Shown here: piece by piece, positions 1 through 64,000 of the stretch
How positions within the stretch are numbered: the first letter of the stretch is position 1
How the letters are laid out: every line of letters begins with the position of its first letter
Assembly: GCA_026705605.1 (NCBI GenBank)
Contig: JAPPAK010000006.1
Coordinates: forward strand, 248,001 to 312,000
Direction: 5' to 3'
DNA from: Chloroflexota bacterium
GTDB taxonomy: Bacteria > Chloroflexota > Dehalococcoidia > Tepidiformales > Tepidiformaceae
Length of the DNA: 64,000 bases
Translations under genes and position numbers: made by a program
The notes under the pieces: model-generated
Database searches by the model: none
Told to the model about the DNA's origin: nothing
The model's input: the letters and a program-made list of their open reading frames with translations, nothing else

Positions 1-1
1 T

Positions 2-883
2 CTCGACGACCGGATGAGCGCCATCACCAGCGATGGCGTCTGCGCCGAGGTCGTGATCGAGCGGGGTGGTTCGCGCGACCCCGATGTCGACTTCCTGCGC
101 GCCTGCAACAGCGCCTACTACCGCTGGTTCAACGAGCACTTCGCCGGCGAGGCCTACCGCTTCATCGGCGTCGCCGCCATCACCATCGGCGACATCGACA
201 AGGGCATCGAGGAGCTGAAGGAGGCCCACGGTCTCGGCTTCCGCGCCCTCATCCTTCCCGGTTCCCACTACTGGTTCCCGGGCGCCCTGCCGTTCCACGA
301 CCGCGCCTACGACCCCCTCTGGGCCACCGTGCAGGAGATGGGCATCCCCATCCTCTTCCACCCCGGATTCGGTCGCGAGAACCCCATCCTCCCGGCCGAT
401 CCCGATGGGCAGGTCTTCAAGTACGGCCCGCTCACCACGCTCGAGCTCCGGGGCGCCCTCAAGCACTTCCTGCTGGGCGGCATCGCCGAGCGCTTCCCCA
501 CCCTCAACTTCGGCTGGGTCGAGTCCGGCAGCCTCTGGGTCCCGCCCCTGCTCGACGAGTACGACGCCCTCGTGAAGCGCCGACCCGGCGGCCAGAGCCA
601 GGAGCTGCTTCCCAGCGAGCTCTTCGCCCGCCAGGGCTTCTGCGCCGGCCCCCTCACCAAGAGTGAGGTCGACGCCCGCCACCGCCTCGGTGTCGACAAC
701 CTCATGTTCGGCACCGACTACCCCCACCCCGAGGGCACCTATCCGCACACCCAGTCGATGATCGACGAGATGTTCGAGGGCGTGAGCGCTGAGGAAACCG
801 ACAAGATCCTCGCCACCAACGCCGCCCGCGTGTTCAACCTCGACATCGGACGGCTGACAAGCTCGACCGTCGCCGTCGGCTAG
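2..883 (+). CDS. amidohydrolase family protein (5' partial)
   Basis: This is a metal-dependent hydrolase of the amidohydrolase-2 (ACMSD/LigJ-like) TIM-barrel family. The reading frame is open to the left edge, so the start and the first metal-binding strand lie outside the window; the Met at position 14 is probably internal. Visible family motifs are ILFHPGFG, with a metal-site histidine, and FGTDYPHPEGTYPH near the C-terminus, with the catalytic Asp. Such enzymes hydrolyse or decarboxylate small cyclic or aromatic acids; the substrate cannot be read from sequence. It stands alone on the plus strand and is followed at once by a good intrinsic terminator. The family is secure, the substrate unknown. 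Confidence 0.85.
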   Translation, partial: LDDRMSAITSDGVCAEVVIERGGSRDPDVDFLRACNSAYYRWFNEHFAGEAYRFIGVAAITIGDIDKGIEELKEAHGLGFRALILPGSHYWFPGALPFHDRAYDPLWATVQEMGIPILFHPGFGRENPILPADPDGQVFKYGPLTTLELRGALKHFLLGGIAERFPTLNFGWVESGSLWVPPLLDEYDALVKRRPGGQSQELLPSELFARQGFCAGPLTKSEVDARHRLGVDNLMFGTDYPHPEGTYPHTQSMIDEMFEGVSAEETDKILATNAARVFNLDIGRLTSSTVAVG

Positions 884-908
884 ACCGCTCCCGGCACACC
901 CAGGCAGG

Positions 909-938
909 CCCCGGGCGGTGCGAACTGCCCGGGGTTTT
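909..938 (+). terminator. rho-independent terminator of the amidohydrolase gene
   Basis: A perfect 8-bp stem (CCCCGGGC at 909-916 and GCCCGGGG at 927-934) encloses a 10-nt loop and is followed by TTTT. It lies 25 nt after the plus-strand stop codon and separates that gene from the convergent ABC permease gene. Confidence 0.85.
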
Positions 939-955
939 CTGTTTGCGGGAGTCGG

Positions 956-1858
956 TCAGGAGCGTCCGCGCGCGTACGGGCTGATGGCCTCGTTGATCGC
1001 GTCCGCCAGGAGGTTGAGACAGAGGAGCAGGAAGGCGAGCGTGGCGCCCGGGAAGACGGGATACCACCAGGCACGCTGCAAATAGGGCCTGCTGTCGTTC
1101 ACCAGGCCGCCCAGTGAGGGCGTGTCCGCCTCAATCCCGAGTCCGAAATACCCCAGGGCGGCCACGATCAGCACACCGCTCGCGATCGCCAGCGCCACCT
1201 GCACGAGCAGGGGCGGAAGGGCGTTGAGCACGATGTGGCGGAAGATGATCCGGGGCGTGCTGGCGCCGAGTACCTGCGCCGCGAGCACGTAGTCCTTGTT
1301 CCGCTCTCCCAGCATCTGGGCGCGCGCAAGGCGGGTGAAGCCGGGGATGGCGAAGACCGCGATCGCGATGCCGATGTTCTCCAGCCCCTCGCCGAGGATG
1401 GTGAGGATGGCGAATGCGATCAGCAGGCCGGGGAACGCCAGCAGGGCATCCACCAGGCGCATCACCGCTGCGTCCGCCCACCCCCTGATGTATCCCACGG
1501 TGAATCCCGCCATGGTGCCGATGACCGCGCCACTCAGCACCGACAGGAAGCTCAGCACGAGCGCGGCCTGAAGCCCGTGGAGATTGCGGGAGAAGAGATC
1601 GCGCCGCAGCTCGTCGGTGCCAAAGGGGTGATTCCAGGACGGGGACAGCAGCCGCGCGGATGCGTCCTGCGCGATCGGGTCGTGCCAGGCGATGAGCGGG
1701 GCCCCGACGGCCGCCACGGCGATGATGAGCAGCCCTCCAACCGCGATTGCGCCCTGCGGGTTGCGGAGCAGGCGGCGCACGGTGTCGACCCACATCGACC
1801 GGGCCGCGCGCGCCCTGAACGTGGTGTCACCTTCCCGGCCGGTCGCGGCGATACTCAT
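956..1858 (-). CDS. ABC transporter permease, DppC/OppC type
   Basis: Inner-membrane permease subunit of a peptide/nickel-type (family 5) ABC importer, 300 aa. It has the DppC layout: a cytoplasmic N-terminal tail, a first membrane segment (about residues 38-58), a short domain with the HPFGTDELRRDLFSR motif typical of this family, then five further hydrophobic segments. The EAA loop that contacts the ATPase is visible (AAQVLGASTPRIIFRHIVLN). Its start overlaps the stop of the upstream permease gene by 4 nt, so the two are translationally coupled. No ATPase gene is present in the window, so the ATP-binding subunits must lie elsewhere. The transported solute is unknown. Confidence 0.9.
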   Translation of the reverse strand: MSIAATGREGDTTFRARAARSMWVDTVRRLLRNPQGAIAVGGLLIIAVAAVGAPLIAWHDPIAQDASARLLSPSWNHPFGTDELRRDLFSRNLHGLQAALVLSFLSVLSGAVIGTMAGFTVGYIRGWADAAVMRLVDALLAFPGLLIAFAILTILGEGLENIGIAIAVFAIPGFTRLARAQMLGERNKDYVLAAQVLGASTPRIIFRHIVLNALPPLLVQVALAIASGVLIVAALGYFGLGIEADTPSLGGLVNDSRPYLQRAWWYPVFPGATLAFLLLCLNLLADAINEAISPYARGRS

Positions 1859-2799
1859 CGGACTCTCACCCTCGGGTCGACGAGCCCGTAGATGATGTCC
1901 GCCACCAGGTTCACCGTCACGAAGATGACGACGAGCACGACCAGCATGGTCTGCACGACGAGGTAGTCCAGGCGCTGGATCGCTTCAACCAGGATGCGAC
2001 CGAGACCCGGCCGCGTGAAGACCGTTTCGATGATCACCACCCCGGTCAGCAATTCACCCACCTGCAGCGCCATGATGGTGATCACGGGAATGAGCGAATT
2101 GCGGAGCGCGTGGCGCACGATGACGGTGCTCTCTCCCAGCCCCTTCGATCTGGCCGTGCGAACGAAGTCCTGGCCGAAGACGTCCGTGATCGTCGTGCGC
2201 GTGTACCGGGCCAGTACCGCGCTGATGGGCATCGCCAGGGCGATCACGGGCAAGGCGAGTTGGTGAAGCGAGTCCACCGGGTCGTCAAGGAACGAAGTAC
2301 GCCCGTGCGAGGGAAACCAGCCAAGCTCCGCGGCGAAGATCCAGAGCAGGATGATGCCGCTCACGAAGCTGGGAACGCCGACCGCCACCATGGTGTAGCC
2401 CGAGAGGAACCAGTCCCACACGCTTCTCGGTTTCACCCCTCCGAGAATGCCAAGGGGGATCCCCACAAGGATGGCGAAGATGTAGGCCGCAATGCCCAAC
2501 TCCAGCGTGGGCTCGATGTTGATGGAAAACAGGCGCGTGACGCTCAGGCCGCTTACGTAGGAGTACCCCAGGTCACCCGTGACGAGATCGCCAAGCCAGC
2601 GGATGTACTGTTCCGGCCAGCTGTCGTGCAGGCCGAACTCCTTGCGGATCGCGTAGAGGTCCTCCGCCGTGGCTTCCTCGCCCGCGATGACGAGCGCGGG
2701 ATCCCCCGGAATGATCCTCAGCACGAGGAACGCGATCACCGTACCCAGGAACAGGATGGGAATCGTCTGTGCGACCCGGTTCAGGATGAACGGAGCCAT
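1855..2799 (-). CDS. ABC transporter permease, DppB/OppB type
   Basis: Partner permease of the family 5 importer, 314 aa from the chosen ATG at 2799, which gives the standard DppB N-terminus (MAPFILNRVAQTIPILFLG) and is preceded by a purine-rich GAGGGCGAGGGA. Longer in-frame starts add a basic, non-membrane extension and are unlikely. The family motif LRIIPGDPA follows the first membrane segment, and the EAA loop reads ARSKGLGESTVIVRHALRN. It is the first gene of a two-gene operon with the DppC-type permease and is divergent from the substrate-binding lipoprotein gene, so one importer is encoded from both strands of a shared 212-bp promoter region. Confidence 0.9.
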   Translation of the reverse strand: MAPFILNRVAQTIPILFLGTVIAFLVLRIIPGDPALVIAGEEATAEDLYAIRKEFGLHDSWPEQYIRWLGDLVTGDLGYSYVSGLSVTRLFSINIEPTLELGIAAYIFAILVGIPLGILGGVKPRSVWDWFLSGYTMVAVGVPSFVSGIILLWIFAAELGWFPSHGRTSFLDDPVDSLHQLALPVIALAMPISAVLARYTRTTITDVFGQDFVRTARSKGLGESTVIVRHALRNSLIPVITIMALQVGELLTGVVIIETVFTRPGLGRILVEAIQRLDYLVVQTMLVVLVVIFVTVNLVADIIYGLVDPRVRVR

Positions 2800-3011
2800 A
2801 TCCCTCGCCCTCTGCCTGGCGTCTCGGAGCCGTGTCGATGCTCGATCGAGCCGTGAGCATACACACGCAGGCGACCCTGGATGCGCCCCGCACCGATGCC
2901 GGAACGGTATAGTACCGGCCACGCGTCAGAGGCCGCCCAGCCGGGCGTCGGACGAAGCCCACGTCCTCGCCGGTGGCAGGACGCAACTGACGCCCCGAGG
3001 GAGGTTCGGAA
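2800..3011. promoter_or_regulatory. divergent intergenic region of the ABC importer
   Basis: These 212 bp separate the permease operon (minus) from the binding-protein gene (plus). A TATAGT hexamer at 2908-2913, inside the small palindrome GGTATAGTACC, could be a -10 box for the plus-strand gene, but no convincing -35 is seen. The binding-protein gene has a clear Shine-Dalgarno (GAGGGAGG) ending about 8 nt before its ATG. No operator could be identified. Confidence 0.35.
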
Positions 3012-4742
3012 ATGACGTCCACCTGGAAGAAACCCATTTCGCGCCGGCAGATGCTCGCCGGGTCGGGTGTTGCGCTCGGTGCGGGCGTGACCGCTGCCTT
3101 GGTTGGCTGTGGCGACGACGACGACGACGAGGCGCCCGCCGCGACCGCTGCTCCCGCAACCGAAGCCCCGGCAGAGGCAACCGAGGCTCCCGCAGAGGCC
3201 ACTGAGGCTCCCGCGGAGGCGACGGAAGCCCCGGCAGAGGCCACCGAGGCTCCGGCCGAGGCGACTCCCGAGCCCACGGAGGCTCCCGAGACGGGCCCGA
3301 AGCAGGGCGGCGTCCTTCGCTACGCTGTGCAAGGGGACCTGCTCCTGACCAACGGCGCCCCGTTCACGCGCGCCCAGGGCATCCCCATCCTCATCTTCGA
3401 GAGCCTCATCCGTTACGAGGAATCGCCCGCGCCAACACACGTCCTCGTTGACCAGTACGACGTGTCGGAGGATCTGACCCAGGTCACGATCCGGCTCAAG
3501 GAGAACGCCGTCTTCCACGACGGCTCGCCCGTCACACCTGACGACGTCTTCTTCGGGATCGACGCTATCGTGAATCCCGAGCAGTACGGCTTCAGCTTCC
3601 GCGGTCAGTTGAAGGCCTTCGCCTCGCTCGTCACCGACATGAGCACGATCGATGAACGCACCATGGTGTTCACCTTCGCGTCGGCCCTCGCGAACGTAAA
3701 CGACTTCTTCGCCCAGTTCCCTGTCACGAAGAAGGACACCTACGCCCAGCTCCAGACGGGCGAGAACATCCAGGGCACGGGCCCCTACAAGATGAAGTCC
3801 TGGACTCCCGGCGTGGGCTACGAGCTCGAGCCGAGCACGAACTGGCACGACGACCGTGGCGGTCCCTACCTCGACGGGGTCCAGGTGATCCAGTTCGCCG
3901 ACGCCGAAGCCGTCGGCCAGGCGTACGACGCCGACGACATCGACATCGCCACAAGCGTGAGCCCGGTCTTCGGCAAGGCCCACGAGGAAGACGTGAGGCT
4001 CGCGGCCAAGTGGGGCATCGTCTACGTGGGCCTCAACGTCACCAATCCCTACTTCCAGGACAAGCGCGTACGGCAGGCGCTCTTCTTCGCCATCGACCGC
4101 GAGCGCATCGTCAACGAGCTCATGGAGGGGCTCGTGGAGCTGACAACCCAGCCGTGGGACCCGGGCAGCCCCGCCTTCGACCCCGACCTCGAGCAGCCCT
4201 TCTACGACCCCGAGCGGTCGAGGGCGCTCCTCGCGGAGGCAGGATTCAGCCAGACCGAGCCCATCACCTTCGACCACTACGCGAACCACCCTGTCGTGGG
4301 GGCCGGGCTCGCGTCCCTCATCAAGCAGAACTTCGCCGATGTGGGAGTCGAGATCGAACTCGTCGGTCACCAGATTCCCGACATGAACAAGAAGCTCTTC
4401 GAGCGCGACTTCGATGCCGGCTGGTTCCTGATGACCGGCTTCTCGCCGTTCTCGCCGGTCACGGTCATCACCCAGCCGTTGCCCTTCCAGGACAACAACC
4501 CCAGCAAGTACACGAGCGAGACCTTCCTCGACATCCGGGCGAAGCTCCGCTCGCTGGATCCCTTCTCGGAAGAGGCGCTGGTGCAGTACGAGCGCTTCAA
4601 CGAGCTCTTCCACGACGACCCCTGGCTGCTTCCCTGTGCGCCCTTCCGCGGCATCAACGTCGTCAAGCCGCGGGTGCAGGGTTACAACAGCTTCGTCGAG
4701 CCGCTCACCTACCTCGGGTACGTCTGGCTCGACGACGCCTAG
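3012..4742 (+). CDS. ABC transporter substrate-binding lipoprotein, family 5
   Basis: Solute-binding protein of the peptide/nickel ABC importer family (SBP_bac_5), 576 aa. The N-terminus is a Tat-like lipoprotein signal: SRRQML at residues 10-15, a hydrophobic stretch, then the lipobox LVGC with Cys33 as the lipidation site. Next comes an acidic run (five Asp) and a low-complexity linker of APAEATE heptads to about residue 90, after which the globular domain starts (GGVLRYAVQGD). Linkers like this are common in lipoproteins of Gram-positive-like and Chloroflexota cells and would hold the domain away from the membrane. It is the partner of the divergent permeases. The ligand is unknown. Confidence 0.9.
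   Translation: MTSTWKKPISRRQMLAGSGVALGAGVTAALVGCGDDDDDEAPAATAAPATEAPAEATEAPAEATEAPAEATEAPAEATEAPAEATPEPTEAPETGPKQGGVLRYAVQGDLLLTNGAPFTRAQGIPILIFESLIRYEESPAPTHVLVDQYDVSEDLTQVTIRLKENAVFHDGSPVTPDDVFFGIDAIVNPEQYGFSFRGQLKAFASLVTDMSTIDERTMVFTFASALANVNDFFAQFPVTKKDTYAQLQTGENIQGTGPYKMKSWTPGVGYELEPSTNWHDDRGGPYLDGVQVIQFADAEAVGQAYDADDIDIATSVSPVFGKAHEEDVRLAAKWGIVYVGLNVTNPYFQDKRVRQALFFAIDRERIVNELMEGLVELTTQPWDPGSPAFDPDLEQPFYDPERSRALLAEAGFSQTEPITFDHYANHPVVGAGLASLIKQNFADVGVEIELVGHQIPDMNKKLFERDFDAGWFLMTGFSPFSPVTVITQPLPFQDNNPSKYTSETFLDIRAKLRSLDPFSEEALVQYERFNELFHDDPWLLPCAPFRGINVVKPRVQGYNSFVEPLTYLGYVWLDDA
3162..3266 (+). repeat. five tandem 21-bp coding repeats (APAEATE linker)
   Basis: Five back-to-back 21-bp units, similar but not identical (for example GAGGCTCCCGCAGAGGCCACT), encode the EAPAEAT heptads of the lipoprotein linker. 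They lie in frame, so unit gain or loss would only change linker length. Confidence 0.85.
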
Positions 4743-4785
4743 GAGGAGACTCCGGGCACACGCACCCGTTCCGTCACGCCGCCGA

Positions 4786-4800
4786 CCGGTGAAACACCGG
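4786..4800 (+). other. hairpin between the binding-protein and sulfatase genes
   Basis: CCGGTG-AAA-CACCGG forms a perfect 6-bp stem flanked by further GC complementarity, 43 nt after the lipoprotein stop. It has no T-run, so it may be an attenuating or mRNA-stabilising hairpin rather than a full terminator. Confidence 0.4.
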
Positions 4801-4866
4801 CGGCGGCGCGGCGATCGAGGAACCTGACTGGTCGGGCGCAGCCTTGCACGCCCGAAGGAGGAGCCC

Positions 4867-7104
4867 ATGCCCGACGCTGCCGAGTCCGCCGGCTACGCCA
4901 CCCTCGAATCCACCGAGTTCTCCGGCGCCTGGCCCGAACGCCCCGATCTGAGCGGCCTCCCCAACGTCGTCTACATCGTCCTCGACGATGTCGGCTTCGC
5001 CCAGTTCGGCTGCTACGGCTCCAGCATCGACACGCCGAACATGGACCGGCTCGCCGCCAACGGGCTCCGCTACACCAACTACCACACCACCACCCTCTGC
5101 TCCCCCTCCCGCGCCTGCCTCCTCACCGGCCGTAACCACCACACCGTCGGCATGCGCTCCGTCTCCAACTGGGCGCGCGCCTACCCGAACGGTCGCGGCG
5201 CCATCACCAACCGCGCCGCCACCATCCCCCAGCTCCTCCGGGACCGCGGCTTCTCGACCTTCGCCGTCGGCAAGTGGCACCTCGCCCCCATGTCCGAGAC
5301 CTCGGCTGCCGGCCCCTTCGACCACTGGCCCCTGCAGAAGGGCTTCGAGCGCTACTACGGCTTCCTCGATGCCCTCACCGACCAGTTCGCCCCCGAGCTC
5401 ACCTACGACAACCACCGCATCCCCACCCCCGACACCCCCGGCTACCACGTCAGCGAGGACATGATCGACCGCGCCATCGGCTTCGTGCGCGACCAGCGCG
5501 CCATCTACGAGGAGAAGCCCTTCTTCCTCTACGTCGCCTTCGGCGCCTGCCACGACCCCCACCAGGCCCCTCCCGAGTACATCGAGAAGTACCGCGGCCG
5601 CTTCGACCAGGGCTACGACGTGGCCCGCGAGGAGTGGTTCGAGCGCCAGAAGGCGATGGGCATCGTTCCCGAGAACACGACCCTGCCTCCCAGCAACCCC
5701 AACGTTCCGCCCTGGGACAGCCTCACGCCCGACCAGCAGCTCGTCGCGAACCGCCTCCAAGAAGCCTTCGCCGCCATGCTCGACCATACCGACGTCCAGA
5801 TCGGACGCCTCGTCGACTACCTCGAGCAGACGGGCCAGCTCGACAACACCCTCATCGTGCTCACCTCCGACAACGGCGCCAGCGATGCCGGCGGCCCCTT
5901 CGGGACGGTCAACTGGCTGCGGGGCATGAACGGCCTCGACATCGAGTCCTACAACCTCGAGAACGTCGACGAGATCGGCGGGCCCCGTTCGCACACGAAC
6001 TACCCGTCCGGTTGGGCGCAGGCCGGGAACACCCCCCTCCGCTGGTACAAGCAGTTCCTCCACGCCGGCGGTATCCGCGCGCCCCTCGTCTTCCACTGGC
6101 CGGACCGCATCAGCGAGGGTGGCCTCCGCCACCAGTTCCACCACGTCACCGACGTGACCCCAACCGTCCTCGACCTCCTCGGCATGGAGGCCCCGGCCGT
6201 CTTCGAGGGCATCCCCCAGCTTCCAGTCGCCGGCGAGAGCATGGCCTACACCTTCGAAGACCCCGATGCCCCCACCCGCAAGGTCACCCAGCACTTCGAG
6301 CTCAACGGCCATCGCTCCATCTGGCACGAGGGCTGGAAGGCCGTAACCCTTCACACGGTCGGCGACGACTTCCAGACCGAGCCCTGGGAGCTCTACCACC
6401 TCGACGAGGACTACTCCGAGAGCTACGACCTCGCCCAGGAGGAGCCCGAGCGGCTGCAGGAGCTCATCGCGCGCTGGTGGGCGGAAGCCGGTCTGCACGG
6501 CGTCCTCCCTCTCGAACAGGGCGGCCCCGCCTCGTCCTTCCACAACATTCCCCCGGGCAGCCCCCAGGACCGCAACACGTTCACCTACTCGCAGGGCATG
6601 GCGCACGTCCCCACCGTGGCCGCCGCCGACGTGCGCAACCGGTCGCACCGCATTCGCGCCACCATCGCGCGCGAGGGCTCCGGCGACGGCGTCATCGTCG
6701 CCCACGGCGGCTATGCCGGCGGCTACGCCCTCTACGTGCGCGAGAACCGCCTCGTCTACGAGCAGAACTGCGGCGACGACCACACCCGCATCGTCAGCGC
6801 CGAGGACCTCCCCACCCGCGCCTCCGTGGAGTTCTCCTTCACGAAGACGGGCGACAACCGCGGCGTCGGCGTCCTCACCGTGGACGGCCGCGAGACCGCC
6901 CGTGGCGACCTGCCGCGAATGCTTGGCGGCCTGTTCACGATCGAGGGCCTCGATGTCGGTCAGGACACGGCCACGCCGGTAAGCGACCAGTACGAGGCGC
7001 CTTTCCCCTTCTCCGGCGCCATCGAGTCCGTCGTCATCGAAGTCGACGACGACCAGGCCCTCGACCCCGCCCAGCTCGCCCGCGCGGAGGAAGAACAGCA
7101 GTAA
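4867..7104 (+). CDS. sulfatase (arylsulfatase family)
   Basis: Type I formylglycine-dependent sulfatase, 745 aa, which would hydrolyse sulfate esters. The start is set by a strong AAGGAGGAG Shine-Dalgarno. The N-terminal strand carries the metal-binding pair LDD (residues 39-41). The sulfatase signature CSPSRACLLTGR begins at Cys78, the residue converted to formylglycine by a maturase. VGKWHL and a downstream TSDNGASDAGGP metal-site segment are also present. The C-terminal 150 residues (about 590-740) form a beta-rich extension of the kind seen in long bacterial arylsulfatases. No signal peptide is seen, so the enzyme is probably cytoplasmic and acts on imported substrates, which suits its place beside an importer. 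The substrate is unknown. Confidence 0.93.
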   Translation: MPDAAESAGYATLESTEFSGAWPERPDLSGLPNVVYIVLDDVGFAQFGCYGSSIDTPNMDRLAANGLRYTNYHTTTLCSPSRACLLTGRNHHTVGMRSVSNWARAYPNGRGAITNRAATIPQLLRDRGFSTFAVGKWHLAPMSETSAAGPFDHWPLQKGFERYYGFLDALTDQFAPELTYDNHRIPTPDTPGYHVSEDMIDRAIGFVRDQRAIYEEKPFFLYVAFGACHDPHQAPPEYIEKYRGRFDQGYDVAREEWFERQKAMGIVPENTTLPPSNPNVPPWDSLTPDQQLVANRLQEAFAAMLDHTDVQIGRLVDYLEQTGQLDNTLIVLTSDNGASDAGGPFGTVNWLRGMNGLDIESYNLENVDEIGGPRSHTNYPSGWAQAGNTPLRWYKQFLHAGGIRAPLVFHWPDRISEGGLRHQFHHVTDVTPTVLDLLGMEAPAVFEGIPQLPVAGESMAYTFEDPDAPTRKVTQHFELNGHRSIWHEGWKAVTLHTVGDDFQTEPWELYHLDEDYSESYDLAQEEPERLQELIARWWAEAGLHGVLPLEQGGPASSFHNIPPGSPQDRNTFTYSQGMAHVPTVAAADVRNRSHRIRATIAREGSGDGVIVAHGGYAGGYALYVRENRLVYEQNCGDDHTRIVSAEDLPTRASVEFSFTKTGDNRGVGVLTVDGRETARGDLPRMLGGLFTIEGLDVGQDTATPVSDQYEAPFPFSGAIESVVIEVDDDQALDPAQLARAEEEQQ

Positions 7105-7155
7105 GCAGCGGAGGCGTGAGGACTCAGTCGGTCGGCCGAGTCGCCTGCTATCCCC

Positions 7156-10100
7156 CTATGGGGAAGAGTCCTCGACTTCTGGCTCGCGCTTCTCGTACCA
7201 GAAGTCAAACACCTCATCGACGGCTTCCAGAACCTCCTGCGAGCCACCTTCCTTGAAGGCAGACTCAACGTGGCAGGCGCCCAGGCTCGTCCCGCTGCAC
7301 TCGTCGGAGTCGTCGTCAAGGAGAGACTTCTCGTAGAGCCGCTGGAGCCCGTCCCAGAAGTCCTCTCCCAGCTTGCGGTACAGGTCGCGGAACAGCCGCT
7401 CGCCCAGCGAGTACGAGCAGAGGAACTGCCGGGACCGCTGTTGCGGTCCGATGCTCTCAAGATCGGAGATTCGTCGGGCGTATGGGCAGGGGAAGATCGC
7501 GTCACGCTCCGGGAGGTCCTTGAAGGTGCCATCCACGACGGTCGTCAGGAGATTCGCCACCCCTTCGTTGACCCAGGGCTCGTTCCCGGTCCAATAGTAG
7601 TGCGCCACCTCATGAACAATCGGACGGTAGGCGTCGTCCCTCGACATGCTCATGGAGTCGACCTTCGGCGAGAGGGCGATGTGCGTGCCGTAGTGAGCGC
7701 CGAAGAATGTGGTCGGCACCGCATCTGCAAAGAGGAAGGTCACCTGATGGGACGGAAGGGGATGGCCCATGAGCTCCTCGATGGCTCCCACTGCCGCCTC
7801 CACGAGATCCATGGTCCGCTCCATACCCGGCTTCGTGCGAATAACGGTGAGCGTCACCTCTCCCGCGAGAGGGAGCGTGATCGGCCGGCTCTCCAGCATC
7901 ACCTTTGCCGGATCCAGCAGGGTCTCGATCAGGTCCGGCTCTGTCTGGTGCACCCCCCAGAGCGTCGACACCACGGTGGCCTCGTCCTCGGTGATGCCGT
8001 CGGCAACTGTCGGATGCTCCACCACGAGGGCAAGACCCTCCGGGGCCCAGAGCGCCAGGTACGCAAGGGCGGTGGTGGCAGCGGCTCCGGCTGGCGAAAG
8101 CGCTTCGAGGTAGGGCGCGGTCACCATCGCGTCAACTCCTGCACCGACGATGTGCCGGAGGTTCTGGACGGCTAGGCGCTCGTAGTCGGTGACGTCGTCC
8201 TGCACCCAGGGGTAACTGGCGACAAGCCTGGCGAACTGTGGCTCGGCGGCGGAGATCTCCTTCAGGCCCCACACGGTCCACCTCTCGGATTCAGTCACGC
8301 CGTCCTGGAACCAGGGGAAGCTGGCGACGAGGCCCGCGAGCTCTGGCTCGGAGGCCCCGAGATCCAGCAGGTTCCGCACGATCCAGCGTTCGTGCTCGGT
8401 CACATCATCCTGAAACCAGGGCAGGTCGACGACGAGACTGGCTAGCTGGTCGTCGACCTCATGCAGGGCTTTCAGGTTCCATACGATCCGGCGTTCGTGC
8501 GCGGTAACGTCGTCCTGGAACCAGGGAAAGTCGATCAGGAGGTTCGCGAGTTGACCGTCGACCGATGCCAGGTCGTTCAGGTTTCGCACGATCCAGCGCT
8601 CCTGCTCGGTAACGTCGTCCTGGAACCAGGGAAAGCTGGCGATGAGGCTGGTGAGCTCTGGCTCAGAGACTCCGAGATCAAACAGGTTCCACACTATCCA
8701 GCGCTCGTATTCGGTGACATCGTCCTGGATCCAGGCAAGATCGAGGACGAGGCTCGCGAGCTCGGGCTCGGAGTCTGCGAGCTCCTCCAGGTTCCAGACC
8801 GTCCAGCGCTCGTCCTCTGTGATGCCGTCCCGCACCCATGGGAATGCGGTGATCTGCGCGACAAAGGGCGTGCTGACCGCTAACTCCCGAAGTTCAGTGA
8901 GAACCGCCCGTTCATTCTCGGTGATGCCGTCTCGCATCCACTCGTACCCGGCCAAGGCCCTGCCAGCTGTCTCCTCGCGGGCTATCACGCCCGCAAGCGC
9001 TCGAAAGCCCAGCCACTCGTCGTCGCCGACTCCGTCCGAGAGCCAGTCGTAGCTGGCAACGCGTCGCGCGACTTCCACGCCGTGGCGCGCAAGGATGTCC
9101 AGTTGCTGGAGGGCCCTCAGGCCCGCACCGTTTGGTCCGGCTCGGACCCAGGCAAAGGACGCTACTGACTCCGCCAGCGCCGGGTCGGCTTCGTGCAGGC
9201 CTGCCAGTGCGAGCAGCGCGACGCGCGAGTCGTGGTCCAGAGGGCCCGCTGCCCAGGGCAACGTCTCCCGTAGTTCGGCGAATGCCCCCGCATCTGGGAC
9301 AGGCTGGTCGACGACCTCGAATCCCGCCCTGGCGATTGGCTCCCCTCCTACCGCCAGCTCAGCGCGGTAGGTCCCGGGCTGCCAGGACCCACCGGTGGCC
9401 GAACCCCAGCCAGAGCTTCGATAGCTGCTTGTCCAACCCTCGTCGATGTAGCTTGTCGACGCGAAGCTTGCGGCGACGCTGCCGTCTGAGCGGTAGATCG
9501 TCGTATCGATGGAGAAGTCGATTCGGGCCGCCGGTGGAGGATGCACGAGCCGCAACTGCCAGGTGATGTAGCGGGTGACAGCCCGGTCGAACGTCGTCCT
9601 GAAAACCCGCTCGTGGAGCGGTGGAAGCCCGAGGGGCGCCTCAAAGAAGTCGAGGGCCACGACCGTTGCGTTCGCTAAAGGGATGTACCCCAGCGTTTCC
9701 GTCCCGCTTGCGTCTGTGGACGCCAGCTTCACTTCCACCGCTACCGCCACCGCATTGCTCTGGTGGAATCTGCGTGTGCGGTTCAGGCCGGACATGTCGA
9801 GCGGCGTGTTGTTGGTCCTCCAGCTTCCCCCCTCGGCCCTGGTGCTGACATAGAGGTTGGCGGGGTTGGCGATGGACCGCCACACCGTCACGTAGACGAA
9901 CGCCGCCTCGCCTCCGCCCAGCGGCACCTCCACCCGCACTGCGTTGCTCTGGTGGAATCTGCGGTTGCGGCTCAGGCCCGACATGTCGAGCGCCGTGTTC
10001 TCGGTCTTCCAGTCTCCCCCCTCGGGGCGTGTGCTCACGTAGAGGTTGTGGGGGTTGGCGACCGACCGCCACACCGTCACCTCGACTACCACCGTTGTCG

Positions 10101-10191
10101 TCTCCGACTCCGGCCCCTGTGCCTGCGCAACGCTCGCGCTGCCCGTCAGAGCCAGCACGCAGAGCAGCACACCCGCGAGTCGGGTCCCCAT
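7156..10191 (-). CDS. secreted repeat protein with C-terminal HExxH metallopeptidase-like domain
   Basis: Exported protein of 1011 aa. A signal peptide (about residues 1-25, ending AQAQG) is followed by two copies of a roughly 54-residue module, each with VWRS, NLYVSTR, LDMSGL and RRFHQSNAV. After a beta-rich segment there is an array of about ten 30-35-residue repeats with a core like FPWFQDDVTEQERWIVRNL. The last 250 residues hold HEVAHYY and a downstream WVNEGVANLL, the HExxH plus Glu arrangement of gluzincin peptidases, so zinc peptidase activity is plausible. The start is supported by a TACAGT box 8 nt upstream. It lies 37 nt downstream of the alpha-2-macroglobulin-like gene, whose N-terminal modules resemble its own. 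Substrate and function are unknown. Confidence 0.75.
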   Translation of the reverse strand: MGTRLAGVLLCVLALTGSASVAQAQGPESETTTVVVEVTVWRSVANPHNLYVSTRPEGGDWKTENTALDMSGLSRNRRFHQSNAVRVEVPLGGGEAAFVYVTVWRSIANPANLYVSTRAEGGSWRTNNTPLDMSGLNRTRRFHQSNAVAVAVEVKLASTDASGTETLGYIPLANATVVALDFFEAPLGLPPLHERVFRTTFDRAVTRYITWQLRLVHPPPAARIDFSIDTTIYRSDGSVAASFASTSYIDEGWTSSYRSSGWGSATGGSWQPGTYRAELAVGGEPIARAGFEVVDQPVPDAGAFAELRETLPWAAGPLDHDSRVALLALAGLHEADPALAESVASFAWVRAGPNGAGLRALQQLDILARHGVEVARRVASYDWLSDGVGDDEWLGFRALAGVIAREETAGRALAGYEWMRDGITENERAVLTELRELAVSTPFVAQITAFPWVRDGITEDERWTVWNLEELADSEPELASLVLDLAWIQDDVTEYERWIVWNLFDLGVSEPELTSLIASFPWFQDDVTEQERWIVRNLNDLASVDGQLANLLIDFPWFQDDVTAHERRIVWNLKALHEVDDQLASLVVDLPWFQDDVTEHERWIVRNLLDLGASEPELAGLVASFPWFQDGVTESERWTVWGLKEISAAEPQFARLVASYPWVQDDVTDYERLAVQNLRHIVGAGVDAMVTAPYLEALSPAGAAATTALAYLALWAPEGLALVVEHPTVADGITEDEATVVSTLWGVHQTEPDLIETLLDPAKVMLESRPITLPLAGEVTLTVIRTKPGMERTMDLVEAAVGAIEELMGHPLPSHQVTFLFADAVPTTFFGAHYGTHIALSPKVDSMSMSRDDAYRPIVHEVAHYYWTGNEPWVNEGVANLLTTVVDGTFKDLPERDAIFPCPYARRISDLESIGPQQRSRQFLCSYSLGERLFRDLYRKLGEDFWDGLQRLYEKSLLDDDSDECSGTSLGACHVESAFKEGGSQEVLEAVDEVFDFWYEKREPEVEDSSP
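7300..9100 (-). repeat. array of divergent 30-35-residue protein repeats (coding)
   Basis: Roughly 8160-9060 encodes about ten tandem units built on W-x-x-D-x-V/I-T-E-x-E-R-W-x-V-x-N-L followed by a leucine-rich helix. The central units also resemble each other at DNA level (recurring runs such as GTCGTCCTGGAACCAGGG near 8510 and 8620). The outer limits are approximate. Confidence 0.6.
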
Positions 10192-10199
10192 ACCGGCGT

Positions 10200-10205
10200 A
10201 CTGTA
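10200..10205 (-). promoter_or_regulatory. TACAGT -10-like box, 8 nt before ATG
   Basis: TACAGT on the minus strand lies 8 nt before the start codon of the repeat/metallopeptidase gene with no Shine-Dalgarno, consistent with leaderless transcription. Confidence 0.4.
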
Positions 10206-10228
10206 CCTGCCGCTTGTGGAGGGAACCC

Positions 10229-13200
10229 CTACTCCGCCCGGACGGCGAAGCGGCCGCTGTCGCTCCGCCCGAACACCTCGGGCAGGTAGGTCTCTTCCGC
10301 GAACGTGGGGGCGACGAAGAAGTCGCCGGGAGTCGTCGCGCGGGCGTAGTAGACGTACTCGTGCACGCCCTTCGGGATGCGGCTCGCGAGCAGCGTTACG
10401 CGGTCATCGCGAAGGTCCACCTGGTCCCACGGGCTGAAGTACCACGCGAACCAGGGCGCGTAGTAGGACGACGCTCCGCCGAGGACCGCGGCCGCCTGGT
10501 CTTGCTGGAGCTGTTCTCGAATCCAGGGGGACACGATCGCCAGCTTCGGGTCGATCGGCTCCAGACCCGCCGGCAGGAAGTCCTCGACCCGGGCGAAGAG
10601 CCGGTCGGCGGGCGCCACCACCGTGACCGTCACCCGAACCACGTCGCCCAGGGAGGCGCTCGTGATGGGCGTCTCGGGATCCTCCAGCAGCGTGTACCGG
10701 TGCGAGACGGCGAAGCCGCGGTTGAGCGCCTCGATCTCCCTGGCGGGGGTCACGTAGCGCAGGTTGAGGCTGTAGTACAGGCGCCCCTCGGTGTCTGGCT
10801 CGCGCTCGAACTGCACGCGGCTCACCTCGCCGAGTGGCAGGGCGTCGAGCCCGAGCGCCACGCCGTCGAGGTAGTCGCCTGCGGGTACGTCGAAGTGCCC
10901 GTCGAGCACGCGCCCCGTGTTGAGCAGCACCTGGTAGTCGTAGACGCCCCGCGTTTCGCCCGTCAGCTCGGCGAAGGCGCCGAGCGAGGCCATGCCCTGC
11001 GCCCGCTCGACCGAGCTCTTCCAGCGCTGCTCGGAGCGCGCCAGCACGAGCCAGCGCGCCGTCTCCTCGACCAGCGGATGCTGGGGGTCGACCTCGATCA
11101 GGGCGCGCAGCACCAGCGCCGTCACCCGCACGCTGCTGTTGTGCATGCAGCCCGCAATGCGCTCGTCCTCCCAGTGGTTGCCGTTGGCGCTCGCGAAAGT
11201 GGCGGCGGTGAGGTCGTTCAGCAGCGCGCGAACTGCCTCGTGTTCCGCTCCGTGGCCGCTCGCCAGCAGCCCGAGCAGCACGTACGCCCGACCCCAGTTC
11301 GTCAGCTGCGCCCGATGCTCGTCCACCAGCGAGCGCAGCAGGCCCGCCTGCTCCCGTGCCATCGGACTGACCACCCCGCCTTCGTTCGCGGCGCTCGTGA
11401 GGGCGTACAGCAGGAAGGCGTGGTGGTTCACGTCCGCCGGGCGCATGACGTCGGTCGGTCGCAGCGCGTGCTCGGTGATGAGCCGCGTCGTGCGGTCGTA
11501 GCGGTAATCCGAGTCCAGGACGGCGTAGCCGGCGTCCCTCGCCTCCCCCAGCGCGATCAGCACCCAGCCCGTCACCCACAGGTCGGTCCGGTAGCACGTC
11601 CGGCACCAGGCCCACCCGCCGTCGTACATCTGTGCCTCGAGGAGCCGGTCGATGTCCTTGGCGAGCTGGCGATTTTGCGCTTCTGTCAGACCACTGGCGC
11701 TGGCGCGCTGCACCGCGACCGTCGCGACGATGCGGCTGGCGATGCTGACGTTGGACTCCCAGCGGTACGGCCGGAAGTGCGCCAGCTCCTCGTCCAGCGC
11801 GCCCACCAGCGAGGCCTGTAGCGCGAGCTCCAGCGATCCCTGTCCCGTGATGACGTATTCGGGCAGGAAGATCGCCTCGATCCGTGCCGTGTCTTCCACG
11901 ACCCCGCCCGTCGCCGTCGTCTCGGGTGTCACGTCCAGGTGTACGGGCAGGCTCAGCTCGACCGCATCGCCGTAGCCCCCCGTCGCAGTCGCGGTGAAGC
12001 GCACCGTGGCCGTGCCTTCAGCGAGGGCGCGCGCGGTCCACGAGAAGATGGCCGACTCGCCCGCCCCGACCTGCCTCGTCTGGGTCACCTCTCCGGTTAG
12101 GGTCAGCCCCTCCAAGGCGATCGTGACCGTCACCTCCCGAGCCTCGTCCGTGCCGTTCCGCACGAGTGTGCGCAGCGACACCTCGTCGCCGACGCGCAGG
12201 AACCGTGGCAGCGCGGGTCGCACGAGCAGCGGCTGCGTCACCAGCAGCTCGCTCGCACCCTGCCCCACCAGTGTCTCCGCTGTCACGGCCCGTGCCTGCG
12301 CCCGCCAGGTGGTGGCGTTGTCCGGCAGTTCCAGCTCGAATCTGGCCCTGCCGTCCGCATCCGTCAAAAGCTGCCCGATCCACAGCGCCGTGTTCTGGAA
12401 GTTGGAGCGAACCTGCGGCTCCTCGCCGGCATCCTCCTCGGCCCGGAAGGAGAGCATGAGCGCCGGCGATTCGGCCGAGGCGTCGTCAGCCATCTCCATG
12501 GCGGCTTGTTCGGCGACTTCGCCGTCCGCTTCGTCGTCTCCCGCGCCCTTTTCGCCCTCCGCGACCTCGTCGAACGCCTCGTTCTGGCGGTCGACGGAGA
12601 CGGCGAGCGACGAGGCTGTCCGCACCCCGAGGGCGCGTTCGAACCAGAACGCCGCCATGCCGTCCCGAGCCGACTCCGCCCGCAGCGACAGCACCGCCTG
12701 GTCGACGACCGCCACCGACACGTCCGCCTCCACCCCGTTGCCCTCCGAGTCGGTCACCCGCACCTCGTAGCGCACGGTCTCGCCCGGCGTGGCGCGCCCG
12801 CGATCCGGCTCGATGCTCACGTCGAGCCGTCGAGGAGCGGTCGAGATCGACAACTCGACGTAGCCAACGTGGTAGCGCGGGTAGGGGTCTTCGTCCGTGG
12901 GCGGCCGGTACAGCACGACGCCCACGAAGATGTTGGGGATGTGCCGGTCCTCGATGGGGATGCGCAGGACTTCGCTGTTCGTCTCGAAGCGGCGCACCTC
13001 CGTGCTCAGCACGCGCCCGCGCTCGATGGTCACGAGGCCCGTAGCCCCGGCGAAGGGGGCCGGCACGAGAACTTCGGCCACGTCGCCCACCTCGTAGCGC
13101 TCGCGGCCCGCGATCAGGTCGATGACGTCGTTCTCGCGCACCGGCCACGGCGCGATTTCGCTGCCGCTGACCCAGAGGTAGCGCGCGGACCGCGCCACGC

Positions 13201-16200
13201 GGCCTTCGTCGTCCGTCGACTCCGCCACGAGGCGGTACGACCCCGCCCTCGGCGGCGTGAACTCGATCGACGCCTCGCCATCCTCGCCGGTGGTGACCGT
13301 CTGCGTGTCGACCTCGGTCTCTTGAAGCTCGTACCGGTAGCGATAGCCGCCGTGGTCGGCGCGCTCTTTCGTGCGAATCCACTCGCGCTCGAAGGCGCGC
13401 ACCGTCACCGGCCGCTGCGCGACGACCGTGCCCGTGTAGTCCACCGTCACGAGGTCGACGGTGGTGGGTTCCTCCGCCCGTGCGATGTACGACTCCGGCC
13501 TGATGCCCGCGTACCAGGTGGCCGGATGGACCGTGACCGTCGTGCTCCCCGCGATCGCCTGCGCGTTCGCGTCCGTCACCGTCGCGCTGATCGTGAACGC
13601 CTGCGTGCCCTCGCCCGCCTCCAGCGTTGCGGGAACCTCGAAGCGCGCCACGCCATCGGCGTCGGTCCGTGCTTCGCCGTGGCTGCGCTGCGGATTCCGC
13701 TCGTCGTTGCCGGACCACCACCAGTACGTGCGCTCCGAGAACGAGTAGTCCTCGTAGCCCTCGACCGTGATCTCGGTCGGGATCGATTGCGCCGTCCACT
13801 CGGTCGCCGCGTCTGCGACAGGGCCGCCGAAGAAGAAGGCGGCCCGCGCCTCCGTCGGAATCATGTCCCCGGAGACGTAGTCCCCAGCGGCCGCCTCAAC
13901 CTCCACCTCGAACTCGGGGACCCGGAACTCGGCCACCGTGAAGCGCGCGGTCGTGATGTAGCGATCGTTCTCGCCCATCACGTAGATCCAGTAGGTGCCG
14001 GTCGGCGCGTCCGTGGGGAGGATGAGCTCGCCGCTGAATGTGCCCAGCTCGTTCAACTCGACCTGGGTCGTCAGCATGTCCTCGTAGGCCGCGTCGCGAA
14101 TCCTCACGGAGAACGTCGCGCTCGCGCCGGGTACCGAATAGGCCGCGTCGTCGTCCAGGCGCACCACGCCCTTGTACGAGACGGTCTCTCCTGGCCGGTA
14201 GATGGGCCGCTCGGTGTAGAGGTGCCCCACCGGACGGGGGTGGAAGGGGGAAGTGGGGACTTCGAGCTCCCACGGCCCGGAGCCGAAGTCCCACGCGGTC
14301 GAGGCCACGCCCACGCGGCCGCCTTCGTTGATCCGCACCAGCTGTTCGCCGTACCAGGACCAGTACCAGCTGCCGTCCTGTCCGGTGGTGGACAGCCGTG
14401 CCAGCCCGTCCGCATCCGTTGCCGCGTGCCGGTACGGGCCGGGGGAGTCGTCGTCGATCGGTCCCGCACGCATGCTCGTCGCGTCCAGCGGTTCACCCGA
14501 GTCGTAGTCGAGCGCCCACACCAGCAGTTCGTCGAATGCCAGCTTCGTCACGATGGCCGTATCGACCACGCTGAAGACCCGCTTCAGCGGGCGGCTGGAG
14601 TCCTCTCTCGTCGCGGCGAGGAAATAGTGCCCCTTCGCCAGCGGTTCCGGACCGCTCAGGGCCGTCGAGTACAGCCGCGAGGCGCCCTGCAACTCCTCGT
14701 TGATCGGCTCCGTCCACTCCCGAAGCGAGTCACCGGCGGGCCAGAAGGTGACGCGGTAGCTGTCGATGAAGCCCCTCCGCAGCAGTGTTTCCGCCTCCGA
14801 GTCCGACAGACGGAAGAGCTGGAAGCGCACCTCCTCGACTCGCGCGGCGTGGTAGTAGAGCACCTGCTCGTGGCTGGCCGAGTACGTCGAGAAGGTCGCG
14901 GCGGCGAGGCTCAGCGACGGATAAGGCTCGCGCGTGGTGAACGAGAACTCGTGGGCCGGGAGTGTCCGCCCACCCCGGTCGCGGGCGCCCTCCGCGACTC
15001 GCACGGTGTATTCGGTCGAATACTCGTAGGCGAAAGAGATCGTGATCTCCTGCGGGTTCCAGGAGTACGAGTGCACCTCGATGTCCTCGGCGTCCACCCC
15101 GCTGACTGACACGCGCTCCTCGAACGACTCGAGGTCCATCGGGTTGTTGTAGATGAGCGCGATCCGGTAGGGACTCACGCCTGTCTCGCCGTCTTCGGGG
15201 TATGTGCGCAGGAGCTCTGGCATGCCGACGGTCGTGAAGTGCGTCGGGCGCTCGCTCTGGGTCATGCCACCGCTGGCGCTCCGCAGCCCGCCGGAGATCG
15301 TGATGGCGTGGCGCTTGAGCAATTCCAGCTGCTCGTCCGGCGTGAACGTCGCGACCGTGCCGTCCTCGTTCCACTCGAACTGGCCGGGAATCGCCGCCCC
15401 GCCAACGGGCCGGAGCGTCACGCCAGCCTCTACCGACGCGCGGTCCATCGGCTGGTTGAACTCGATGACAACCGGGGCGTCGGGCTCGACGAACGTGGCC
15501 TCGTCGTGCGGCGTGACGCTCGTGACCGCCGGCTGGATCGTCGAGAAGCTCCACGTGTAGTCCGCCTCGAGGACGCCGTCTGCTGCCGAGGTCAGACCCG
15601 CGGGGATGCGTACCGAGTAGGTCGCGCTGGGCTCCAGGTTCGTGGGGATGAAACGGTACAGGGACGTGTTGAGCCACTCGCCCGCGCCTTCGAGCGGTGG
15701 GTCGAACTCCAGCACGGACGCCGCCGGACCCTCCTGGAGGACCGTGAGGGGCGCCACCGAGCGGTTGAACTGCACGAGGATCTGGGCGTTCGTGGGCACG
15801 TTCGTGTCCCCGTCTCCGGGGATGACGGAGGCGACCTCGAGCTGCCCCTCGGCCCTGAACGTATGGATGTAGTCGCTCACGAGCCCCACCGGGCCGGCAG
15901 CGACGATTGCCTGGTATTGCTGCCCGCGCTGCCAGCCCGGGTAGTCCGGCTGGAACAGGAGCGTCCGGCTGTCGAGCCAGACGAACGCCCCTTCGATCGC
16001 TGGCGCGAACGACACGAGGGCGGCCTCGTCGGTCGTGGCGGGGGGATCGGCGAAGGCGAACGTCAACGCCGCCAGCCGCGGAACCTCCTCCCCGCCAGGC
16101 GAAACCGCGACCGCGGGCGCCTCAGGAGCCGCCGGCACGGCCACCGTGATGTCGCCGTAGCGGTAGTTGCCGCTGCTGCTGAAGCCGTCGTCGAGGGGAA

Positions 16201-16576
16201 GCCGGATCGTACCCAGAACGTCCCAGTCCCCGCCCACCGGCCGCGCGCTGATGTCGATCCGCAGGGGATTGCTGATCTGTTGCCACACCCGCACCTCCAC
16301 GCCCTCGACCGTGATATCGCCGAAGCGGAAGGTGCGGCTGCTGCTCAACCCGTCGTCGAGGAGCAACGGGATCGTCCCCAGCGCGTCCCACCGGGTCCCC
16401 TCGGGGCGGGCGCTGATGTGGATGCGAAGCGGGTCGTCCACGTGCTGCCAGACGCGCACGTCGACATCGGTGGCGTGTCCCGGGTGGGCGCCTGCCAACC
16501 CGGCGCCGGCGACGAGGGCCAGCGCCACCACGAGGGCGCCCAGGAATCCGTGCGTCAGCGCCGGGCCAGGGTTCAC
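10229..16576 (-). CDS. alpha-2-macroglobulin-like secreted protein lacking the thioester motif
   Basis: Giant exported protein, 2115 aa. A signal peptide (residues 1 to about 30) is followed by two copies of a 50-residue module (VRVWQ, SARP, LGTI, LDDG, RYGDI), several bacterial Ig-like (Big_5-type) domains, macroglobulin MG domains with PTGTYWIYV and TERPIYRPGETV, the A2M core (LPDNATTWRAQARAVT) and the alpha-helical TED-like region (MYDGGWAW). In thioester-type A2Ms the helical domain opens with YPYGCxEQ; here the matching segment reads FRPYRWESN, so the reactive Cys and Gln are absent. A2Ms trap proteases or, without thioester, may act structurally. It precedes the HExxH protein gene and the two are probably co-transcribed. 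Confidence 0.88.
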   Translation of the reverse strand: MNPGPALTHGFLGALVVALALVAGAGLAGAHPGHATDVDVRVWQHVDDPLRIHISARPEGTRWDALGTIPLLLDDGLSSSRTFRFGDITVEGVEVRVWQQISNPLRIDISARPVGGDWDVLGTIRLPLDDGFSSSGNYRYGDITVAVPAAPEAPAVAVSPGGEEVPRLAALTFAFADPPATTDEAALVSFAPAIEGAFVWLDSRTLLFQPDYPGWQRGQQYQAIVAAGPVGLVSDYIHTFRAEGQLEVASVIPGDGDTNVPTNAQILVQFNRSVAPLTVLQEGPAASVLEFDPPLEGAGEWLNTSLYRFIPTNLEPSATYSVRIPAGLTSAADGVLEADYTWSFSTIQPAVTSVTPHDEATFVEPDAPVVIEFNQPMDRASVEAGVTLRPVGGAAIPGQFEWNEDGTVATFTPDEQLELLKRHAITISGGLRSASGGMTQSERPTHFTTVGMPELLRTYPEDGETGVSPYRIALIYNNPMDLESFEERVSVSGVDAEDIEVHSYSWNPQEITISFAYEYSTEYTVRVAEGARDRGGRTLPAHEFSFTTREPYPSLSLAAATFSTYSASHEQVLYYHAARVEEVRFQLFRLSDSEAETLLRRGFIDSYRVTFWPAGDSLREWTEPINEELQGASRLYSTALSGPEPLAKGHYFLAATREDSSRPLKRVFSVVDTAIVTKLAFDELLVWALDYDSGEPLDATSMRAGPIDDDSPGPYRHAATDADGLARLSTTGQDGSWYWSWYGEQLVRINEGGRVGVASTAWDFGSGPWELEVPTSPFHPRPVGHLYTERPIYRPGETVSYKGVVRLDDDAAYSVPGASATFSVRIRDAAYEDMLTTQVELNELGTFSGELILPTDAPTGTYWIYVMGENDRYITTARFTVAEFRVPEFEVEVEAAAGDYVSGDMIPTEARAAFFFGGPVADAATEWTAQSIPTEITVEGYEDYSFSERTYWWWSGNDERNPQRSHGEARTDADGVARFEVPATLEAGEGTQAFTISATVTDANAQAIAGSTTVTVHPATWYAGIRPESYIARAEEPTTVDLVTVDYTGTVVAQRPVTVRAFEREWIRTKERADHGGYRYRYELQETEVDTQTVTTGEDGEASIEFTPPRAGSYRLVAESTDDEGRVARSARYLWVSGSEIAPWPVRENDVIDLIAGRERYEVGDVAEVLVPAPFAGATGLVTIERGRVLSTEVRRFETNSEVLRIPIEDRHIPNIFVGVVLYRPPTDEDPYPRYHVGYVELSISTAPRRLDVSIEPDRGRATPGETVRYEVRVTDSEGNGVEADVSVAVVDQAVLSLRAESARDGMAAFWFERALGVRTASSLAVSVDRQNEAFDEVAEGEKGAGDDEADGEVAEQAAMEMADDASAESPALMLSFRAEEDAGEEPQVRSNFQNTALWIGQLLTDADGRARFELELPDNATTWRAQARAVTAETLVGQGASELLVTQPLLVRPALPRFLRVGDEVSLRTLVRNGTDEAREVTVTIALEGLTLTGEVTQTRQVGAGESAIFSWTARALAEGTATVRFTATATGGYGDAVELSLPVHLDVTPETTATGGVVEDTARIEAIFLPEYVITGQGSLELALQASLVGALDEELAHFRPYRWESNVSIASRIVATVAVQRASASGLTEAQNRQLAKDIDRLLEAQMYDGGWAWCRTCYRTDLWVTGWVLIALGEARDAGYAVLDSDYRYDRTTRLITEHALRPTDVMRPADVNHHAFLLYALTSAANEGGVVSPMAREQAGLLRSLVDEHRAQLTNWGRAYVLLGLLASGHGAEHEAVRALLNDLTAATFASANGNHWEDERIAGCMHNSSVRVTALVLRALIEVDPQHPLVEETARWLVLARSEQRWKSSVERAQGMASLGAFAELTGETRGVYDYQVLLNTGRVLDGHFDVPAGDYLDGVALGLDALPLGEVSRVQFEREPDTEGRLYYSLNLRYVTPAREIEALNRGFAVSHRYTLLEDPETPITSASLGDVVRVTVTVVAPADRLFARVEDFLPAGLEPIDPKLAIVSPWIREQLQQDQAAAVLGGASSYYAPWFAWYFSPWDQVDLRDDRVTLLASRIPKGVHEYVYYARATTPGDFFVAPTFAEETYLPEVFGRSDSGRFAVRAE

Positions 16577-16719
16577 GGAGCGGGGTTCCTCCCTGGAGGT
16601 GGCGACACCCTAGCACCCTCCCCGACGATCTGCCCCATCCGGCGCACGGAGAACCGTGCGGGGAAGGCGCTGGGTGTCACCTACTACTATGCGTCCCCGG
16701 ACGCGATCGTTCCGTCTGG
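16577..16719. other. intergenic region upstream of the A2M-like gene, with hairpin
   Basis: These 143 bp contain a perfect hairpin GCACGG-AGAA-CCGTGC at 16644-16659 with no adjacent T-run. It lies downstream of the alpha/beta hydrolase gene and upstream of the A2M-like gene, so it may serve as a weak terminator for the carrier-protein operon. No gene is seen here. Confidence 0.4.
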
Positions 16720-17628
16720 TTAGAGGAAGTGCGTTTCCGCCAGGAACTCGCGCACCGATGCCGCGCACAGCTCCGGCTGCTCCAGCTGCAGGAAGTGCGT
16801 CGCGTCGGGAAGGAAGTCGTAGTCGACGTTCCGGATGTCGCCGAGGTCGAGCGTGGGCAGATACGAGTAGGGCAGGGTGGGGTCCGCTCCCAGCACCTTG
16901 ATCGGGCACTTGATGCTCGTGAAGTCCACGAACACCGAAAAGAGCCGCCCGAACTCGACGATCTGCGCCTCGTACTCCCGCGGACAGATCAGCTCGTAGC
17001 CGCCGCCCGACGAGGACGCTCGGAGCGTCGCCTGCGCGATCAGGGGAAGCACTCCCGGCACGACATGCCGGTAGCTGGGCGAGAACCCCAGCAACTCGGT
17101 GAAGTCTTCGCGGCTTTTGAACTGGAAGCCCCGCTTCCGCGCCATTGAGGCCGTCTTGAGCGACGCCTCATCGAACTCCTCGTGGCTCACCCCCGGCTTG
17201 CGCAACGGGGGGTCGAACAGGAACAGCGCCGAGAAGCCCTCGCAGTCGCTGGGCGAGAGCAGGGTCGTCATTGCCGATACCGAGTGGAAGACGCCGGCCT
17301 TCGGCTTGGCCCCGAACTCCGCATCGATCGCTTCCAGGACGAGGTCCTGGTCCCGGCTGATCGTCGGGATGTTGTGCGTGTCGGGCGGCCCCACCCCGTT
17401 CCAGCCGTGGTTTCGCAGGTCGTACACCAGCAGGTCGAACTCCTCCATCAGGAGCGACCAGAACGGGTAGTACACGTCGATGGCCAGTCCGTTGCCGTGG
17501 CCCAGCACGAGCCGGGGCCCGTCGGGATTGCCGTGCCGGCGCACCCGAATGACCGTGTCGTCGTCCACCCGAACGTCGAGCGTCGCAAGGGGTTCCGGCA
17601 CCTCCCACACGGTCTCGGTGTCCGTCAT
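16720..17628 (-). CDS. alpha/beta hydrolase
   Basis: Alpha/beta-hydrolase fold protein, 302 aa from the ATG at 17628, which overlaps the phosphopantetheinyl transferase stop (ATGA). The oxyanion region reads LVLGHGNGLA. The nucleophile elbow is probably VFHSVSAM, an atypical version of GxSxG. A later acid (GADPTLPY) and a terminal histidine (DATHFLQLEQP) complete a plausible Ser-Asp-His triad. Its coupling to an acyl carrier protein and its activating enzyme suggests a thioesterase or acyl-transfer role on carrier-bound substrates, but that is inference from context. Related proteins include epoxide hydrolases, lipases and haloalkane dehalogenases. Confidence 0.8.
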   Translation of the reverse strand: MTDTETVWEVPEPLATLDVRVDDDTVIRVRRHGNPDGPRLVLGHGNGLAIDVYYPFWSLLMEEFDLLVYDLRNHGWNGVGPPDTHNIPTISRDQDLVLEAIDAEFGAKPKAGVFHSVSAMTTLLSPSDCEGFSALFLFDPPLRKPGVSHEEFDEASLKTASMARKRGFQFKSREDFTELLGFSPSYRHVVPGVLPLIAQATLRASSSGGGYELICPREYEAQIVEFGRLFSVFVDFTSIKCPIKVLGADPTLPYSYLPTLDLGDIRNVDYDFLPDATHFLQLEQPELCAASVREFLAETHFL

Positions 17629-18362
17629 CGCGACTGCGCTCGCTCGCTGCCCGCTTCGGGAACCACTTCCCGCGCAAGGGCGGCTGCGAATTCCTCGCCG
17701 CCTATGTCCTCCACCTGCAGGGTCACGCCGGGCAGCTGCGGCAGTTCGAGTTGTCCCCGCGGGGCGCCGCGGCGCACCGTGGGCGGGATCTCGAAGGTAG
17801 TCGCGTCGACCAGGAGCCCTTTGCCGTGCGCCTTCAGCAGCGCCTCCTTCATCGTCCACAGCCGGAAGAAGGAGCGAAGCTGGTCGTCGCCCCCCTTCGA
17901 GGCGATTTCGCGGTGTTCGTTCTCGCCCAGCACGCCGTCCATGAGCAGGTCCAGGTTTCTCCGGTCCCCGAGCTCCTCCACGTCCACGCCCAGCCGGCCA
18001 CCGGGGGCGATTGCGATCAGCCCGTGCCGCCCGCCGTGACTCACGTTGAAGCTGATGGGAGCTTCCACGCCCCCCACCCTAGCCCATGGCTTGCCGTGCT
18101 CGGAAGTCTCGAAGCTGAGTTCGCCGTTCCCGCAGCCGAGTTGTTCGCACAACGCCGCCCGCAGGGCGGCGCGGCACAGGAGGAACTGGCGCTGCGGTCC
18201 CGAGTACGGGTACCCCTCCCAGCGACCCCGCTCCCCTTCATCCAGCCAGGCCACCGCCTCCGCTTCATGGTCTGCATCTGCCGTGAGGTCGACATGCACA
18301 ACCGACACTCCGTCCAGGTTTCTGAACGGGCGCCACCATGGTGCGGAAACAGGAGCCGACAT
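17625..18362 (-). CDS. 4'-phosphopantetheinyl transferase, Sfp type
   Basis: Enzyme that moves the phosphopantetheine arm of CoA onto a serine of carrier proteins, 245 aa, the normal length for the Sfp class. All core motifs are present: FNVSHGGRHGLIA (residues 105-117), the Mg-binding LGVDVEE (Asp127, Glu129), and FFRLWTMKEALLKAHGKGL, which has the W-x-x-K-E-A signature. It lies between an acyl carrier protein gene (52 nt upstream) and an overlapping alpha/beta hydrolase, so the neighbouring carrier is its likely substrate. The Sfp type, as opposed to AcpS, points to secondary or specialised acyl metabolism. Confidence 0.93.
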   Translation of the reverse strand: MSAPVSAPWWRPFRNLDGVSVVHVDLTADADHEAEAVAWLDEGERGRWEGYPYSGPQRQFLLCRAALRAALCEQLGCGNGELSFETSEHGKPWARVGGVEAPISFNVSHGGRHGLIAIAPGGRLGVDVEELGDRRNLDLLMDGVLGENEHREIASKGGDDQLRSFFRLWTMKEALLKAHGKGLLVDATTFEIPPTVRRGAPRGQLELPQLPGVTLQVEDIGGEEFAAALAREVVPEAGSERAQSR

Positions 18363-18414
18363 CGCGGGCTACGCGCTCCTGCGGGCTTGGGAGCTCCCGG
18401 AGGGAGCCCTCCCC

Positions 18415-18654
18415 CTAGGCTGCGTCGAGGTGTGCGACCAGGTCCCGTGGAGTCAGCATTTCGGCGAACTGCTCCGCCGAGATGTCGACACCGAACTCCT
18501 CGTTCACGACCTTCCAGAACGCCACGATATCGGGCGAAGACACGCCCGCGTCGGAGAGGCTCCGGTCCAGGTCGAGCGGGCTTCCGGGTGTCCGCCCCTC
18601 GATCTCCAGGTTGTCGTCAACGAGCTTCCTCAGACGTTCTTCGGTTGCAGCCAT
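18415..18654 (-). CDS. acyl carrier protein
   Basis: Small acidic helical protein of 79 aa matching the phosphopantetheine-binding domain. The attachment motif, normally DSL, reads SSP here (GVSSPDIVAF), with Ser40 the likely modified residue; later helices (WKVVNEEFGVDISAEQF) are typical. The ATG at 18654 is preferred to an in-frame GTG 6 nt earlier because AGGAG lies 9 nt upstream of it. It heads the ACP-transferase-hydrolase operon and has a good sigma-70-like promoter. No polyketide or peptide synthase lies nearby, so it serves a stand-alone acyl or aminoacyl pathway of unknown product. Confidence 0.88.
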   Translation of the reverse strand: MAATEERLRKLVDDNLEIEGRTPGSPLDLDRSLSDAGVSSPDIVAFWKVVNEEFGVDISAEQFAEMLTPRDLVAHLDAA

Positions 18655-18691
18655 GGGCACACGCTCCTAGGTGTTGGTTTACTGGGGGGTG

Positions 18692-18720
18692 ACCATAGGC
18701 AGGTAGCACAGGCGCGTCAA
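18692..18720 (-). promoter_or_regulatory. sigma-70-like promoter of the ACP operon
   Basis: On the minus strand TTGACG (18720-18715) and TATGGT (18697-18692) are separated by exactly 17 nt. Transcription would begin near 18685, giving a leader of about 30 nt that contains the AGGAG of the ACP gene. Confidence 0.65.
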
Positions 18721-18757
18721 ACGACCCCGTCAGCGCGCTCGCACTGTCGGAGCGGCC

Positions 18758-20503
18758 CTACCGCGATCCCTTCACCTGCACCGTCACGATGTCGAGTCCG
18801 TAGTACTTCTGGTGGTGCACCGAGGAGGCGTAGTGCCGCAACAGCCGCAGCGAGATCTCTCCCTCCTGTAACCCCTCCGACTCCTCCTCCAGGAACGCTA
18901 GCCGGTCCTCGAGATTTTCCTCGTCGAACACCGCAAGGAACTCCATCTCCACCGTTCCCGCCTCGGGGCGTGCCGCGATGATGAGGCGGGGCGCGTCCTT
19001 CGCCTCGCTGTCGTCCCCTTCCGGCAGCAGGCTCATCAGCGTCTCCTCGGCGGCCGACCGCAGCCGCTCCGTCGAGTCGTCGTTCCACCCGAGGCTGCCG
19101 GCGATCCCCCGCACGAACGCGTCGATCTCCGCCAGGGAGTCGTTGTGCAGCTTCGACTGCAGGCGGCCCCCCTTGCGAGGACTTGTGAGGTCCAGGAAGA
19201 GCGTCATCACCACCGCCGCCACCGCGCCGATCAGCATCCCGTTGTCGAGCAGCCGTCCCCACGTCCCCCCGATCAGGTCCGCGAAGATCGTCTGGTGCTC
19301 CACCCCCGCCCCGAGCGAGAACGCAATGCCGACGACCAGCATCTTCTGCGCGGTCAGCCCATCCTGGATCACGGTGCGGATGCCGGCGACGAACAGCAGC
19401 GCAATGGCGGTCAGCAGAAACGCCCCCATCACGGGGTTCGGGATCGTCAGCACCAGCGCCGGCAGCTTCGGAAACAGCGCCAGCAGAACGAACGCCCCGC
19501 CGATCACGTAGCCCACGTTGCGCGAGGCCACCCCCGTCAGGCTCGCCAGCGACACGCTCGTGGAGGAGAACACCGTCGTCGGGGGCGTCCCTGCGATTCC
19601 CGACAGGAAGATGCCGATGCCGTTCGTGTTGAGCGACCCCTGCACCAGTCGGAAGTCCGTCACCCGTGGCTCCCGTCGCGAAGCTCCCTGCATCGCCACG
19701 CTGTCGCCGATGTTCTTGACGCCCCCCACGAGCGTGATCACGACGAACACCGGCAGCAGCGCCCAGAACTCCGCCCCGGGCGTGAAGTCGAAGCCCGGGA
19801 ACCCGCTCCCGTCGGGGATGCCCGCCCAGGCCGCATCGAGCAGCGGCTGCGGGTCGTACGCTCCGAACAGGGCCGCCACGACCGTTCCCACGCCGATCCC
19901 GATGAGGGGCGACCACAGCCGCCACCGTCCCGAAGCCCGCAGCGCCATCGCCGTGGCCACGGCCAGCGTGATCAGCGCGACGGTCGGGCCCGTGGCGCCC
20001 GGAGCGTCGGCCGGCACTTCCTGCACCCGGTCGAGCGCGATCGGCAGGATCGTCACCGCCAGCAGCATCAGCACCGTGCCCGAGACGACCGGCGTGATGA
20101 TGCGCCGCAGCAGCGGCAGCCAGATGGCCAGCGCGATGTAGAAGAGCGACGCCACGACGATCAGGCTTGCCAGCAGCGAGGGACCGCCCCCTTCCAGCGC
20201 CAGCACCGATACCGCCACGAAGTTGGGCGTGGCCCCCATGATGAGGATGTGCCCCGCCCCGAGCCGCCCAATCCGCGTCGCCTGCAGCGCCGTCAGCACA
20301 CCCGCGATGATCAGCGCCGCGAACACCGCCCAGGAGAGGTAGCTATCGTCCTGGCCGCCGGCTTTCGACGTGATCGCCACGACCAGCACCAGCGGCGCCA
20401 CAGCCAGCATGACCCCCTGGAGCCCCACGCTGAGCGCCACCAGCGGCGGGCACGAGTCGTCCGCCTCGTACTGAATCGCGTCGTTGACGCCGCCTGCCTG
20501 CAT
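18758..20503 (-). CDS. NCS2 nucleobase:cation symporter with C-terminal ATPase-like domain
   Basis: Membrane transporter of the xanthine/uracil/ascorbate (NCS2) family, 581 aa; normal members are about 430-460 aa. Some 12-14 hydrophobic segments run to about residue 430, with VGGVKNIGDSVAMQG and the GIAGTPPTTVFSSTS motif in the substrate-binding helices. After LFLDLTSPRKGG comes a cytoplasmic domain of about 140 residues. Its LRSAAEETLMSLL and ISLRLLRHYASSVHHQKYYG resemble, weakly, the N-box and end of RsbW-like HATPase domains; the ATP-lid glycines are not obvious. AGGAG lies 5 nt before the ATG at 20503. Substrate uncertain. Confidence 0.85.
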   Translation of the reverse strand: MQAGGVNDAIQYEADDSCPPLVALSVGLQGVMLAVAPLVLVVAITSKAGGQDDSYLSWAVFAALIIAGVLTALQATRIGRLGAGHILIMGATPNFVAVSVLALEGGGPSLLASLIVVASLFYIALAIWLPLLRRIITPVVSGTVLMLLAVTILPIALDRVQEVPADAPGATGPTVALITLAVATAMALRASGRWRLWSPLIGIGVGTVVAALFGAYDPQPLLDAAWAGIPDGSGFPGFDFTPGAEFWALLPVFVVITLVGGVKNIGDSVAMQGASRREPRVTDFRLVQGSLNTNGIGIFLSGIAGTPPTTVFSSTSVSLASLTGVASRNVGYVIGGAFVLLALFPKLPALVLTIPNPVMGAFLLTAIALLFVAGIRTVIQDGLTAQKMLVVGIAFSLGAGVEHQTIFADLIGGTWGRLLDNGMLIGAVAAVVMTLFLDLTSPRKGGRLQSKLHNDSLAEIDAFVRGIAGSLGWNDDSTERLRSAAEETLMSLLPEGDDSEAKDAPRLIIAARPEAGTVEMEFLAVFDEENLEDRLAFLEEESEGLQEGEISLRLLRHYASSVHHQKYYGLDIVTVQVKGSR

Positions 20504-20535
20504 CACGGCTCCTGGCCCGGCGTTGGGTCTCCGCG

Positions 20536-20541
20536 CTTATA
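20536..20541 (-). promoter_or_regulatory. TATAAG -10-like box of the NCS2 permease gene
   Basis: TATAAG on the minus strand lies 32 nt before the ATG, giving a leader of about 25 nt that includes AGGAG. No clear -35 was found. Confidence 0.4.
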
Positions 20542-20603
20542 CGCCCGCGACCGCCGCCGCGTCCACGACGCGACGCACGGTCAGGAGGGCCGGTGGGTCC
20601 GCG

Positions 20604-21941
20604 TTACCGCTGGCCGAACTCCAGGTTCAGCTCCAGCAGCCCGAGCATCACGCCCGGCTGGTGGCGCAGGTCGTTCTTCCCCGGGGCCAGCCGCAGGTCG
20701 TCCAGCCGGTCGAGAATCACGTTGGTCGCGATGTTCTGCTCCAGCCGCGAGAGCCCCGCTCCCGGACACGACCGCGGCCCCTGCCCGAAGGTCACGTGCC
20801 GCCCCGGGCTCGGGCGCGTCAGGTCGATCTCTTCCGCGTTCGGGTACTCCTCTTCGTCGCGGTTCCCCGCGCCGTAGCGCAGGTGGATCACCGACCCCGC
20901 CGGGATCGTCACGCCCTGCACGACGATGTCCTTGATCGGCCGGCGCCCCGAGAGGCCCTGAGTCGGCGCGTACAGGCGCAGGCACTCCTCCACGAAGAAC
21001 CGCACCTTCGAGCGGTCCGCGCGAAGCTCCTCCGCCAGATCCGGCTTCTGCGCGAGCACCATCGCCTCGGCCGTCAGCGCGTACTGCGTCGTCTCGTTGC
21101 CGCCGATGTGCATCCCGTAGGCGACGCTCACCACCTCGGCGTCGGTGAGCGGGCGCTTGTCGTCGCCGTACTCCACCTGCGTCAGGTAGGAGATCATGTC
21201 GTCCTTCGGGTTCTTCCGCTTCTCGCGCACGTGCTTCCCGATGTACTCGTGGAAGGCCGCCAGCGTGCGCGCATTCTCCGCCTCGTCCTCCTCCGGCAGC
21301 AGGTTCCGGTGCGTCGAGCCGAACACGAAGCGCCGCACCTGCGCCTCCTCCCACTTCCGCAGGGTGGGCATATCTTCCAGCGGGAACCCGAGGATGGTCG
21401 TGATCACCATCTGCGGCAGTGGCGCCGCGAACTCCGTCACGTACTCGACCGAGCCCCGGTCGATCCAGCGGTCGATGAGCTCGTTCACGAAGCCCGTGAT
21501 CATCTCGGTATTGCGACCGGCGCCCACCGCCCCCACCCACGGATTCGTGAGCTGCTCGCGGTGCCACCGGTGCTGCTCCATGTTCGGGCGCAGGCTCAGG
21601 CCCGCGTCGATCGCGTCCCCGTGACCCTCCTCCAGGAGGATCTCCCGTTCCACTTCCTGCCCCGCGTTGCGCTGGCCGTAGTTGAGCGGGAAGGTCTCCG
21701 TGTCCCGCACGATGCGCGCCACATCCTCGTACTTCGTGAGGATGAAGCCGTCCTTGTCCGGCGTATCACCGCCCCCCGGGATGCGCAGCACGGGCGCGTC
21801 CTTGTGCAGGATCCGGTACGCGTCGAACCAGTACTCCTGGCTTCCCGGCGCGAACAGGTCCACGTCCTCGACGCTGAACGGGCACTGCGCCTCCGCATCC
21901 ATCATCGCCTTGTCGCGCTTCGACATCATTTCAGTAGTCAT
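20604..21941 (-). CDS. cytochrome P450
   Basis: Soluble bacterial cytochrome P450, 445 aa, a heme-thiolate monooxygenase that needs ferredoxin partners not found here. The I-helix oxygen-binding motif is GMHIGGNETTQ, the K-helix ExxR is ECLR, and the heme-binding loop is TFGQGPRSCPGAGL with the axial Cys. The start at MTTEMMSKRD removes a 56-residue basic extension that is not P450-like and leaves GGGGG upstream. Its neighbours are lipid-type catabolic genes and a reverse transcriptase. Sterols, alkanes, terpenes or xenobiotics are all possible substrates. Confidence 0.93.
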   Translation of the reverse strand: MTTEMMSKRDKAMMDAEAQCPFSVEDVDLFAPGSQEYWFDAYRILHKDAPVLRIPGGGDTPDKDGFILTKYEDVARIVRDTETFPLNYGQRNAGQEVEREILLEEGHGDAIDAGLSLRPNMEQHRWHREQLTNPWVGAVGAGRNTEMITGFVNELIDRWIDRGSVEYVTEFAAPLPQMVITTILGFPLEDMPTLRKWEEAQVRRFVFGSTHRNLLPEEDEAENARTLAAFHEYIGKHVREKRKNPKDDMISYLTQVEYGDDKRPLTDAEVVSVAYGMHIGGNETTQYALTAEAMVLAQKPDLAEELRADRSKVRFFVEECLRLYAPTQGLSGRRPIKDIVVQGVTIPAGSVIHLRYGAGNRDEEEYPNAEEIDLTRPSPGRHVTFGQGPRSCPGAGLSRLEQNIATNVILDRLDDLRLAPGKNDLRHQPGVMLGLLELNLEFGQR

Positions 21942-22122
21942 CAGAACCCCCGCCGGGCCAGATCGGCGGCCACACGTAACCCATACCGGCCCGGAATGCC
22001 CCCTATCGTACGCCTCCGGGAAGGGAGCGTGGCGGCTGGGGGCAGTTGTCGAACCCGGGGCATGCGACCTCTTCGGCGAGGCGGTTCGGAGAACACCACT
22101 TGGGAACACTTCGGAGTGTGAG
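21942..22122. other. intergenic region between reverse transcriptase and P450 genes
   Basis: These 181 bp hold no supported gene. On the minus strand a short CGGGTTCGACAA at about 22047-22058 resembles a tRNA T-loop, but the surrounding bases do not make a cloverleaf. The region marks the downstream edge of the low-GC reverse-transcriptase segment and could hold a non-coding RNA partner. Confidence 0.3.
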
Positions 22123-23676
22123 TCACAAGGGATTCGCCTGGGCCCAGTCGATCACCGCCTTCTCCAAGACATCGAGCTGTTGACGCTGAGAGCGATACCA
22201 GTTCTCGTGTTCATCAACCGGTAGGCAACTGGCCCCTGCGAGGAACGCCCGCTTGTCCCATGGATCGAATGATGTCACGCGATCCTTTCGGCTTCGAAAC
22301 CAGTAGTCCCTCTTTGCCTTCGCAAATGCCAAGATGAGCTCTCTCCGCGAGACGCCCTCCTGAGTCCCAGAGTAAAGAGGGCCGAGTCGTTCCCCTACCC
22401 CCCAGTCCTGTCCATCCGCTAGCAGGTCGAAAATCCACGTTTTGTGAAACTCCAGCTGGGACGAGTCCGGACTGCTCAGGAAGTCAACCAACTGACTGCC
22501 GATGCCGTGGCGAGCAACTTGGTCCAGTCCGCTGAGTCGTCGTAGATACTGGACCACGTCAGGAATGACTGTGAAGAGAGTATCCAAATTTTCTAGCAGT
22601 TCATCAAGGCAAGATTGATCGTTGATCTGGGCCAATCTTCTCAGTAAAAACCTAGTCATTTTCTGATCGATTTCACGGAGGTCGAACTGCTCTTGAAGGA
22701 GCTCCCCAAGATTCAGAGAGTCCACCATCTCCTTATGCTCATCATCCAAGTCTTCATAGTCTATGTCCTCGTAAGGACTACTTACCCCTATTTCGTGGAG
22801 GAAAGAGTCGAACTTTTCCGAGAGATTGGAGACTTCGCGAGACTCCTCGGTTCCACAGTACCTATTCCTGAATTCAGCACTCGGTAGAATGCGAGTCTTT
22901 TCCTGCTGAAGAGTGAGGCCGTGGTTAGCAAACAGTGCATTGGCTAGGGCAACTAGCTGTTGGTAGGCTTCGTTTCGTGACCTTGCGAATATCCTGTAGT
23001 CGTCCATATAACGGACAAAGGTCACGCCCTCCGATAACAACATGCGATCGACATCGTTAATGGACACCTCGGCAATGAGGCGAGACGCGGAAGGGCCGAC
23101 CGGTATGCCATACGACTGCCGCTGCGTCCAGCTCTTCAACAGTCTGGTGAGGCCGCGCACGTGGCCATCCTTCGCCGTAGCTGTGGAAACAGCTCCCTCG
23201 ATGCGATGGTGATAGAGACGAGGGAAGAAGTCGGCGATGTCAGTGACTACCACATAGGGGAACCGCCTTGACAGTCGACGGGAACGGTTTTGAAACGCCG
23301 TGAAGCCAGCCACTCGGTCGTACAGGGTCCCCGCTGGGTCCGGTTGGAATCTGTACGACATGGCGACATCACGGCTACAGCGAGAAGCCTCGAAGTCCTC
23401 CCCGAGTTCGTATACGAGGGCAGTGAAGACCAGGAAGTCCAAGGGGTCTAGTTGAGTCGCGAGCCGGAAGCCGTAGCGCCCCTTGGAACTCAAGGTGCGT
23501 CGAAGTGGGCGGGACACCCATGCTTCGACATCCTTGGAAGCTAAGTGGCTGCGAACCGTTGGCCAGTCCGCCTTGATGGCAGCGTATTCAAACACCGGTG
23601 GGAAGATGTCTGTGTCGCCCTCGGCAAGGGCGTGCTGCAAGGCCCAGTCAAGGCTGGCTGGATTGAGTTTCGTCAT
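22123..23676 (-). CDS. stand-alone reverse transcriptase, possible phage-defence type
   Basis: RNA-directed DNA polymerase of 517 aa. RT motifs are intact: motif A VVVTDIADFF (Asp146), motif B QSYGIPVGPSASRL (residues 188-200), motif C RYMDDYRIF (YMDD at 223-226) and a motif-D-like LTLQQEKTRIL. The N-terminus has GDTDIFPPVFE (20-30), a signature I recall from stand-alone bacterial RTs, including unknown-group types linked to phage defence; this is not verified. No intron maturase or endonuclease domain is present. Residues 270-517 are helix-rich and acidic, of unknown role. G+C is near 50 percent, far below its neighbours, which suggests transfer. The ATG follows the enoyl-CoA hydratase stop by 5 nt, with no clear Shine-Dalgarno. 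Retron, group II intron or DGR roles are unsupported. Confidence 0.88.
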   Translation of the reverse strand: MTKLNPASLDWALQHALAEGDTDIFPPVFEYAAIKADWPTVRSHLASKDVEAWVSRPLRRTLSSKGRYGFRLATQLDPLDFLVFTALVYELGEDFEASRCSRDVAMSYRFQPDPAGTLYDRVAGFTAFQNRSRRLSRRFPYVVVTDIADFFPRLYHHRIEGAVSTATAKDGHVRGLTRLLKSWTQRQSYGIPVGPSASRLIAEVSINDVDRMLLSEGVTFVRYMDDYRIFARSRNEAYQQLVALANALFANHGLTLQQEKTRILPSAEFRNRYCGTEESREVSNLSEKFDSFLHEIGVSSPYEDIDYEDLDDEHKEMVDSLNLGELLQEQFDLREIDQKMTRFLLRRLAQINDQSCLDELLENLDTLFTVIPDVVQYLRRLSGLDQVARHGIGSQLVDFLSSPDSSQLEFHKTWIFDLLADGQDWGVGERLGPLYSGTQEGVSRRELILAFAKAKRDYWFRSRKDRVTSFDPWDKRAFLAGASCLPVDEHENWYRSQRQQLDVLEKAVIDWAQANPL

Positions 23677-23681
23677 TTGCG

Positions 23682-24488
23682 CTACGGCCGCGGTGACCCG
23701 TACACCGACTCGATCGACTCCCCTGAGTCGAAGCGATCCTGGATGTCCCCCATCGTCGCGATTGCTTCTTCCGTGCCCACGACCGTCTGGAAGAGGCGCT
23801 GTTCGTTCGTCAGCGCCTCCGAGAGCCCCAGGTCGTCGTTGTCGATCAGGATCTGCTTGAGCGTCGCCAGCGCCTGCGCCGGGCGGTCGGCAAGGCGGTC
23901 CGCCCAGTCCAGCGCCACCTCCACCGAGGTGCCGTCCGGCACCACCCGGTTCACCCCGCCCAGCTCGTAGATGCGCTGCGCCGTCATGGGCGTGCCGTCG
24001 AGCACCATCTCCGCCGTCGCCGTGCGCCCGATGATGCGCGCCAGCCGGCTCGTCCCGCCGATGCCCGTCGTCAGCGCGATCTGGACCTCCGGCTGCCCGA
24101 AGCGCGCCTGCTCCTCCGCGATGCGCAGGTCGCAGGCCCACCCCAGCTCCGCCCCGCCCCCGGAGCAATCCCCGGAGATCGCCGCGATTGTCACGACCGG
24201 CGTCTTCGCCAGCTCCTGCAGGCAGACGCCCCAGCCGCCGCCCGTTCCCGTCGTCGGCTCTCCGATGACCGTGTTGCGAAGGTCGCGCAGCCAGGCGTGC
24301 TCGTACCAGTGCCCCGGCGTCCCCGAGGCCAGCACCGAGACCCGGGCGCCCCCCTCGCGCGCCTCTACCAGCGCGTCCCCCAGCTGTTCCACCCCCTCCC
24401 ACGAGCCGTGGTTGTTGATGTCCGGGTTCGACATGGTGATCAGCGCGACCCCTTCGCGCGGTCGCTCAAGGGTGACGATATCGGGCAT
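23682..24488 (-). CDS. enoyl-CoA hydratase/isomerase family protein
   Basis: Crotonase-fold protein, 268 aa, acting on acyl-CoA thioesters. The start at MPDIVTLERP is set by GGAGGAGG about 8 nt upstream. The oxyanion-hole region AAISGDCSGGGAELGWACDL is recognisable, as is QPEVQIALTTGIGGTSRLAR. The first oxyanion segment (VSVLASGTPGHWYEH) departs from the usual GxxFxAGxD, so substrate or reaction may differ from classical hydratase. The reverse transcriptase gene begins 5 nt after its stop, and the nitroreductase gene lies 69 nt upstream. Probably part of a degradative acyl-CoA pathway. Confidence 0.85.
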   Translation of the reverse strand: MPDIVTLERPREGVALITMSNPDINNHGSWEGVEQLGDALVEAREGGARVSVLASGTPGHWYEHAWLRDLRNTVIGEPTTGTGGGWGVCLQELAKTPVVTIAAISGDCSGGGAELGWACDLRIAEEQARFGQPEVQIALTTGIGGTSRLARIIGRTATAEMVLDGTPMTAQRIYELGGVNRVVPDGTSVEVALDWADRLADRPAQALATLKQILIDNDDLGLSEALTNEQRLFQTVVGTEEAIATMGDIQDRFDSGESIESVYGSPRP

Positions 24489-24557
24489 GGCAGAGCCTCC
24501 TCCTGCGAGTTCCCGAACGATACAGGAGGGCACCCGCCGGCCGAGGTTGGGAAACGG

Positions 24558-25253
24558 CTACGGGCGTTCCTGCTGATTCCCCCACGTGTCGAAGTGCACG
24601 ACTTGCTCGACCGGCATCCGGCGCGGCTGCGAGAAGCGCCCGCGGATCGGGTACCCCAACGGCACGATCGCGACCGCCGTCGACCCTTCCGGCAGCTCCA
24701 GCAACTCGTCCAGCCTGGGGCCAGTCCCGAACGTCGTGAGCGGAGCGCCGATGCCGTAGGCCCGCGCCGCCAGCGCCAGGTTCTGGATGGCCCCGAAGAT
24801 GAAGCCTCCGTAGGTCATCCCGGTACGCGTCGACTCCGGCCCTCCGGCCACGCCCGTGAGCACCGGCACCATCAGCACCGGCGCCTCGCCGATGTGGTTC
24901 GCCAGGTACGTCACCGAGCGCAGCCCCGAGGCGTCGAGTCCCGTCTCCGCGTCCACAATCCTGTCGAAGTCGGAGAACTGGACGCGGCCGCCCCCTTCGA
25001 GCGCGGCCGGGTCGGCGCGCCCGTAAGTCGCCTCGAAGACGCCCTTCCACCACTCGGCGATCTGCGCCTTCTTCGCCTCGTCGCGCACGACCACCCAGCC
25101 CCAGATCTGCGAGTTCCCGCCGGTCGGCCCGCGGATGGCTGCGTCCAGCAGCTCCCACAGGATCTCGTCGGGAATCGGGTCGGACCCGAGGAAGCGGCGG
25201 GCGGGAGTCGAGTGGATCGCCTCCAGCACGTCGAGCGGTTCGCGTTCTGCCAT
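24558..25253 (-). CDS. nitroreductase family protein
   Basis: FMN-dependent nitroreductase-fold oxidoreductase, 231 aa. The N-terminal FMN-phosphate segment is HSTPARRF, followed by IRGPTGGNSQIWGWVVVRD. The C-terminal half has GMTYGGFIFGAIQNLALAARAYGIGAPLTT and IVPLGYP, typical of the family. AGGAG precedes the ATG. It sits among flavin monooxygenases and an enoyl-CoA hydratase. Members reduce nitro groups, quinones or enones, or supply reduced flavin; the native reaction cannot be told from sequence. Confidence 0.9.
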   Translation of the reverse strand: MAEREPLDVLEAIHSTPARRFLGSDPIPDEILWELLDAAIRGPTGGNSQIWGWVVVRDEAKKAQIAEWWKGVFEATYGRADPAALEGGGRVQFSDFDRIVDAETGLDASGLRSVTYLANHIGEAPVLMVPVLTGVAGGPESTRTGMTYGGFIFGAIQNLALAARAYGIGAPLTTFGTGPRLDELLELPEGSTAVAIVPLGYPIRGRFSQPRRMPVEQVVHFDTWGNQQERP

Positions 25254-25283
25254 CGTGTTGCTCCTGTCTCGTCGGACCGCGGG

Positions 25284-26516
25284 CTAGGCCCGGGCCAGCT
25301 CGGTGTAGTTGATTGCGGGGTCGTGCCCCACGAAGGTCTTGCCGAGGTCCTCGTAGTGCCGCCACGTGATCAGCGTGTGCGTCGCCGACTGCTGCGCGTC
25401 GCGCATCTGGCGCTCGAGCGGGCTCTCCATGCGGCTGCCGGTCGTGCCCGCCGTGTTGTTGATGATTCCCACCACGGAGCGCACCGCCTGGGCCGCGTGC
25501 GCACAGGCCAGGTACGCCTCCCGGTAGACCTCCCAGTCGGGCGTCAGCCGCCCGCCTTCCGAGGCTCCCGGCCCGAGGTTGGCCTCTAATGCGTCCTGCG
25601 TCTCCAGCATGAACGTGCGCGCCGCCATGTACGTCGCCTGCGCCTCGCCGATGCGGTAGTGCACCTGCGGCATGTCCATCAGCGGTGAGGCAAGCCCCCA
25701 GGGCGTCTTCTTCTGGGCCAGGTCGATGAATGACTCGATCGCCGCCTTGCAGACTCCTAGTGCAACCGCCGACTTGGTGTATACGGCGTGGCAGGGGTTC
25801 CGCAGGGTCGGGCAGTCCCACTGCCGGCTCGGGGCCAGCGCCCGCCCCGGCAGCAGGTGCTCCGGCGGAACGTAGGTGCCGTCCATGCGGATGTCGTGGC
25901 TGCCGCTCCCGCGCATCCCCGCTGAGTTCCACGTGTCGATGATTTCGAAATCCTCGCGGGGCACCAGGAAGGAGTTCTCCGCCCCCTCCCCCGTCGCCTC
26001 GTCGACGACGAAGGGCGAGATGACGAAGGCCCAGGTAGCGTTGTGGCACCCGCTCGCGAAGGCGCCCTGGTAGCTAAGCCGCCAGCCGTCGCCCTCGCGC
26101 CGGGCCGTTTGGCCGGGGTTCGGACCGTTCGGCGTCCCCAGCCCGCCAACGACGACCGCATCCCAGTCGTCGAAGACCTTGTCGGCGAGGGCGCGGTCCA
26201 TCTGCCGCAACACCAGACCGTTGGTCTCCGAGTGAATCTGCACGATCCAGCCGACCGACCCGTCGATCGCGGCGGCGGCCTCGATAGCCTCGATCTGCTC
26301 GCGAGCGCTCAGGTTCTCGCCGCCCAGCTCCCTCGGCACCGCCATGCGGTAGAGGCCCTGGCCGGCCATCTCCTTCGACCCCCAGGCGGGCATGTGGCGC
26401 AGTTCCTGTGCCTCGTCGCCTGCCTTCTGCAGCGCTTCCGCGATGCTCGCGACGCGGTCCAGGATCGGTGTCTGCTCGATCTCGTCCCGCCGCTCGGTGA
26501 TCTCGGGTCGCACCAT
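25284..26516 (-). CDS. acyl-CoA dehydrogenase-fold flavin monooxygenase (copy A)
   Basis: Flavoprotein of 410 aa with the acyl-CoA dehydrogenase fold, most like the oxygenase components of two-component monooxygenases (HsaA/HpaB-like group) because of WRLSYQGAFASGCHNATW and the C-terminal Acyl-CoA_dh_2-type helical domain. The N-terminal domain begins MVRPEITERRDEIEQTP. It is a close paralogue, of the same length, of the gene directly upstream. A reduced-flavin supplier would be needed and the adjacent nitroreductase could fill that role (inference). Likely function: hydroxylation of an aromatic or cyclic substrate during catabolism. Confidence 0.85.
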   Translation of the reverse strand: MVRPEITERRDEIEQTPILDRVASIAEALQKAGDEAQELRHMPAWGSKEMAGQGLYRMAVPRELGGENLSAREQIEAIEAAAAIDGSVGWIVQIHSETNGLVLRQMDRALADKVFDDWDAVVVGGLGTPNGPNPGQTARREGDGWRLSYQGAFASGCHNATWAFVISPFVVDEATGEGAENSFLVPREDFEIIDTWNSAGMRGSGSHDIRMDGTYVPPEHLLPGRALAPSRQWDCPTLRNPCHAVYTKSAVALGVCKAAIESFIDLAQKKTPWGLASPLMDMPQVHYRIGEAQATYMAARTFMLETQDALEANLGPGASEGGRLTPDWEVYREAYLACAHAAQAVRSVVGIINNTAGTTGSRMESPLERQMRDAQQSATHTLITWRHYEDLGKTFVGHDPAINYTELARA

Positions 26517-26545
26517 GCCGCCCTCCGGTCCGTGAATGCCGCGCG

Positions 26546-26551
26546 ATGATA
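26546..26551 (-). promoter_or_regulatory. TATCAT -10-like box of monooxygenase copy A
   Basis: TATCAT lies 29 nt before the ATG within a leader almost identical to that of the upstream paralogue, including the GGAGG Shine-Dalgarno region. It was evidently duplicated along with the gene. Confidence 0.45.
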
Positions 26552-26557
26552 CGGGAG

Positions 26558-26576
26558 CCCCGCGCTAGCGGCGGGG
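26558..26576 (-). terminator. hairpin between the two monooxygenase paralogues
   Basis: CCCCGC (26558-26563) pairs with GCGGGG (26571-26576) around a 7-nt loop, just upstream of the copy A -10 box and 22 nt after the copy B stop. It lacks a T-run, so terminator function is tentative. Confidence 0.4.
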
Positions 26577-26597
26577 TCCCGACCTGGAGCGTCCGCG

Positions 26598-27830
26598 CTA
26601 GGCGCGGCGCAGTTCCATGTAGTTCGCCGCGGGGTCGTGTCCCACGAAGGTCTTGCCGAGGTCCTCGTAGTGCCGCCACGAGATCAGCGCGTGCGTCGCC
26701 GACTGGTGCGCGTCGCGCAGGTGGCGCTCCAGGGGGCTGTCCATGCGGCTCCCGGTCGTCCCGGCCGTGTTGTTGATGATGCCGACGACGTGCCGCACGG
26801 CCTGTGCCGAGTGCGCGCAGGCCAGGTACGCCGGCCAGAAGACGTCCCACTCCGGCTCCAGACGCCCGCCCTCGGAGGGCTTCGGCCCCAGGTGCGCCTC
26901 AAGCGCGTCCTGCGTGTCCAGCACGAAGGTGCGCGCCGCCATGTACGTCGCCATCGCCTCGCCGATGCGGTAGTGCACCTGCGGCATGTCCTTCAGGGGC
27001 GAGGTCAGGCCCCACGGCGTCTTGATGTTCGCGAGGTCGATGAACGACTCAAGAGCGCCCTTGCACACCCCCAGCGCCACCGCCGACTTGTTGTAGACGG
27101 CGTGGCAGGGATTCCGGAACGTTGGGTTGTCCCACTGCTCGCTCGGCGCCAGCGGGCGATCCGGCAGCAGGTGCTCGGGCGGCACGTAGGTGCCGTCCAT
27201 GCGCACGTCGTGGCTGCCGCTGCCGCGCATCCCCGCCGTGTCCCAGGTGTCGACGATCTCGAACTCGCCCTTCGGCACCATGAACGAGTTCTCCGCGCCC
27301 TCGCCCGTCTCCTCGTTCATCACCACGGGCGACATCACGAAGTTCCAGGTCGCGTTGTGGCAGCCGCTCGCGAACGATCCCTGGTAGCTCAGCCGCCAGC
27401 CGTCGCCCTCGCGCTTCGCCGTACGGCCCGGGTTGGGACCGTTCGGCGGACCCAGCCCGGAGCACACGAGCGCGTCCCAGTCATCGAAGATCTTGTCGCA
27501 CAGGGCGCGGTCCATGCGCCGCACGACGAGCCCGTTGATCTCCGAGTTGATGTGCGTGCACCACCCCACCGAGCCGTCGATGGACGAGACCAGCTCGACG
27601 TTCTCGATCTGCTCGCGCGCGGTCACGTCCTCCCCACCCAGCTCCTTCGGCAGCGCGTAGCGGTAGAAGCCGTTGGCGGCCATCTCCTTGGCCGCCCAGG
27701 CGGGCAGGTGGCGAAGCTCCTGCGCCTCGTCGCCAGCCGCCCGCAGCATCTCCCGCATGCTCTCGATGCGTTCCAGCATCGGCGTCTGTTTGATCTCGTT
27801 CTGCCGTTCGATGATCTCGGCGCGCACCAT
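26598..27830 (-). CDS. acyl-CoA dehydrogenase-fold flavin monooxygenase (copy B)
   Basis: Paralogue of copy A, also 410 aa from the ATG at 27830, which has GGAGG 8 nt upstream; an in-frame GTG 6 nt earlier is less well placed. Long stretches match copy A, for example RMDRALCDKIFDDWDALV and PSEQWDNPTFRNPCHAVY with few substitutions. Both copies share FASGCHNATW in the flavin/substrate region and NTAGTTGSRM near the C-terminus. The pair probably arose by tandem duplication and may act on related substrates or form mixed oligomers. The reaction is inferred from fold only. Confidence 0.85.
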   Translation of the reverse strand: MVRAEIIERQNEIKQTPMLERIESMREMLRAAGDEAQELRHLPAWAAKEMAANGFYRYALPKELGGEDVTAREQIENVELVSSIDGSVGWCTHINSEINGLVVRRMDRALCDKIFDDWDALVCSGLGPPNGPNPGRTAKREGDGWRLSYQGSFASGCHNATWNFVMSPVVMNEETGEGAENSFMVPKGEFEIVDTWDTAGMRGSGSHDVRMDGTYVPPEHLLPDRPLAPSEQWDNPTFRNPCHAVYNKSAVALGVCKGALESFIDLANIKTPWGLTSPLKDMPQVHYRIGEAMATYMAARTFVLDTQDALEAHLGPKPSEGGRLEPEWDVFWPAYLACAHSAQAVRHVVGIINNTAGTTGSRMDSPLERHLRDAHQSATHALISWRHYEDLGKTFVGHDPAANYMELRRA

Positions 27831-27862
27831 GCGCACACCTCCGGTCCGTGAGTGCCGCGCGG

Positions 27863-27868
27863 ATGATA
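27863..27868 (-). promoter_or_regulatory. TATCAT -10-like box of monooxygenase copy B
   Basis: TATCAT lies 32 nt before the ATG; leader and box closely match those of copy A. No convincing -35 hexamer is present at either copy. Confidence 0.45.
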
Positions 27869-27893
27869 CCGGAGCGCTGCGGTGACGGTTTCG

Positions 27894-28322
27894 CTAGGGA
27901 GGTAGCAGGGCTACGCTGCCGCGGCTCGCGTTCAGGTCGAGCCGGAAGTGCCGGAGCACATCCCACCCCAGCAGCGACGGCAACCCTTCGGAGCCTAGGG
28001 CTCCCAGTTCGAGGGCGCCACGAACGACTTCCCCGTCCCCGCCCTCGACCGTGAAGGCGTACGAGGCTTCCACGGCACGGTAGACAGCGATTCCGCCGAC
28101 GCCGCTGGTCAGGCGTCGCTCACTCAGCGGCCAAGTCGCGGGGTCGAGCTGGGTCTCGGGGATCTTGAGACGGTGCACCGCATCATCCGCATGGACCACG
28201 GTCGTCGAGGCCCCCGTGTCGATAGCAAATGGCACAAGCCGATCTGACGGGGCCCCGGCGATGCTGAGCCGAACCCAGACATGGGGGAAACCGTACTGGG
28301 AATCGAAGAACCCTGCGATCAC
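27894..28322 (-). CDS. retropepsin-like aspartic protease
   Basis: Single-domain aspartyl protease-like protein of 142 aa. The catalytic motif is AIDTGASTTVV (Asp35, Thr36, Gly37), and the second conserved region is LLGWDVLRHFRLDLN, the usual end of the bacterial gag-pepsin-like domain. Retropepsins act as dimers, each chain giving one Asp. There is no signal peptide, so it is cytoplasmic. Its start overlaps the stop of the DUF5678-like gene by 4 nt, indicating a coupled two-gene unit. Related small proteases are common in cyanobacteria and Chloroflexota with largely unknown targets. Confidence 0.82.
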   Translation of the reverse strand: MIAGFFDSQYGFPHVWVRLSIAGAPSDRLVPFAIDTGASTTVVHADDAVHRLKIPETQLDPATWPLSERRLTSGVGGIAVYRAVEASYAFTVEGGDGEVVRGALELGALGSEGLPSLLGWDVLRHFRLDLNASRGSVALLPP

Positions 28323-28627
28323 AGGTGCAAGCGCTTGTTGGCGGTGAGGAACTTCACGTCCACGTCATCGCTGAAGTCGAGATCCATTGCCTCAACCGCG
28401 GCGGAGGCATCCGTGAGGTGCGGGTACGCACCAATCACTTGCCGGTCCTTGTCAATCACGACGAACTGCTCGGGGTACTTGGCGAGCAACTCCTCGTGGT
28501 GCTCCTCCCACCACCGCCACGTGGCCATCGCCTCTTCGCGCTCCCGAAGGTCTTCCGACATGTCACGAGTGACCACGTGCAATCCCCGTTCGTCCACATA
28601 TCCCGCAAGGCGTGCGGACCCCTTCAT
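28319..28627 (-). CDS. DUF5678-like small protein
   Basis: Small protein of 102 aa from the ATG at 28627; a TTG 27 nt earlier or an internal Met (MSEDLRERE) are possible alternatives. The C-terminal 65 residues (WWEEHHEELLAKYPEQFVVI, then VIGAYPHLTDASAAVEAM) resemble DUF5678, a short domain of unknown function. It precedes and overlaps the retropepsin-like gene by 4 nt. The protein could be the protease's substrate, regulator or antitoxin-like partner; none of these is shown by sequence. Confidence 0.65.
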   Translation of the reverse strand: MKGSARLAGYVDERGLHVVTRDMSEDLREREEAMATWRWWEEHHEELLAKYPEQFVVIDKDRQVIGAYPHLTDASAAVEAMDLDFSDDVDVKFLTANKRLHL

Positions 28628-28670
28628 CGTAGCGAGCAATCGTTGCCATCGCAATACACGGGGCGAGCCG

Positions 28671-29546
28671 CTACTCCGAAGGCGCCTCCGGACCCCGAAA
28701 CTCCACCCCCGCCTCCCCCGCGAAGCGCTTCCGCATCACCGCGAACGCCTCCTCGGACTCGTCCACCAGCACGAACCGCCGCCCCAGCTCCAGGGCCGCC
28801 GCCCCCGCCGTGCCGCTCCCCGCCACCAGGTCCACCACCAACCCCCCCGCCGGCGACGACGCGCTCACGATGCGTTTCAGCACCCCCAGCGGCTTCTGTG
28901 TCGGGTACCCCAGCTTTTCCTTGCCCGTCGGGCTCACGATCGTGTGCCACCAGACGTCCGTCGGCAGCTTTCCCCTCGCCGCCTTCTCCGCCCCCACCAG
29001 TCCCGGCGCCATGTAGGGAATGCGCTCGACCTCGTCCGCATTGAACAGGTTCCGCTCCGGGTCCTTCGCATAGAAGAGGATGGTGTCGTGCTTCGCTGGC
29101 CAGCGCCTCTTCGTGCGACCCCCGTAGTCGTACGCCCAGATGATCTCGTTGACGAAGCACTCCCGCCCGAAGATGTCGTCCAGCAGCACCTTCGCGTAGT
29201 GCGCCTCGCGGTAGTCGAGGTGCAGGTAGAGCGACCCACTCGCCCTCAGCAACCTGCGCGACTCCACCAGGAACGGCTCGAGGAACCCGAGGTAGTCGTC
29301 GAACGCGTCGTCGAACGAGCGCGACCCGAGCCTGACTGTTTCGTACCGCCGCCCCCCGAACCCCGTGCGGTCGCCCCCACCGTCCCCGGCCCGCATCACT
29401 CTCGTCCGCTCCCGCTCCTGCCGCCTCCCCGTGTTGAAGGGCGGGTCGAGGTACACGAGGTCCGCCGACTCGTCCGCCAGCCCCCGCGCCACCTCCACCC
29501 CGTCGGCGCAATACACGATGCCGCGCGGCTCAGCGGTCTCGCTCAT
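28671..29546 (-). CDS. DNA adenine/cytosine-N4 methyltransferase (orphan)
   Basis: SAM-dependent N6-adenine or N4-cytosine DNA methyltransferase of the N6_N4_Mtase family, 291 aa. The catalytic motif YLDPPFNTG (DPPF at residues 34-37) precedes the SAM-binding motif VVDLVAGSGTAGAAALELGR, the beta-class order. YPTQKPLGVLKRIV is also characteristic. No restriction nuclease or specificity subunit lies nearby, so it seems to be an orphan enzyme with epigenetic or regulatory function, or a relic of a restriction system. A TACCAT box 6 nt before the ATG supports the start. Confidence 0.92.
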   Translation of the reverse strand: MSETAEPRGIVYCADGVEVARGLADESADLVYLDPPFNTGRRQERERTRVMRAGDGGGDRTGFGGRRYETVRLGSRSFDDAFDDYLGFLEPFLVESRRLLRASGSLYLHLDYREAHYAKVLLDDIFGRECFVNEIIWAYDYGGRTKRRWPAKHDTILFYAKDPERNLFNADEVERIPYMAPGLVGAEKAARGKLPTDVWWHTIVSPTGKEKLGYPTQKPLGVLKRIVSASSPAGGLVVDLVAGSGTAGAAALELGRRFVLVDESEEAFAVMRKRFAGEAGVEFRGPEAPSE

Positions 29547-29552
29547 GCTCGG

Positions 29553-29558
29553 ATGGTA
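29553..29558 (-). promoter_or_regulatory. TACCAT -10-like box, 6 nt before methyltransferase ATG
   Basis: The box lies 6 nt upstream of the ATG on the minus strand with no Shine-Dalgarno between, fitting leaderless transcription. Confidence 0.45.
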
Positions 29559-29613
29559 GCGGACGGATTGGCCGCTGGTGCTTCGGAGAGGGTTCGGCCC
29601 CAGCGCACGGGGC

Positions 29614-30273
29614 TTACATGCGGGGCACTATTGTATCCAGGCAGATATCGACGTCCCGGTCCAACACCCTGTCGAGCCTGGCTCGCAACTCGCGGCAGGC
29701 TTCGCCGTAGTTCTCGAATGATTCGTCGTCTACGAACTCAGCCACCGAGGGGAGCCTCTCCTCAAAGAGGCGATGGTCCTCGACTGTTTTGAGGTCCGTG
29801 TCAACGCTCTTCATCTCTTCGACTAGTCTGTTCCGACCCTCGATGGTGTCGTTCAGGGAGTCAATCATTTCTTCGTGGAGGTTTGACAGCGGGCTCGGTG
29901 GTGTAAGCCGCGACAGAGCGTCGCGATAGCTCTCCGTGAGGTTCACCTGTGCCTCTACGATGGTGGAACCCACACCGAAGAACACTCTTGCGTAGCGGCC
30001 TATGTCTCTCGCGTAGTCCTCGGAGGTTAGTCCCGACGCCGTCAGCCTGACCAGGCGCTCGAACGCCCTCCAAAACTGGGCAATCTCGTCGCGAGAATCC
30101 TCCTGGAATGTCTCCATCCCTGTCTCGAACTCTTCCCTCGCATCGACCAGCGCGTTCGCGTATTCCAGGACCTCTGGACTTGCCGGGATAGGCTCCACCC
30201 CGCCCCCACACCCGGTCAGGGTCACTACCGCCACGACCATGAACGCGAGAACAGAGCCCGGTCCCGCCCGCAT
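29614..30273 (-). CDS. hypothetical lipoprotein
   Basis: Unrecognised exported lipoprotein of 219 aa. A short signal sequence ends in the lipobox LTGC (Cys22). The mature part is strongly helical and acidic, with long amphipathic stretches such as REEFETGMETFQEDSRDEIA, suggesting a helical bundle or coiled coil. A late Cys pair (EACRELRARL and DICLDTIV) could form a disulfide. G+C is lower than in its neighbours. It is probably monocistronic, with TAGAGT 6 nt before the ATG. Function unknown. Confidence 0.75.
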   Translation of the reverse strand: MRAGPGSVLAFMVVAVVTLTGCGGGVEPIPASPEVLEYANALVDAREEFETGMETFQEDSRDEIAQFWRAFERLVRLTASGLTSEDYARDIGRYARVFFGVGSTIVEAQVNLTESYRDALSRLTPPSPLSNLHEEMIDSLNDTIEGRNRLVEEMKSVDTDLKTVEDHRLFEERLPSVAEFVDDESFENYGEACRELRARLDRVLDRDVDICLDTIVPRM

Positions 30274-30279
30274 GCCACG

Positions 30280-30285
30280 ACTCTA
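30280..30285 (-). promoter_or_regulatory. TAGAGT -10-like box, 6 nt before lipoprotein ATG
   Basis: TAGAGT is spaced 6 nt from the start codon, again without a ribosome-binding site. Confidence 0.4.
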
Positions 30286-30343
30286 ACAGGGGCGTTTTGG
30301 GATGGCGCCCGCCCACCGCGCATGGGTGCGGAGGATGTGCTGC

Positions 30344-32608
30344 CTACCCCGCGACCCCCGGCGGGATGGCGCCCTCGCCCGCCGGACGCGGCGGCGCGAC
30401 GCTCACCTCGAGCAGCTCGGCGATGTCGAATGCCTGGATCGAGCGCGTCTCCTCGTCCGGCTGCACGGCGGGAATGCCGTCCTCGAACATCTGGATGCAG
30501 AACGGGCAGGCCGTCGCCACGATGCTCGCGCCCGTGTTCGCCGCCTCCGCCGTGCGCAGGTGGTTCACCCGCGTGCCCGACTCCTCCAGCCACATGTTCC
30601 CGCCGCCCGCGCCGCAGCAGAGCCCCTGCTCGCGGCTGCGCGGCATCTCCACCAGCTCGGCGCCTGGAATCTGGTCCAGCACCTCGCGGGGCGCGTCCAT
30701 GATGCCGTTCCCCCGGCCCAGGTAGCACGAGTCGTGGTACGTGATCGTCTGCCCGCCCATCTCCTTTGGCTGCAGCTTGCCCTGCGCCAGCAGCAGCTGG
30801 AGGAACTCCGCGTGATGCGTGACCTCCCACTGCCCGTCGAAGTCCGGGTACTCGTTCTTGAACGTGTTGAAGCAGTGGGGGCAGGCCGTGATCACGCGCC
30901 GCACGCCCATTTCGTTCATCGAGGCCACGTTCGTCTCCGCCAGAGTCGCGTAGAGGAACTCGCTCCCGAGTCGCCGGGCGGGGTCGCCCGTGCAGGTCTC
31001 CTGCTGACCCAGCACGCCGAAGCTCACGCCCGCCTCGATCAGCAGTCGCACGACCGACTTCGTGATGGGCATGTTCCGCTCGACCAGCGCCCCCGAGCAG
31101 CCCACCCAGTACAGGTACTCCTGCGACCCGTCGAAGATCGGCACCTCGATGCCCTCTTCGCGGAGCTGCTCCATCCACGTCTCGCGCGTGAGTTGCGTGC
31201 CCCGCCAGGGGTGGCCGCGCTGCTCGATGTTCTGAAGAGTCTCCTGCGCCGTTCCCGGGATGCGCGCCTGCTCCATCACGAGGTAGCGCCGCATGTCGAC
31301 GATCGTAGGCACGTGCTCGATGAGGACCGGGCACTCCTGCACGCAGGCCATGCACGTCCGGCACGCCCACAGCGACTCGTCCTTCACGTAGTCGCCCACC
31401 AGCTCGCCCTCGACCTTCTCCGCGGGGTCCTTGCCCGCGATCAGCAGCGGCCCGGCATGGTTCATGTACGACTTCAGGTCCTGGATGATCGCCATCGGCG
31501 AGAGCGGCTGCCCCGCCGTGTAGGCCGGGCACACGTCGGTGCAGCGCCCGCAGCGCACGCACGTATCCGCGTCGAAGAGCTGCTTCCACGAGAGGTCCTG
31601 CACCTTGCCTGCGCCCAGGCTCGCCCCCTCCTCGATCAGCTGCTCGAAGTCGCCCATCGGCGCGAGGTAGGCGGGAACCGCCGGGCGCTTCAGGAAGGCG
31701 TTCACCGGCGCGAAGATGATGTGCCGGAACTTCGTCAGGGCCATCAGGGTCAGCAGGCCGAACGCGCCCACGACGTGGATCCACCAGAACACCTGGTGCG
31801 CCGTCAGCAGCGCGCTCTCGCTCGCCGCGCCCACGATCTTCGCGATCACCCAGCCGCCCGGCGACCAGTACGACCAGTTCTCGTGCCCGGCGGGAATCTC
31901 ATGCCCGCCGATGCGCAGGCCCTCCACCAGGAAGCCCGTGAACAGCACGAACCCCAGCAGTCCGACGACGATCGCGTCTTCCGACTGCCGCCGGTCCCAC
32001 GTCAGCTTCGCCGGCGCCGGCCCGAAGCGGCGGAATACCGCCATCCCCACGCCCACGAGCCCGATGATGCCGAACAGGTCGCCCACGAAGCTGTAGGCCA
32101 GGTAGACGCCGCCTTCGAGGAAGGCGTGCTCACCCCCGACCTGGAAGACCAGGTCGAAGTAGTCGTCGATCGCCAGCAGGATCGTCACCAGTGTCAGGAC
32201 GGCGAAGCTCGAGTAGATGCACCAGTGCATCACGCCCGCGTAGCGGTCGTTCGTGACGCGTCCCGTGCCTGCCCCGAGCGTCAGCGCGTTTGTGATCCGC
32301 GCGCCCAGGTCGTTGAAGACGTTGTGTCCCCGTCCCAGCCGCCAGACCCGCAGGCGCTGCAGGAACGCCCCTAGGATGACCGCCACGGCCACCCCGAAGA
32401 TGAAGTACATGACCGCGAAGCCCTTGATGTTGAAGAACACCTCGCGGCTGGCGCGCTCCGTCTGCGCCGTCTCCAGCGCCCCGATGGCCGCGATCACGGC
32501 CACCGGCACGGCGACTCCCACGATGCTCACGTTGAAGCGCGAGCCCTTCAGGCCCCGCTTCTCCGTCGCGGCTGGCGTCTGCTCCGGTGCCCTCGGCGTC
32601 GCGCTCAT
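30344..32608 (-). CDS. membrane FeS oxidoreductase, EtfD/HdrD-like (probable ETF:menaquinone oxidoreductase)
   Basis: Membrane-bound iron-sulfur oxidoreductase of 754 aa. About six hydrophobic segments fill residues 25-330 (NarI-like membrane part). Two [4Fe-4S] ferredoxin motifs follow ([12 protein letters not shown] and [12 protein letters not shown]), then two CCG domains ending [18 protein letters not shown] and [12 protein letters not shown], as in heterodisulfide reductase subunit D. The arrangement matches EtfD of mycobacteria, which passes electrons from ETF, reduced by acyl-CoA dehydrogenases, to menaquinone. That role fits the fatty-acid genes here, including the acyl-CoA ligase whose stop codon overlaps this start by 4 nt. 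ETF subunits are not in the window. Confidence 0.85.
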
Positions 32609-34179
32609 ACGTTGTCGTTCGTCGGCGTGCCGTACAGCTTGCGGAGGTCGGTCTTCAACACCTTGCCCATGGCGTTGCGCGGCAGCTCATCCACCACCGC
32701 GATGTACTGGGGCGCCTTGAACGAGGCGATGCGGCTCTTGCAGTAGGCGTTCACTTCCTCCGGCGTGAGCGTCGCCCCCGGTTTCGGTACGAGCACCGCC
32801 TTCACGACCTCGCCCCAGTCCACGTCCGGAACGCCGATCACGGCTGCCTCGTCGATGCCCTCGTGGTCCTCCAGGCAGTTCTCCACCTCGCCCGACGAGA
32901 TGTTCTCGCCGGCGCGAATGATGAGGTCCTTCTTCCGGCCCGTGATGAACAGGTAGCCGCCATCGTCCACGCGGCCCACGTCGCCGGTGTGCAGCCAGCC
33001 GTCGATGATCGCGGTGCTGGTCGCGTCCTCCTGCTCGTAGTAGCCCTTCATCACGCGGTCCGAGCGGACGCAGATCTCGCCCTCCTCACCCGTGGTCAGG
33101 AGGTTGTTGCGGTCGTCCATGATGCCGATCTCGACATCGTCCATCGGCTTACCGACCGATCGCAGGCGCCCCTCCCGCACGTCCGTGTCGACGCTCAGGT
33201 CGTGGTCGTCCGGTCCGAGGTAGGTCAGCGTCGAGGTCGACTCGGTCTGCCCGTAGGCGTTCATCAGGCCGACGCCCTGCGGCGGGAAGACGTCGCATGC
33301 CCGGCGCACCACCTCGTACGGCATCGGCGCCGCCCCGTAGGTGATGAGCTGCAGCGTGGAGAGGTCCGTCCCCTCCAGGTCGTCGTGGTCCATCAGGCGT
33401 TTCAGCATCGTGGGCACGACCATCGAGTGCGTCGCCCCCTCGCCGCCGACGGCCGTCATCCAGCCCTCCGGCGTGAACTGCGGCAGCACCAGCATCGTGC
33501 GACCGCCCCAGATCGAGGAGAGCATCGCCGTCGCCCCCGCGATGTGGAAGAACGGCACCGAGACCAGCGTCTTCTCGTGGATGTCCGGGTCAGCCGGGTT
33601 CATCGTGTTCGTCACGTAGGCGGTCATGTCCAGGTAGGTGACCATCACGCCCTTGGGGAGCGCCGTCGTGCCGCTCGTGAAGATGAGCACCGTGGGCTGC
33701 TCGTCGTCGACGTCCACCCAGATGTCATCCGCCGGCGCCCCAGCCACCAGGTCGGCGAAATCGAGGTACCCCTCGGCCGGCCCGTCGTAGCTCACGAACG
33801 TCTTCGTGTGCTCGAGCGTGGGCCGGATGCGGGCCACCAGGTCGCGGTAGCGCTCCGAGACGAACAGCACCGCTGCCTGGCTCACGTTGAGCATGTACGT
33901 CAGCTCTTCGTCCTTCGAGCGGTAGTTCAGGGGAACGAGGGTCACGCCCAGCATCGCGCAGGCGTAGTAAGTCAGCACGAAGTCCGTGCTGTTCTGGGCC
34001 ATGATGCTGACCTTCTCGCCCTGCTCCACGCCGAGGCCACGGATGGCGTTCGCCAGTCGCGTCACCTGATCCTGCATCGCGGCGTATGTGAGGCGGCGGC
34101 CACGCCCGCCCACCTCCACCACGGCCTCCCGGTCGGGCACGACGGCGGCGGAGATCTGAAGGAATTCGATCGTGTTCAT
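32605..34179 (-). CDS. AMP-dependent acyl-CoA synthetase/ligase
   Basis: ANL-superfamily enzyme of 524 aa that activates a carboxylic acid as acyl-AMP and transfers it to CoA. Core motifs: the P-loop [15 protein letters not shown], the NAYGQTEST region, the hinge [20 protein letters not shown] with RKKDLI, and the C-terminal catalytic lysine in [26 protein letters not shown] Shine-Dalgarno precedes the ATG. It is the first gene of an operon with the EtfD-like oxidoreductase, linking fatty-acid or aromatic-acid activation to electron transfer in beta-oxidation. Chain length preference is not evident. Confidence 0.92.
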
Positions 34180-34288
34180 GCTCCCTCCCAGGAGCGGGTT
34201 TGCGCGTGTTCGCGGCGGAACGGGATTCTACCGGCGCCCCGTTTCGCGCGCGAATCGCGGAGCGGGAGACAGACAGCCCGTTCCCGGG

Positions 34289-34921
34289 TCACAGGGTGGG
34301 GCGGCCTAGCTCGAACGGTCCCGACAGCAGCCGCCCCAGCTCCTCCTCCACCGCCGCATCCAGCTCGGCCTCGGGCACGGCCCGCGAAATCAGCCCCCAG
34401 CGAAGCGCTTCTTCGGTCCCCACCGGCTCCCCCGTCAGGATCAGGTCGGCGGCGGCGCCCGGGGGGATGGTGCGGGGCAGGGTCTGCGTGCCGCCCGCAC
34501 TCGGGATGTACCCGAGCGTCACCTCCGGTAGCGCAAAGCGCGCGTCTTCGGCCGCCACCCGCACATCGCAGCAGAGCGGCAACTCCAGTCCTGCCCCGAA
34601 ACAGTAGCCGTGCAGCCGCGCTACCAGCGGCACCGGCAGCGAGAGCAGCAGCCCCCACACGTCCCGCTCGTGACGCGCCCGCCGCGACTCCCACAGGCTC
34701 GGCGCCGTCCCGAACTCCGAGATGTCCGCCCCTGCGCTGAAGGAACGCCCCTCGCCCCGGAAGCACACCGCGCGTACGTCCGGATGATCGCGGCACGCCT
34801 GCAGGTACTCCCAGAGCAGGTCGCGCATGGCCATGTTGATGGCGTTCAGGCGCTCGGGGCGGTTCAACGTGATCGTCGCGACGCCCCGGTCGTCGATATC
34901 GAGCAGCACCAGGTCGGCCAT
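34289..34921 (-). CDS. enoyl-CoA hydratase/isomerase family protein
   Basis: Crotonase-fold protein, 210 aa, shorter than the usual 255-260 because the C-terminal helical part is reduced. Oxyanion-hole motifs are FRGEGRSFSAGADISEFG and LHGYCFGAGLELPLCCDV. The Glu of EVTLGYIPSAGGTQTLPR sits where one hydratase catalytic Glu is expected. Its start has TAAACT 6 nt upstream, so it is probably transcribed on its own. A role in acyl-CoA degradation alongside the downstream ligase is likely; hydratase versus isomerase cannot be decided. Confidence 0.88.
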   Translation of the reverse strand: MADLVLLDIDDRGVATITLNRPERLNAINMAMRDLLWEYLQACRDHPDVRAVCFRGEGRSFSAGADISEFGTAPSLWESRRARHERDVWGLLLSLPVPLVARLHGYCFGAGLELPLCCDVRVAAEDARFALPEVTLGYIPSAGGTQTLPRTIPPGAAADLILTGEPVGTEEALRWGLISRAVPEAELDAAVEEELGRLLSGPFELGRPTL

Positions 34922-34927
34922 ACGGCC

Positions 34928-34933
34928 AGTTTA
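34928..34933 (-). promoter_or_regulatory. TAAACT -10-like box, 6 nt before enoyl-CoA hydratase ATG
   Basis: TAAACT on the minus strand, 6 nt from the start codon, with no Shine-Dalgarno. Confidence 0.45.
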
Positions 34934-34969
34934 CGGGGACCGCGACCGCGAGCACGGAGCCAAACAGAA

Positions 34970-34992
34970 GCGCCGGCCACGAAGGCCGGCGC
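34970..34992 (-). terminator. intrinsic terminator of the small-protein operon
   Basis: A perfect 9-bp stem GCGCCGGCC/GGCCGGCGC with a 5-nt loop is followed on the minus strand by TTCTGTTT. It lies about 33 nt after the stop of the last small gene of the upstream operon. Confidence 0.7.
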
Positions 34993-35025
34993 ACGTGCTG
35001 CCGGGAAAGCAGCCGGTAGGGGCGC

Positions 35026-35271
35026 CTACTGGCGCCAGTCGGGCCGTCGGATCGCGCTCTTCTCGCGCGATTCGACGTTCTTGGCGAGGTCTTCGTTCGC
35101 CTTCCGTACGAGGTCGTCCAGTTCGTCGCTGCCGAGCTTCATCTCCGAGGAGCGCCAGCGCTTCAGCATCGCCCGGTCCTTCGCGCTCAGCTCCGCCTCA
35201 CTCGCCATGCGGTTCACGAGCTCTACCAGCATCTCGTTGATCTCGTCGTCGCTGTAGTTCACCTGAACCAT
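35026..35271 (-). CDS. hypothetical small protein, paralogue A
   Basis: Unrecognised 81-aa hydrophilic, mostly helical protein without a signal or membrane segment. It shares a central pattern with the next upstream gene: a helix, then KDRAMLKRWRSSEMKLGSDE, against EAIRRWRSEHQEGSPELEAL in the other. The two genes are 2 nt apart and follow an enoyl-CoA hydratase gene in one transcript, ending at a good terminator. A paired regulatory or structural role for a complex is possible. No known family could be assigned. Confidence 0.6.
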   Translation of the reverse strand: MVQVNYSDDEINEMLVELVNRMASEAELSAKDRAMLKRWRSSEMKLGSDELDDLVRKANEDLAKNVESREKSAIRRPDWRQ

Positions 35272-35273
35272 GG

Positions 35274-35525
35274 CTATCTCCTCACCGTCTCGTAGCGGCC
35301 CTTGCTCTTGACGCGCCTCATCAGCTTCTCGTCGATGGCGGCGTTCAGCCGGCCGTTCAGAGCCTCCGTCAGCGCCTCCAGCTCGGGTGAACCCTCCTGG
35401 TGCTCCGAGCGCCAGCGCCGGATCGCCTCTTTCCCTTCGAAGGAGATGTCAGCATTGTCGATCGCGACCGCGCTGACAAGCATCATCAGCGACCACGACT
35501 CCTGTTCTTCAAGCAAAACGATCAT
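35274..35525 (-). CDS. hypothetical small protein, paralogue B
   Basis: Unrecognised 83-aa helical protein related to its neighbour through the RRWRSE-x-x-x-GSPELEAL block followed by a leucine-rich helix (TEALNGRLNAAIDEKLMRR). It starts 3 nt after the stop of the enoyl-CoA hydratase gene, so translation is probably coupled. Function unknown; co-expression with an acyl-CoA enzyme is the only clue. Confidence 0.6.
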   Translation of the reverse strand: MIVLLEEQESWSLMMLVSAVAIDNADISFEGKEAIRRWRSEHQEGSPELEALTEALNGRLNAAIDEKLMRRVKSKGRYETVRR

Positions 35526-35528
35526 TCG

Positions 35529-36176
35529 TTATTCCCCAGTGAAGTCCGGCGGGCGCTTTTCGAGGAACGCCCGCACGCCTTCAGCCCGATCTTTGGTCGC
35601 TTGCAGGAGCAAGGTCAAATCGGTTTCGAATCGCAGGGCCTGTTCGAGCGGCTGATCCAACCCCCGCCAGACCGCTTCCTTCGCCAGTCGCGTCGCGATC
35701 GGACCCCGCGCCGCTACCGCCTCCGCCGCCCCTCTCGCCACCTCCGCCGCGCTCCCCGCTGGCCCCACCCGCGACACCAGCCCCGCCTCCAGCGCCTCCC
35801 CGGCCGTCAACCTCGTCGGGATGGCGTTCCCCGCCTCCAGCCCCAGCAGTGTCCGCGCCCGCTCCGCCGTCAGGCCGTCCATCGACTCCCCGTCCAGTTC
35901 CATCGCCGCCGCCTCCCCACAGACCCGGATGTCACAACCCAGCGCAAACGCTGCTCCCGCCCCCTCCAGCCGCCCCTCGAAGGCGAAGACGACCGGCAGC
36001 GGGTAGTCGCGCCAGAGCCAGCGCACCCGCTCCCCCGGCCACGCCCCCGGGCCTGCGTCCGCCCCCGCCTCCACGACCACCACCCGCGCGTCCCCCGCTG
36101 CGAACCCCGCCAGCGCCTCCACCGCCGCATCCGCGGAGATGCCTCCCGACAGCGTCAGCGTGCCGATCGCGCCCAT
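35529..36176 (-). CDS. enoyl-CoA hydratase/isomerase-like protein
   Basis: Divergent crotonase-fold protein of 215 aa. The second oxyanion-hole segment (VVFAFEGRLEGAGAAFALGCDI) is recognisable, while the first (VVVVEAGADAGPG) is altered and catalytic glutamates are not obvious. The C-terminal IATRLAKEAVWRGLDQPLEQ and RAEGVRAFLEKRPPDFTG is typical and full-length. TAGGCT ends 6 nt before the ATG at 36176, favouring it over a GTG 6 nt earlier. It is followed by the two small paralogous genes. Enzymatic function is uncertain given the altered first motif. Confidence 0.8.
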   Translation of the reverse strand: MGAIGTLTLSGGISADAAVEALAGFAAGDARVVVVEAGADAGPGAWPGERVRWLWRDYPLPVVFAFEGRLEGAGAAFALGCDIRVCGEAAAMELDGESMDGLTAERARTLLGLEAGNAIPTRLTAGEALEAGLVSRVGPAGSAAEVARGAAEAVAARGPIATRLAKEAVWRGLDQPLEQALRFETDLTLLLQATKDRAEGVRAFLEKRPPDFTGE

Positions 36177-36182
36177 GCTCAC

Positions 36183-36188
36183 AGCCTA
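36183..36188 (-). promoter_or_regulatory. TAGGCT -10-like box, 6 nt before hydratase-like ATG
   Basis: The box spacing supports the ATG at 36176 as a leaderless start. Confidence 0.35.
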
Positions 36189-36245
36189 CCGGCTGTCCCT
36201 GCCCCTCGTCTGGCCCGTTACAGGGCTTCCGCCCACACTCGATCG

Positions 36246-37475
36246 ATGGCCATCACCTACCGCGTGCTCACCGAGGACGACTGGGACGAGTGGATTGCCG
36301 GCAATGCCCGTGGCTTCCTCGAGGATCCCGAGGGCGCTCTGGCCTGGGCCGAGCCCATCCGCCCCCATTTCGACTTCGACCGCGGCATTGCCGCCTTCGA
36401 CGGGGACGAGATGGTCGGCAAGACGCACTCCATCCCCTTCTCGATGAGCGTCCCCGGCGGCGACCTCCCCACCGCCGGAATTACTGCCGTCACCGTATCG
36501 TCGACGCACCGGCGCCGTGGCGTCCTCACCGAGCTCATGCGCCGGCAGCTCGACGACGTTCACGGGCGCGGTGAGCCCCTCGCCGCCCTCTGGGCCTCGG
36601 AGAGCGTCATCTACGGCCGCTTCGGCTACGGGATGGCGGCGCAGTCCGACCGCGTGAGCATCGACCGGCGCCATACCGAGTTGCGTGCCGATGCCCCCGA
36701 TGCCCCGGGCGAGGTCCGCTTCGTCGCTCCCGACGCCGCCCTCGAGCGCTGGCCGGCGATCCACGACCGCCTGCGCGAGTCGCGGCCCGGCATGATGACA
36801 CGGTTCCCGTACCTCTGGCGCGGCTTCGTCATCCCCAGCACGGAGAAAGCCGAGGATGGCTTCACGAAGCGCCTGTACGTCGAGTACAGCGGTTCCGAAG
36901 GTCCGGAGGGCTACGCCATCTACACGACCAAGGCCGACTGGCCCGAGGGCCTCCCTCGCGGAACCCTCCGCCTGCACGAGTTGGTCGCGCTGAACCCCAC
37001 CGCCGAGACCGCTCTCTGGCGCTACCTCTTCGGCGTCGACCTCATCGGGACGATCCAGGCCGACAACCGCCCGCCCGACGACCCTCTCCTCTGGATGCTG
37101 GCCGACCCCCGCCACCTCCGCCGCATCCCCCGCGACACCCTCTGGGTGCGCATCGTTGACGTGCCCACGGCCCTTGAGGGCCGCGCCTACCTCACCGATG
37201 CCCGCCTCGTCCTCGACGTGACCGACGCCTTCGGCCCCTGGGCCGCGGGCCGTTTCGAGCTCACCGTCGAGAACGGCAGGGCCTCCTGCCGCCCCACCGA
37301 CGCATCACCCGACGTCACCATAGGCGCCGACGCCCTCGGCGCCGTTTACCTCGGCGATGTCTCCCCTTCCGTCCTCGCCCGCGCTGGCCGCGTCAAGGGC
37401 TCTCCCGATGCCCTGCGTCTCGCCGACGCGCTCTTCCGCTGGCACACCGCCCCCTGGTGCATCGACGAGTTCTAG
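36246..37475 (+). CDS. Eis-like GNAT N-acetyltransferase
   Basis: Acetyltransferase of the Eis (enhanced intracellular survival) type, 409 aa, the expected length. It has a GNAT domain with the acetyl-CoA loop region VTVSSTHRRRGVLTELMRRQ (about residues 82-101), a second degenerate GNAT domain, and a C-terminal sterol-carrier-like domain ending in WHTAPWCIDEF, where the terminal carboxylate acts as catalytic base in Eis proteins. ASESVIYGRFGYGMA is also diagnostic. The start is the ATG at 36246, giving MAITYRVLTEDDWDEW. Eis enzymes acetylate amines, including some aminoglycosides and peptides; the native substrate here is unknown. It begins a plus-strand group of three genes. Confidence 0.9.
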   Translation: MAITYRVLTEDDWDEWIAGNARGFLEDPEGALAWAEPIRPHFDFDRGIAAFDGDEMVGKTHSIPFSMSVPGGDLPTAGITAVTVSSTHRRRGVLTELMRRQLDDVHGRGEPLAALWASESVIYGRFGYGMAAQSDRVSIDRRHTELRADAPDAPGEVRFVAPDAALERWPAIHDRLRESRPGMMTRFPYLWRGFVIPSTEKAEDGFTKRLYVEYSGSEGPEGYAIYTTKADWPEGLPRGTLRLHELVALNPTAETALWRYLFGVDLIGTIQADNRPPDDPLLWMLADPRHLRRIPRDTLWVRIVDVPTALEGRAYLTDARLVLDVTDAFGPWAAGRFELTVENGRASCRPTDASPDVTIGADALGAVYLGDVSPSVLARAGRVKGSPDALRLADALFRWHTAPWCIDEF

Positions 37476-37516
37476 CCGCTTGCCCCGCTGACGCCCGCCC
37501 GCCATGATCGCGGGCG

Positions 37517-38014
37517 ATGGCTGATCTATCCGCCGCCGCACCCGTCGAACCCGACAAGAGCGAGGTCGTCCACGACCGCGACACCCGCCCCGGCCCACCC
37601 GCCGACCGACGGGACTACGTGCGGCTGCTCCTCCACATCGCCATCGCTGCGGCGTTCACCGCGGCCTTCGTGGCGATCGCCTTCCAGGCTCGCGCCAGCT
37701 GGACCGAGGTCCGCGACTGGGTCGTGCCCGTCACCATTCCCCTCTACGCGCTCGGCGGCATCTCCCTCGCCTACCTCGTTCTGCGACGCGCCTGGCTCGA
37801 GGCCTCCGTCGGTGTCACCCTGCTCTTCTTCGCCGTCGCGCTGACCGGCTTTGACCTCTGGCGGGCGGCCCTCACCACCGGGCCCGACGGACTCCGCGAC
37901 AGCTTCTCGATCACCATCGGCGTCCTGCTCGGATTCAGCATTGCCGCGCTTGCCGCCGGCATGGCCTGGGTCGAGGCGCGACGGCCCAGCAAGCCGCCCG
38001 CTCCCGAGCTCTAG
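37517..38014 (+). CDS. hypothetical four-helix membrane protein
   Basis: Unrecognised 165-aa integral membrane protein. A polar proline-rich N-terminal tail (to about residue 33) precedes four predicted membrane helices near residues 36-56, 70-90, 97-113 and 132-150, with a short charged C-terminus. The ATG at 37517 lies 41 nt after the Eis-like gene and the stop is 2 nt before the DUF2277 gene, so the three are likely one transcript. No functional motif is visible. Confidence 0.75.
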   Translation: MADLSAAAPVEPDKSEVVHDRDTRPGPPADRRDYVRLLLHIAIAAAFTAAFVAIAFQARASWTEVRDWVVPVTIPLYALGGISLAYLVLRRAWLEASVGVTLLFFAVALTGFDLWRAALTTGPDGLRDSFSITIGVLLGFSIAALAAGMAWVEARRPSKPPAPEL

Positions 38015-38016
38015 CG

Positions 38017-38220
38017 ATGTGCCGCAGCATCAAGCGGCTGCGCGGCCCCGAGGGCATCGCCCCCGACGACGCCATTCGCGAGGCATCCCTCCAGTACGTC
38101 CGCAAGGTCAGCGGCTTCCGCGCGCCCTCGCGCCGCAACGAGGAAGCGTTCGAGGAGGCCATCGAGCAGGTCGCTGAGGCCACCCGCCGCCTCCTCGACT
38201 CCGTCACCCGACCGCGCTAG
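38017..38220 (+). CDS. DUF2277 family protein
   Basis: 67-aa protein matching DUF2277 over its whole length: MCRSIKRLRGPE at the start, LQYVRKVSGFRAPSRRNEEA in the middle, and AIEQVAEATRRLLDS at the end. The family is widespread and short, with a conserved N-terminal Cys, but has no known function. The gene starts 2 nt after the membrane protein stop and its 3' end overlaps the convergent lipB gene by 17 bp. Confidence 0.9.
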   Translation: MCRSIKRLRGPEGIAPDDAIREASLQYVRKVSGFRAPSRRNEEAFEEAIEQVAEATRRLLDSVTRPR

Positions 38221-38881
38221 CGCTCTCCCCCACCTCGCACTCGAGCACCCGCGCGAACTGCCGCACGAACGCCTCCGCCACCTCCCCCACCGCCACCGGC
38301 CGCCCGACCTCCGCCGACAGGCTCGTCATCTCCGTGTCTTCCAGCCCGCAGGGGTTCATCAGCGCGATGTGCTCCATGTTCGGCGCCACGTTCAGCGCCG
38401 CCCCGTGCATCGAGACGAAGCGCCGCACGTGCAGCCCCACAGACCCCATCTTCCGCTCCCCCACCCAGACCCCTCGCGCGCACTCGTGCCGCCGCCCCTC
38501 GATGCCCCACTCCCCCAGCATGCCGAACATCGTGTCTTCGAGCGCCGACACGTAGTCGACCACCCGCACGCCCCACGCCTGCAGGTCGATGATGCCGTAC
38601 GCCACGAGCTGCCCCGGACCGTGATAGGTGATGTCGCCGCCGCGCTCTGTCTGCGCCACCTCGATCCCCGCCGCCCGCACCATCGCCTCCGTGGCCCGCA
38701 GGTTCGGCTCGGGATGGTTCCGGCCCAGCGTGAATACCGGCTGATGCTCCGTCAGCAGGAGTGTGTCGACGCCCTCCCTGCGGATGCGCTCCGCCTGCAA
38801 CTCCTGCTGCAGCCGGTGGACGTCACCGTACCGGGTCAGCCCCAGATTCCGGACCACGATCGTGCGCTCGCTCGGAGCCAT
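38204..38881 (-). CDS. lipB: octanoyltransferase LipB
   Basis: Lipoyl(octanoyl) transferase, 225 aa, which transfers octanoate from octanoyl-ACP to lipoyl domains of 2-oxoacid dehydrogenases. Family signatures are RGGDITYHGPGQLVAYGIID (residues 80-99), ERKMGSVGLHVRRFVSMHG with the catalytic Lys144, and NPCG with the catalytic Cys178. The ATG at 38881 is preceded by TACGCT at 6 nt; an upstream extension to 39199 lies in another gene's shadow and is rejected. It follows thyX on the same strand, 35 nt away. Lipoyl synthase is not in the window. Confidence 0.96.
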   Translation of the reverse strand: MAPSERTIVVRNLGLTRYGDVHRLQQELQAERIRREGVDTLLLTEHQPVFTLGRNHPEPNLRATEAMVRAAGIEVAQTERGGDITYHGPGQLVAYGIIDLQAWGVRVVDYVSALEDTMFGMLGEWGIEGRRHECARGVWVGERKMGSVGLHVRRFVSMHGAALNVAPNMEHIALMNPCGLEDTEMTSLSAEVGRPVAVGEVAEAFVRQFARVLECEVGESASAVG

Positions 38882-38887
38882 GCTCCT

Positions 38888-38893
38888 AGCGTA
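38888..38893 (-). promoter_or_regulatory. TACGCT -10-like box, 6 nt before lipB ATG
   Basis: The 6-nt spacer (AGGAGC) also contains AGGAG, too close to act as a Shine-Dalgarno. Confidence 0.4.
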
Positions 38894-38916
38894 GCGAGGT
38901 CGCGCGACGCCCGCGA

Positions 38917-39747
38917 TCAGCCGCTGCCCGCGACCTCCGCGCCGATCCCCTCGATCGCGTCCCAGTCCTCCTCGCGCAGCGGCTGGAGCTCGCCCTTCCG
39001 GTACTGGTCGTACAGCCGGAAGAGCGCGTCCTTGTGCGGACGCACCCGTCCGATCGGACACGCCTCCCAGTCCTCTACCGACTCGTCGCAGTAGCCCGTT
39101 CGCAGCTCGCCGCACTTCGGCTGCAGGTAGCTGCCCAGCTCCGGCACGGCCTTCGCCACCTCCGACCGCAACAGCGCCGCTACCCGCCGGAACTCCCACT
39201 GCGCCCGTGTGCAGAGCCGCAGGTCGCAGATGTGCAGAAGGCTCTGGAAGTTCACCGTGATCTTGAAGTTCGTGCTCGTCGCGTTCGGCAGCAGGAAGCG
39301 CGCATCCTCCGCCGGGACGCCCGCCTCAACCAGCTCCTCGTAGAGCGCTCCCGCCTTCCCGAACAGCTCCTCCATCTGCTCCGACATCCCCGCCTTCTCG
39401 ACGCTCTTGGGGACGCTGTAGGGGAACTCGCCCTTTTTGTACGTCACGTACCGCTGGCTCTGCTGCTCGAACGAGATCCCCACCCGGTGCCGCACGAATT
39501 GGTGGCTGAACGCCCGGGAGACGCCCGAGATGGCGAACTCGAACCAGACTTGCTCCAGCGGGCTCGCGTGGCCCGTCTTCAGCCGCTCCACGATGAAGTT
39601 GTGCATCTTCTCGCGCGGGATGCGCTCATCTTCGATCCTGGTCGCCACCTGCTGGGGCGTGAGCTGGCTGTAGCACGTCCGATACGCCATGTAGAGCGAC
39701 CGCATCGGGTCTTCGGAATGCGAAAGTAGAGTGACCTGGATAGGCAT
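38917..39747 (-). CDS. thyX: flavin-dependent thymidylate synthase ThyX
   Basis: FAD- and NADPH-dependent enzyme making dTMP from dUMP with methylene-tetrahydrofolate, 276 aa. The ThyX motif RHR-x7-S-x-R appears as RHRVGISFEQQSQRY, with Arg86, His87 and Arg88 leading it. TGHASPLEQVWFEFAISGVS and NFQSLLHICDLRLCTRAQWE are also conserved. The ATG at 39747 has GGAG 7 nt upstream; a longer form would need a TTG start. It is preceded by an AT-rich leader with a perfect 12-bp palindrome. This is a housekeeping gene in organisms that lack thyA. Confidence 0.97.
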   Translation of the reverse strand: MPIQVTLLSHSEDPMRSLYMAYRTCYSQLTPQQVATRIEDERIPREKMHNFIVERLKTGHASPLEQVWFEFAISGVSRAFSHQFVRHRVGISFEQQSQRYVTYKKGEFPYSVPKSVEKAGMSEQMEELFGKAGALYEELVEAGVPAEDARFLLPNATSTNFKITVNFQSLLHICDLRLCTRAQWEFRRVAALLRSEVAKAVPELGSYLQPKCGELRTGYCDESVEDWEACPIGRVRPHKDALFRLYDQYRKGELQPLREEDWDAIEGIGAEVAGSG

Positions 39748-39760
39748 GGCAAATCTCCGC

Positions 39761-39772
39761 AATTGGCCAATT
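39761..39772. promoter_or_regulatory. 12-bp palindrome in the thyX leader
   Basis: AATTGGCCAATT is a perfect palindrome lying just upstream of the GGAG of thyX, in a leader that also holds TATAGC and TATAAG on the minus strand. It could be an operator for a dimeric regulator or a translation-affecting hairpin. Confidence 0.35.
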
Positions 39773-39901
39773 TGCTATAGCCGATTACTTATACCTTACC
39801 CTAAGGCGCGTTGGGTCGTCGTTGGGGCTTCAAAGGCGCCTACCTGCGGTTCCTGCACGTTCATCTAGGAAGACCTCCAGAGTTAGGTCGTGTAAGGCCC
39901 C

Positions 39902-40555
39902 CTACCCCTCCCCGTACGCCTCCCGCCCCTCGATACCGATCTCGACCAGGTAGCGCCCCGCCTCCGACGCCCGCCCCCCTGCCGTCGACAGCAGCGCGCG
40001 CACGTCCGACGGCGTGTCGAGGTCGAGCGCGAGCGGGGGCGCGTCCGCGCGCCGGACAGCCAGCCCCGCCTCCCGTGCCGCCGCCTCGTGCAGGTCCCCG
40101 CTTCCCCGTCCGTACGCGAGCGGGAAGCGCCCCGGCGGGCGCAGCAGCATCGCGTTCGTGCCCCCGTCCGCCGGCCGCACCAGCGTCGCCGACGGCGCCT
40201 CCGGCGCCTGCGTGACCAGATCCCTCAGCGCCTCCGCCGTCACGAGCGGCAGGTCGGCGTGGAGGATGAGGAGCTCATCGACGCCAAGCTCCTCCGCGGC
40301 CTGCTCGATCTGTGCGCTCAACCCGCGCAGCTCCGGGTCTTCCCCCAGCACGCGCACCCCCTCCGGAACCTCCGCCTCGACCGCCTCGTCCGAGGTCAGC
40401 ACCACCGCCACCATCCCCGCCCCCTCCACCGCCGCCAGCACCGCCGCCAGCGACCGCCGCACCACCTCCGCACGCTCCTGCGGTGCGAGCAGGTCCGCCA
40501 GCCGCCCCTTCGCGCGGTCGAGACGGTTCACCGGGATCAGGACGGTCGTCGGCAT
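39902..40555 (-). CDS. cofC: 2-phospho-L-lactate/phosphoenolpyruvate guanylyltransferase CofC
   Basis: Nucleotidyltransferase of the CofC/FbiD family, 217 aa, which joins GTP to 2-phospholactate or phosphoenolpyruvate in coenzyme F420 synthesis. The N-terminal IPVNRLDRAKGRLADLL holds the nucleotide-binding Lys; LLILHADLPLVT is the metal-binding Asp motif; GGTNAMLLRPPGRFPLAYG and ALDLDTPSDVRALL follow. TACGAT lies 7 nt before the ATG. The presence of F420 synthesis agrees with the LLM-type oxidoreductase near 53.8 kb. The other cof/fbi genes are elsewhere. Confidence 0.92.
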   Translation of the reverse strand: MPTTVLIPVNRLDRAKGRLADLLAPQERAEVVRRSLAAVLAAVEGAGMVAVVLTSDEAVEAEVPEGVRVLGEDPELRGLSAQIEQAAEELGVDELLILHADLPLVTAEALRDLVTQAPEAPSATLVRPADGGTNAMLLRPPGRFPLAYGRGSGDLHEAAAREAGLAVRRADAPPLALDLDTPSDVRALLSTAGGRASEAGRYLVEIGIEGREAYGEG

Positions 40556-40562
40556 CCCCGCG

Positions 40563-40568
40563 ATCGTA
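40563..40568 (-). promoter_or_regulatory. TACGAT -10-like box, 7 nt before cofC ATG
   Basis: The box sits in the 27-nt gap downstream of the preceding gene and would give a leaderless cofC transcript. Confidence 0.35.
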
Positions 40569-40582
40569 CCGTGCGCGGCCCG

Positions 40583-40966
40583 CTACCCCTCGCCGGCGGC
40601 CACCCGCACGGCGAACCCGTCCTCGTTGAGCGCCGTCTCCCCCTCCACCCGCAGCGCCGACTCCCCCACCGCCGCCAGCACCTCCTCCCGCGTCGGGCTC
40701 TCCTCGTCGCCGTCGCTCACCAGCCACCCCCTGGCCCCTTCGACGACGGACAGCATCCAGGCGAGCTTGCTGATGCCTTCCGCCGTCAGCTCCTCCCGCT
40801 GCGGCCACCACGCGATCTGGAGCGCTGGCTCCGCCACCTGCAGCGAGCTCGCGACCGTCGGGCGCGGCTCGAGCCTGCCCGCCTCCCCGAGCACGTCGTC
40901 CGGGGGGTCGATCAGCATCGCCCGCACGCCATCGGCGCCCACGCCCAGCGTGGCGAGCACGTTCAT
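40583..40966 (-). CDS. hypothetical protein
   Basis: 127-aa cytoplasmic protein not recognised with confidence. The core LQVAEPALQIAWWPQREELT followed by LAWMLSVVEGARGWLVSD faintly recalls the alpha/beta pattern of DUF3052 proteins, which help predict a Rossmann-like single domain; this is weak. It lies 16 nt downstream of secA and 27 nt upstream of cofC on the same strand. No catalytic motif is visible. Confidence 0.65.
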   Translation of the reverse strand: MNVLATLGVGADGVRAMLIDPPDDVLGEAGRLEPRPTVASSLQVAEPALQIAWWPQREELTAEGISKLAWMLSVVEGARGWLVSDGDEESPTREEVLAAVGESALRVEGETALNEDGFAVRVAAGEG

Positions 40967-40982
40967 GCGCGGTCCGGTCCGG

Positions 40983-43619
40983 TCAGGCGAGCTTGCCGCA
41001 GCACTTCTTGTACTTCAGGCCGCTGCCGCAGTAGCAAGGGTCGTTCCGCCCGATCTTCTTGCCGCCCGGCCTGGGCGCGGTCGCGGTTGCCGCAACTGTC
41101 CTGCCTCGCGCTTGCCCGTTGCCGCCGGGTGCGGCGCCGTTGCCCCGTGCCTGCACGGGCGCCTGCGGCGCGTCCGGACGGCGCGCGGTCGCCCCGTTCG
41201 GAGGCGGGGGCGGCGGAAGGTCCTTCGCCCGCATCTTGAAGACCGCCTGCGCCACCTGCCGCCGAATGTTCCCCTGCAGCTGCTGGAACATGTCGTAGCC
41301 CTCGCGCTTGAAGGCCACCAGCGGGTCCACCTGCGCGTACGCCTGCAGACCGACGCTCTGCCGCACCTCCTCCACCGCCGTCAGGTGCTCGCGCCAGTGG
41401 TAGTCGATCGACTCCAGCAGCAGCCACTGCTCCATCCTGCGCGCAATCTCCTCGCCCACCGCCTCCTCGATCTCCTCGTAGCGATCCTCGATGCGGTCGA
41501 GCGCGGTGTCCGCCACGCGTTCCCGCTCATCCTCGATCTCCTCGAGGCTGGGCAGGATGTCGGGCGGCATGATCTCGCCCAGCTCCGTGTGTACGAGGCT
41601 CGCGTCGAAGCCCTCGTCGCTGTTCCGCTCGACGATGCCGTCGACCTCCTCCGTCACGAACGAGAACACGTTCTCCCGCACGTCCGCCCCCTCCAGCACC
41701 TTGTCCCGCTCCGTGTACAGCACCGCCCGCTGCTCGTTGATGACGTCGTCGAACTCCACCAGCCGCTTGCGGATGTCGAAGTTGTAGCCCTCCACCTTCT
41801 GCTGCGCCTGCTCGATCGCGCGCGTCACCATGCGCGATTCGAGGGGCAGGTCCTCCGTCATCCCCATCTTCTCCAGCATTCCCGGCACCCAGTCCGGTGC
41901 GAAGCGCTGCATGATGTCGTCGCCGAACGAGACGAAGAAGCGGCTCGAGCCCGGATCCCCCTGCCGGCCCGACCGCCCCCGCAGCTGGTTATCGATGCGC
42001 CGCGATTCGTGCCGCTCCGTCCCGATGACGTGCAGCCCGCCCGCCTGTGCGACCCCTTCCCGCAGCTTGATGTCCGTACCGCGGCCGGCCATGTTCGTCG
42101 CGATCACCACCGCCCCCGGCTCGCCCGCGTTCTCCACGATGTGCGCCTCGCGCTCGTGCTGCTTCGCGTTCAGCACCTCGTGGTCGATGCCCCGCCGCCG
42201 CAGCAGCGTCGCCAGGTACTCCGACTTCTCGATCGACGTCGTGCCCACCAGCACCGGCCGCCCGTGCCCGTGCATCCCGACGATCTCCTCCACCACCGCC
42301 GCGAACTTCGCCTTCTCGTTGATGTAGACCACGTCTTCCTGGTCGTCGCGCATCATCGGCTTGTTCGTGGGAATGACCACTACGTCCAGGTCGTAGATCT
42401 TCGCGAACTCCTCCGCCTCCGTTTCCGCCGTTCCCGTCATCCCCGCCAGCTTCTCGTACAGCCGGAAGTAGTTCTGGAACGTGATCGTCGCGTACGTCAG
42501 CGACTCCCGCTGGATGGGCACGTTCTCTTTCGCCTCCACCGCCTGGTGGATGCCGTGGCTCCAGCGCCGCCCCGGCATCATCCGCCCCGTGAACTCGTCG
42601 ACAATCACGATCTCGCGGTTGCGAACCACGTATTCGCGGTCGGGCCGCTTCAGGTACTCCGCGTCGAGCGCCGCCTCCAGGTGCCGCGCGACCCGGGGAT
42701 CGCCCCCGAAGACGTTGTCGACCCTGAGAGCCCGCTCGATCTTGGCGATGCCCGTCTCCGTCAGGGCCACGTGCTTCGCCTTCTGGTCGATCTGGTAGTC
42801 GAGCTCGGCGTGCAGGCCGCGCACCGCCCGCGCGAACTGCTGGTACGTCCCGCTCGCCTCCTCCGCCTGCCCGCTGATGATGAGCGGCGTCCGCGCCTCG
42901 TCGATGAGGATGTTGTCCACCTCGTCGACGATCGCGTAGTAGAGCGGCCGCTGCGTCTTCAGCTCCGACTCGCGCACCATGTTGTCGCGCAGGTAGTCGA
43001 ACCCGAACTCGTTGTTCGTCCCGTAGGTCACGTCCGTCCGGTACACGTCGCGACGCTCACAGGGGCGCAGATCTTCGAGACCGCCTTCCCCGTCCTCGCC
43101 CGGCCGGTAGCCCGGCTCGTACAGATACTGGATGTGGTCGTTCTGGATGACGCCGAGGGTCATGCCGAGGGCGTGGAACACGGGTCCGTACCAGGCGGCG
43201 TCGCGACGGGCCAGGTAGTCGTTCACGGTCACCAGGTGGGCGCCCTTGCCCGCCAGCGCGTTCAGGTAGAGCGCCCCGATCGCGGTGAGGGTCTTCCCCT
43301 CGCCCGTCTTCATCTCCGCGATCTTTCCCTGGTGCAGCACCATCATGCCCATCAGCTGCACCGAATAGGGGCGCTCTTCCACTTTGCGCCAGGCCATCTC
43401 CCGGACCGTCGCGAACGCCTCCGGGGCGATGTCGTCGAGCGTCTCGCCCTGCTCCAGGCGCTCCCGGAACTCTTTCGTCAGTCCACCCAGTTCTTCGTCC
43501 GAGAGGCGCGAAAACTCCTCGGCGAGATCCTCGATCGCGCCGATCCGGGAGGCGAGGCGCTTGACCTCGCGCTCGTTCGAGCCGCCCACCACGCGGTTGA
43601 TGAAGCCGAGCTTCGTCAT
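40983..43619 (-). CDS. secA: preprotein translocase ATPase SecA
   Basis: ATP-driven motor of the Sec export pathway, 878 aa, typical length. The DEAD-like motor has AEMKTGEGKTLTAIGALYLN (Walker A), YAIVDEVDNILIDEARTPLI (Walker B and beyond) and RGTDIKL/GRSGRQGDPGSSRF in the second domain. The C-terminus ends in the zinc-binding GRNDPCYCGSGLKYKKCCGK used for SecB or lipid contact, after a Pro/Gly-rich linker. TACACT lies 6 nt before the ATG. Exported substrates in this window include several lipoproteins and the giant A2M-like protein. Confidence 0.98.
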   Translation of the reverse strand: MTKLGFINRVVGGSNEREVKRLASRIGAIEDLAEEFSRLSDEELGGLTKEFRERLEQGETLDDIAPEAFATVREMAWRKVEERPYSVQLMGMMVLHQGKIAEMKTGEGKTLTAIGALYLNALAGKGAHLVTVNDYLARRDAAWYGPVFHALGMTLGVIQNDHIQYLYEPGYRPGEDGEGGLEDLRPCERRDVYRTDVTYGTNNEFGFDYLRDNMVRESELKTQRPLYYAIVDEVDNILIDEARTPLIISGQAEEASGTYQQFARAVRGLHAELDYQIDQKAKHVALTETGIAKIERALRVDNVFGGDPRVARHLEAALDAEYLKRPDREYVVRNREIVIVDEFTGRMMPGRRWSHGIHQAVEAKENVPIQRESLTYATITFQNYFRLYEKLAGMTGTAETEAEEFAKIYDLDVVVIPTNKPMMRDDQEDVVYINEKAKFAAVVEEIVGMHGHGRPVLVGTTSIEKSEYLATLLRRRGIDHEVLNAKQHEREAHIVENAGEPGAVVIATNMAGRGTDIKLREGVAQAGGLHVIGTERHESRRIDNQLRGRSGRQGDPGSSRFFVSFGDDIMQRFAPDWVPGMLEKMGMTEDLPLESRMVTRAIEQAQQKVEGYNFDIRKRLVEFDDVINEQRAVLYTERDKVLEGADVRENVFSFVTEEVDGIVERNSDEGFDASLVHTELGEIMPPDILPSLEEIEDERERVADTALDRIEDRYEEIEEAVGEEIARRMEQWLLLESIDYHWREHLTAVEEVRQSVGLQAYAQVDPLVAFKREGYDMFQQLQGNIRRQVAQAVFKMRAKDLPPPPPPNGATARRPDAPQAPVQARGNGAAPGGNGQARGRTVAATATAPRPGGKKIGRNDPCYCGSGLKYKKCCGKLA

Positions 43620-43625
43620 GGAGCC

Positions 43626-43631
43626 AGTGTA
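43626..43631 (-). promoter_or_regulatory. TACACT -10-like box, 6 nt before secA ATG
   Basis: It lies between the hairpin ending the selenoprotein gene and the secA start codon, with no ribosome-binding site. Confidence 0.5.
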
Positions 43632-43632
43632 T

Positions 43633-43664
43633 CGCGCCCCGCCCTCTGCGAGGAACGGGGCGCG
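43633..43664 (-). terminator. hairpin after the UGSC selenoprotein gene
   Basis: A perfect 9-bp stem CGCGCCCCG/CGGGGCGCG encloses a 14-nt loop, 10 nt after the selenoprotein stop codon and just before the secA box. There is no T-run, so it may be a weak or Rho-assisted terminator. Confidence 0.5.
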
Positions 43665-43674
43665 TTTCCCCGAT

Positions 43675-44193
43675 CTAGTCGATCAGCGCCGCGATCACGT
43701 CCTCGACGATCGCGTCCGCCTTCTCGCGCATCTCGTCGTCGTTCGCGTCCTGGATCGGATGCGGCACGAAGAGCCGCCGTACCTCCGGCAGCCCCAGCGA
43801 CTCAGCCTGCGCCTCCGCCGCCTCCTCGAACTCGTCCGACGCGATGAACACCGACGGGATTCCGTTGATTTCCAGCCAGGTCGTGTCGTGCACACTGCAC
43901 GTCGTGCACGACCCTCAGTCCGCTAACCCTTCGACGACGAAGTCGGCCTCCTTCGCCAGCTCCTGCTTGAGCGCTTCCGGGGCCGGTTTCGTGAAGGTGG
44001 GCTTGCTGTAGCGCAGCACGTCCACCTCCGGGAGCCGCTCCCGCAGGCGCGCCTCCAGCTGGTCGAGCAGGACGTCGCCCCGGGGCTTCGAGATGTCCAG
44101 CAGCGCGACCGTTCCGCTGATCGCCTCCGGCCGCTTCGTGAGTGAGCGCCGTACCGGGACGCGCTCGTCCGTCGGGTCGAGAATCGTGGTCAT
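43675..44193 (-). CDS. UGSC-family selenoprotein (in-frame UGA = Sec93)
   Basis: Read through one in-frame TGA (43917-43915, codon 93), this is a 172-aa protein. The residues around the TGA read GLAD-U-GSCTTCSVHDTTW, which is the defining U-G-S-C motif of a selenoprotein family first seen in marine metagenomes. Without readthrough the locus looks like a 92-aa protein followed by a separate 72-aa ORF in the same frame, with continuous homology. A hairpin suitable as SECIS follows the TGA. A TATAAT box lies 33 nt before the ATG. The protein is cytoplasmic and probably redox-active, with Sec93, Cys96 and Cys99 close together; its reaction is unknown. It is divergent from a second selenoprotein gene. 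Confidence 0.88.
43886..43911 (-). promoter_or_regulatory. SECIS-like hairpin of the UGSC selenoprotein gene
   Basis: TCGTGCAC (43911-43904) pairs perfectly with GTGCACGA (43893-43886). The 10-nt loop begins with G and can close further by two A-T/C-G pairs. The stem starts 3 nt after the TGA, so the loop is 11-14 nt downstream, slightly closer than the usual bacterial SECIS spacing. Confidence 0.6.
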
Positions 44194-44226
44194 GGGCGCC
44201 CTCCCCGAGAGTCCGCGAGTGGCCTG

Positions 44227-44232
44227 ATTATA
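44227..44232 (-). promoter_or_regulatory. TATAAT -10 box of the UGSC selenoprotein gene
   Basis: A consensus TATAAT on the minus strand lies 33 nt before the ATG, with a GGGGAGGG-like ribosome-binding site in the leader. No clear -35 was seen. Confidence 0.55.
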
Positions 44233-44323
44233 GCGCCGCTCCCACCGCTCAGGACGCTACACTGGTCGCAGGTCCGATAGCCGGGGGCCAACAGCTAACA
44301 GCCCCGACATGGAGGTGCTTCCC

Positions 44324-44575
44324 ATGGCTCAGCACAACCTGGCGATCTCGATCGAATACTGCGTCCCCTGAGACTACACCGCACGGGCCGCGTGGACGGC
44401 CCAGGAACTCCTCGCCAAGTTCGCCGAGCAAACCGCCTCCCTCACCCTCATCCCCGGAGATACGGGCGCCTTCGAGGTCCAGGTCGATGGCGACCTCGTC
44501 TACTCGAAGCAGGCAGAGGGCCGCTTCCCCGAGATGAAAGAGCTGGAGGATGCAATCGCCGCCCGACTCCCGTAG
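44324..44575 (+). CDS. SelW/Rdx-family selenoprotein (in-frame UGA = Sec16)
   Basis: 83-aa thioredoxin-like protein if the TGA at 44369-44371 is read as selenocysteine. The sequence SIEYCVP-U-DYTARAAW gives the C-x-x-U motif (Cys13, Sec16) at the place used by SelW, SelT and Rdx proteins. The rest fits the family: LTLIPGDTGAFEVQVDGDL and SKQAEGRFPEMKELEDAI. GGAGG lies 8 nt before the ATG; an in-frame ATG at 44309 would overlap it. A bacterial SECIS-type hairpin follows the TGA. Rdx proteins are redox proteins, probably acting with glutathione- or thioredoxin-like partners. The gene is followed 39 nt later by a NIPSNAP-like gene and is divergent from the UGSC gene. Confidence 0.9.
44385..44402 (+). 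promoter_or_regulatory. SECIS element of the SelW/Rdx gene
   Basis: GGGCCG (44385-44390) pairs with CGGCCC (44397-44402) around the 6-nt loop CGTGGA. The apical loop begins 20 nt after the TGA and has G in its second position, both features expected of bacterial SECIS elements. Confidence 0.75.
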
Positions 44576-44614
44576 ATCAGGCCAACAGCAAAGCGCGAAA
44601 CCGGAGGTTTCCCA

Positions 44615-44953
44615 ATGCCTTTCATGCTCGTTCGCCTGGAGTGCAAGTACGGCAAGACCCAGGAATTCCAGGAGATCATGTCGCACCTCGTGCCCGTCCT
44701 CGAAAAGAACGGCTGGCGACTGCACGGCGCCTACCAGAACAGCATCGGGCGCCTGAACCGCTGCTACGACCTCTGGGAGATGCCCGACGCCAACGCCGTT
44801 CGGTCGGTGCTCGAAGTCGCCGGCAAGGATCCGGAGTTCAGTGAGTGGTCGAAGGGGCTCGGCGACTGCCTCGAAGAGGAGGAGCTGGAGTTCATGAACG
44901 AGCTGCCCTACTCCATCGAGGCGCGGGAGCGCCGTGCCGCGGCGGAGGGCTGA
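44615..44953 (+). CDS. NIPSNAP-like dimeric alpha-beta barrel protein
   Basis: 112-aa protein with the ferredoxin-like fold expected of NIPSNAP/EthD-type proteins: MLVRLECKYGKTQEFQEIM, WRLHGAYQNSIGRLNRCYDLWE and a C-terminal helix. GGAGG lies 7 nt before the ATG. It follows the SelW-like gene in the same direction and may be co-expressed. Such proteins often act as small dimeric binding proteins or monooxygenase-like accessories; function here is not known. Confidence 0.75.
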   Translation: MPFMLVRLECKYGKTQEFQEIMSHLVPVLEKNGWRLHGAYQNSIGRLNRCYDLWEMPDANAVRSVLEVAGKDPEFSEWSKGLGDCLEEEELEFMNELPYSIEARERRAAAEG

Positions 44954-45010
44954 CCTGCAGGGAGACGCAGAAGCTTTAGCTTTCGTCGCGGTTACGGAGT
45001 GCCGCGGTCT

Positions 45011-45016
45011 TACACT
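45011..45016 (+). promoter_or_regulatory. TACACT -10-like box, 8 nt before dCTP deaminase ATG
   Basis: TACACT ends 8 nt before the start codon with no Shine-Dalgarno, a leaderless arrangement. Confidence 0.45.
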
Positions 45017-45024
45017 CGCCCGGC

Positions 45025-46233
45025 ATGTCTGAGGGAGTGGACGTGTCCCACCAGATTGAGCCTACCGAGGGGGAGCAGGCCGCCGCTCCGTGGTGCCCGC
45101 CGCCCCCCGCGGAGCCCATCTGGCCCGAGACCTGGGACCTGCCCCCCGGCGTCGTTCCCCGCCAGACCCTGCGCGAAGCGGAGCGCCTCGGCATCCTCAC
45201 CACCACCGCCGTCGAGATCCCCGAGAGCGGCTTCCAGCCCGCCAGCCTCGACCTCCTCCTCGGTCCCACCGCTTACCGCATCGGCTCCAGCTTCCTCCCA
45301 GGCGACTGCACCGTTCGCGAGCGCCTCACCGACCTCCAGATCGACAAGGGCATCGACATTCGTAACGGCGGCATCCTCGAACCGAAGCGCCCCTACCTCA
45401 TCCCACTCATGGAAGGCCTCCGGCTGCCCGACAACGTCCGCGCCTTCACCAACCCCAAGAGCTCCACGGGCCGCGTCGACATCTTCACCCGCGTCGTCAC
45501 CGACTACTCCCACCGCTTCGACGACATCGCTCCCGGCTACCAGGGCGCCCTCTGGCTCGAGGTGTTCTCCCGCTCGTTCCTCGTGAAGGTGCACGCGGGC
45601 ATGGCCCTCAACCAGCTCCGCTTCATCGTCGAGGACCCCTCGGGCGCTGAGGCGCCTCCCTCCCTCCCGCCGTCCGCCCCCGAGACCGTGCGGATCCAGC
45701 TTCGCCCGTCGCCCGAAGAGCCGGACGCCGGCGACGGCGACGGCGGGGTCATGCCCGTCGGCTTCAAGGCGAGGCGCAACAGCGCCCTCCTCGACCTGGC
45801 CAACAGGGACCACGACCCACGCGAGTTCTGGGAAGCCATCTGGCCCGCCAACCAGCTCGTGCTCGAACCCGAGGAGTTCTACCTCCTCCGTTCCCGGGAG
45901 CAGATCGCGATCCCCGCCGAGCTCGCCGCCGAGATGGTTCCCTTCGACCCCACCAGCGGCGAGCTTCGCACGCACTACGCCGGGTTCTTCGATCCCGGCT
46001 TCGGCGCCGGCGTCCCCAACGGGCTGCCCGCTGTCCTTGAGGTGCGCGCCCATGACGTGCCCTTCATGCTCGAAGACGGCCAGGAAGTCGCCACCCTCCG
46101 CTACCAGCAGCTCGCCGGTCCGCCGGACCGCCTCTACGGCCGCGATGCCGGCTCCCACTACGGCGACGAGCGCCAGTGGCGCTTCCTCAGCAAGCACTTC
46201 CGCTCGTGGGGCCAGCTCCCCCTGCGCTTCTAG
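45025..46233 (+). CDS. 2'-deoxycytidine 5'-triphosphate deaminase (two-domain type)
   Basis: 402-aa protein of the dCTP deaminase/dUTPase superfamily, about twice the length of ordinary Dcd. The first half has FTNPKSSTGRVDIFTRVVTD and LWLEVFSRSFLVKVHAGMAL; after an acidic, Pro-rich linker (about residues 205-240) the second half has HYAGFFDPGFGAG and LEVRAHDVPFMLEDGQEVA, the DPGF and glutamate motifs of the family. This two-domain form (DCD_N type) is best known from Alphaproteobacteria. It would make dUTP from dCTP for thymidylate supply, which fits ThyX at 39 kb. TACACT supports the start. Confidence 0.85.
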   Translation: MSEGVDVSHQIEPTEGEQAAAPWCPPPPAEPIWPETWDLPPGVVPRQTLREAERLGILTTTAVEIPESGFQPASLDLLLGPTAYRIGSSFLPGDCTVRERLTDLQIDKGIDIRNGGILEPKRPYLIPLMEGLRLPDNVRAFTNPKSSTGRVDIFTRVVTDYSHRFDDIAPGYQGALWLEVFSRSFLVKVHAGMALNQLRFIVEDPSGAEAPPSLPPSAPETVRIQLRPSPEEPDAGDGDGGVMPVGFKARRNSALLDLANRDHDPREFWEAIWPANQLVLEPEEFYLLRSREQIAIPAELAAEMVPFDPTSGELRTHYAGFFDPGFGAGVPNGLPAVLEVRAHDVPFMLEDGQEVATLRYQQLAGPPDRLYGRDAGSHYGDERQWRFLSKHFRSWGQLPLRF

Positions 46234-46307
46234 CCTCCCCACCCCGCCGCCGGTGCCGCTCCCGCCTCCGGAGCGATAGACTGAGCGTTCACGTTTTGGA
46301 GCGCAGC

Positions 46308-47201
46308 ATGTCCACGATCGGCCGACTCCTTACCGCCATGGTTACCCCCTACACCGCCGGGGGCGAGGTCGACTACGCCCTGGCCCGCCGCCTCGCCGCC
46401 TCCCTCGTCCGCGCCGGAAACGAAGGCGTCGTCGTGACCGGCACCACCGGCGAGTCTCCCCTCCTGAGCGACGACGAGAAGGCTCGCCTCTGGGAGGAGA
46501 CCAAGCAGGAGCTCGGCGATGGCGGCACCGTCGTCGCCGGCGCCGGCACCAACGACACCCACCACTCCGTCAAGCTCGCGAAGCGCGCCGAGGCCGCCGG
46601 CGCAGACGCCATCCTTGCCGTCGCGCCCTACTACATCCGCCCGCCCCAGGCCGGCATCATTGAGCACTTCCGCCAGATCGCCGAGAGCACCAGCCTACCC
46701 GTGATTGTCTACAACGTGCCCGGCCGCACCGGCGTCAATCTCACCGTCGATACGCTCCTGCAGCTCGCCGAGATTCCGAACATCGCCGGCAACAAGGAGG
46801 CCAACGGCGACCTCCATGCCACCGCCCGCGTGCTGGAGGAGAAGCCCGACTTCCGCATCTGGAGCGGCAACGACAACGACAACTTCCACCTCTGGGCCAT
46901 GGGCGCCTACGGGGCCATCAGCGTCACCGCCCACATCGTCGCCGGACGCCAGCGCGCCATGCTCGACCACGTCCTCGCCGGCGATCTCGCCGCCGCCGCC
47001 GACATCCACCGCCCGCTCGTGCCCCTCACCGACGCCTGCTTCCTCAACGGCAGCCCCAGCACCATCCGCTACGTCCTCCGCCAGCTTGGCGTCGATATCG
47101 GCGCCCCGCGCCTCCCCGTTGTCGAGCCCGACGAGGCCGTCGGCGCGAAGGTCATGGCCGAGGTGAATCGCCACCAGCTCGATACCTTCACCGTGAGCTG
47201 A
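46308..47201 (+). CDS. dapA: 4-hydroxy-tetrahydrodipicolinate synthase
   Basis: TIM-barrel class I aldolase of 297 aa that condenses pyruvate with aspartate semialdehyde in lysine and diaminopimelate synthesis. GTTGES (residues 45-50) is the Thr pair loop, VYNVPGRTGVNL contains Tyr135 and Arg140, and NIAGNKEANGD has the Schiff-base Lys163. The start has GGAG upstream and removes an upstream in-frame extension. The DHDPS/NAL family includes other aldolases, but these residues match the DapA group well. It is flanked by dCTP deaminase and a RodZ-like gene. Confidence 0.9.
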   Translation: MSTIGRLLTAMVTPYTAGGEVDYALARRLAASLVRAGNEGVVVTGTTGESPLLSDDEKARLWEETKQELGDGGTVVAGAGTNDTHHSVKLAKRAEAAGADAILAVAPYYIRPPQAGIIEHFRQIAESTSLPVIVYNVPGRTGVNLTVDTLLQLAEIPNIAGNKEANGDLHATARVLEEKPDFRIWSGNDNDNFHLWAMGAYGAISVTAHIVAGRQRAMLDHVLAGDLAAAADIHRPLVPLTDACFLNGSPSTIRYVLRQLGVDIGAPRLPVVEPDEAVGAKVMAEVNRHQLDTFTVS

Positions 47202-47292
47202 GGCGGATCCGGACGGCCCCGCGGCGAGCCTTCTTCCCGTGTTTGGCTCCCCTTGCCCCTGAGTGTTACCGTCCCCCCTCTGGAGTGGCGCG

Positions 47293-48069
47293 ATGAGCGG
47301 CCTCGGCATCGGTGAGCGGCTGATCGAGGCTCGCGAGCAGCGCGGCCTTTCCCTCGAAGACGCCGAGCGCGATACCCGGATCTCCCGCCGCTACCTCCAG
47401 GCCCTCGAGGACGAGCGCTTCGACATCATCCCCGCGCCCGTCTATGCGCGGGGCTTCCTCCGCTCCTACTCCCAGTACCTTGGCGTCGAGACGGCTCCGC
47501 TGCTGGCGCGCTTTCCCCAGGACACCCCCACGCCCGGCTCCCCTGCCCGCCAGCCGAGCCAGGAGGACCGCTCCGGTCGCGGCCCCTCCGCCCTCTTCGG
47601 TTCGCGCGTCCCCGAGGAACCCATGATCGGCGTCGACATCGGCGTCGCCATCCCCACCCGCCGTATCGGCGCGGGCCCCACCTCCATCGCCCGTACCGGA
47701 ATCATCGCCGCCGTTGCCATCGGCGTCACCGCGCTCGTCGTCGTCCTCGCGATTGTCATCGCCAACACCGGCGCCGGGAACGGCGAAAACGGGCTCACCT
47801 CCTCTCCCAACCCCACGTCCACCGCCGAAGCCACGGCGGATACGGCTGCCAGCGGCCTCGATGTCCAGCGCGGCGTCGTGCCCGACGTTATCGGTCAGCC
47901 TGAGGACATCGCCCGCCGCGCCGTCGAGGAGGCCGGTTTCGTCGTGACCGTCGTGACCGATCGCAACGAGCAGTACCCCCGTGGAACCGTCTTCGAGCAG
48001 GCCCCCACGGCCGGTGTCGAGCAGGAGCCCGGGCGTGGCGTCTTCATCGCCGTGAGCGAGGGCCCGTAG
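47293..48069 (+). CDS. RodZ-like helix-turn-helix protein with PASTA domain
   Basis: 258-aa bitopic membrane protein. The N-terminal HTH_25 domain reads IGERLIEAREQRGLSLEDAE and YLQALEDERFDIIPAPVYARG, as in RodZ. A Pro/Ser-rich linker leads to one membrane helix (about residues 137-158, IIAAVAIGVTALVVVLAIV), then an external low-complexity linker and a PASTA-like domain (VPDVIGQPEDIARRAVEEAG to the end). RodZ links cell shape to MreB; PASTA domains bind cell-wall fragments or muropeptides. The fusion suggests a cell-envelope sensor or scaffold. GGAG precedes the start. Confidence 0.85.
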   Translation: MSGLGIGERLIEAREQRGLSLEDAERDTRISRRYLQALEDERFDIIPAPVYARGFLRSYSQYLGVETAPLLARFPQDTPTPGSPARQPSQEDRSGRGPSALFGSRVPEEPMIGVDIGVAIPTRRIGAGPTSIARTGIIAAVAIGVTALVVVLAIVIANTGAGNGENGLTSSPNPTSTAEATADTAASGLDVQRGVVPDVIGQPEDIARRAVEEAGFVVTVVTDRNEQYPRGTVFEQAPTAGVEQEPGRGVFIAVSEGP

Positions 48070-48094
48070 AGGATTCCGTAGCAGGCCCAGCCGT

Positions 48095-48100
48095 TAGCAT
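48095..48100 (+). promoter_or_regulatory. TAGCAT -10-like box, 6 nt before aminotransferase ATG
   Basis: TAGCAT in the 37-bp gap after the RodZ-like gene, spaced 6 nt from ATG. Confidence 0.4.
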
Positions 48101-48106
48101 GGGCCA

Positions 48107-49282
48107 ATGACCGAGATTCCTTCCCTTGATCCCCCCAAGCGCGTCCTCATGGGCCCCGGCCCCAGCGGCGCCGATACGAGCGTGCTTGCCGCCATGGGGC
48201 TCCCGCTCCTCGGCCACCTCGACCCCGAGTTCATCCGCATCATGGACGAGTGCCAGCAGATGATGCGGCAGGTACTCCGCACCGAGAACGAGGTCACCCT
48301 CGCCACGCCCGGCACCGGCACCAGCGGCATGGAAGCGACCGTGATGAACCTGCTCCAGCCGGGCGACCGCGCCATCATCGGTATCTGCGGCTACTTCGGT
48401 GACCGCATCTCCCAGATGGCCGCCCGCACCGGCGCCGAGGTCACCATCGTGACCGCCCCCTGGGGCTCCCCCATCCCCCCCGAGGCCATCGAGCGCGAGC
48501 TCCGCGCCGCCCCCACCAAGCTCGTCGCCGTCGTCCACGCCGAGACATCCACCGGCGTCCGCCAGCCCGTCGAAGCCATCTCCGCGCTCTGCAAGGAACA
48601 CGGCGCCCTCCTGCTCCTCGATTGCGTCACCTCCCTCGGCGGCGTGCCCGTCGAGATCGACGAGTGGGGCGTCGACGCCGCCTACTCGGGCACGCAGAAG
48701 TGCCTCTCCGCGCCTCCCGGCGCCTCCCCCGTCACCCTCTCCCCCGCCGCCTGGAGCGCCATCCAGGCCCGCGAGGCGCCCTCCAACAGCTGGTACCTCG
48801 ACCTCAACCTCCTCGAGGCCTACTGGGACAGCCGCCGCGCCTACCACCATACCTCCCCCATCTCCATGACCTACGCCCTCCACCGCGCCCTCGCCCTCGT
48901 CCTCGAAGAGGGCCTCGAGAGCCGCTGGCACCGCCACGAGAGCAACGGCCGCGCCCTCCAGGCCGGGCTTGAGGCGATGGGGCTAACCCTTCACGCCGAT
49001 GCCGACCACCGCCTCCCCGTCCTCACCACCGTGCGCATCCCCGAAGGCATCACCGACACCGATATCCGTGGCGCCCTCCTGCAGCGCTTCGGTATCGAGG
49101 TCGGCGGCGGCATCGGCGAGCTGGGCGGTCGTATCTGGCGAGTGGGTCTCATGGGCGAATCGTCGACCGCCGGCAACGTGCTCTTCTTCCTTGCCTCCCT
49201 GGGGCGGTTGCTGCGCGAACACGGCTTCCAGGCAGATGTTGGCGCCGCGCTCGACGTGGCTGCCTCCCGCCTCGACTCATGA
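48107..49282 (+). CDS. class V aminotransferase (alanine/serine-glyoxylate type)
   Basis: PLP-dependent aminotransferase, 391 aa, of the alanine-glyoxylate/serine-pyruvate group. MGPGPSGADTSVLAAM at the start, TPGTGTSGMEATVMNL, VHAETSTGVRQP and LLLLDCVTSLGG are all characteristic, and the PLP lysine lies in YSGTQKCLSAPPG at about residue 200. It would transfer an amino group from alanine or serine to glyoxylate, or act in serine metabolism or photorespiration-like salvage. The stop overlaps the next gene's start by 4 nt. Confidence 0.93.
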   Translation: MTEIPSLDPPKRVLMGPGPSGADTSVLAAMGLPLLGHLDPEFIRIMDECQQMMRQVLRTENEVTLATPGTGTSGMEATVMNLLQPGDRAIIGICGYFGDRISQMAARTGAEVTIVTAPWGSPIPPEAIERELRAAPTKLVAVVHAETSTGVRQPVEAISALCKEHGALLLLDCVTSLGGVPVEIDEWGVDAAYSGTQKCLSAPPGASPVTLSPAAWSAIQAREAPSNSWYLDLNLLEAYWDSRRAYHHTSPISMTYALHRALALVLEEGLESRWHRHESNGRALQAGLEAMGLTLHADADHRLPVLTTVRIPEGITDTDIRGALLQRFGIEVGGGIGELGGRIWRVGLMGESSTAGNVLFFLASLGRLLREHGFQADVGAALDVAASRLDS

Positions 49283-50610
49283 CCCCTGGCCCGCGGCGAC
49301 CGCTTCTGCTCGTCGCGGGCCTGTTCGCGGGCGCTGTCCTGCTGGCCTGTGGCGGTTCCTCCATGCCGGACCGGCCGCCTCCCGCAACCGGCTCCCCCTC
49401 CCCCCAACCCGCCTCAACCCCGGCCGCAACTGCTGACGGCACTCCCGCCGCCACGGGAACCGCGGCGGTCGCCACCTCTTCGCCTCGTCCGACCGAGACC
49501 TCCGACCTGCCGGACGAACCCCCCGCCGCCGTCCTCGTCCCCGCCTTCCCCGGCCTCCCCGAGTACGAGCGCCCCATCGACCTCGTCCACCTCCCCGCCC
49601 ACAACCTCGTCCTGATCGTGCTGCAGGAAGGACGGGTCCTCGGCGTTCCCCCGGATGGTCCCTACGACGCGCCGCACACCGTTCACGACCAGCGCCAGAT
49701 CACCACATGCTGCAATGAGGATGGCCTGCTCTCCATCGCCCTGGACCCGGACTTCGCCACGAACGGCTACGTCTACGCCTTCTACAGTGCGGCCGAGCCG
49801 CGGGGCGTGAGCCGCCTCTCGCGCTTTGCCACGACCGGCCAGGGCGAGACGTTTGCGTTCGATTCCGCCAGCGAATTGACCCTCTTCGAGGTCGGTCAGC
49901 CGTACGTCAATCACAACGGCGGAACCGTCCTCTTCGGACCCGACGGCATGCTCTACCTCGGCCTCGGCGATGGCGGCGCCGCCAACGACCCCCACGGCCA
50001 CGGCCAGAACCTCCGAACCCACCTCAGCACGATCATCCGCATCGACGTGCGCAACGCGACGAGGGACGAGCCCTACACCATCCCCCCCGACAACCCCTTC
50101 CTCGACCAGGACGGCGTCCTCCCCGAGATCTGGGCCTACGGCCTGCGAAACCCCTGGCGCATGAGCTTCGACCGCGAGACCGGCCTCCTCTGGGCAGGCG
50201 ACGTCGGCCAGAACGATGTCGAAGAGGTCAGCATCATCGAGCGGGGAGGGAATTACGGCTGGAAGACCATGGAGGGTTCTCGCTGCTTCCATCCCGAGAC
50301 GGGCTGCGACCGCAGCGGCCTCACCCTCCCCGTCTGGGAATACTCTCACGACGTCGGCTGCTCCATCACGGGGGGGCTCGTCTACCGCGGCGAGGCCATT
50401 CCCGCCCTGTACGGCTGGTACGTGTACACCGACTACTGCACCGGACACATCACGGCCATCCACGCCGAAACCGCCGCCACCCGCGGCTTTGTCGAGCCCA
50501 TTGTCCTCTGGGACAAAGGCCCGATCGAAGCCGTCTCCTTCGCCGAAGACGCCGACGGCGAACTCTATTTCGTCACGTTCCGGGGGATCTTCCGGATCGT
50601 CGCCCCGTAG
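49279..50610 (+). CDS. PQQ-dependent sugar dehydrogenase-like lipoprotein
   Basis: 443-aa exported protein. The signal sequence ends in a lipobox-like LLAC (Cys24) and is followed by a Pro/Thr/Ala-rich linker to about residue 80. The rest is a beta-propeller of the glucose/sorbosone dehydrogenase family (GSDH): GLLSIALDPDFATNGYVYAF, HNGGTVLFGPDGMLYLGLGD, EIWAYGLRNPWRMSFD and AGDVGQNDVEEVS. Members oxidise aldose sugars with PQQ at the cell surface, though several lack activity. It is coupled to the aminotransferase gene and its 3' end overlaps the convergent SDR gene by 38 bp. Confidence 0.9.
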   Translation: MTPGPRRPLLLVAGLFAGAVLLACGGSSMPDRPPPATGSPSPQPASTPAATADGTPAATGTAAVATSSPRPTETSDLPDEPPAAVLVPAFPGLPEYERPIDLVHLPAHNLVLIVLQEGRVLGVPPDGPYDAPHTVHDQRQITTCCNEDGLLSIALDPDFATNGYVYAFYSAAEPRGVSRLSRFATTGQGETFAFDSASELTLFEVGQPYVNHNGGTVLFGPDGMLYLGLGDGGAANDPHGHGQNLRTHLSTIIRIDVRNATRDEPYTIPPDNPFLDQDGVLPEIWAYGLRNPWRMSFDRETGLLWAGDVGQNDVEEVSIIERGGNYGWKTMEGSRCFHPETGCDRSGLTLPVWEYSHDVGCSITGGLVYRGEAIPALYGWYVYTDYCTGHITAIHAETAATRGFVEPIVLWDKGPIEAVSFAEDADGELYFVTFRGIFRIVAP

Positions 50611-52351
50611 CGACCTGGGCCATGTCCTCCATGGTGAAGCCCCACCCCTCTGCTCGACGATCCCGCTCCCACACGTCGTCGGGCGTCGTCCGCCGCGCCG
50701 GGATGAGCCGCAGGGCGTCTTCCCCCAGCGGCCAGCGCATCGGAAGCCGCTGCTGCAGCTGGACCGCGTCGGCGATCGCCATCCCCACCGCATCCGACCC
50801 CGGCCGCGTCGCCGCCACCGCCCGAAACTCCTCGAGCTTGCGCTCGATCCCCGGCTGATACGCGCTGCGCCCCTCGCGAACCGCCACGCATACGTCGAGG
50901 CTGCTCGTCTGCCAGTCGCTGCGGTACTGGCCCGGCTGCAGGATGGTTACCTGCACGCCGAACGGCGCCACCTCGTCCGCCAGTGCCTCCGACATCGCTT
51001 CCACGGCGAACTTCGAGGCCGCATACATGCCCCGCGTCGCTCGCGGCACCTGCCCCGAGAGCGAGCTGACGTTCACAATCTTCCCCCAGCCCTGCTCCCG
51101 CATCCCCGGCAGCACCGCCTGCTGCATCCGCCATTGCCCCAGCAGGTTCGTATCGAGCTGCCGCCGACACTCTTCCTCGCTCAGGTCCTCCAGCGGCCCG
51201 TAGAGCCCGTAACCCGCGTTGTTCACGACCACGTCGATGCGCCCGAACCGCTCCCGCACCGCCGCCACCCCCGCCGCGACCGACTCCGCGTCCGTCACGT
51301 CCAGCGCGAACGGCTCGATGCGGTCCTCGAACCCCTCCCGCACCGCCGCCCCGTCCCGCTCAGGGTTCCGCATCGTTGCCGCCACGAGGTTCCCCCGCGC
51401 CGCGCACTCCCGCGCCGCCGCCGCCCCGAAGCCCCGCGACGCCCCCGTGATGAGCACCACGCTCTCGCCACCCCAGTCGCGTTCGGCGCCGCCCTGCTCC
51501 CCGGGACGCCGCCACGTCCGCAGCGTCCGTGCGCGCCGCAGCGCTTCCCACCCCGCCTCCGTCGTGCCCAGCCGCGACTCGATCAGGTGCGTGCTGTCCT
51601 CCCCCACGGGCCAGCGCATCGGCAGCGGCTGCTCCAGCTCCACCATGTCCGCCATTGCCACCCCCACCGAACCCGAGGCCGGGCGCGTCTTCGCCCGCGC
51701 CCGGAAGTTCGCCAGCGCCGCCTCGACTGTCTCCTGGTAGGCGCTGCGGCCCTCGAGCTGCGGCGCCGCCACGTCCAGGCTCCCCGTCTGCCAGTCGCTC
51801 ACATACATTCCCGGCTCAAGGACGCACACCTGCACGCCCGTGTGGCCCACCTCGAAACGAAGCGCTTCCGACATCCCCTCGACGCCGTGCTTCACCGCTG
51901 CGTACATCCCCAGCCACGCCCCCGGTACCCGCCCCGCCAGCGAGCTCACGTTCACGATCTTCCCCGCCCCCTGGGCCCGCATCGAAGGCAGTACCGCCTT
52001 CGCCAGCCGCCACTGCCCCAGCACGTTCGTATCGACCTGCCGCCACACCTGCTCCTCCGACACCTCCTCGATAGGCCCGTAGAGCCCGTAGCCCGCGTTG
52101 TTGATGAGCACGTCGATGCGGCCGCGTCGGGCCAGCGTCTCCCCCACCACCCGCTCCACGCCCTCCGGGTCGGTCACGTCCAGCCGTACGGCCGTGATGC
52201 GGTCCTCCAGCCCCTCCACCACCTCCGGACCGTCGCGCTCGGGATTCCGCATCGTCGCGACGACCTGGTTCCCCCGCGCCGCGATGCGCCGCGCCGCCTC
52301 CGCCCCGAACCCCCGCGACGCCCCCGTTATCAGCACGACCTGTTCGTTCAC
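50573..52351 (-). CDS. double short-chain dehydrogenase/reductase fusion
   Basis: 592-aa protein made of two full SDR domains. The first has TGASRGFGAEAARR, INNAGYGLYGPIEEV, and the catalytic MYAAVK; the second, from about residue 308, has TGASRGFGAAAARE, VNNAGYGLYGPLEDL and MYAASK. Both share the same C-terminal block (LPMRWPVGEDSTHLI, then LPMRWPLGEDALRLI), so the fusion arose by internal duplication of a complete gene. The linker between them is Arg/Gly-rich. The GTG start at 52351 has GGAGG 5 nt upstream. It should reduce or oxidise carbonyl/alcohol groups with NAD(P); the substrate is unknown. Confidence 0.88.
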   Translation of the reverse strand: MNEQVVLITGASRGFGAEAARRIAARGNQVVATMRNPERDGPEVVEGLEDRITAVRLDVTDPEGVERVVGETLARRGRIDVLINNAGYGLYGPIEEVSEEQVWRQVDTNVLGQWRLAKAVLPSMRAQGAGKIVNVSSLAGRVPGAWLGMYAAVKHGVEGMSEALRFEVGHTGVQVCVLEPGMYVSDWQTGSLDVAAPQLEGRSAYQETVEAALANFRARAKTRPASGSVGVAMADMVELEQPLPMRWPVGEDSTHLIESRLGTTEAGWEALRRARTLRTWRRPGEQGGAERDWGGESVVLITGASRGFGAAAARECAARGNLVAATMRNPERDGAAVREGFEDRIEPFALDVTDAESVAAGVAAVRERFGRIDVVVNNAGYGLYGPLEDLSEEECRRQLDTNLLGQWRMQQAVLPGMREQGWGKIVNVSSLSGQVPRATRGMYAASKFAVEAMSEALADEVAPFGVQVTILQPGQYRSDWQTSSLDVCVAVREGRSAYQPGIERKLEEFRAVAATRPGSDAVGMAIADAVQLQQRLPMRWPLGEDALRLIPARRTTPDDVWERDRRAEGWGFTMEDMAQVATGRRSGRSPGT

Positions 52352-52424
52352 ACGTGCCTCCGCCGGGCAGGATAGCGAAGGGCGTCCCCACACGCGTCCC
52401 GCAGGCCCCAAGTGGACGCGCTGC

Positions 52425-52430
52425 TACACT
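52425..52430 (+). promoter_or_regulatory. TACACT -10-like box, 7 nt before GTG
   Basis: TACACT is spaced 7 nt from the GTG of the membrane protein gene, supporting that start over the longer upstream in-frame ATG. Confidence 0.45.
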
Positions 52431-52437
52431 CGCTGCC

Positions 52438-53271
52438 GTGAACGCGGAGGCGCTCCCCTACACCCTGCTCATCATCCTCATCGAGCTGGCGATCGGCAGC
52501 CTCTGGGTCACGCTCGCCGCCGACTTGCGCGGCGGAGTCACCCGCGGTTTCGTCCTGACCATGTCGGGCCTTGCCGCCATCGTCGCCGGACTCGCCTACT
52601 GGCTCGCCGTCTCCCTCAACGTCGGCCCCGACGTCGACGGCTACCTGATCGACACGGGCTGGTTCCCCCCGATGCAGAACCTCCTGCTCGTCGTGACGGG
52701 GACAGCGGCCTTCTACGCCTTCATGGTCTTCATGGGCTGGGACCCGATCGGGCGCATCGTTGCAATCGGCGGCTCCGTCGTCGGGGTGATCTGCGTCGCC
52801 TTCCTCGCCGGGATGCTCTCGCCGCCCGTCTGGGGCTACGCCGGCGTCCTCCTCGCGCTCCTCGCCGGTACGCTCGCGATGGGCGCCGTCTCCACCTCAA
52901 TGACATGGGGCCACTGGTACCTCACCGAGGGCACCCTCCCCGCGCGCCCCATGCGCGAGCTCGCCTGGATCCTGATCGTGACCATCGCCGTGCAGGTCTT
53001 GCTGCTCGTCATCAACGCCGCCGTCCCCGAGCGCATCACCCCAACCCCGGCCAACCCCGTCGAGGGTGGTCTGCTCGCCAACCCGCTCTTCTGGTTCCGC
53101 ATCGGCGTGGGGCTTGCCTTCGCCCTCGTCCTTGCCGTGCTCGCCCTCCGCACCGCCCAGATTCGCTCCATGCAGAGCGCCACCGGCCTCCTCTACATCT
53201 GCATGGGCGCCGTCTTCACCGGCGAGGTCCTCGCCCGGGGCGTCCAGTTCCTCACCGCCCACCCCATCTAG
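52438..53271 (+). CDS. hypothetical polytopic membrane protein
   Basis: 277-aa membrane protein from a GTG start (VNAEALPYTLLIILIELA). Seven or eight hydrophobic helices are spread over the length, including TMSGLAAIVAGLAYWLAV, GYAGVLLALLAGTLAMGAV and LLYICMGAVFTGEVLAR. The histidine in STSMTWGHWYLTE is the only conspicuous polar residue in a membrane context, and could bind heme or metal. The topology recalls DmsC/NrfD-like or cytochrome-oxidase-related subunits, but no family is assigned. It sits between two convergent or divergent genes and is probably monocistronic. Confidence 0.75.
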   Translation: MNAEALPYTLLIILIELAIGSLWVTLAADLRGGVTRGFVLTMSGLAAIVAGLAYWLAVSLNVGPDVDGYLIDTGWFPPMQNLLLVVTGTAAFYAFMVFMGWDPIGRIVAIGGSVVGVICVAFLAGMLSPPVWGYAGVLLALLAGTLAMGAVSTSMTWGHWYLTEGTLPARPMRELAWILIVTIAVQVLLLVINAAVPERITPTPANPVEGGLLANPLFWFRIGVGLAFALVLAVLALRTAQIRSMQSATGLLYICMGAVFTGEVLARGVQFLTAHPI

Positions 53272-53281
53272 CCGGGAGGGC

Positions 53282-54253
53282 CTAGCTGCGCACCGCCGGC
53301 ATGATGTCGTGCGCGAGCGTGTCCAGGCCGTCGAGGACCGCCTGAAGGCCGCCCCCGGGGCGCCCGAAACGCCGGGCCGACGCGATGATGTGCGTCAGCC
53401 CCGCCTCCTCGAACTCCCGCAGCTCCTCCGCCACCTGCTCGATCGTGCCCGTCACGCTCTGGGCGCGCTCGTGGTCGGCGAGCGTGGCGCGGTGGTCGGG
53501 GTCGTCCGTGAGGTTGATGCCGTGCAGCATCGCGATGGGCATGTCCGTCCCGTCCCGGTCGTGTGCCTCGCAGCGCTGGAGCAGCCGTGAGCGGTGCTCG
53601 GCGAGCTGCTGCGGCCGCAGGCTGATCCCGAGCCAGCCGTCGCACAGCGCGGCCGTGCGCTCGAGGGCGGCGTTGGTGTTGCCGCCGACCAGGAGCGGCG
53701 GGTGGGGGTTCTGGTACGGCTTCGGTGTGACGCTCACCTCGTTGAAGCGGTAGTAGTCCCCGTCGAAGGACGCGGGGTCGTTCGCCCAGACCTCCTTAAA
53801 CACCTCGATCTGCTCGTTCACCAGCGCGCCCCGGTGGTGGAACGAGTCGAGCTGGAGGTTGTCGAACTCGTCCTTCATCCAGCCCACGCCGATGCCGAAC
53901 TGCACGCGCCCTCGCGAGAGCTGGTCGATCGTCGCCACGATCTTGGCCGTGTGCACAGGGTGCCGGTAGGGCAGGATGATGACGCAGCTCCCCAGCTCGA
54001 CCGTGCTCGTTCGCGCCGCCGCGTACGACATGATCGAGAAGGCGTCCCACCAGGGCCCCTGCCCGGCCGCCCACTCCCCCGTGAGGTTGTACGGGTACTT
54101 CGCGCCGATGCTGTAGGGCAGGAGGATGTGGTCGATCACCCAGATCGAGTCGAGCCCGACCTCCTCGGCCTTGTCGCACACCGCATCGATCGCCTCCGTG
54201 CTCGCCAGCGACCCGATCATGGGAAGAACCACGCCAAACTTCATTCGTGCCAT
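53282..54253 (-). CDS. LLM-class, probably F420-dependent, oxidoreductase
   Basis: 323-aa luciferase-like monooxygenase-family (LLM) protein with a TIM-barrel fold. MKFGVVLPMIG, AEEVGLDSIWVIDHILLP, VELGSCVIILPYRHPVHTAK, GRVQFGIGVGWMKDEFD and PHPPLLVGGNTNAALERTA are family blocks. The last group resembles F420-binding actinobacterial and Chloroflexota members rather than FMN luciferases, and cofC at 40 kb shows F420 can be made. TATCGT 7 nt upstream supports the ATG at 54253. Substrate unknown; such genes are strongly expanded in SAR202-type Chloroflexota. Confidence 0.9.
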   Translation of the reverse strand: MARMKFGVVLPMIGSLASTEAIDAVCDKAEEVGLDSIWVIDHILLPYSIGAKYPYNLTGEWAAGQGPWWDAFSIMSYAAARTSTVELGSCVIILPYRHPVHTAKIVATIDQLSRGRVQFGIGVGWMKDEFDNLQLDSFHHRGALVNEQIEVFKEVWANDPASFDGDYYRFNEVSVTPKPYQNPHPPLLVGGNTNAALERTAALCDGWLGISLRPQQLAEHRSRLLQRCEAHDRDGTDMPIAMLHGINLTDDPDHRATLADHERAQSVTGTIEQVAEELREFEEAGLTHIIASARRFGRPGGGLQAVLDGLDTLAHDIMPAVRS

Positions 54254-54260
54254 GGCCGGC

Positions 54261-54266
54261 ACGATA
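54261..54266 (-). promoter_or_regulatory. TATCGT -10-like box, 7 nt before LLM oxidoreductase ATG
   Basis: The box on the minus strand fixes the ATG at 54253 rather than one 9 nt later. Confidence 0.45.
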
Positions 54267-54313
54267 CACGTGTCGTTGGCGGCCCAGCAGGCCACTTCCC
54301 GGGCGCCGCGCGC

Positions 54314-54319
54314 TACCAT
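54314..54319 (+). promoter_or_regulatory. TACCAT -10-like box, 6 nt before cupredoxin ATG
   Basis: TACCAT is spaced 6 nt from the ATG at 54326 without a Shine-Dalgarno. Confidence 0.45.
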
Positions 54320-54325
54320 GGACCC

Positions 54326-54823
54326 ATGCCGTTGGGCCTGACTCGCCGCCAGTTCGTGTTCGTGGGGCTCGTGCTCGCGATCGGCCTGACGGTCGCGATC
54401 GTGGGGTTCCACGCGCATTCGCATTCCCACGGCGACCTGCGCGTCATCGATGCCGAGGGCAACGTGCAGGTTGTGGGCGCGTGGCGGCTCGGTTCGTCGG
54501 AGGGAGGCGACCTGCCCGCCGTGCCCAGCGGCGACCTCCGTTTCGAACTCTCGAACGCCGACGGCGTCCGCCACAGCTTCGTCGTCGTGCGCACCGATCT
54601 GGAGGGGGAGGACCTGCCCCTCTCGAACGGACGCGTCGACCTGGAGGCGGCCGGGGAGCTGGTGGGAACCGTCGAGACCGTCCTGCCCGGCGGCTCCGGG
54701 GGGCGCACCTTCAGCCTGCCCGCCGGCCGCTACGTGCTCTATTGCGACATCGCCGGCCACTACGAGGGCGGCATGTTCTACACCCTCGTCGTCGAGGACG
54801 GCCCCTCACCGGCGAGCCCCTAG
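54326..54823 (+). CDS. membrane-anchored cupredoxin (type 1 copper) protein
   Basis: 165-aa protein with an N-terminal signal anchor that begins TRRQF (possible Tat signal) and one hydrophobic helix (residues 10-28), then an exported histidine-rich patch (HAHSHSH, 29-35). The C-terminal domain has all four ligands of a type 1 copper site: His83 in VRHSF, Cys140, His145 and Met150 in YCDIAGHYEGGM. It is therefore probably a small blue-copper electron carrier on the outer face of the membrane. The His-rich patch may bind extra metal. Partner oxidases or reductases are not evident. Confidence 0.88.
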   Translation: MPLGLTRRQFVFVGLVLAIGLTVAIVGFHAHSHSHGDLRVIDAEGNVQVVGAWRLGSSEGGDLPAVPSGDLRFELSNADGVRHSFVVVRTDLEGEDLPLSNGRVDLEAAGELVGTVETVLPGGSGGRTFSLPAGRYVLYCDIAGHYEGGMFYTLVVEDGPSPASP

Positions 54824-54870
54824 CTGGCCATCCTCACAGCGCGTTCACCCTCGTTGTGGCGAGCCTCTTC

Positions 54871-54876
54871 TACAAT
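54871..54876 (+). promoter_or_regulatory. TACAAT -10-like box, 6 nt before CCA-enzyme ATG
   Basis: TACAAT ends 6 nt before the ATG at 54883, leaderless arrangement. Confidence 0.5.
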
Positions 54877-54882
54877 CGAGAC

Positions 54883-56271
54883 ATGACTCCGACGCGCGAG
54901 GCCCTGATCGCCGCCTTCGCCGAGGCCGGACACGAGCTGTGGCTGGCCGGAGGATTCGTGCGCGACGAGCTGCGAGGCGTGCCTCGGGACCGCGACGACG
55001 CCGAATATGCCGACTACGCGACCAGCGCCCTCCCCGACGAGACCGAGCGCATCGGCCGCGCGATGGGTGCGACCGTCGCCACCATCGGGCAGCGCTTCGG
55101 CACGACGGGCGTGCTGCTCCAGGAGGGCATGGCGGAGATCACGACCTTCCGCGGGGACAGCTACACGGCCGGCAGCCGCTGGCCCGACGTCACCTTCGGC
55201 AGATCCATCGACGAGGACCTCGCCCGCCGCGACTTCACCGTGAACGCCATCGCCCGGAACACCGCCACTGGCGAGTTGCGCGACCCCTTCGCCGGGCGCG
55301 ACGACATCGCACGGCGCCTGCTCCGCGCGCCCGGCGATCCCGCAACGCGCTTCGCCGAGGACCCGCTCCGCATCCTCCGCGGCGTGCGTTTCGTCAGCCA
55401 GCTCGGATTCACCATCGAAGAGGAGACGAAGGCGGCCATGGTCGGCTCCGTCGAGCTGCTGGAGACCCTCTCGCAGGAACGCGTGACCGCCGAGATCGAC
55501 CGGCTGCTGTGCGGCAGGCATCCCGCGGAAGGGCTGGAGGCCCTGCGGGAGATCGGCGCCCTTCCCTACGTCCTCCCCGAGCTCGCCCCAATGCCCGGCT
55601 GCGACCAGAACCGCTTCCACAAGTTCGATGTCTGGGGCCACACGACCGCCACCGTCGAAGCCATCGCCACGGACCCCGAGAGCCTGTCGCTGCGCCGCTG
55701 GGCCGCGCTCCTGCACGACCTCGGCAAGCCCCCCGTCCGGCACGTCAAGAAGAACGGCGAGTGGGGGTTCTACCGCCACGAAATCGTGGGCGCCGAGATG
55801 ACGGACGCGCTCGCCGAGCGGCTGCGCCTCGGCAAGAGGGAAAGCGCCCTGCTCTCCCTGCTTGTGCGGCGCCACATGGACCGCCCCGACCCCGACGACG
55901 GACGCCTGGTGCGCCGCTTCATGCGCCGCCTCGATGGGCACTGGCGCGATCTCCTCGCCCTCAAGCGCGCCGACAACGCCAGCCACGCGTACGACGACAA
56001 CGAGTACCACGACCGCCTGGAGGCCGCCTGCGAGCGCGTCGAGGCCGAGGAGGCGGCCATGCTCCGTGCCGAGAGCCCCCTCGACGGCCGCGAGCTGATG
56101 GCCCTCCTGGACCGCGAACCGGGACCCTGGATCGCGCGCATCAAGGAGCGCCTCAGTACCCTCGTGCTCGACGGCGAGCTGGCTCCCGGCGACAAGGAAG
56201 AGGCGGCCCGCATCGCCCGCCGGATGGGCGGCACGGCGGCCCTCCTCGCCGACACCGAGGACGGGTCCTGA
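54883..56271 (+). CDS. CCA tRNA nucleotidyltransferase / poly(A) polymerase family protein
   Basis: 462-aa class II nucleotidyltransferase with an HD domain. The head domain has LAGGFVRDELRG and TVNAIARN, and RRDF in the second motif; LLRAPGDPATRFAEDPLRIL and VRFVSQLGFTI match the family's tRNA-binding neck. HDLGKP shows an HD phosphohydrolase module. Around the catalytic DxD, the sequence reads RDRDDAEYADYATSA, where family members have DxDxATSA, so there is a short insertion and the first Asp is not obvious. It probably repairs tRNA CCA ends, but the altered active-site segment leaves room for a poly(A) or unknown activity. It precedes an APH-like gene by 2 nt. Confidence 0.85.
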   Translation: MTPTREALIAAFAEAGHELWLAGGFVRDELRGVPRDRDDAEYADYATSALPDETERIGRAMGATVATIGQRFGTTGVLLQEGMAEITTFRGDSYTAGSRWPDVTFGRSIDEDLARRDFTVNAIARNTATGELRDPFAGRDDIARRLLRAPGDPATRFAEDPLRILRGVRFVSQLGFTIEEETKAAMVGSVELLETLSQERVTAEIDRLLCGRHPAEGLEALREIGALPYVLPELAPMPGCDQNRFHKFDVWGHTTATVEAIATDPESLSLRRWAALLHDLGKPPVRHVKKNGEWGFYRHEIVGAEMTDALAERLRLGKRESALLSLLVRRHMDRPDPDDGRLVRRFMRRLDGHWRDLLALKRADNASHAYDDNEYHDRLEAACERVEAEEAAMLRAESPLDGRELMALLDREPGPWIARIKERLSTLVLDGELAPGDKEEAARIARRMGGTAALLADTEDGS

Positions 56272-56273
56272 CG

Positions 56274-57134
56274 ATGGACAGCCTGGACATCGACCTCGAA
56301 ACCCTCGAGAAACTCGGCGAGGGCTACGAGGCCGAGATATTCGCGTGGGAGGACGGTCAGGCCCTGCGCCTCTTCCGCGAGGGGCACGAGCGCAACGTCG
56401 AGCCGGAGCGCATCGCCATCCCCGCCGCCATTGAGGGCGGCATTCCCGCCCCCCGCATCGGCGAGCCGCTGCACGTGGCCGGCCGCGAGGGTACGGTCAT
56501 GGAGCGCATCAACGGCGAGAACCTGCTCGATCTGGTCGGCCGAAAGCCCTGGTTCATGACCCGCGAGGCCTGGGAGACGGGCAAGATCCACGCGCAACTG
56601 AACGCGCTCCCCGCCCCCGATGGACTGGCGACCGTGCACGAGCGCGTTCGCGAGTGGATCGGGAACGTCGAGGTTCCGCCGCACCTGACCGATGTCGCTG
56701 AGGAAACACTCGCCGAACTCGAGGGAGGCGACCGGTTCTGCCACAGCGACTTCCACCCCGGGAACATCCTGCTGGAGCCGGGAGGGCGCCGGGTCGTCAT
56801 CGACTGGGGCTTCTGCGCGGCCGGACCCCTGGAGTCGGATGTCGCCCGCTCCGTGGCGCTGCTGCGGCTGGGAGAGCCGCTCGATCCGAGCCCCGCCATG
56901 CGCGTCATCACTCGGCTGTTCCGGCCGCTGGCTGCCTTCGTCTACCTGCGGGGATACCAGCTCGTCGCGCCCGTCGACATCCCCCTGATGTGGCGCTGGG
57001 TCATCGTGCGCGCCATCGAACACCTGGCCATCGTCCGCGCGATCAGCCCGCCGGACGCGGACATTCCCGACCCCGTGGAGGATGTCGAGGCGCTCATCGC
57101 CCATGCCCGCCGGCGCCTCGGCACGAGAAGCTAG
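56274..57134 (+). CDS. aminoglycoside phosphotransferase-like (APH) family protein
   Basis: 286-aa kinase-fold protein. GEGYEAEIFAWEDGQALRLF is the ATP-binding lobe with the conserved Lys/Arg region, GTVMERINGENLLDL the hinge, and FCHSDFHPGNILLEPGG with VVIDWGFC are the catalytic loop and DxG-like segment of the APH family. It begins 2 nt after the CCA-enzyme stop, hence translational coupling. APH-like proteins phosphorylate antibiotics, choline or other small molecules; nothing in the sequence favours resistance, and the pairing with an RNA enzyme may be fortuitous. Confidence 0.85.
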   Translation: MDSLDIDLETLEKLGEGYEAEIFAWEDGQALRLFREGHERNVEPERIAIPAAIEGGIPAPRIGEPLHVAGREGTVMERINGENLLDLVGRKPWFMTREAWETGKIHAQLNALPAPDGLATVHERVREWIGNVEVPPHLTDVAEETLAELEGGDRFCHSDFHPGNILLEPGGRRVVIDWGFCAAGPLESDVARSVALLRLGEPLDPSPAMRVITRLFRPLAAFVYLRGYQLVAPVDIPLMWRWVIVRAIEHLAIVRAISPPDADIPDPVEDVEALIAHARRRLGTRS

Positions 57135-57181
57135 CCTGTGCGACGATCGCGGGAGACCGCCGATCGCGCGCTGTTCACACA

Positions 57182-57913
57182 ATGTCGGAAGAGTCTGAAA
57201 GCGGAATGACTGCGGCGCCTGCCACGACGGCAACCGTGCTCGTCGTCGAGGACGAGGAAGCCCTCCTCCTCTCGATGGCGCACCACCTTCGCCGTGAAGG
57301 CTACGACGTGCTCACCGCCGACCGTGGCGACGACGGCCTGCGCATGGCCCGCGACCACGACCCTGACGTCATCGTCCTCGACCTGATGCTCCCCGGCGTC
57401 GACGGCATGGGCGTCTGCCGCGCCCTGCGCCGCGATACCCAGGTGCCGATCATCATGGTGACCGCGCTCGGCGGGGAGGGCGACCGTGTCGCCGGCCTCG
57501 ACACCGGCGCCGACGACTACCTCCCCAAGCCCTTCGGCATGCGCGAGCTCCTCGCCCGCGTCCGCGCTCTCCTCCGTCGCGCCCCCACCCGCCAGAGCGC
57601 CCCAGCCGACGAAGACATCGTCGAGTCGGGCGATCTCGTGGTGAACGCGGTGCGCCGTGAGGTGCGCCGCGACGGCGAGCTGCTGCGTCTGAAGCCGCGG
57701 GAGTTCGAGCTCTTGCTATTCTTGTTGCGAAATCCCGGCCAGGTGCTCTCCCGCGAGCACATCCTCGAGTCGGTCTGGGAGCACGACTTCAATGGTGACG
57801 CGCGAACGGTGGACGTTCATATGCGCTGGCTTCGCCAGAAGATTGAGCCCGATGCGGCCAATCCCGAGCGCATCCGCACCGTTCGTGGAAGCGGGTACCT
57901 CTTCGAAGGCTAG
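57182..57913 (+). CDS. OmpR-family response regulator
   Basis: 243-aa two-component transcription factor. The receiver domain has VLVVEDEEA (acidic pair), VIVLDLMLPGVDG with the phospho-acceptor Asp67, a Thr in MVTALGG and Lys in DYLPKPFG. The C-terminal winged-helix domain has LKPREFELLLFLLRNPGQVL, ARTVDVHMRWLRQKIEPD and RTVRGSGYLF. An alternative start, MTAAPATTATV at 57206, would remove an acidic tail. It is followed 9 nt later by its sensor kinase gene. The pair resembles PhoB/PhoR-type systems, but the signal is unknown. Confidence 0.93.
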   Translation: MSEESESGMTAAPATTATVLVVEDEEALLLSMAHHLRREGYDVLTADRGDDGLRMARDHDPDVIVLDLMLPGVDGMGVCRALRRDTQVPIIMVTALGGEGDRVAGLDTGADDYLPKPFGMRELLARVRALLRRAPTRQSAPADEDIVESGDLVVNAVRREVRRDGELLRLKPREFELLLFLLRNPGQVLSREHILESVWEHDFNGDARTVDVHMRWLRQKIEPDAANPERIRTVRGSGYLFEG

Positions 57914-57922
57914 GGTAGCCCC

Positions 57923-59296
57923 GTGAGCGGCCTCGCCGGGCGAGCGGCTCTCGCCAGCGGGATCGCCGGCCTCCTCGCGGCCTCCGCCGCCGCCATCGTC
58001 GGCGCCACCGTCGGCGATGCCCTCTGGGTCGCCGTCACCGTGCTCGCGACCGGCGCCGCCGCTTTCGTGAGCGTCTACATCCTGCTCCGGCCCGTGGCCC
58101 TCTCCGTCCGCGAGACGGCCGAAGCGGCCCGCGCTCTCCGCGGCAGCAGCCTCTCCGCCCGCGCCGTGCGCACCACCGGGCCCACCGCCCAGCTCACCCA
58201 CGAGTTCAACGTGATGGCCACCGAGATCGAGGCCTCCTCGCGGGCGATCACCGCCGAGCACGCCCGCCTCGAGGCGGCCCTCGCCGCCGCCGCCGACGGC
58301 ATCATGGCCGTCGACGCCACCACCGACGTGCAGTACGCCAACCCCGCCGCGCTCGCCCTCCTGGGCATGGAGGAGAGCGAGGTCGTCGGCCGCACCCTCA
58401 TCGAAAGCGTCCGCGACTACGAGTTCGACGCCCTTGTCCGCGAAGCCCTCGCCGGTGAGAGCGTCCCCCAGCCGAGGGTCGTGCCCTTCGGCCGCGACCG
58501 TACGCCCCTGCGCGCGCTTGCCGTGCCCGTGGCCGAGGGAGGGAGTTGGGCCGCCCTTCTCGTGCTCGTCGACCTCTCCGACGTCCAGCGCGTCGACCAC
58601 GTCCGTCGCGACTTCATCAGCAACGTCTCCCACGAGCTGCGGACGCCCATTGCCGCCATCGGCGCCCTCGTCGAGACGCTTGAGCTGGGCGACCTCGAAG
58701 GGGACGAGCAGGCCGCCTTCCTCAGCCGTATCCACAACCAGGTCGAGCGCATGGCCCTCCTCACGAACGAGCTGCTCGACCTCTCCCGCATCGAGTCCGG
58801 GGCGATTCACCTCGAACCCGAGCCCGTGGACCTGGCCTCGTCCGTGGCCGAGGCGCAGGCTGCCCTCGCGCCCCGGCTCGAAGCCTGCGACGTCCGCGTC
58901 GAGGGGCCGGACGGCGCCGCGCCCCCTGTCGAGGCCGACCGCAGCGCCACCGTTCGCATTGTCACCAACCTGCTCGACAACGCCCTCAAGTTCAGCCCCG
59001 ATGGGAGCGTCATCACCATCGACGTGCGCGATGAGGACCCGCTCGTCGCCGTCGAGGTGTGCGACGACGGCCCCGGCATCGCCGCCCAGGATCTCGACCG
59101 CGTCTTCGAGCGCTTCTACAAGGCCGAGCACTCCCGCGCGGACGACGGCGCGGGGCTGGGCCTCGCCATCGTGAAGCACCTGGTGCAGGCGCACGGCGGC
59201 ACCGTCGCCGCCCGTAACGAGAACGGTCGCGGGGCGGCCATGACCGTCCGCCTCCCGAAGCGCTTCGTGGGGCGCGAGCCCCGCGTGCCGGCCTAG
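57923..59296 (+). CDS. sensor histidine kinase, PhoR-like
   Basis: 457-aa histidine kinase from a GTG start. Two close membrane helices (about residues 7-30 and 32-57) with almost no periplasmic loop, a HAMP-like segment, a PAS domain (ADGIMAVDATTDVQYANPAA), the HisKA dimerisation box with His237 in FISNVSHELRTPIAA, and a HATPase domain with NLLDNALKFSPDG, GPGIAAQDLDRVFERFYK and GAGLGLAIVKHLVQAHGG. Lack of an external sensor loop suggests that it senses an internal or membrane signal. Partner of the adjacent regulator. Confidence 0.94.
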   Translation: MSGLAGRAALASGIAGLLAASAAAIVGATVGDALWVAVTVLATGAAAFVSVYILLRPVALSVRETAEAARALRGSSLSARAVRTTGPTAQLTHEFNVMATEIEASSRAITAEHARLEAALAAAADGIMAVDATTDVQYANPAALALLGMEESEVVGRTLIESVRDYEFDALVREALAGESVPQPRVVPFGRDRTPLRALAVPVAEGGSWAALLVLVDLSDVQRVDHVRRDFISNVSHELRTPIAAIGALVETLELGDLEGDEQAAFLSRIHNQVERMALLTNELLDLSRIESGAIHLEPEPVDLASSVAEAQAALAPRLEACDVRVEGPDGAAPPVEADRSATVRIVTNLLDNALKFSPDGSVITIDVRDEDPLVAVEVCDDGPGIAAQDLDRVFERFYKAEHSRADDGAGLGLAIVKHLVQAHGGTVAARNENGRGAAMTVRLPKRFVGREPRVPA

Positions 59297-59310
59297 GCGA
59301 GGGTCAGGCC

Positions 59311-59433
59311 GTGGAGTACATCTTCATCATGTTCGGGGCGGGTCTGCTGGTGGGAGTTATCTACGCGGCCTGGCAGAAGGTCCGCTCGAGTCGCACGGCT
59401 CGCTCCGGACGCAAGCGGGGCGCACGGCGATAA
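59311..59433 (+). CDS. small single-span membrane protein
   Basis: 40-aa ORF from GTG at 59311, preceded by GAGGG at suitable spacing and following the sensor kinase gene by 14 nt. It encodes one hydrophobic helix (IFIMFGAGLLVGVIYAAW) and a very basic tail of ten Arg/Lys residues. It could be a small membrane protein that modifies the kinase or membrane complex. Its shortness makes the call tentative. Confidence 0.5.
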   Translation: MEYIFIMFGAGLLVGVIYAAWQKVRSSRTARSGRKRGARR

Positions 59434-59445
59434 CGCCGCGCGCCC
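59418..59445. terminator. long GC hairpin between convergent genes
   Basis: GGGCGC-A-CGGCG-ATAA-CGCCG-C-GCGCCC forms an 11-bp stem with one mismatch and contains the stop codon of the small membrane protein. It separates convergent genes and may end transcripts from both sides, though T-runs are poor. Confidence 0.55.
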
Positions 59446-59476
59446 CCGGCAATTTCAACGTCTTGGTGGGAAGCGC

Positions 59477-60082
59477 CTAGGAGGCGCCTCCCGCGGCTTC
59501 CGCCTCGGCCGGCTCCCAGCGATCCATGGGATTGCCGTTCCCGTCGAGGTGCGTGATGAGGTGCTGCATGTCCTCGGGGGCGTCGGCCAGACGCTCGAGG
59601 ACGAACAGGCCGTCCTCCACGGGCGGCGGAACGTCGAACACGTTGTTGAACTTGTGCACGGAGTCCCAGATCCCGATGCCGATCGTGATCTCGACGATCT
59701 GGTCCTCGGTGTAGTGCTCCTTGAGCCGGTCCATGAACGCGTCATCGACGTTGTTCGCATGGTTGAGGATGAAGTCCTCGGCCAGCTCAAGCGCGATCTT
59801 GATACGGTCCGGGAGGTCCGAATTCCGGAAGTCCAGCGCCTGCTGGATCATCTCTTCCGTCATGCCTTCCTGCTGCGCCGCAGCAGTACGTGCGGGGATT
59901 CAGTATCGGCATCCGTTGGTGTTGGACGAATAGAGCCTGATGAGCTCCTTGAGGAGGGGATCGAGGGTGCTGTGGGACCACAGCACGCCGTAGTTGAACA
60001 TGAACCCCTTGAAGAGGTCGGGGCGGTGCCCGTAGACGCCGCCAAACCCCTCCATGCCGCCGACTTCACTCACTCTCGGCAT
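59477..60082 (-). CDS. AhpD-like carboxymuconolactone decarboxylase-family selenoprotein (UGA = Sec61)
   Basis: Reading through TGA at 59902-59900 gives a continuous 201-aa protein. Upstream of it are LLKELIRLYSSNTNGCRY, exactly where AhpD-like proteins carry their redox CxxC, so the motif reads C58-R-Y-U61. Downstream come EGMTEEMIQQALDFRNSDLP and KIALELAEDFILNHANNVDD in the same frame, typical of the family. AAGGAG lies 6 nt before the ATG. A strong hairpin with the correct spacing follows the TGA. AhpD-like proteins reduce peroxiredoxins or act as peroxidases; a Sec would raise reactivity. The gene is divergent from an SDR gene. Confidence 0.9.
59870..59886 (-). promoter_or_regulatory. SECIS element of the AhpD-like gene
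   Basis: CTGCTGC (59886-59880) pairs perfectly with GCAGCAG (59876-59870) around a GGC loop. The loop begins 21 nt after the TGA and starts with G, matching bacterial SECIS rules. Confidence 0.75.
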
Positions 60083-60164
60083 AGCCTGCTCCTTCGCGCT
60101 CTCCCGGGCTGCAACGCACACGCGAGCCGACCGGTTCCGCGCCTTCGCGTATCCTGCCGCAGAG

Positions 60165-60170
60165 TATAGC
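60165..60170 (+). promoter_or_regulatory. TATAGC -10-like box upstream of the SDR gene
   Basis: TATAGC ends 5 nt before an in-frame ATG at 60176 and 35 nt before the preferred ATG at 60206, so either a leaderless or a short-leader transcript is possible. Confidence 0.4.
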
Positions 60171-60205
60171 CCGCAATGACGGGCGAGTGTGGGGAGAATG
60201 ACTGG

Positions 60206-61015
60206 ATGAAGCTGCTGGAAGGGAAGAAGGCCGTCGTCCTGGGGGCCTCGAGCGGCATCGGTTGGGCCATCAGCGAGCGCTTCGCCGAGCACGGCGCCGA
60301 CGTGATCGTCGCCGCCCGCCGCGTCGAGAACCTGGAGAAGCTGGCAGGCCAGATCGGCGGCACCGCCGTTCGCTGCGATGGCCGCGACTACGACGACCTG
60401 AAGGCGCTGGCCGATACGGCCATGGAGAAGTGGGGCCGCGTCGATGTGGCGGTCAACTCCGCCGGCGTCGTGCACGGGGCGCTCATCAAGGACATCACCC
60501 CCGAGGACCTGCACGCCGTGGCCGACATCCAGTACTTCGGCTTCATCTACTTCATGAAGCACTTCGGCAACGCGCTCGTGGCCAGCGGGGGTGGCTCACT
60601 CATCAACATAACGTCCACAACGGCCATCTCCATCCCCACCCGCCTGACCCCGTACTCGGCGCCCAAGGCGGCGATTAACTTCGCCACCAAGATCGCTGCC
60701 CGCGAGTTCGGCGGCGATGGCGTCCGCGTGAACGCCGTCGCGCCAACCTTCGTGCCCACCGCCATGAACAACTACGGCGGCGGCACCCCCATCGACGAGG
60801 CCCGCGTCGAGATTTCCGACGACAACCCCACCGCCGCCGGCTTCATCGAGCAGACCCCCCTCGGCCGCATCACCACCGTCGACGACTGCGCCGACGTGAC
60901 CCTCGTCGTGGCCAGCGACCTCTTCGGCGACATCACCGGCCAGGTCATTCCCGTCGACGGCGGCAACCATCTCCTCCGCCTGCCGGAAACGCGCCGGGCG
61001 GCGCCGCAGGAGTGA
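60206..61015 (+). CDS. short-chain dehydrogenase/reductase (SDR)
   Basis: 269-aa classical SDR. The NAD(P)-binding VVLGASSGIGWAISERF, the NSAGVVHG segment, and YSAPKAA with catalytic Tyr and Lys are present, as is INITSTTAIS with the catalytic Ser. The C-terminal GDITGQVIPVDGGNHLL is typical. The start at MKLLEGKKAVVLG has GGGGAG upstream; the longer MTGECGEND start is possible. It is translationally coupled (GTGA overlap) with a glyoxalase-fold gene. The substrate is unknown. Confidence 0.9.
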   Translation: MKLLEGKKAVVLGASSGIGWAISERFAEHGADVIVAARRVENLEKLAGQIGGTAVRCDGRDYDDLKALADTAMEKWGRVDVAVNSAGVVHGALIKDITPEDLHAVADIQYFGFIYFMKHFGNALVASGGGSLINITSTTAISIPTRLTPYSAPKAAINFATKIAAREFGGDGVRVNAVAPTFVPTAMNNYGGGTPIDEARVEISDDNPTAAGFIEQTPLGRITTVDDCADVTLVVASDLFGDITGQVIPVDGGNHLLRLPETRRAAPQE

Positions 61016-61419
61016 GCGGCGAGGGCCTGGCCGTCAACGCCTTCCAGCAGGTCGCGCAGCCGAGCAGGGACCTGGAGCGCTCCGTCGCCTTCTACCGCGA
61101 CGTACTCGGCGCCCGCTACATCGGCACCTTCGACCCGCCCGGGCTCGCCTTCTTCGACATCGGCGGCGTGCGCCTCATGCTCGACGCCATCCCCGGCGCC
61201 ATCGAGCACGAGGGCTCGCCCCTCTACTTCCGCGTCGACGACATCGACGCCGCCGTGGCGGCGCTCCGAGACGCGGGCGTGGAGGTCGAGCAGGAACCCT
61301 CCGTCATCGCGCGCGATGAGGAGGGAACCTTTGGCCCGGTTGGCTCCGAGGAGTGGATGGCCTTCTTCCGCGACCCCGACGGCAACATCCTCGCCTTCGC
61401 GGAGACGCGAGCGCCCTAG
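61012..61419 (+). CDS. VOC/glyoxalase-fold protein
   Basis: 135-aa protein of the vicinal oxygen chelate superfamily with two beta-alpha-beta3 units: FQQVAQPSRDLERSVAFYRD and SPLYFRVDDIDAAVAALRDAG, ending MAFFRDPDGNILAFAE. Usual metal ligands (His at the start of the first and second units) are replaced by Gln and Tyr/Phe here, so a metal-free binding or isomerase-like role is possible. GTG start overlapping the SDR stop, with AGGAG upstream. Its stop overlaps the convergent PIG-L gene by 4 bp. Confidence 0.85.
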   Translation: MSGEGLAVNAFQQVAQPSRDLERSVAFYRDVLGARYIGTFDPPGLAFFDIGGVRLMLDAIPGAIEHEGSPLYFRVDDIDAAVAALRDAGVEVEQEPSVIARDEEGTFGPVGSEEWMAFFRDPDGNILAFAETRAP

Positions 61420-62183
61420 CTCGAAGCCTCCCGCCGCTGTGCCAGTCGCTCTTCTCGGGGCTGGTCGAAGATGATGCGGCGGAACGCCTCGCCGTACTCG
61501 AACTCCTGCGCCGCCGCCGTTCCCCGCGCCATCTCGCTCGCGAACTCCGCCACCTCTTCGCTCAGCTGGCTGGGGTGAGCCGCGAGCGCCTTCTTCTTCA
61601 GGTCGATCGTCTCCGTGATGTCGACCCACACGTTCGCGTTCGCTCCCGCCCCGGACCCCATCCAGAGCTGCTTCACCTTGTGCGGCTCGAGCCCGTCCGA
61701 GAGCAGCTCGGGGAACGTCAGCCGGTCGCGGGCGCTCGGGAAGATCGCGTCGACCGTCGCGTCGCCGGCGGCGCGGTGGTCGGGGTGGTTCGCGTAGGAG
61801 TCGAACATGAAGCGCGCGGTCGGGTCGAAGGTCACCACCACCTCGGGCCGGTACTTGCGGATCATGCGCGTGATGTCGCGCCGTAGGTCGAGCGTGTGGA
61901 CGAGGTAGCCGTCCTCGTAGCCGAGGAACTCGAAGTTCTTGACCCCCAGGATGAGCCCCGCGGCGCGCTGCTCCGCCTCCCGGATCTCGGCGAGCCGCGT
62001 GGGCGTCATTTCCGGATCCTCGCTGCCCTTGTTGCCGTTCGTGATGACCACGTAGGTCACCTCGGCCCCCCGCCCCGCCCACTTCGCGACCGTGCCGGCC
62101 ACCATGAACTCGGCGTCGTCGGGATGGGCGACGACGACCATCGCCCGCTCCGGCTGGAACTCGTCGGTACCTTCTTGGGTCAT
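61416..62183 (-). CDS. PIG-L/LmbE family deacetylase
   Basis: 255-aa zinc-dependent N-deacetylase of the LmbE/MshB/BshB family. The metal site is VVAHPDDAEF (His20, Asp22, Asp23), with the downstream HPDHRAAGDA, and the substrate loop EFLGYEDGYLVHT. Members remove N-acetyl groups from sugars in GPI, mycothiol and bacillithiol synthesis or in lincosamide pathways. Neighbouring cyclase and hydrolase genes suggest small-molecule catabolism. GGAGGAT precedes the ATG. Confidence 0.93.
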   Translation of the reverse strand: MTQEGTDEFQPERAMVVVAHPDDAEFMVAGTVAKWAGRGAEVTYVVITNGNKGSEDPEMTPTRLAEIREAEQRAAGLILGVKNFEFLGYEDGYLVHTLDLRRDITRMIRKYRPEVVVTFDPTARFMFDSYANHPDHRAAGDATVDAIFPSARDRLTFPELLSDGLEPHKVKQLWMGSGAGANANVWVDITETIDLKKKALAAHPSQLSEEVAEFASEMARGTAAAQEFEYGEAFRRIIFDQPREERLAQRREASS

Positions 62184-62227
62184 GGAAATCCTCCGTTAGG
62201 ACTGGTGTCGGGTGGTTCCGGGGAACC

Positions 62228-63154
62228 TCAGAACGTGGCGATCGGGTTCACCGGCGAGCCCGTGCCCCCGCGCACATGTAGCGGCGCAATGGAGAGCATG
62301 AACTCCCAGCGTCCCTCCTCCGCGCAGGCTTCCGCCAGCGGGTCGAGAAAGGCGTTGTCGAGTAGTGGCAGCCCCATGTACACGATGGTGAATACGTGCA
62401 CGGGCCCGCCCGGCGCGTCCTCGAACAGCGGGTAGGAGTGGGGGCGGGAGTCGAGCATGTCCCAGCCGAGTATCGCCGCGTCAGCCTGCTTCAGCACGGG
62501 CACGCAGTCGACGTGCAGGCCGGGCGTCGGCGGGACGCCGGGCACCATGTCGGGGTTGGCCTCGAGGAACGCCGGCCGCGCCCCCCGTACGAGCACCGCG
62601 TCGCCTGGCCGAAGCTTGAGGCCTTCCGCTTCGGCGGCGGCCTCAAGCTCCCAGCCGCGCGTTGGCTGGTCGGGCGTCACGTAGTCGGTTCCGCGCAGGC
62701 GGGGAATGTCGAGCAGCACCCCGCGCGTGATGATGCCGTCCTTCCAGGCCGCCACCGCCCCCGTCCGCGCCCCCGCCGAGGTCACCTCCTCGGAGGCGTC
62801 CTTCCCGTTCCACATCTTCCCTTCCCAGAAGATGTGGCAGAGCGCGTCGACATGCGTCGTCGCGTACCCGTGGAACACGAGCCCGATGTAGTCCGCGGAG
62901 ACCCCCGGGCCAATCGTCATGAAGTGCTGGGCGGGCCTCCAGTTGCCGGGGCCGCCCTGCGTGTTCAGCGGATAGGAGCACGAAACCGAGCGGCCGCTGC
63001 GCACCAGCGATGCCGCCTCACAGCGCTTCTCGGGCGTAATCAGGTTGATCGTGCCGGCGCTGTCGTCCGGTCCCCAGCGTCCCCAGTTGCTGCACGTCTC
63101 GAAGTAGGAGCGAACCTCCTCTTCGCTGGGCTCGGGGTGCGCATCTGCAGACAT
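62228..63154 (-). CDS. cyclase family protein (kynurenine formamidase-like)
   Basis: 308-aa protein of the metal-dependent cyclase/formamidase family. The metal motif appears as TTHVDALCHIFWEGKMW (canonical HxGTHxDxPxH altered), with GAVAAWKDGIITRGVLLDI and LRPGDAVLVRGARPAF as other family segments. Such enzymes hydrolyse formamides, lactams or cyclic esters. AGGAAGGG lies before the ATG. It follows a thpR-like gene on the same strand and precedes the PIG-L gene. The substrate is not known. Confidence 0.9.
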   Translation of the reverse strand: MSADAHPEPSEEEVRSYFETCSNWGRWGPDDSAGTINLITPEKRCEAASLVRSGRSVSCSYPLNTQGGPGNWRPAQHFMTIGPGVSADYIGLVFHGYATTHVDALCHIFWEGKMWNGKDASEEVTSAGARTGAVAAWKDGIITRGVLLDIPRLRGTDYVTPDQPTRGWELEAAAEAEGLKLRPGDAVLVRGARPAFLEANPDMVPGVPPTPGLHVDCVPVLKQADAAILGWDMLDSRPHSYPLFEDAPGGPVHVFTIVYMGLPLLDNAFLDPLAEACAEEGRWEFMLSIAPLHVRGGTGSPVNPIATF

Positions 63155-63224
63155 CGATCCCTTCCTCTCCAGCCGGAATCCTACGCATCTCCCCCGAACG
63201 GCGAAGCCGGTTCCGGGGATGTCC

Positions 63225-63833
63225 TCAGCTCTGTGGCGGCGGCGCGCGCAGGGGGAAGGTGGCGACCGTGTCGTGGCGGGCGCCGTCCGGGTGGAGGCGG
63301 CTGCGGACCAGCGAAATCTCGGTCGTCCGCCACTCGCACTCCGGAATCTCGATCTTCCCGACCGCCACCTCGAGCTCGGCCCGCTGGCGCGTCCCTACCT
63401 CGTTGCGAACCCGCCCCAGCGTCAGGTGCGGCCGGAAGGGACGCGTCTCGCGCTCGAAGCCGACCACCGAGAGGGCGCGGTTCACGTCCCGCGCGAGCGC
63501 CTCCAGCCGGAGCACGTCCCCCGCGACTGCCGCCCACATCACCCGCAACCCCTCGCGTCCCCCGAACGTCCCGATGTTCGCAAGCTCCAGGAAGAAGGCG
63601 GAATGCCGCACGACGGCTTCCTGCAGCGCCATCTTCACGGCCGGAATCTGCCGCTCGGGCACCTCGCCCAGGAACTTCAGCGTCACGTGCAGGTTGGACG
63701 GGTTCACCCATCGCACGGCGCCGTCGCTCTGCTCCCGCAGGCTCTCCACGAGCCCGCCGACGGTGTGCCGCACGTCCTCGGGCAGCTCGCAGGCGACGAA
63801 CAGGCGGTGGGTCTTCTCGGTTGGCTCGGTCAT
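63225..63833 (-). CDS. thpR: RNA 2',3'-cyclic phosphodiesterase (2'-5' RNA ligase family)
   Basis: 202-aa 2H-phosphoesterase. The two HxT motifs are NLHVTLKFLGEVPE (His49, Thr51) and FRPHLTLGRV (His136, Thr138), at normal spacing. It starts RLFVACELPEDV as ThpR/LigT proteins do. It opens 2',3'-cyclic phosphate RNA ends. The ATG at 63833 lies 1 nt after the stop of an upstream amidohydrolase, so the two are coupled. Confidence 0.93.
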   Translation of the reverse strand: MTEPTEKTHRLFVACELPEDVRHTVGGLVESLREQSDGAVRWVNPSNLHVTLKFLGEVPERQIPAVKMALQEAVVRHSAFFLELANIGTFGGREGLRVMWAAVAGDVLRLEALARDVNRALSVVGFERETRPFRPHLTLGRVRNEVGTRQRAELEVAVGKIEIPECEWRTTEISLVRSRLHPDGARHDTVATFPLRAPPPQS

Positions 63834-63834
63834 C

Positions 63835-64000
63835 TCAGCAAAGCCGCCTGCGTGCGTTCTCCCCGGCGATGGCCTTTGCGTCGCCGGCATCCAGTCCTTC
63901 AAGTGTCCGCTTCAGCTCGGCGCCAGGCCTTCGCAGGGGGAAGTCCGAAGCGAAGAGGACGCGCTCCGCGCCGGCCGTTGCCACGAGACGCGCAATCGTC
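63835..64000 (-). CDS. amidohydrolase family protein, C-terminal fragment (runs off the window)
   Basis: The frame entering from the right edge reads RVLFASDFPLRRPGAELKRT and ends GENARRRLC with a TGA at 63837-63835. The SDFP motif and GENARRRL tail are typical of the C-terminus of amidohydrolase-2 enzymes. The 5' part is beyond the window. The thpR-like gene follows 1 nt later on the same strand, so the two are likely co-transcribed. Confidence 0.8.
   Translation of the reverse strand, partial: TIARLVATAGAERVLFASDFPLRRPGAELKRTLEGLDAGDAKAIAGENARRRLC

Follow-up and report, generated by a model that had tools for sequence, protein, structure and literature searches.

Introduction

Selenoproteins of the SelW-like kind are already known in bacteria. 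Rdx with CxxU is tabulated as a prokaryotic selenoprotein family in the accessible part of PMC9312934. As far as the available text of the surveys goes, GOS samples have SelW-like and UGSC proteins in the top group of their selenoprotein families by abundance (PMC2398784), and for aquatic metagenomes the same is stated for both families in PMC9312934 and for SelW-like proteins in PMC1088965. The role of SelW-like proteins is called unclear in the available part of PMC1088965, which also gives a G within a small apical loop as a criterion for the bacterial SECIS. Described SelW-like bacterial selenoproteins (PF10262, TIGR02174; accessible parts of PMC1088965, PMC2398784 and PMC9312934) share with the gene reported here the C-x-x-U motif, the length, the family score and a stem-loop past the UGA. 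There is no essential difference between them and our gene, for which we note a UGSC gene neighbourhood. UGSC (NF041046, PF24696) is a different family and stands to the SelW-like gene as a neighbour, not as a homologue. Solved bacterial Rdx proteins such as 2fa8 (Atu0228), 2obk and 2p0g are homologous to our protein along almost the entire length (2fa8: E 3.7e-16), and in the alignment with 2fa8, the best solved match, Cys stands where our gene has TGA.

The gene lies in a stretch of 64,000 nucleotides (the window) of a 2.79 Mb genome assembled in 9 contigs. It adds a member to a known family, which is already named in the accessible part of PMC2398784, and is a clean case of a selenoprotein overlooked by plain gene calling. 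Of more use is its recurrent pairing with a UGSC gene, which gives two widespread selenoprotein families, both of unclear role, a candidate partner open to test.

Results and Discussion

Layout and family of the SelW-like gene

A preliminary description of this DNA had proposed an ATG preceded by GGAGG, a TGA at the Sec position of C-x-x-U and a frame of 83 residues. All of these are read in the sequence, as follows.

44311–44315, + strand: GGAGG, probable ribosome-binding site by its sequence, 8 nt 5' of the ATG
44324–44575, + strand: gene for a SelW-like/Rdx selenoprotein of 83 residues, with TAG as stop, translated with TGA as Sec (PF10262, TIGR02174)
44369–44371, + strand: in-frame TGA at codon 16, presumed Sec codon of C-x-x-U, TGA in 9/9 same-genus genomes
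44385–44402, + strand: stem-loop, putative bacterial SECIS with comparative support; 6-bp stem of 44385–44390 with 44397–44402, loop 44391–44396

The gene starts with the ATG at 44324 and stops with the TAG at 44573–44575. If the TGA is translated as Sec, the product begins MAQHNLAISIEYCVPUDYTARAAW and its motif is CVPU. It had also been claimed that no standard ORF call would report the gene. This holds for a plain ORF list (at least 80 aa, window positions 38000–51000), from which the gene is absent and in which overlapping ORFs of other frames are given instead. Genes of this kind are well known, though, and are covered by curated models.

The proposed membership in the SelW/Rdx family agrees with the profile comparisons. 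PF10262 (Rdx) in Pfam matches the product with 92.9 bits (cut-off 22.6, E 1.4e-26) over positions 2–72 of the 74 in the profile, and the NCBIfam model TIGR02174 (SelT/SelW/SelH) with 70.8 bits (cut-off 34.2, E 8.8e-20). The score against the NCBIfam model NF041051 (SelTWH_Campy) is 79.3 bits, under its curated cut-off of 88, so that only the broader TIGR02174 applies. The earlier observation is confirmed and the SelW-like gene is a real gene.

The TGA codon in homologues and the selenocysteine machinery

A search of 196 related genomes, one of them that of the window itself, found a match to the SelW-like protein in 78. Each of the nine same-genus genomes has one TGA-bearing copy, and at the position corresponding to codon 16 TGA is also found in distant members of the class. 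A set of 52 distinct homologues, read at this position, shows TGA in 36, TGC in 15, TGT in one and nothing else, so homologues carry TGA or Cys at the position that had been assigned to Sec. It is important to note that 20 loci were chosen for carrying TGA and the set is enriched for it; the proportion of TGA to Cys means little for this reason, while the exclusivity of the two does carry weight. Purifying selection continues beyond the TGA: dN/dS downstream of it is 0.10–0.31 in all eight within-genus comparisons with the window gene as the reference.

Regarding the machinery, one tRNA-Sec match is over the Rfam cut-off (71.1 bits against 47, with 12 weaker matches under it), and ARAGORN confirms this tRNA with the anticodon TCA. 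SelB (302 bits, cut-off 242), SelA (518 bits, cut-off 268) and SelD (347 bits, cut-off 125) are all found in the genome. In 14 control genomes, matches over the cut-off were obtained for tRNA-Sec in five, for SelB in two, for SelD in two and for SelA in one.

The SelD locus (L019, G000 contig C4, 368824–369756) has an in-frame TGA of its own, and because of it the SelD of this genome is probably itself a selenoprotein.

The stem-loop after the TGA

A bacterial SECIS is a stem-loop shortly 3' of the UGA. The hairpin that had been described here (6 bp, loop CGTGGA, 13 nt of spacing) is exact in the sequence: GGGCCG pairs with CGGCCC around CGTGGA, and 13 nt lie between the TGA and the start of the stem. 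The apical loop, CGUGGA in the mRNA, is small and contains a G, as looked for in SelW-like selenoproteins.

Across 15 aligned sequences 97.8% of the stem cells are paired. More specifically, stem pair 2 is G-C in nine and C-G in five of the 14 close Sec homologues, a double change in which both sides are synonymous third codon positions. In the same 14 homologues, three of 32 degenerate codons never vary (A22, A23 and T25), and all three are within the stem-loop. The codons counted have at least four synonyms and specify a residue conserved in 12 or more of the 14 sequences, a cut-off chosen in the analysis; below it there are a few more uniform codons, for example codon 49 (Ala in 9 of 14). 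Invariant codons together with a covarying pair are expected of an RNA element embedded in coding sequence. The switch from G-C to C-G divides one genus from the others and could have happened only once on the tree. Two-sided pair changes are no more numerous than in shuffles (227 of 500 reach the observed number), and in a more distant homologue (L042) two of the six stem pairs are broken.

Hairpin energy was also considered and was dropped as evidence. Compared with dinucleotide shuffles the hairpin has a z of −0.77, and 39 of 200 shuffles fold as well or better. The mean z is −0.61 in 36 Sec copies against −0.78 in 16 Cys copies, which means that Sec copies fold no better than shuffles or Cys copies. 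For DNA this rich in GC the folding energy is unremarkable. Support for the putative SECIS is comparative and not thermodynamic. A second helix drawn 3' of the stem (columns 36–45) was rejected with only 57.8% of its cells paired.

Decoding of codon 16

We consider that the gene encodes a SelW/Rdx-type selenoprotein, with a probability of roughly 0.96. SelB and Sec-tRNA would bind at the stem-loop just past the UGA and place Sec at codon 16, giving a C-x-x-U thiol-disulfide redox centre; if Sec-tRNA were lacking, the ribosome would halt after 15 codons. The protein would work in thiol-disulfide exchange, and we take it to have the thioredoxin-like fold and thiol-redox role of a SelW/Rdx-type product. 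From the observed family membership, conserved TGA, selection past it, conserved covarying stem and Sec machinery we infer the insertion of Sec, the function of the stem-loop as SECIS and the redox activity.

A pseudogene or a sequencing error would turn the TGA into a true stop or a miscalled TGC or TGT, and the existence of Cys homologues means that a single base change gives a Cys codon. Both a miscalled codon and a true stop in homologues had been named in advance as outcomes that would overturn the selenoprotein reading; they were sought and are absent, as the same codon is TGA in all nine same-genus genomes and in distant class members and the 52 sequences have TGA or Cys only. Conservation of the TGA in independent genomes weighs decisively against such an origin. 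Taken with the exclusivity of TGA and Cys and the dN/dS downstream, it means that neither a sequencing error nor a dead gene is tenable, and the presence of Sec machinery also speaks against it; the probability that we leave to it is negligible. Decoding of the TGA as another amino acid, by near-cognate readthrough or under a reassigned code, gains from the fact that Sec at this codon is deduced from sequence data. Against this stand the codons that replace TGA, which specify Cys in 16/16 distinct sequences, the joint presence of SelA, SelB, SelD and tRNA-Sec, and neighbouring genes such as those for secA and dCTP deaminase, which are normal under table 11. We regard this decoding as very improbable, although a little less so than a pseudogene or an error, and keep to Sec at codon 16.

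Genes next to the SelW-like gene

The SelW-like gene is flanked in the window by the following features.

43675–44193, − strand: UGSC-family selenoprotein gene, divergent neighbour, 172 residues, in-frame TGA at 43915–43917 (NF041046, PF24696)
44194–44323, no strand: 130 nt of intergenic DNA separating the two divergent selenoprotein genes; presumed promoter region
44615–44953, + strand: NIPSNAP-family protein gene, 112 residues, 39 nt 3' of the SelW-like gene (PF07978, E 7.7e-10)

The UGSC neighbour scores 170 bits against NF041046 (cut-off 125) and 168 bits against PF24696, and its TGA is the U of the UGSC motif. The plain ORF list shortens it to 92 residues. The NIPSNAP gene adjoins the SelW-like gene in 9/9 same-genus genomes; its product has no NCBIfam match.

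Pairing of Rdx and UGSC genes

In this genome both detected Rdx genes adjoin both detected UGSC genes. The second Rdx gene (L002) has TGC at the Sec position and is followed by a UGSC gene 49 nt later (between profile matches). The TGA-type Rdx is divergent from UGSC in all nine same-genus copies, eight of them within 160 nt and one at 2.6 kb (match to match). The second, TGA-free Rdx copies have UGSC downstream within 62 nt in 8/8 same-genus genomes that possess one. Where both families occur (43 genomes), at least 31 of 59 Rdx copies, spread over at least 23 genomes, have a listed UGSC no more than 6 kb away; these counts are lower bounds owing to fragmented assemblies and to the use of UGSC among the matches listed, and they come from related genomes that are not independent. 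Split by type, this applies to at least 9 of 26 TGA-type copies, which all belong to this genus, and to at least 22 of 33 TGA-free ones. Outside the genus, the 17 TGA-type Rdx copies all lack a listed UGSC at this distance. The phylum was sampled evenly with 251 genomes, and no Rdx–UGSC pair within 6 kb is present in the 15 of them that are outside the class and have both families. Pairing is seen repeatedly in some parts of the class, and these absences speak against a general rule. It is not described in the accessible parts of PMC2398784, PMC13188914, PMC1088965, PMC1794560, PMC7539508, PMC9312934 and PMC5029168.

The UGSC family may have distant relatives. In five of six UGSC proteins other than that of the window, the Sec region matches models of glycine/sarcosine/betaine reductase component B with best E values of 9e-6 to 0.002, the scores lying far below the curated cut-offs; the sixth protein has no such match. 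The UGSC protein of the window itself matches at E 0.019, and among solved structures no counterpart to it was found up to E 10. When the six other proteins were scanned, one of them was also matched by an unrelated terpene synthase model at E 9.8e-5, so that a single hit this strong may be due to chance. As a whole, the comparison suggests distant kinship with component B and not membership.

Taken together with the gene pairing, this kinship suggests a redox partnership of Rdx and UGSC, which is plausible and unproven. The SelW-like protein, besides being a selenoprotein, could be a functional partner of UGSC, passing electrons to or from a protein similar to the Sec domain found in component B of glycine reductase. 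The adjacency of both gene pairs in this genome, its constancy in the genus in the divergent (TGA-type) and downstream (TGA-free) arrangements, its recurrence in at least 23 of the 43 genomes and the component B matches argue for such a role. The lack of pairs within 6 kb for the 17 TGA-type Rdx copies outside the genus and in the 15 genomes outside the class argues against it, as do the low scores of the matches and the protein that has none; moreover, adjacency of genes is not interaction. On balance we see the partnership as a tentative idea, rather unlikely as it stands.

A wider proposal is that Rdx/SelW and UGSC form one redox system in this part of the class, with two versions in the genus: a divergent one with TGA in both genes and with NIPSNAP, and a tandem one with TGA in UGSC only. 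UGSC would be a stand-alone relative of the glycine/proline-reductase B Sec domain and Rdx its redox partner. If this is true, it would be a first clue to the function of two selenoprotein families that are common in the sea. We find this proposal more doubtful than the partnership itself.

Further observations on the families

The Cys-type Rdx of this genome and the UGSC gene directly after it, which has an in-frame TGA, lie at 661010–661796 of G000 contig C4 (in L088), and the arrangement is present in same-genus genomes too. The four large ORFs chosen just 3' of UGSC at further Rdx–UGSC sites (L088, L089, L091 and L092) have no Pfam match at E 0.001, and the same is true of an 827-codon ORF between Rdx and UGSC in G004 (L090). 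At two loci (L032 in G026 and L034 in G014) a Cys-type and a TGA-type Rdx are arranged in tandem, with match-to-match gaps of 118 nt and 87 nt, respectively; no UGSC on these contigs is among the matches listed. The UGSC family is expanded in G058, G064, G065, G081 and G082, with 12 to at least 17 matches per genome. An in-frame TGA is found in every UGSC among the matches listed for G058, G064, G065 and G082; no UGSC of G081 is among them.

Among the same-genus loci the NIPSNAP protein changes more slowly than the SelW-like protein; its identity is 93.8–100% in seven of nine loci, our own included, and 79–83% in the other two, whereas that of the SelW-like protein drops to 72%. A luciferase-like monooxygenase gene is found directly 5' of Rdx on the same strand in two genomes of family f21, at 4531–5529 of L089 and 4692–5240 of L091.
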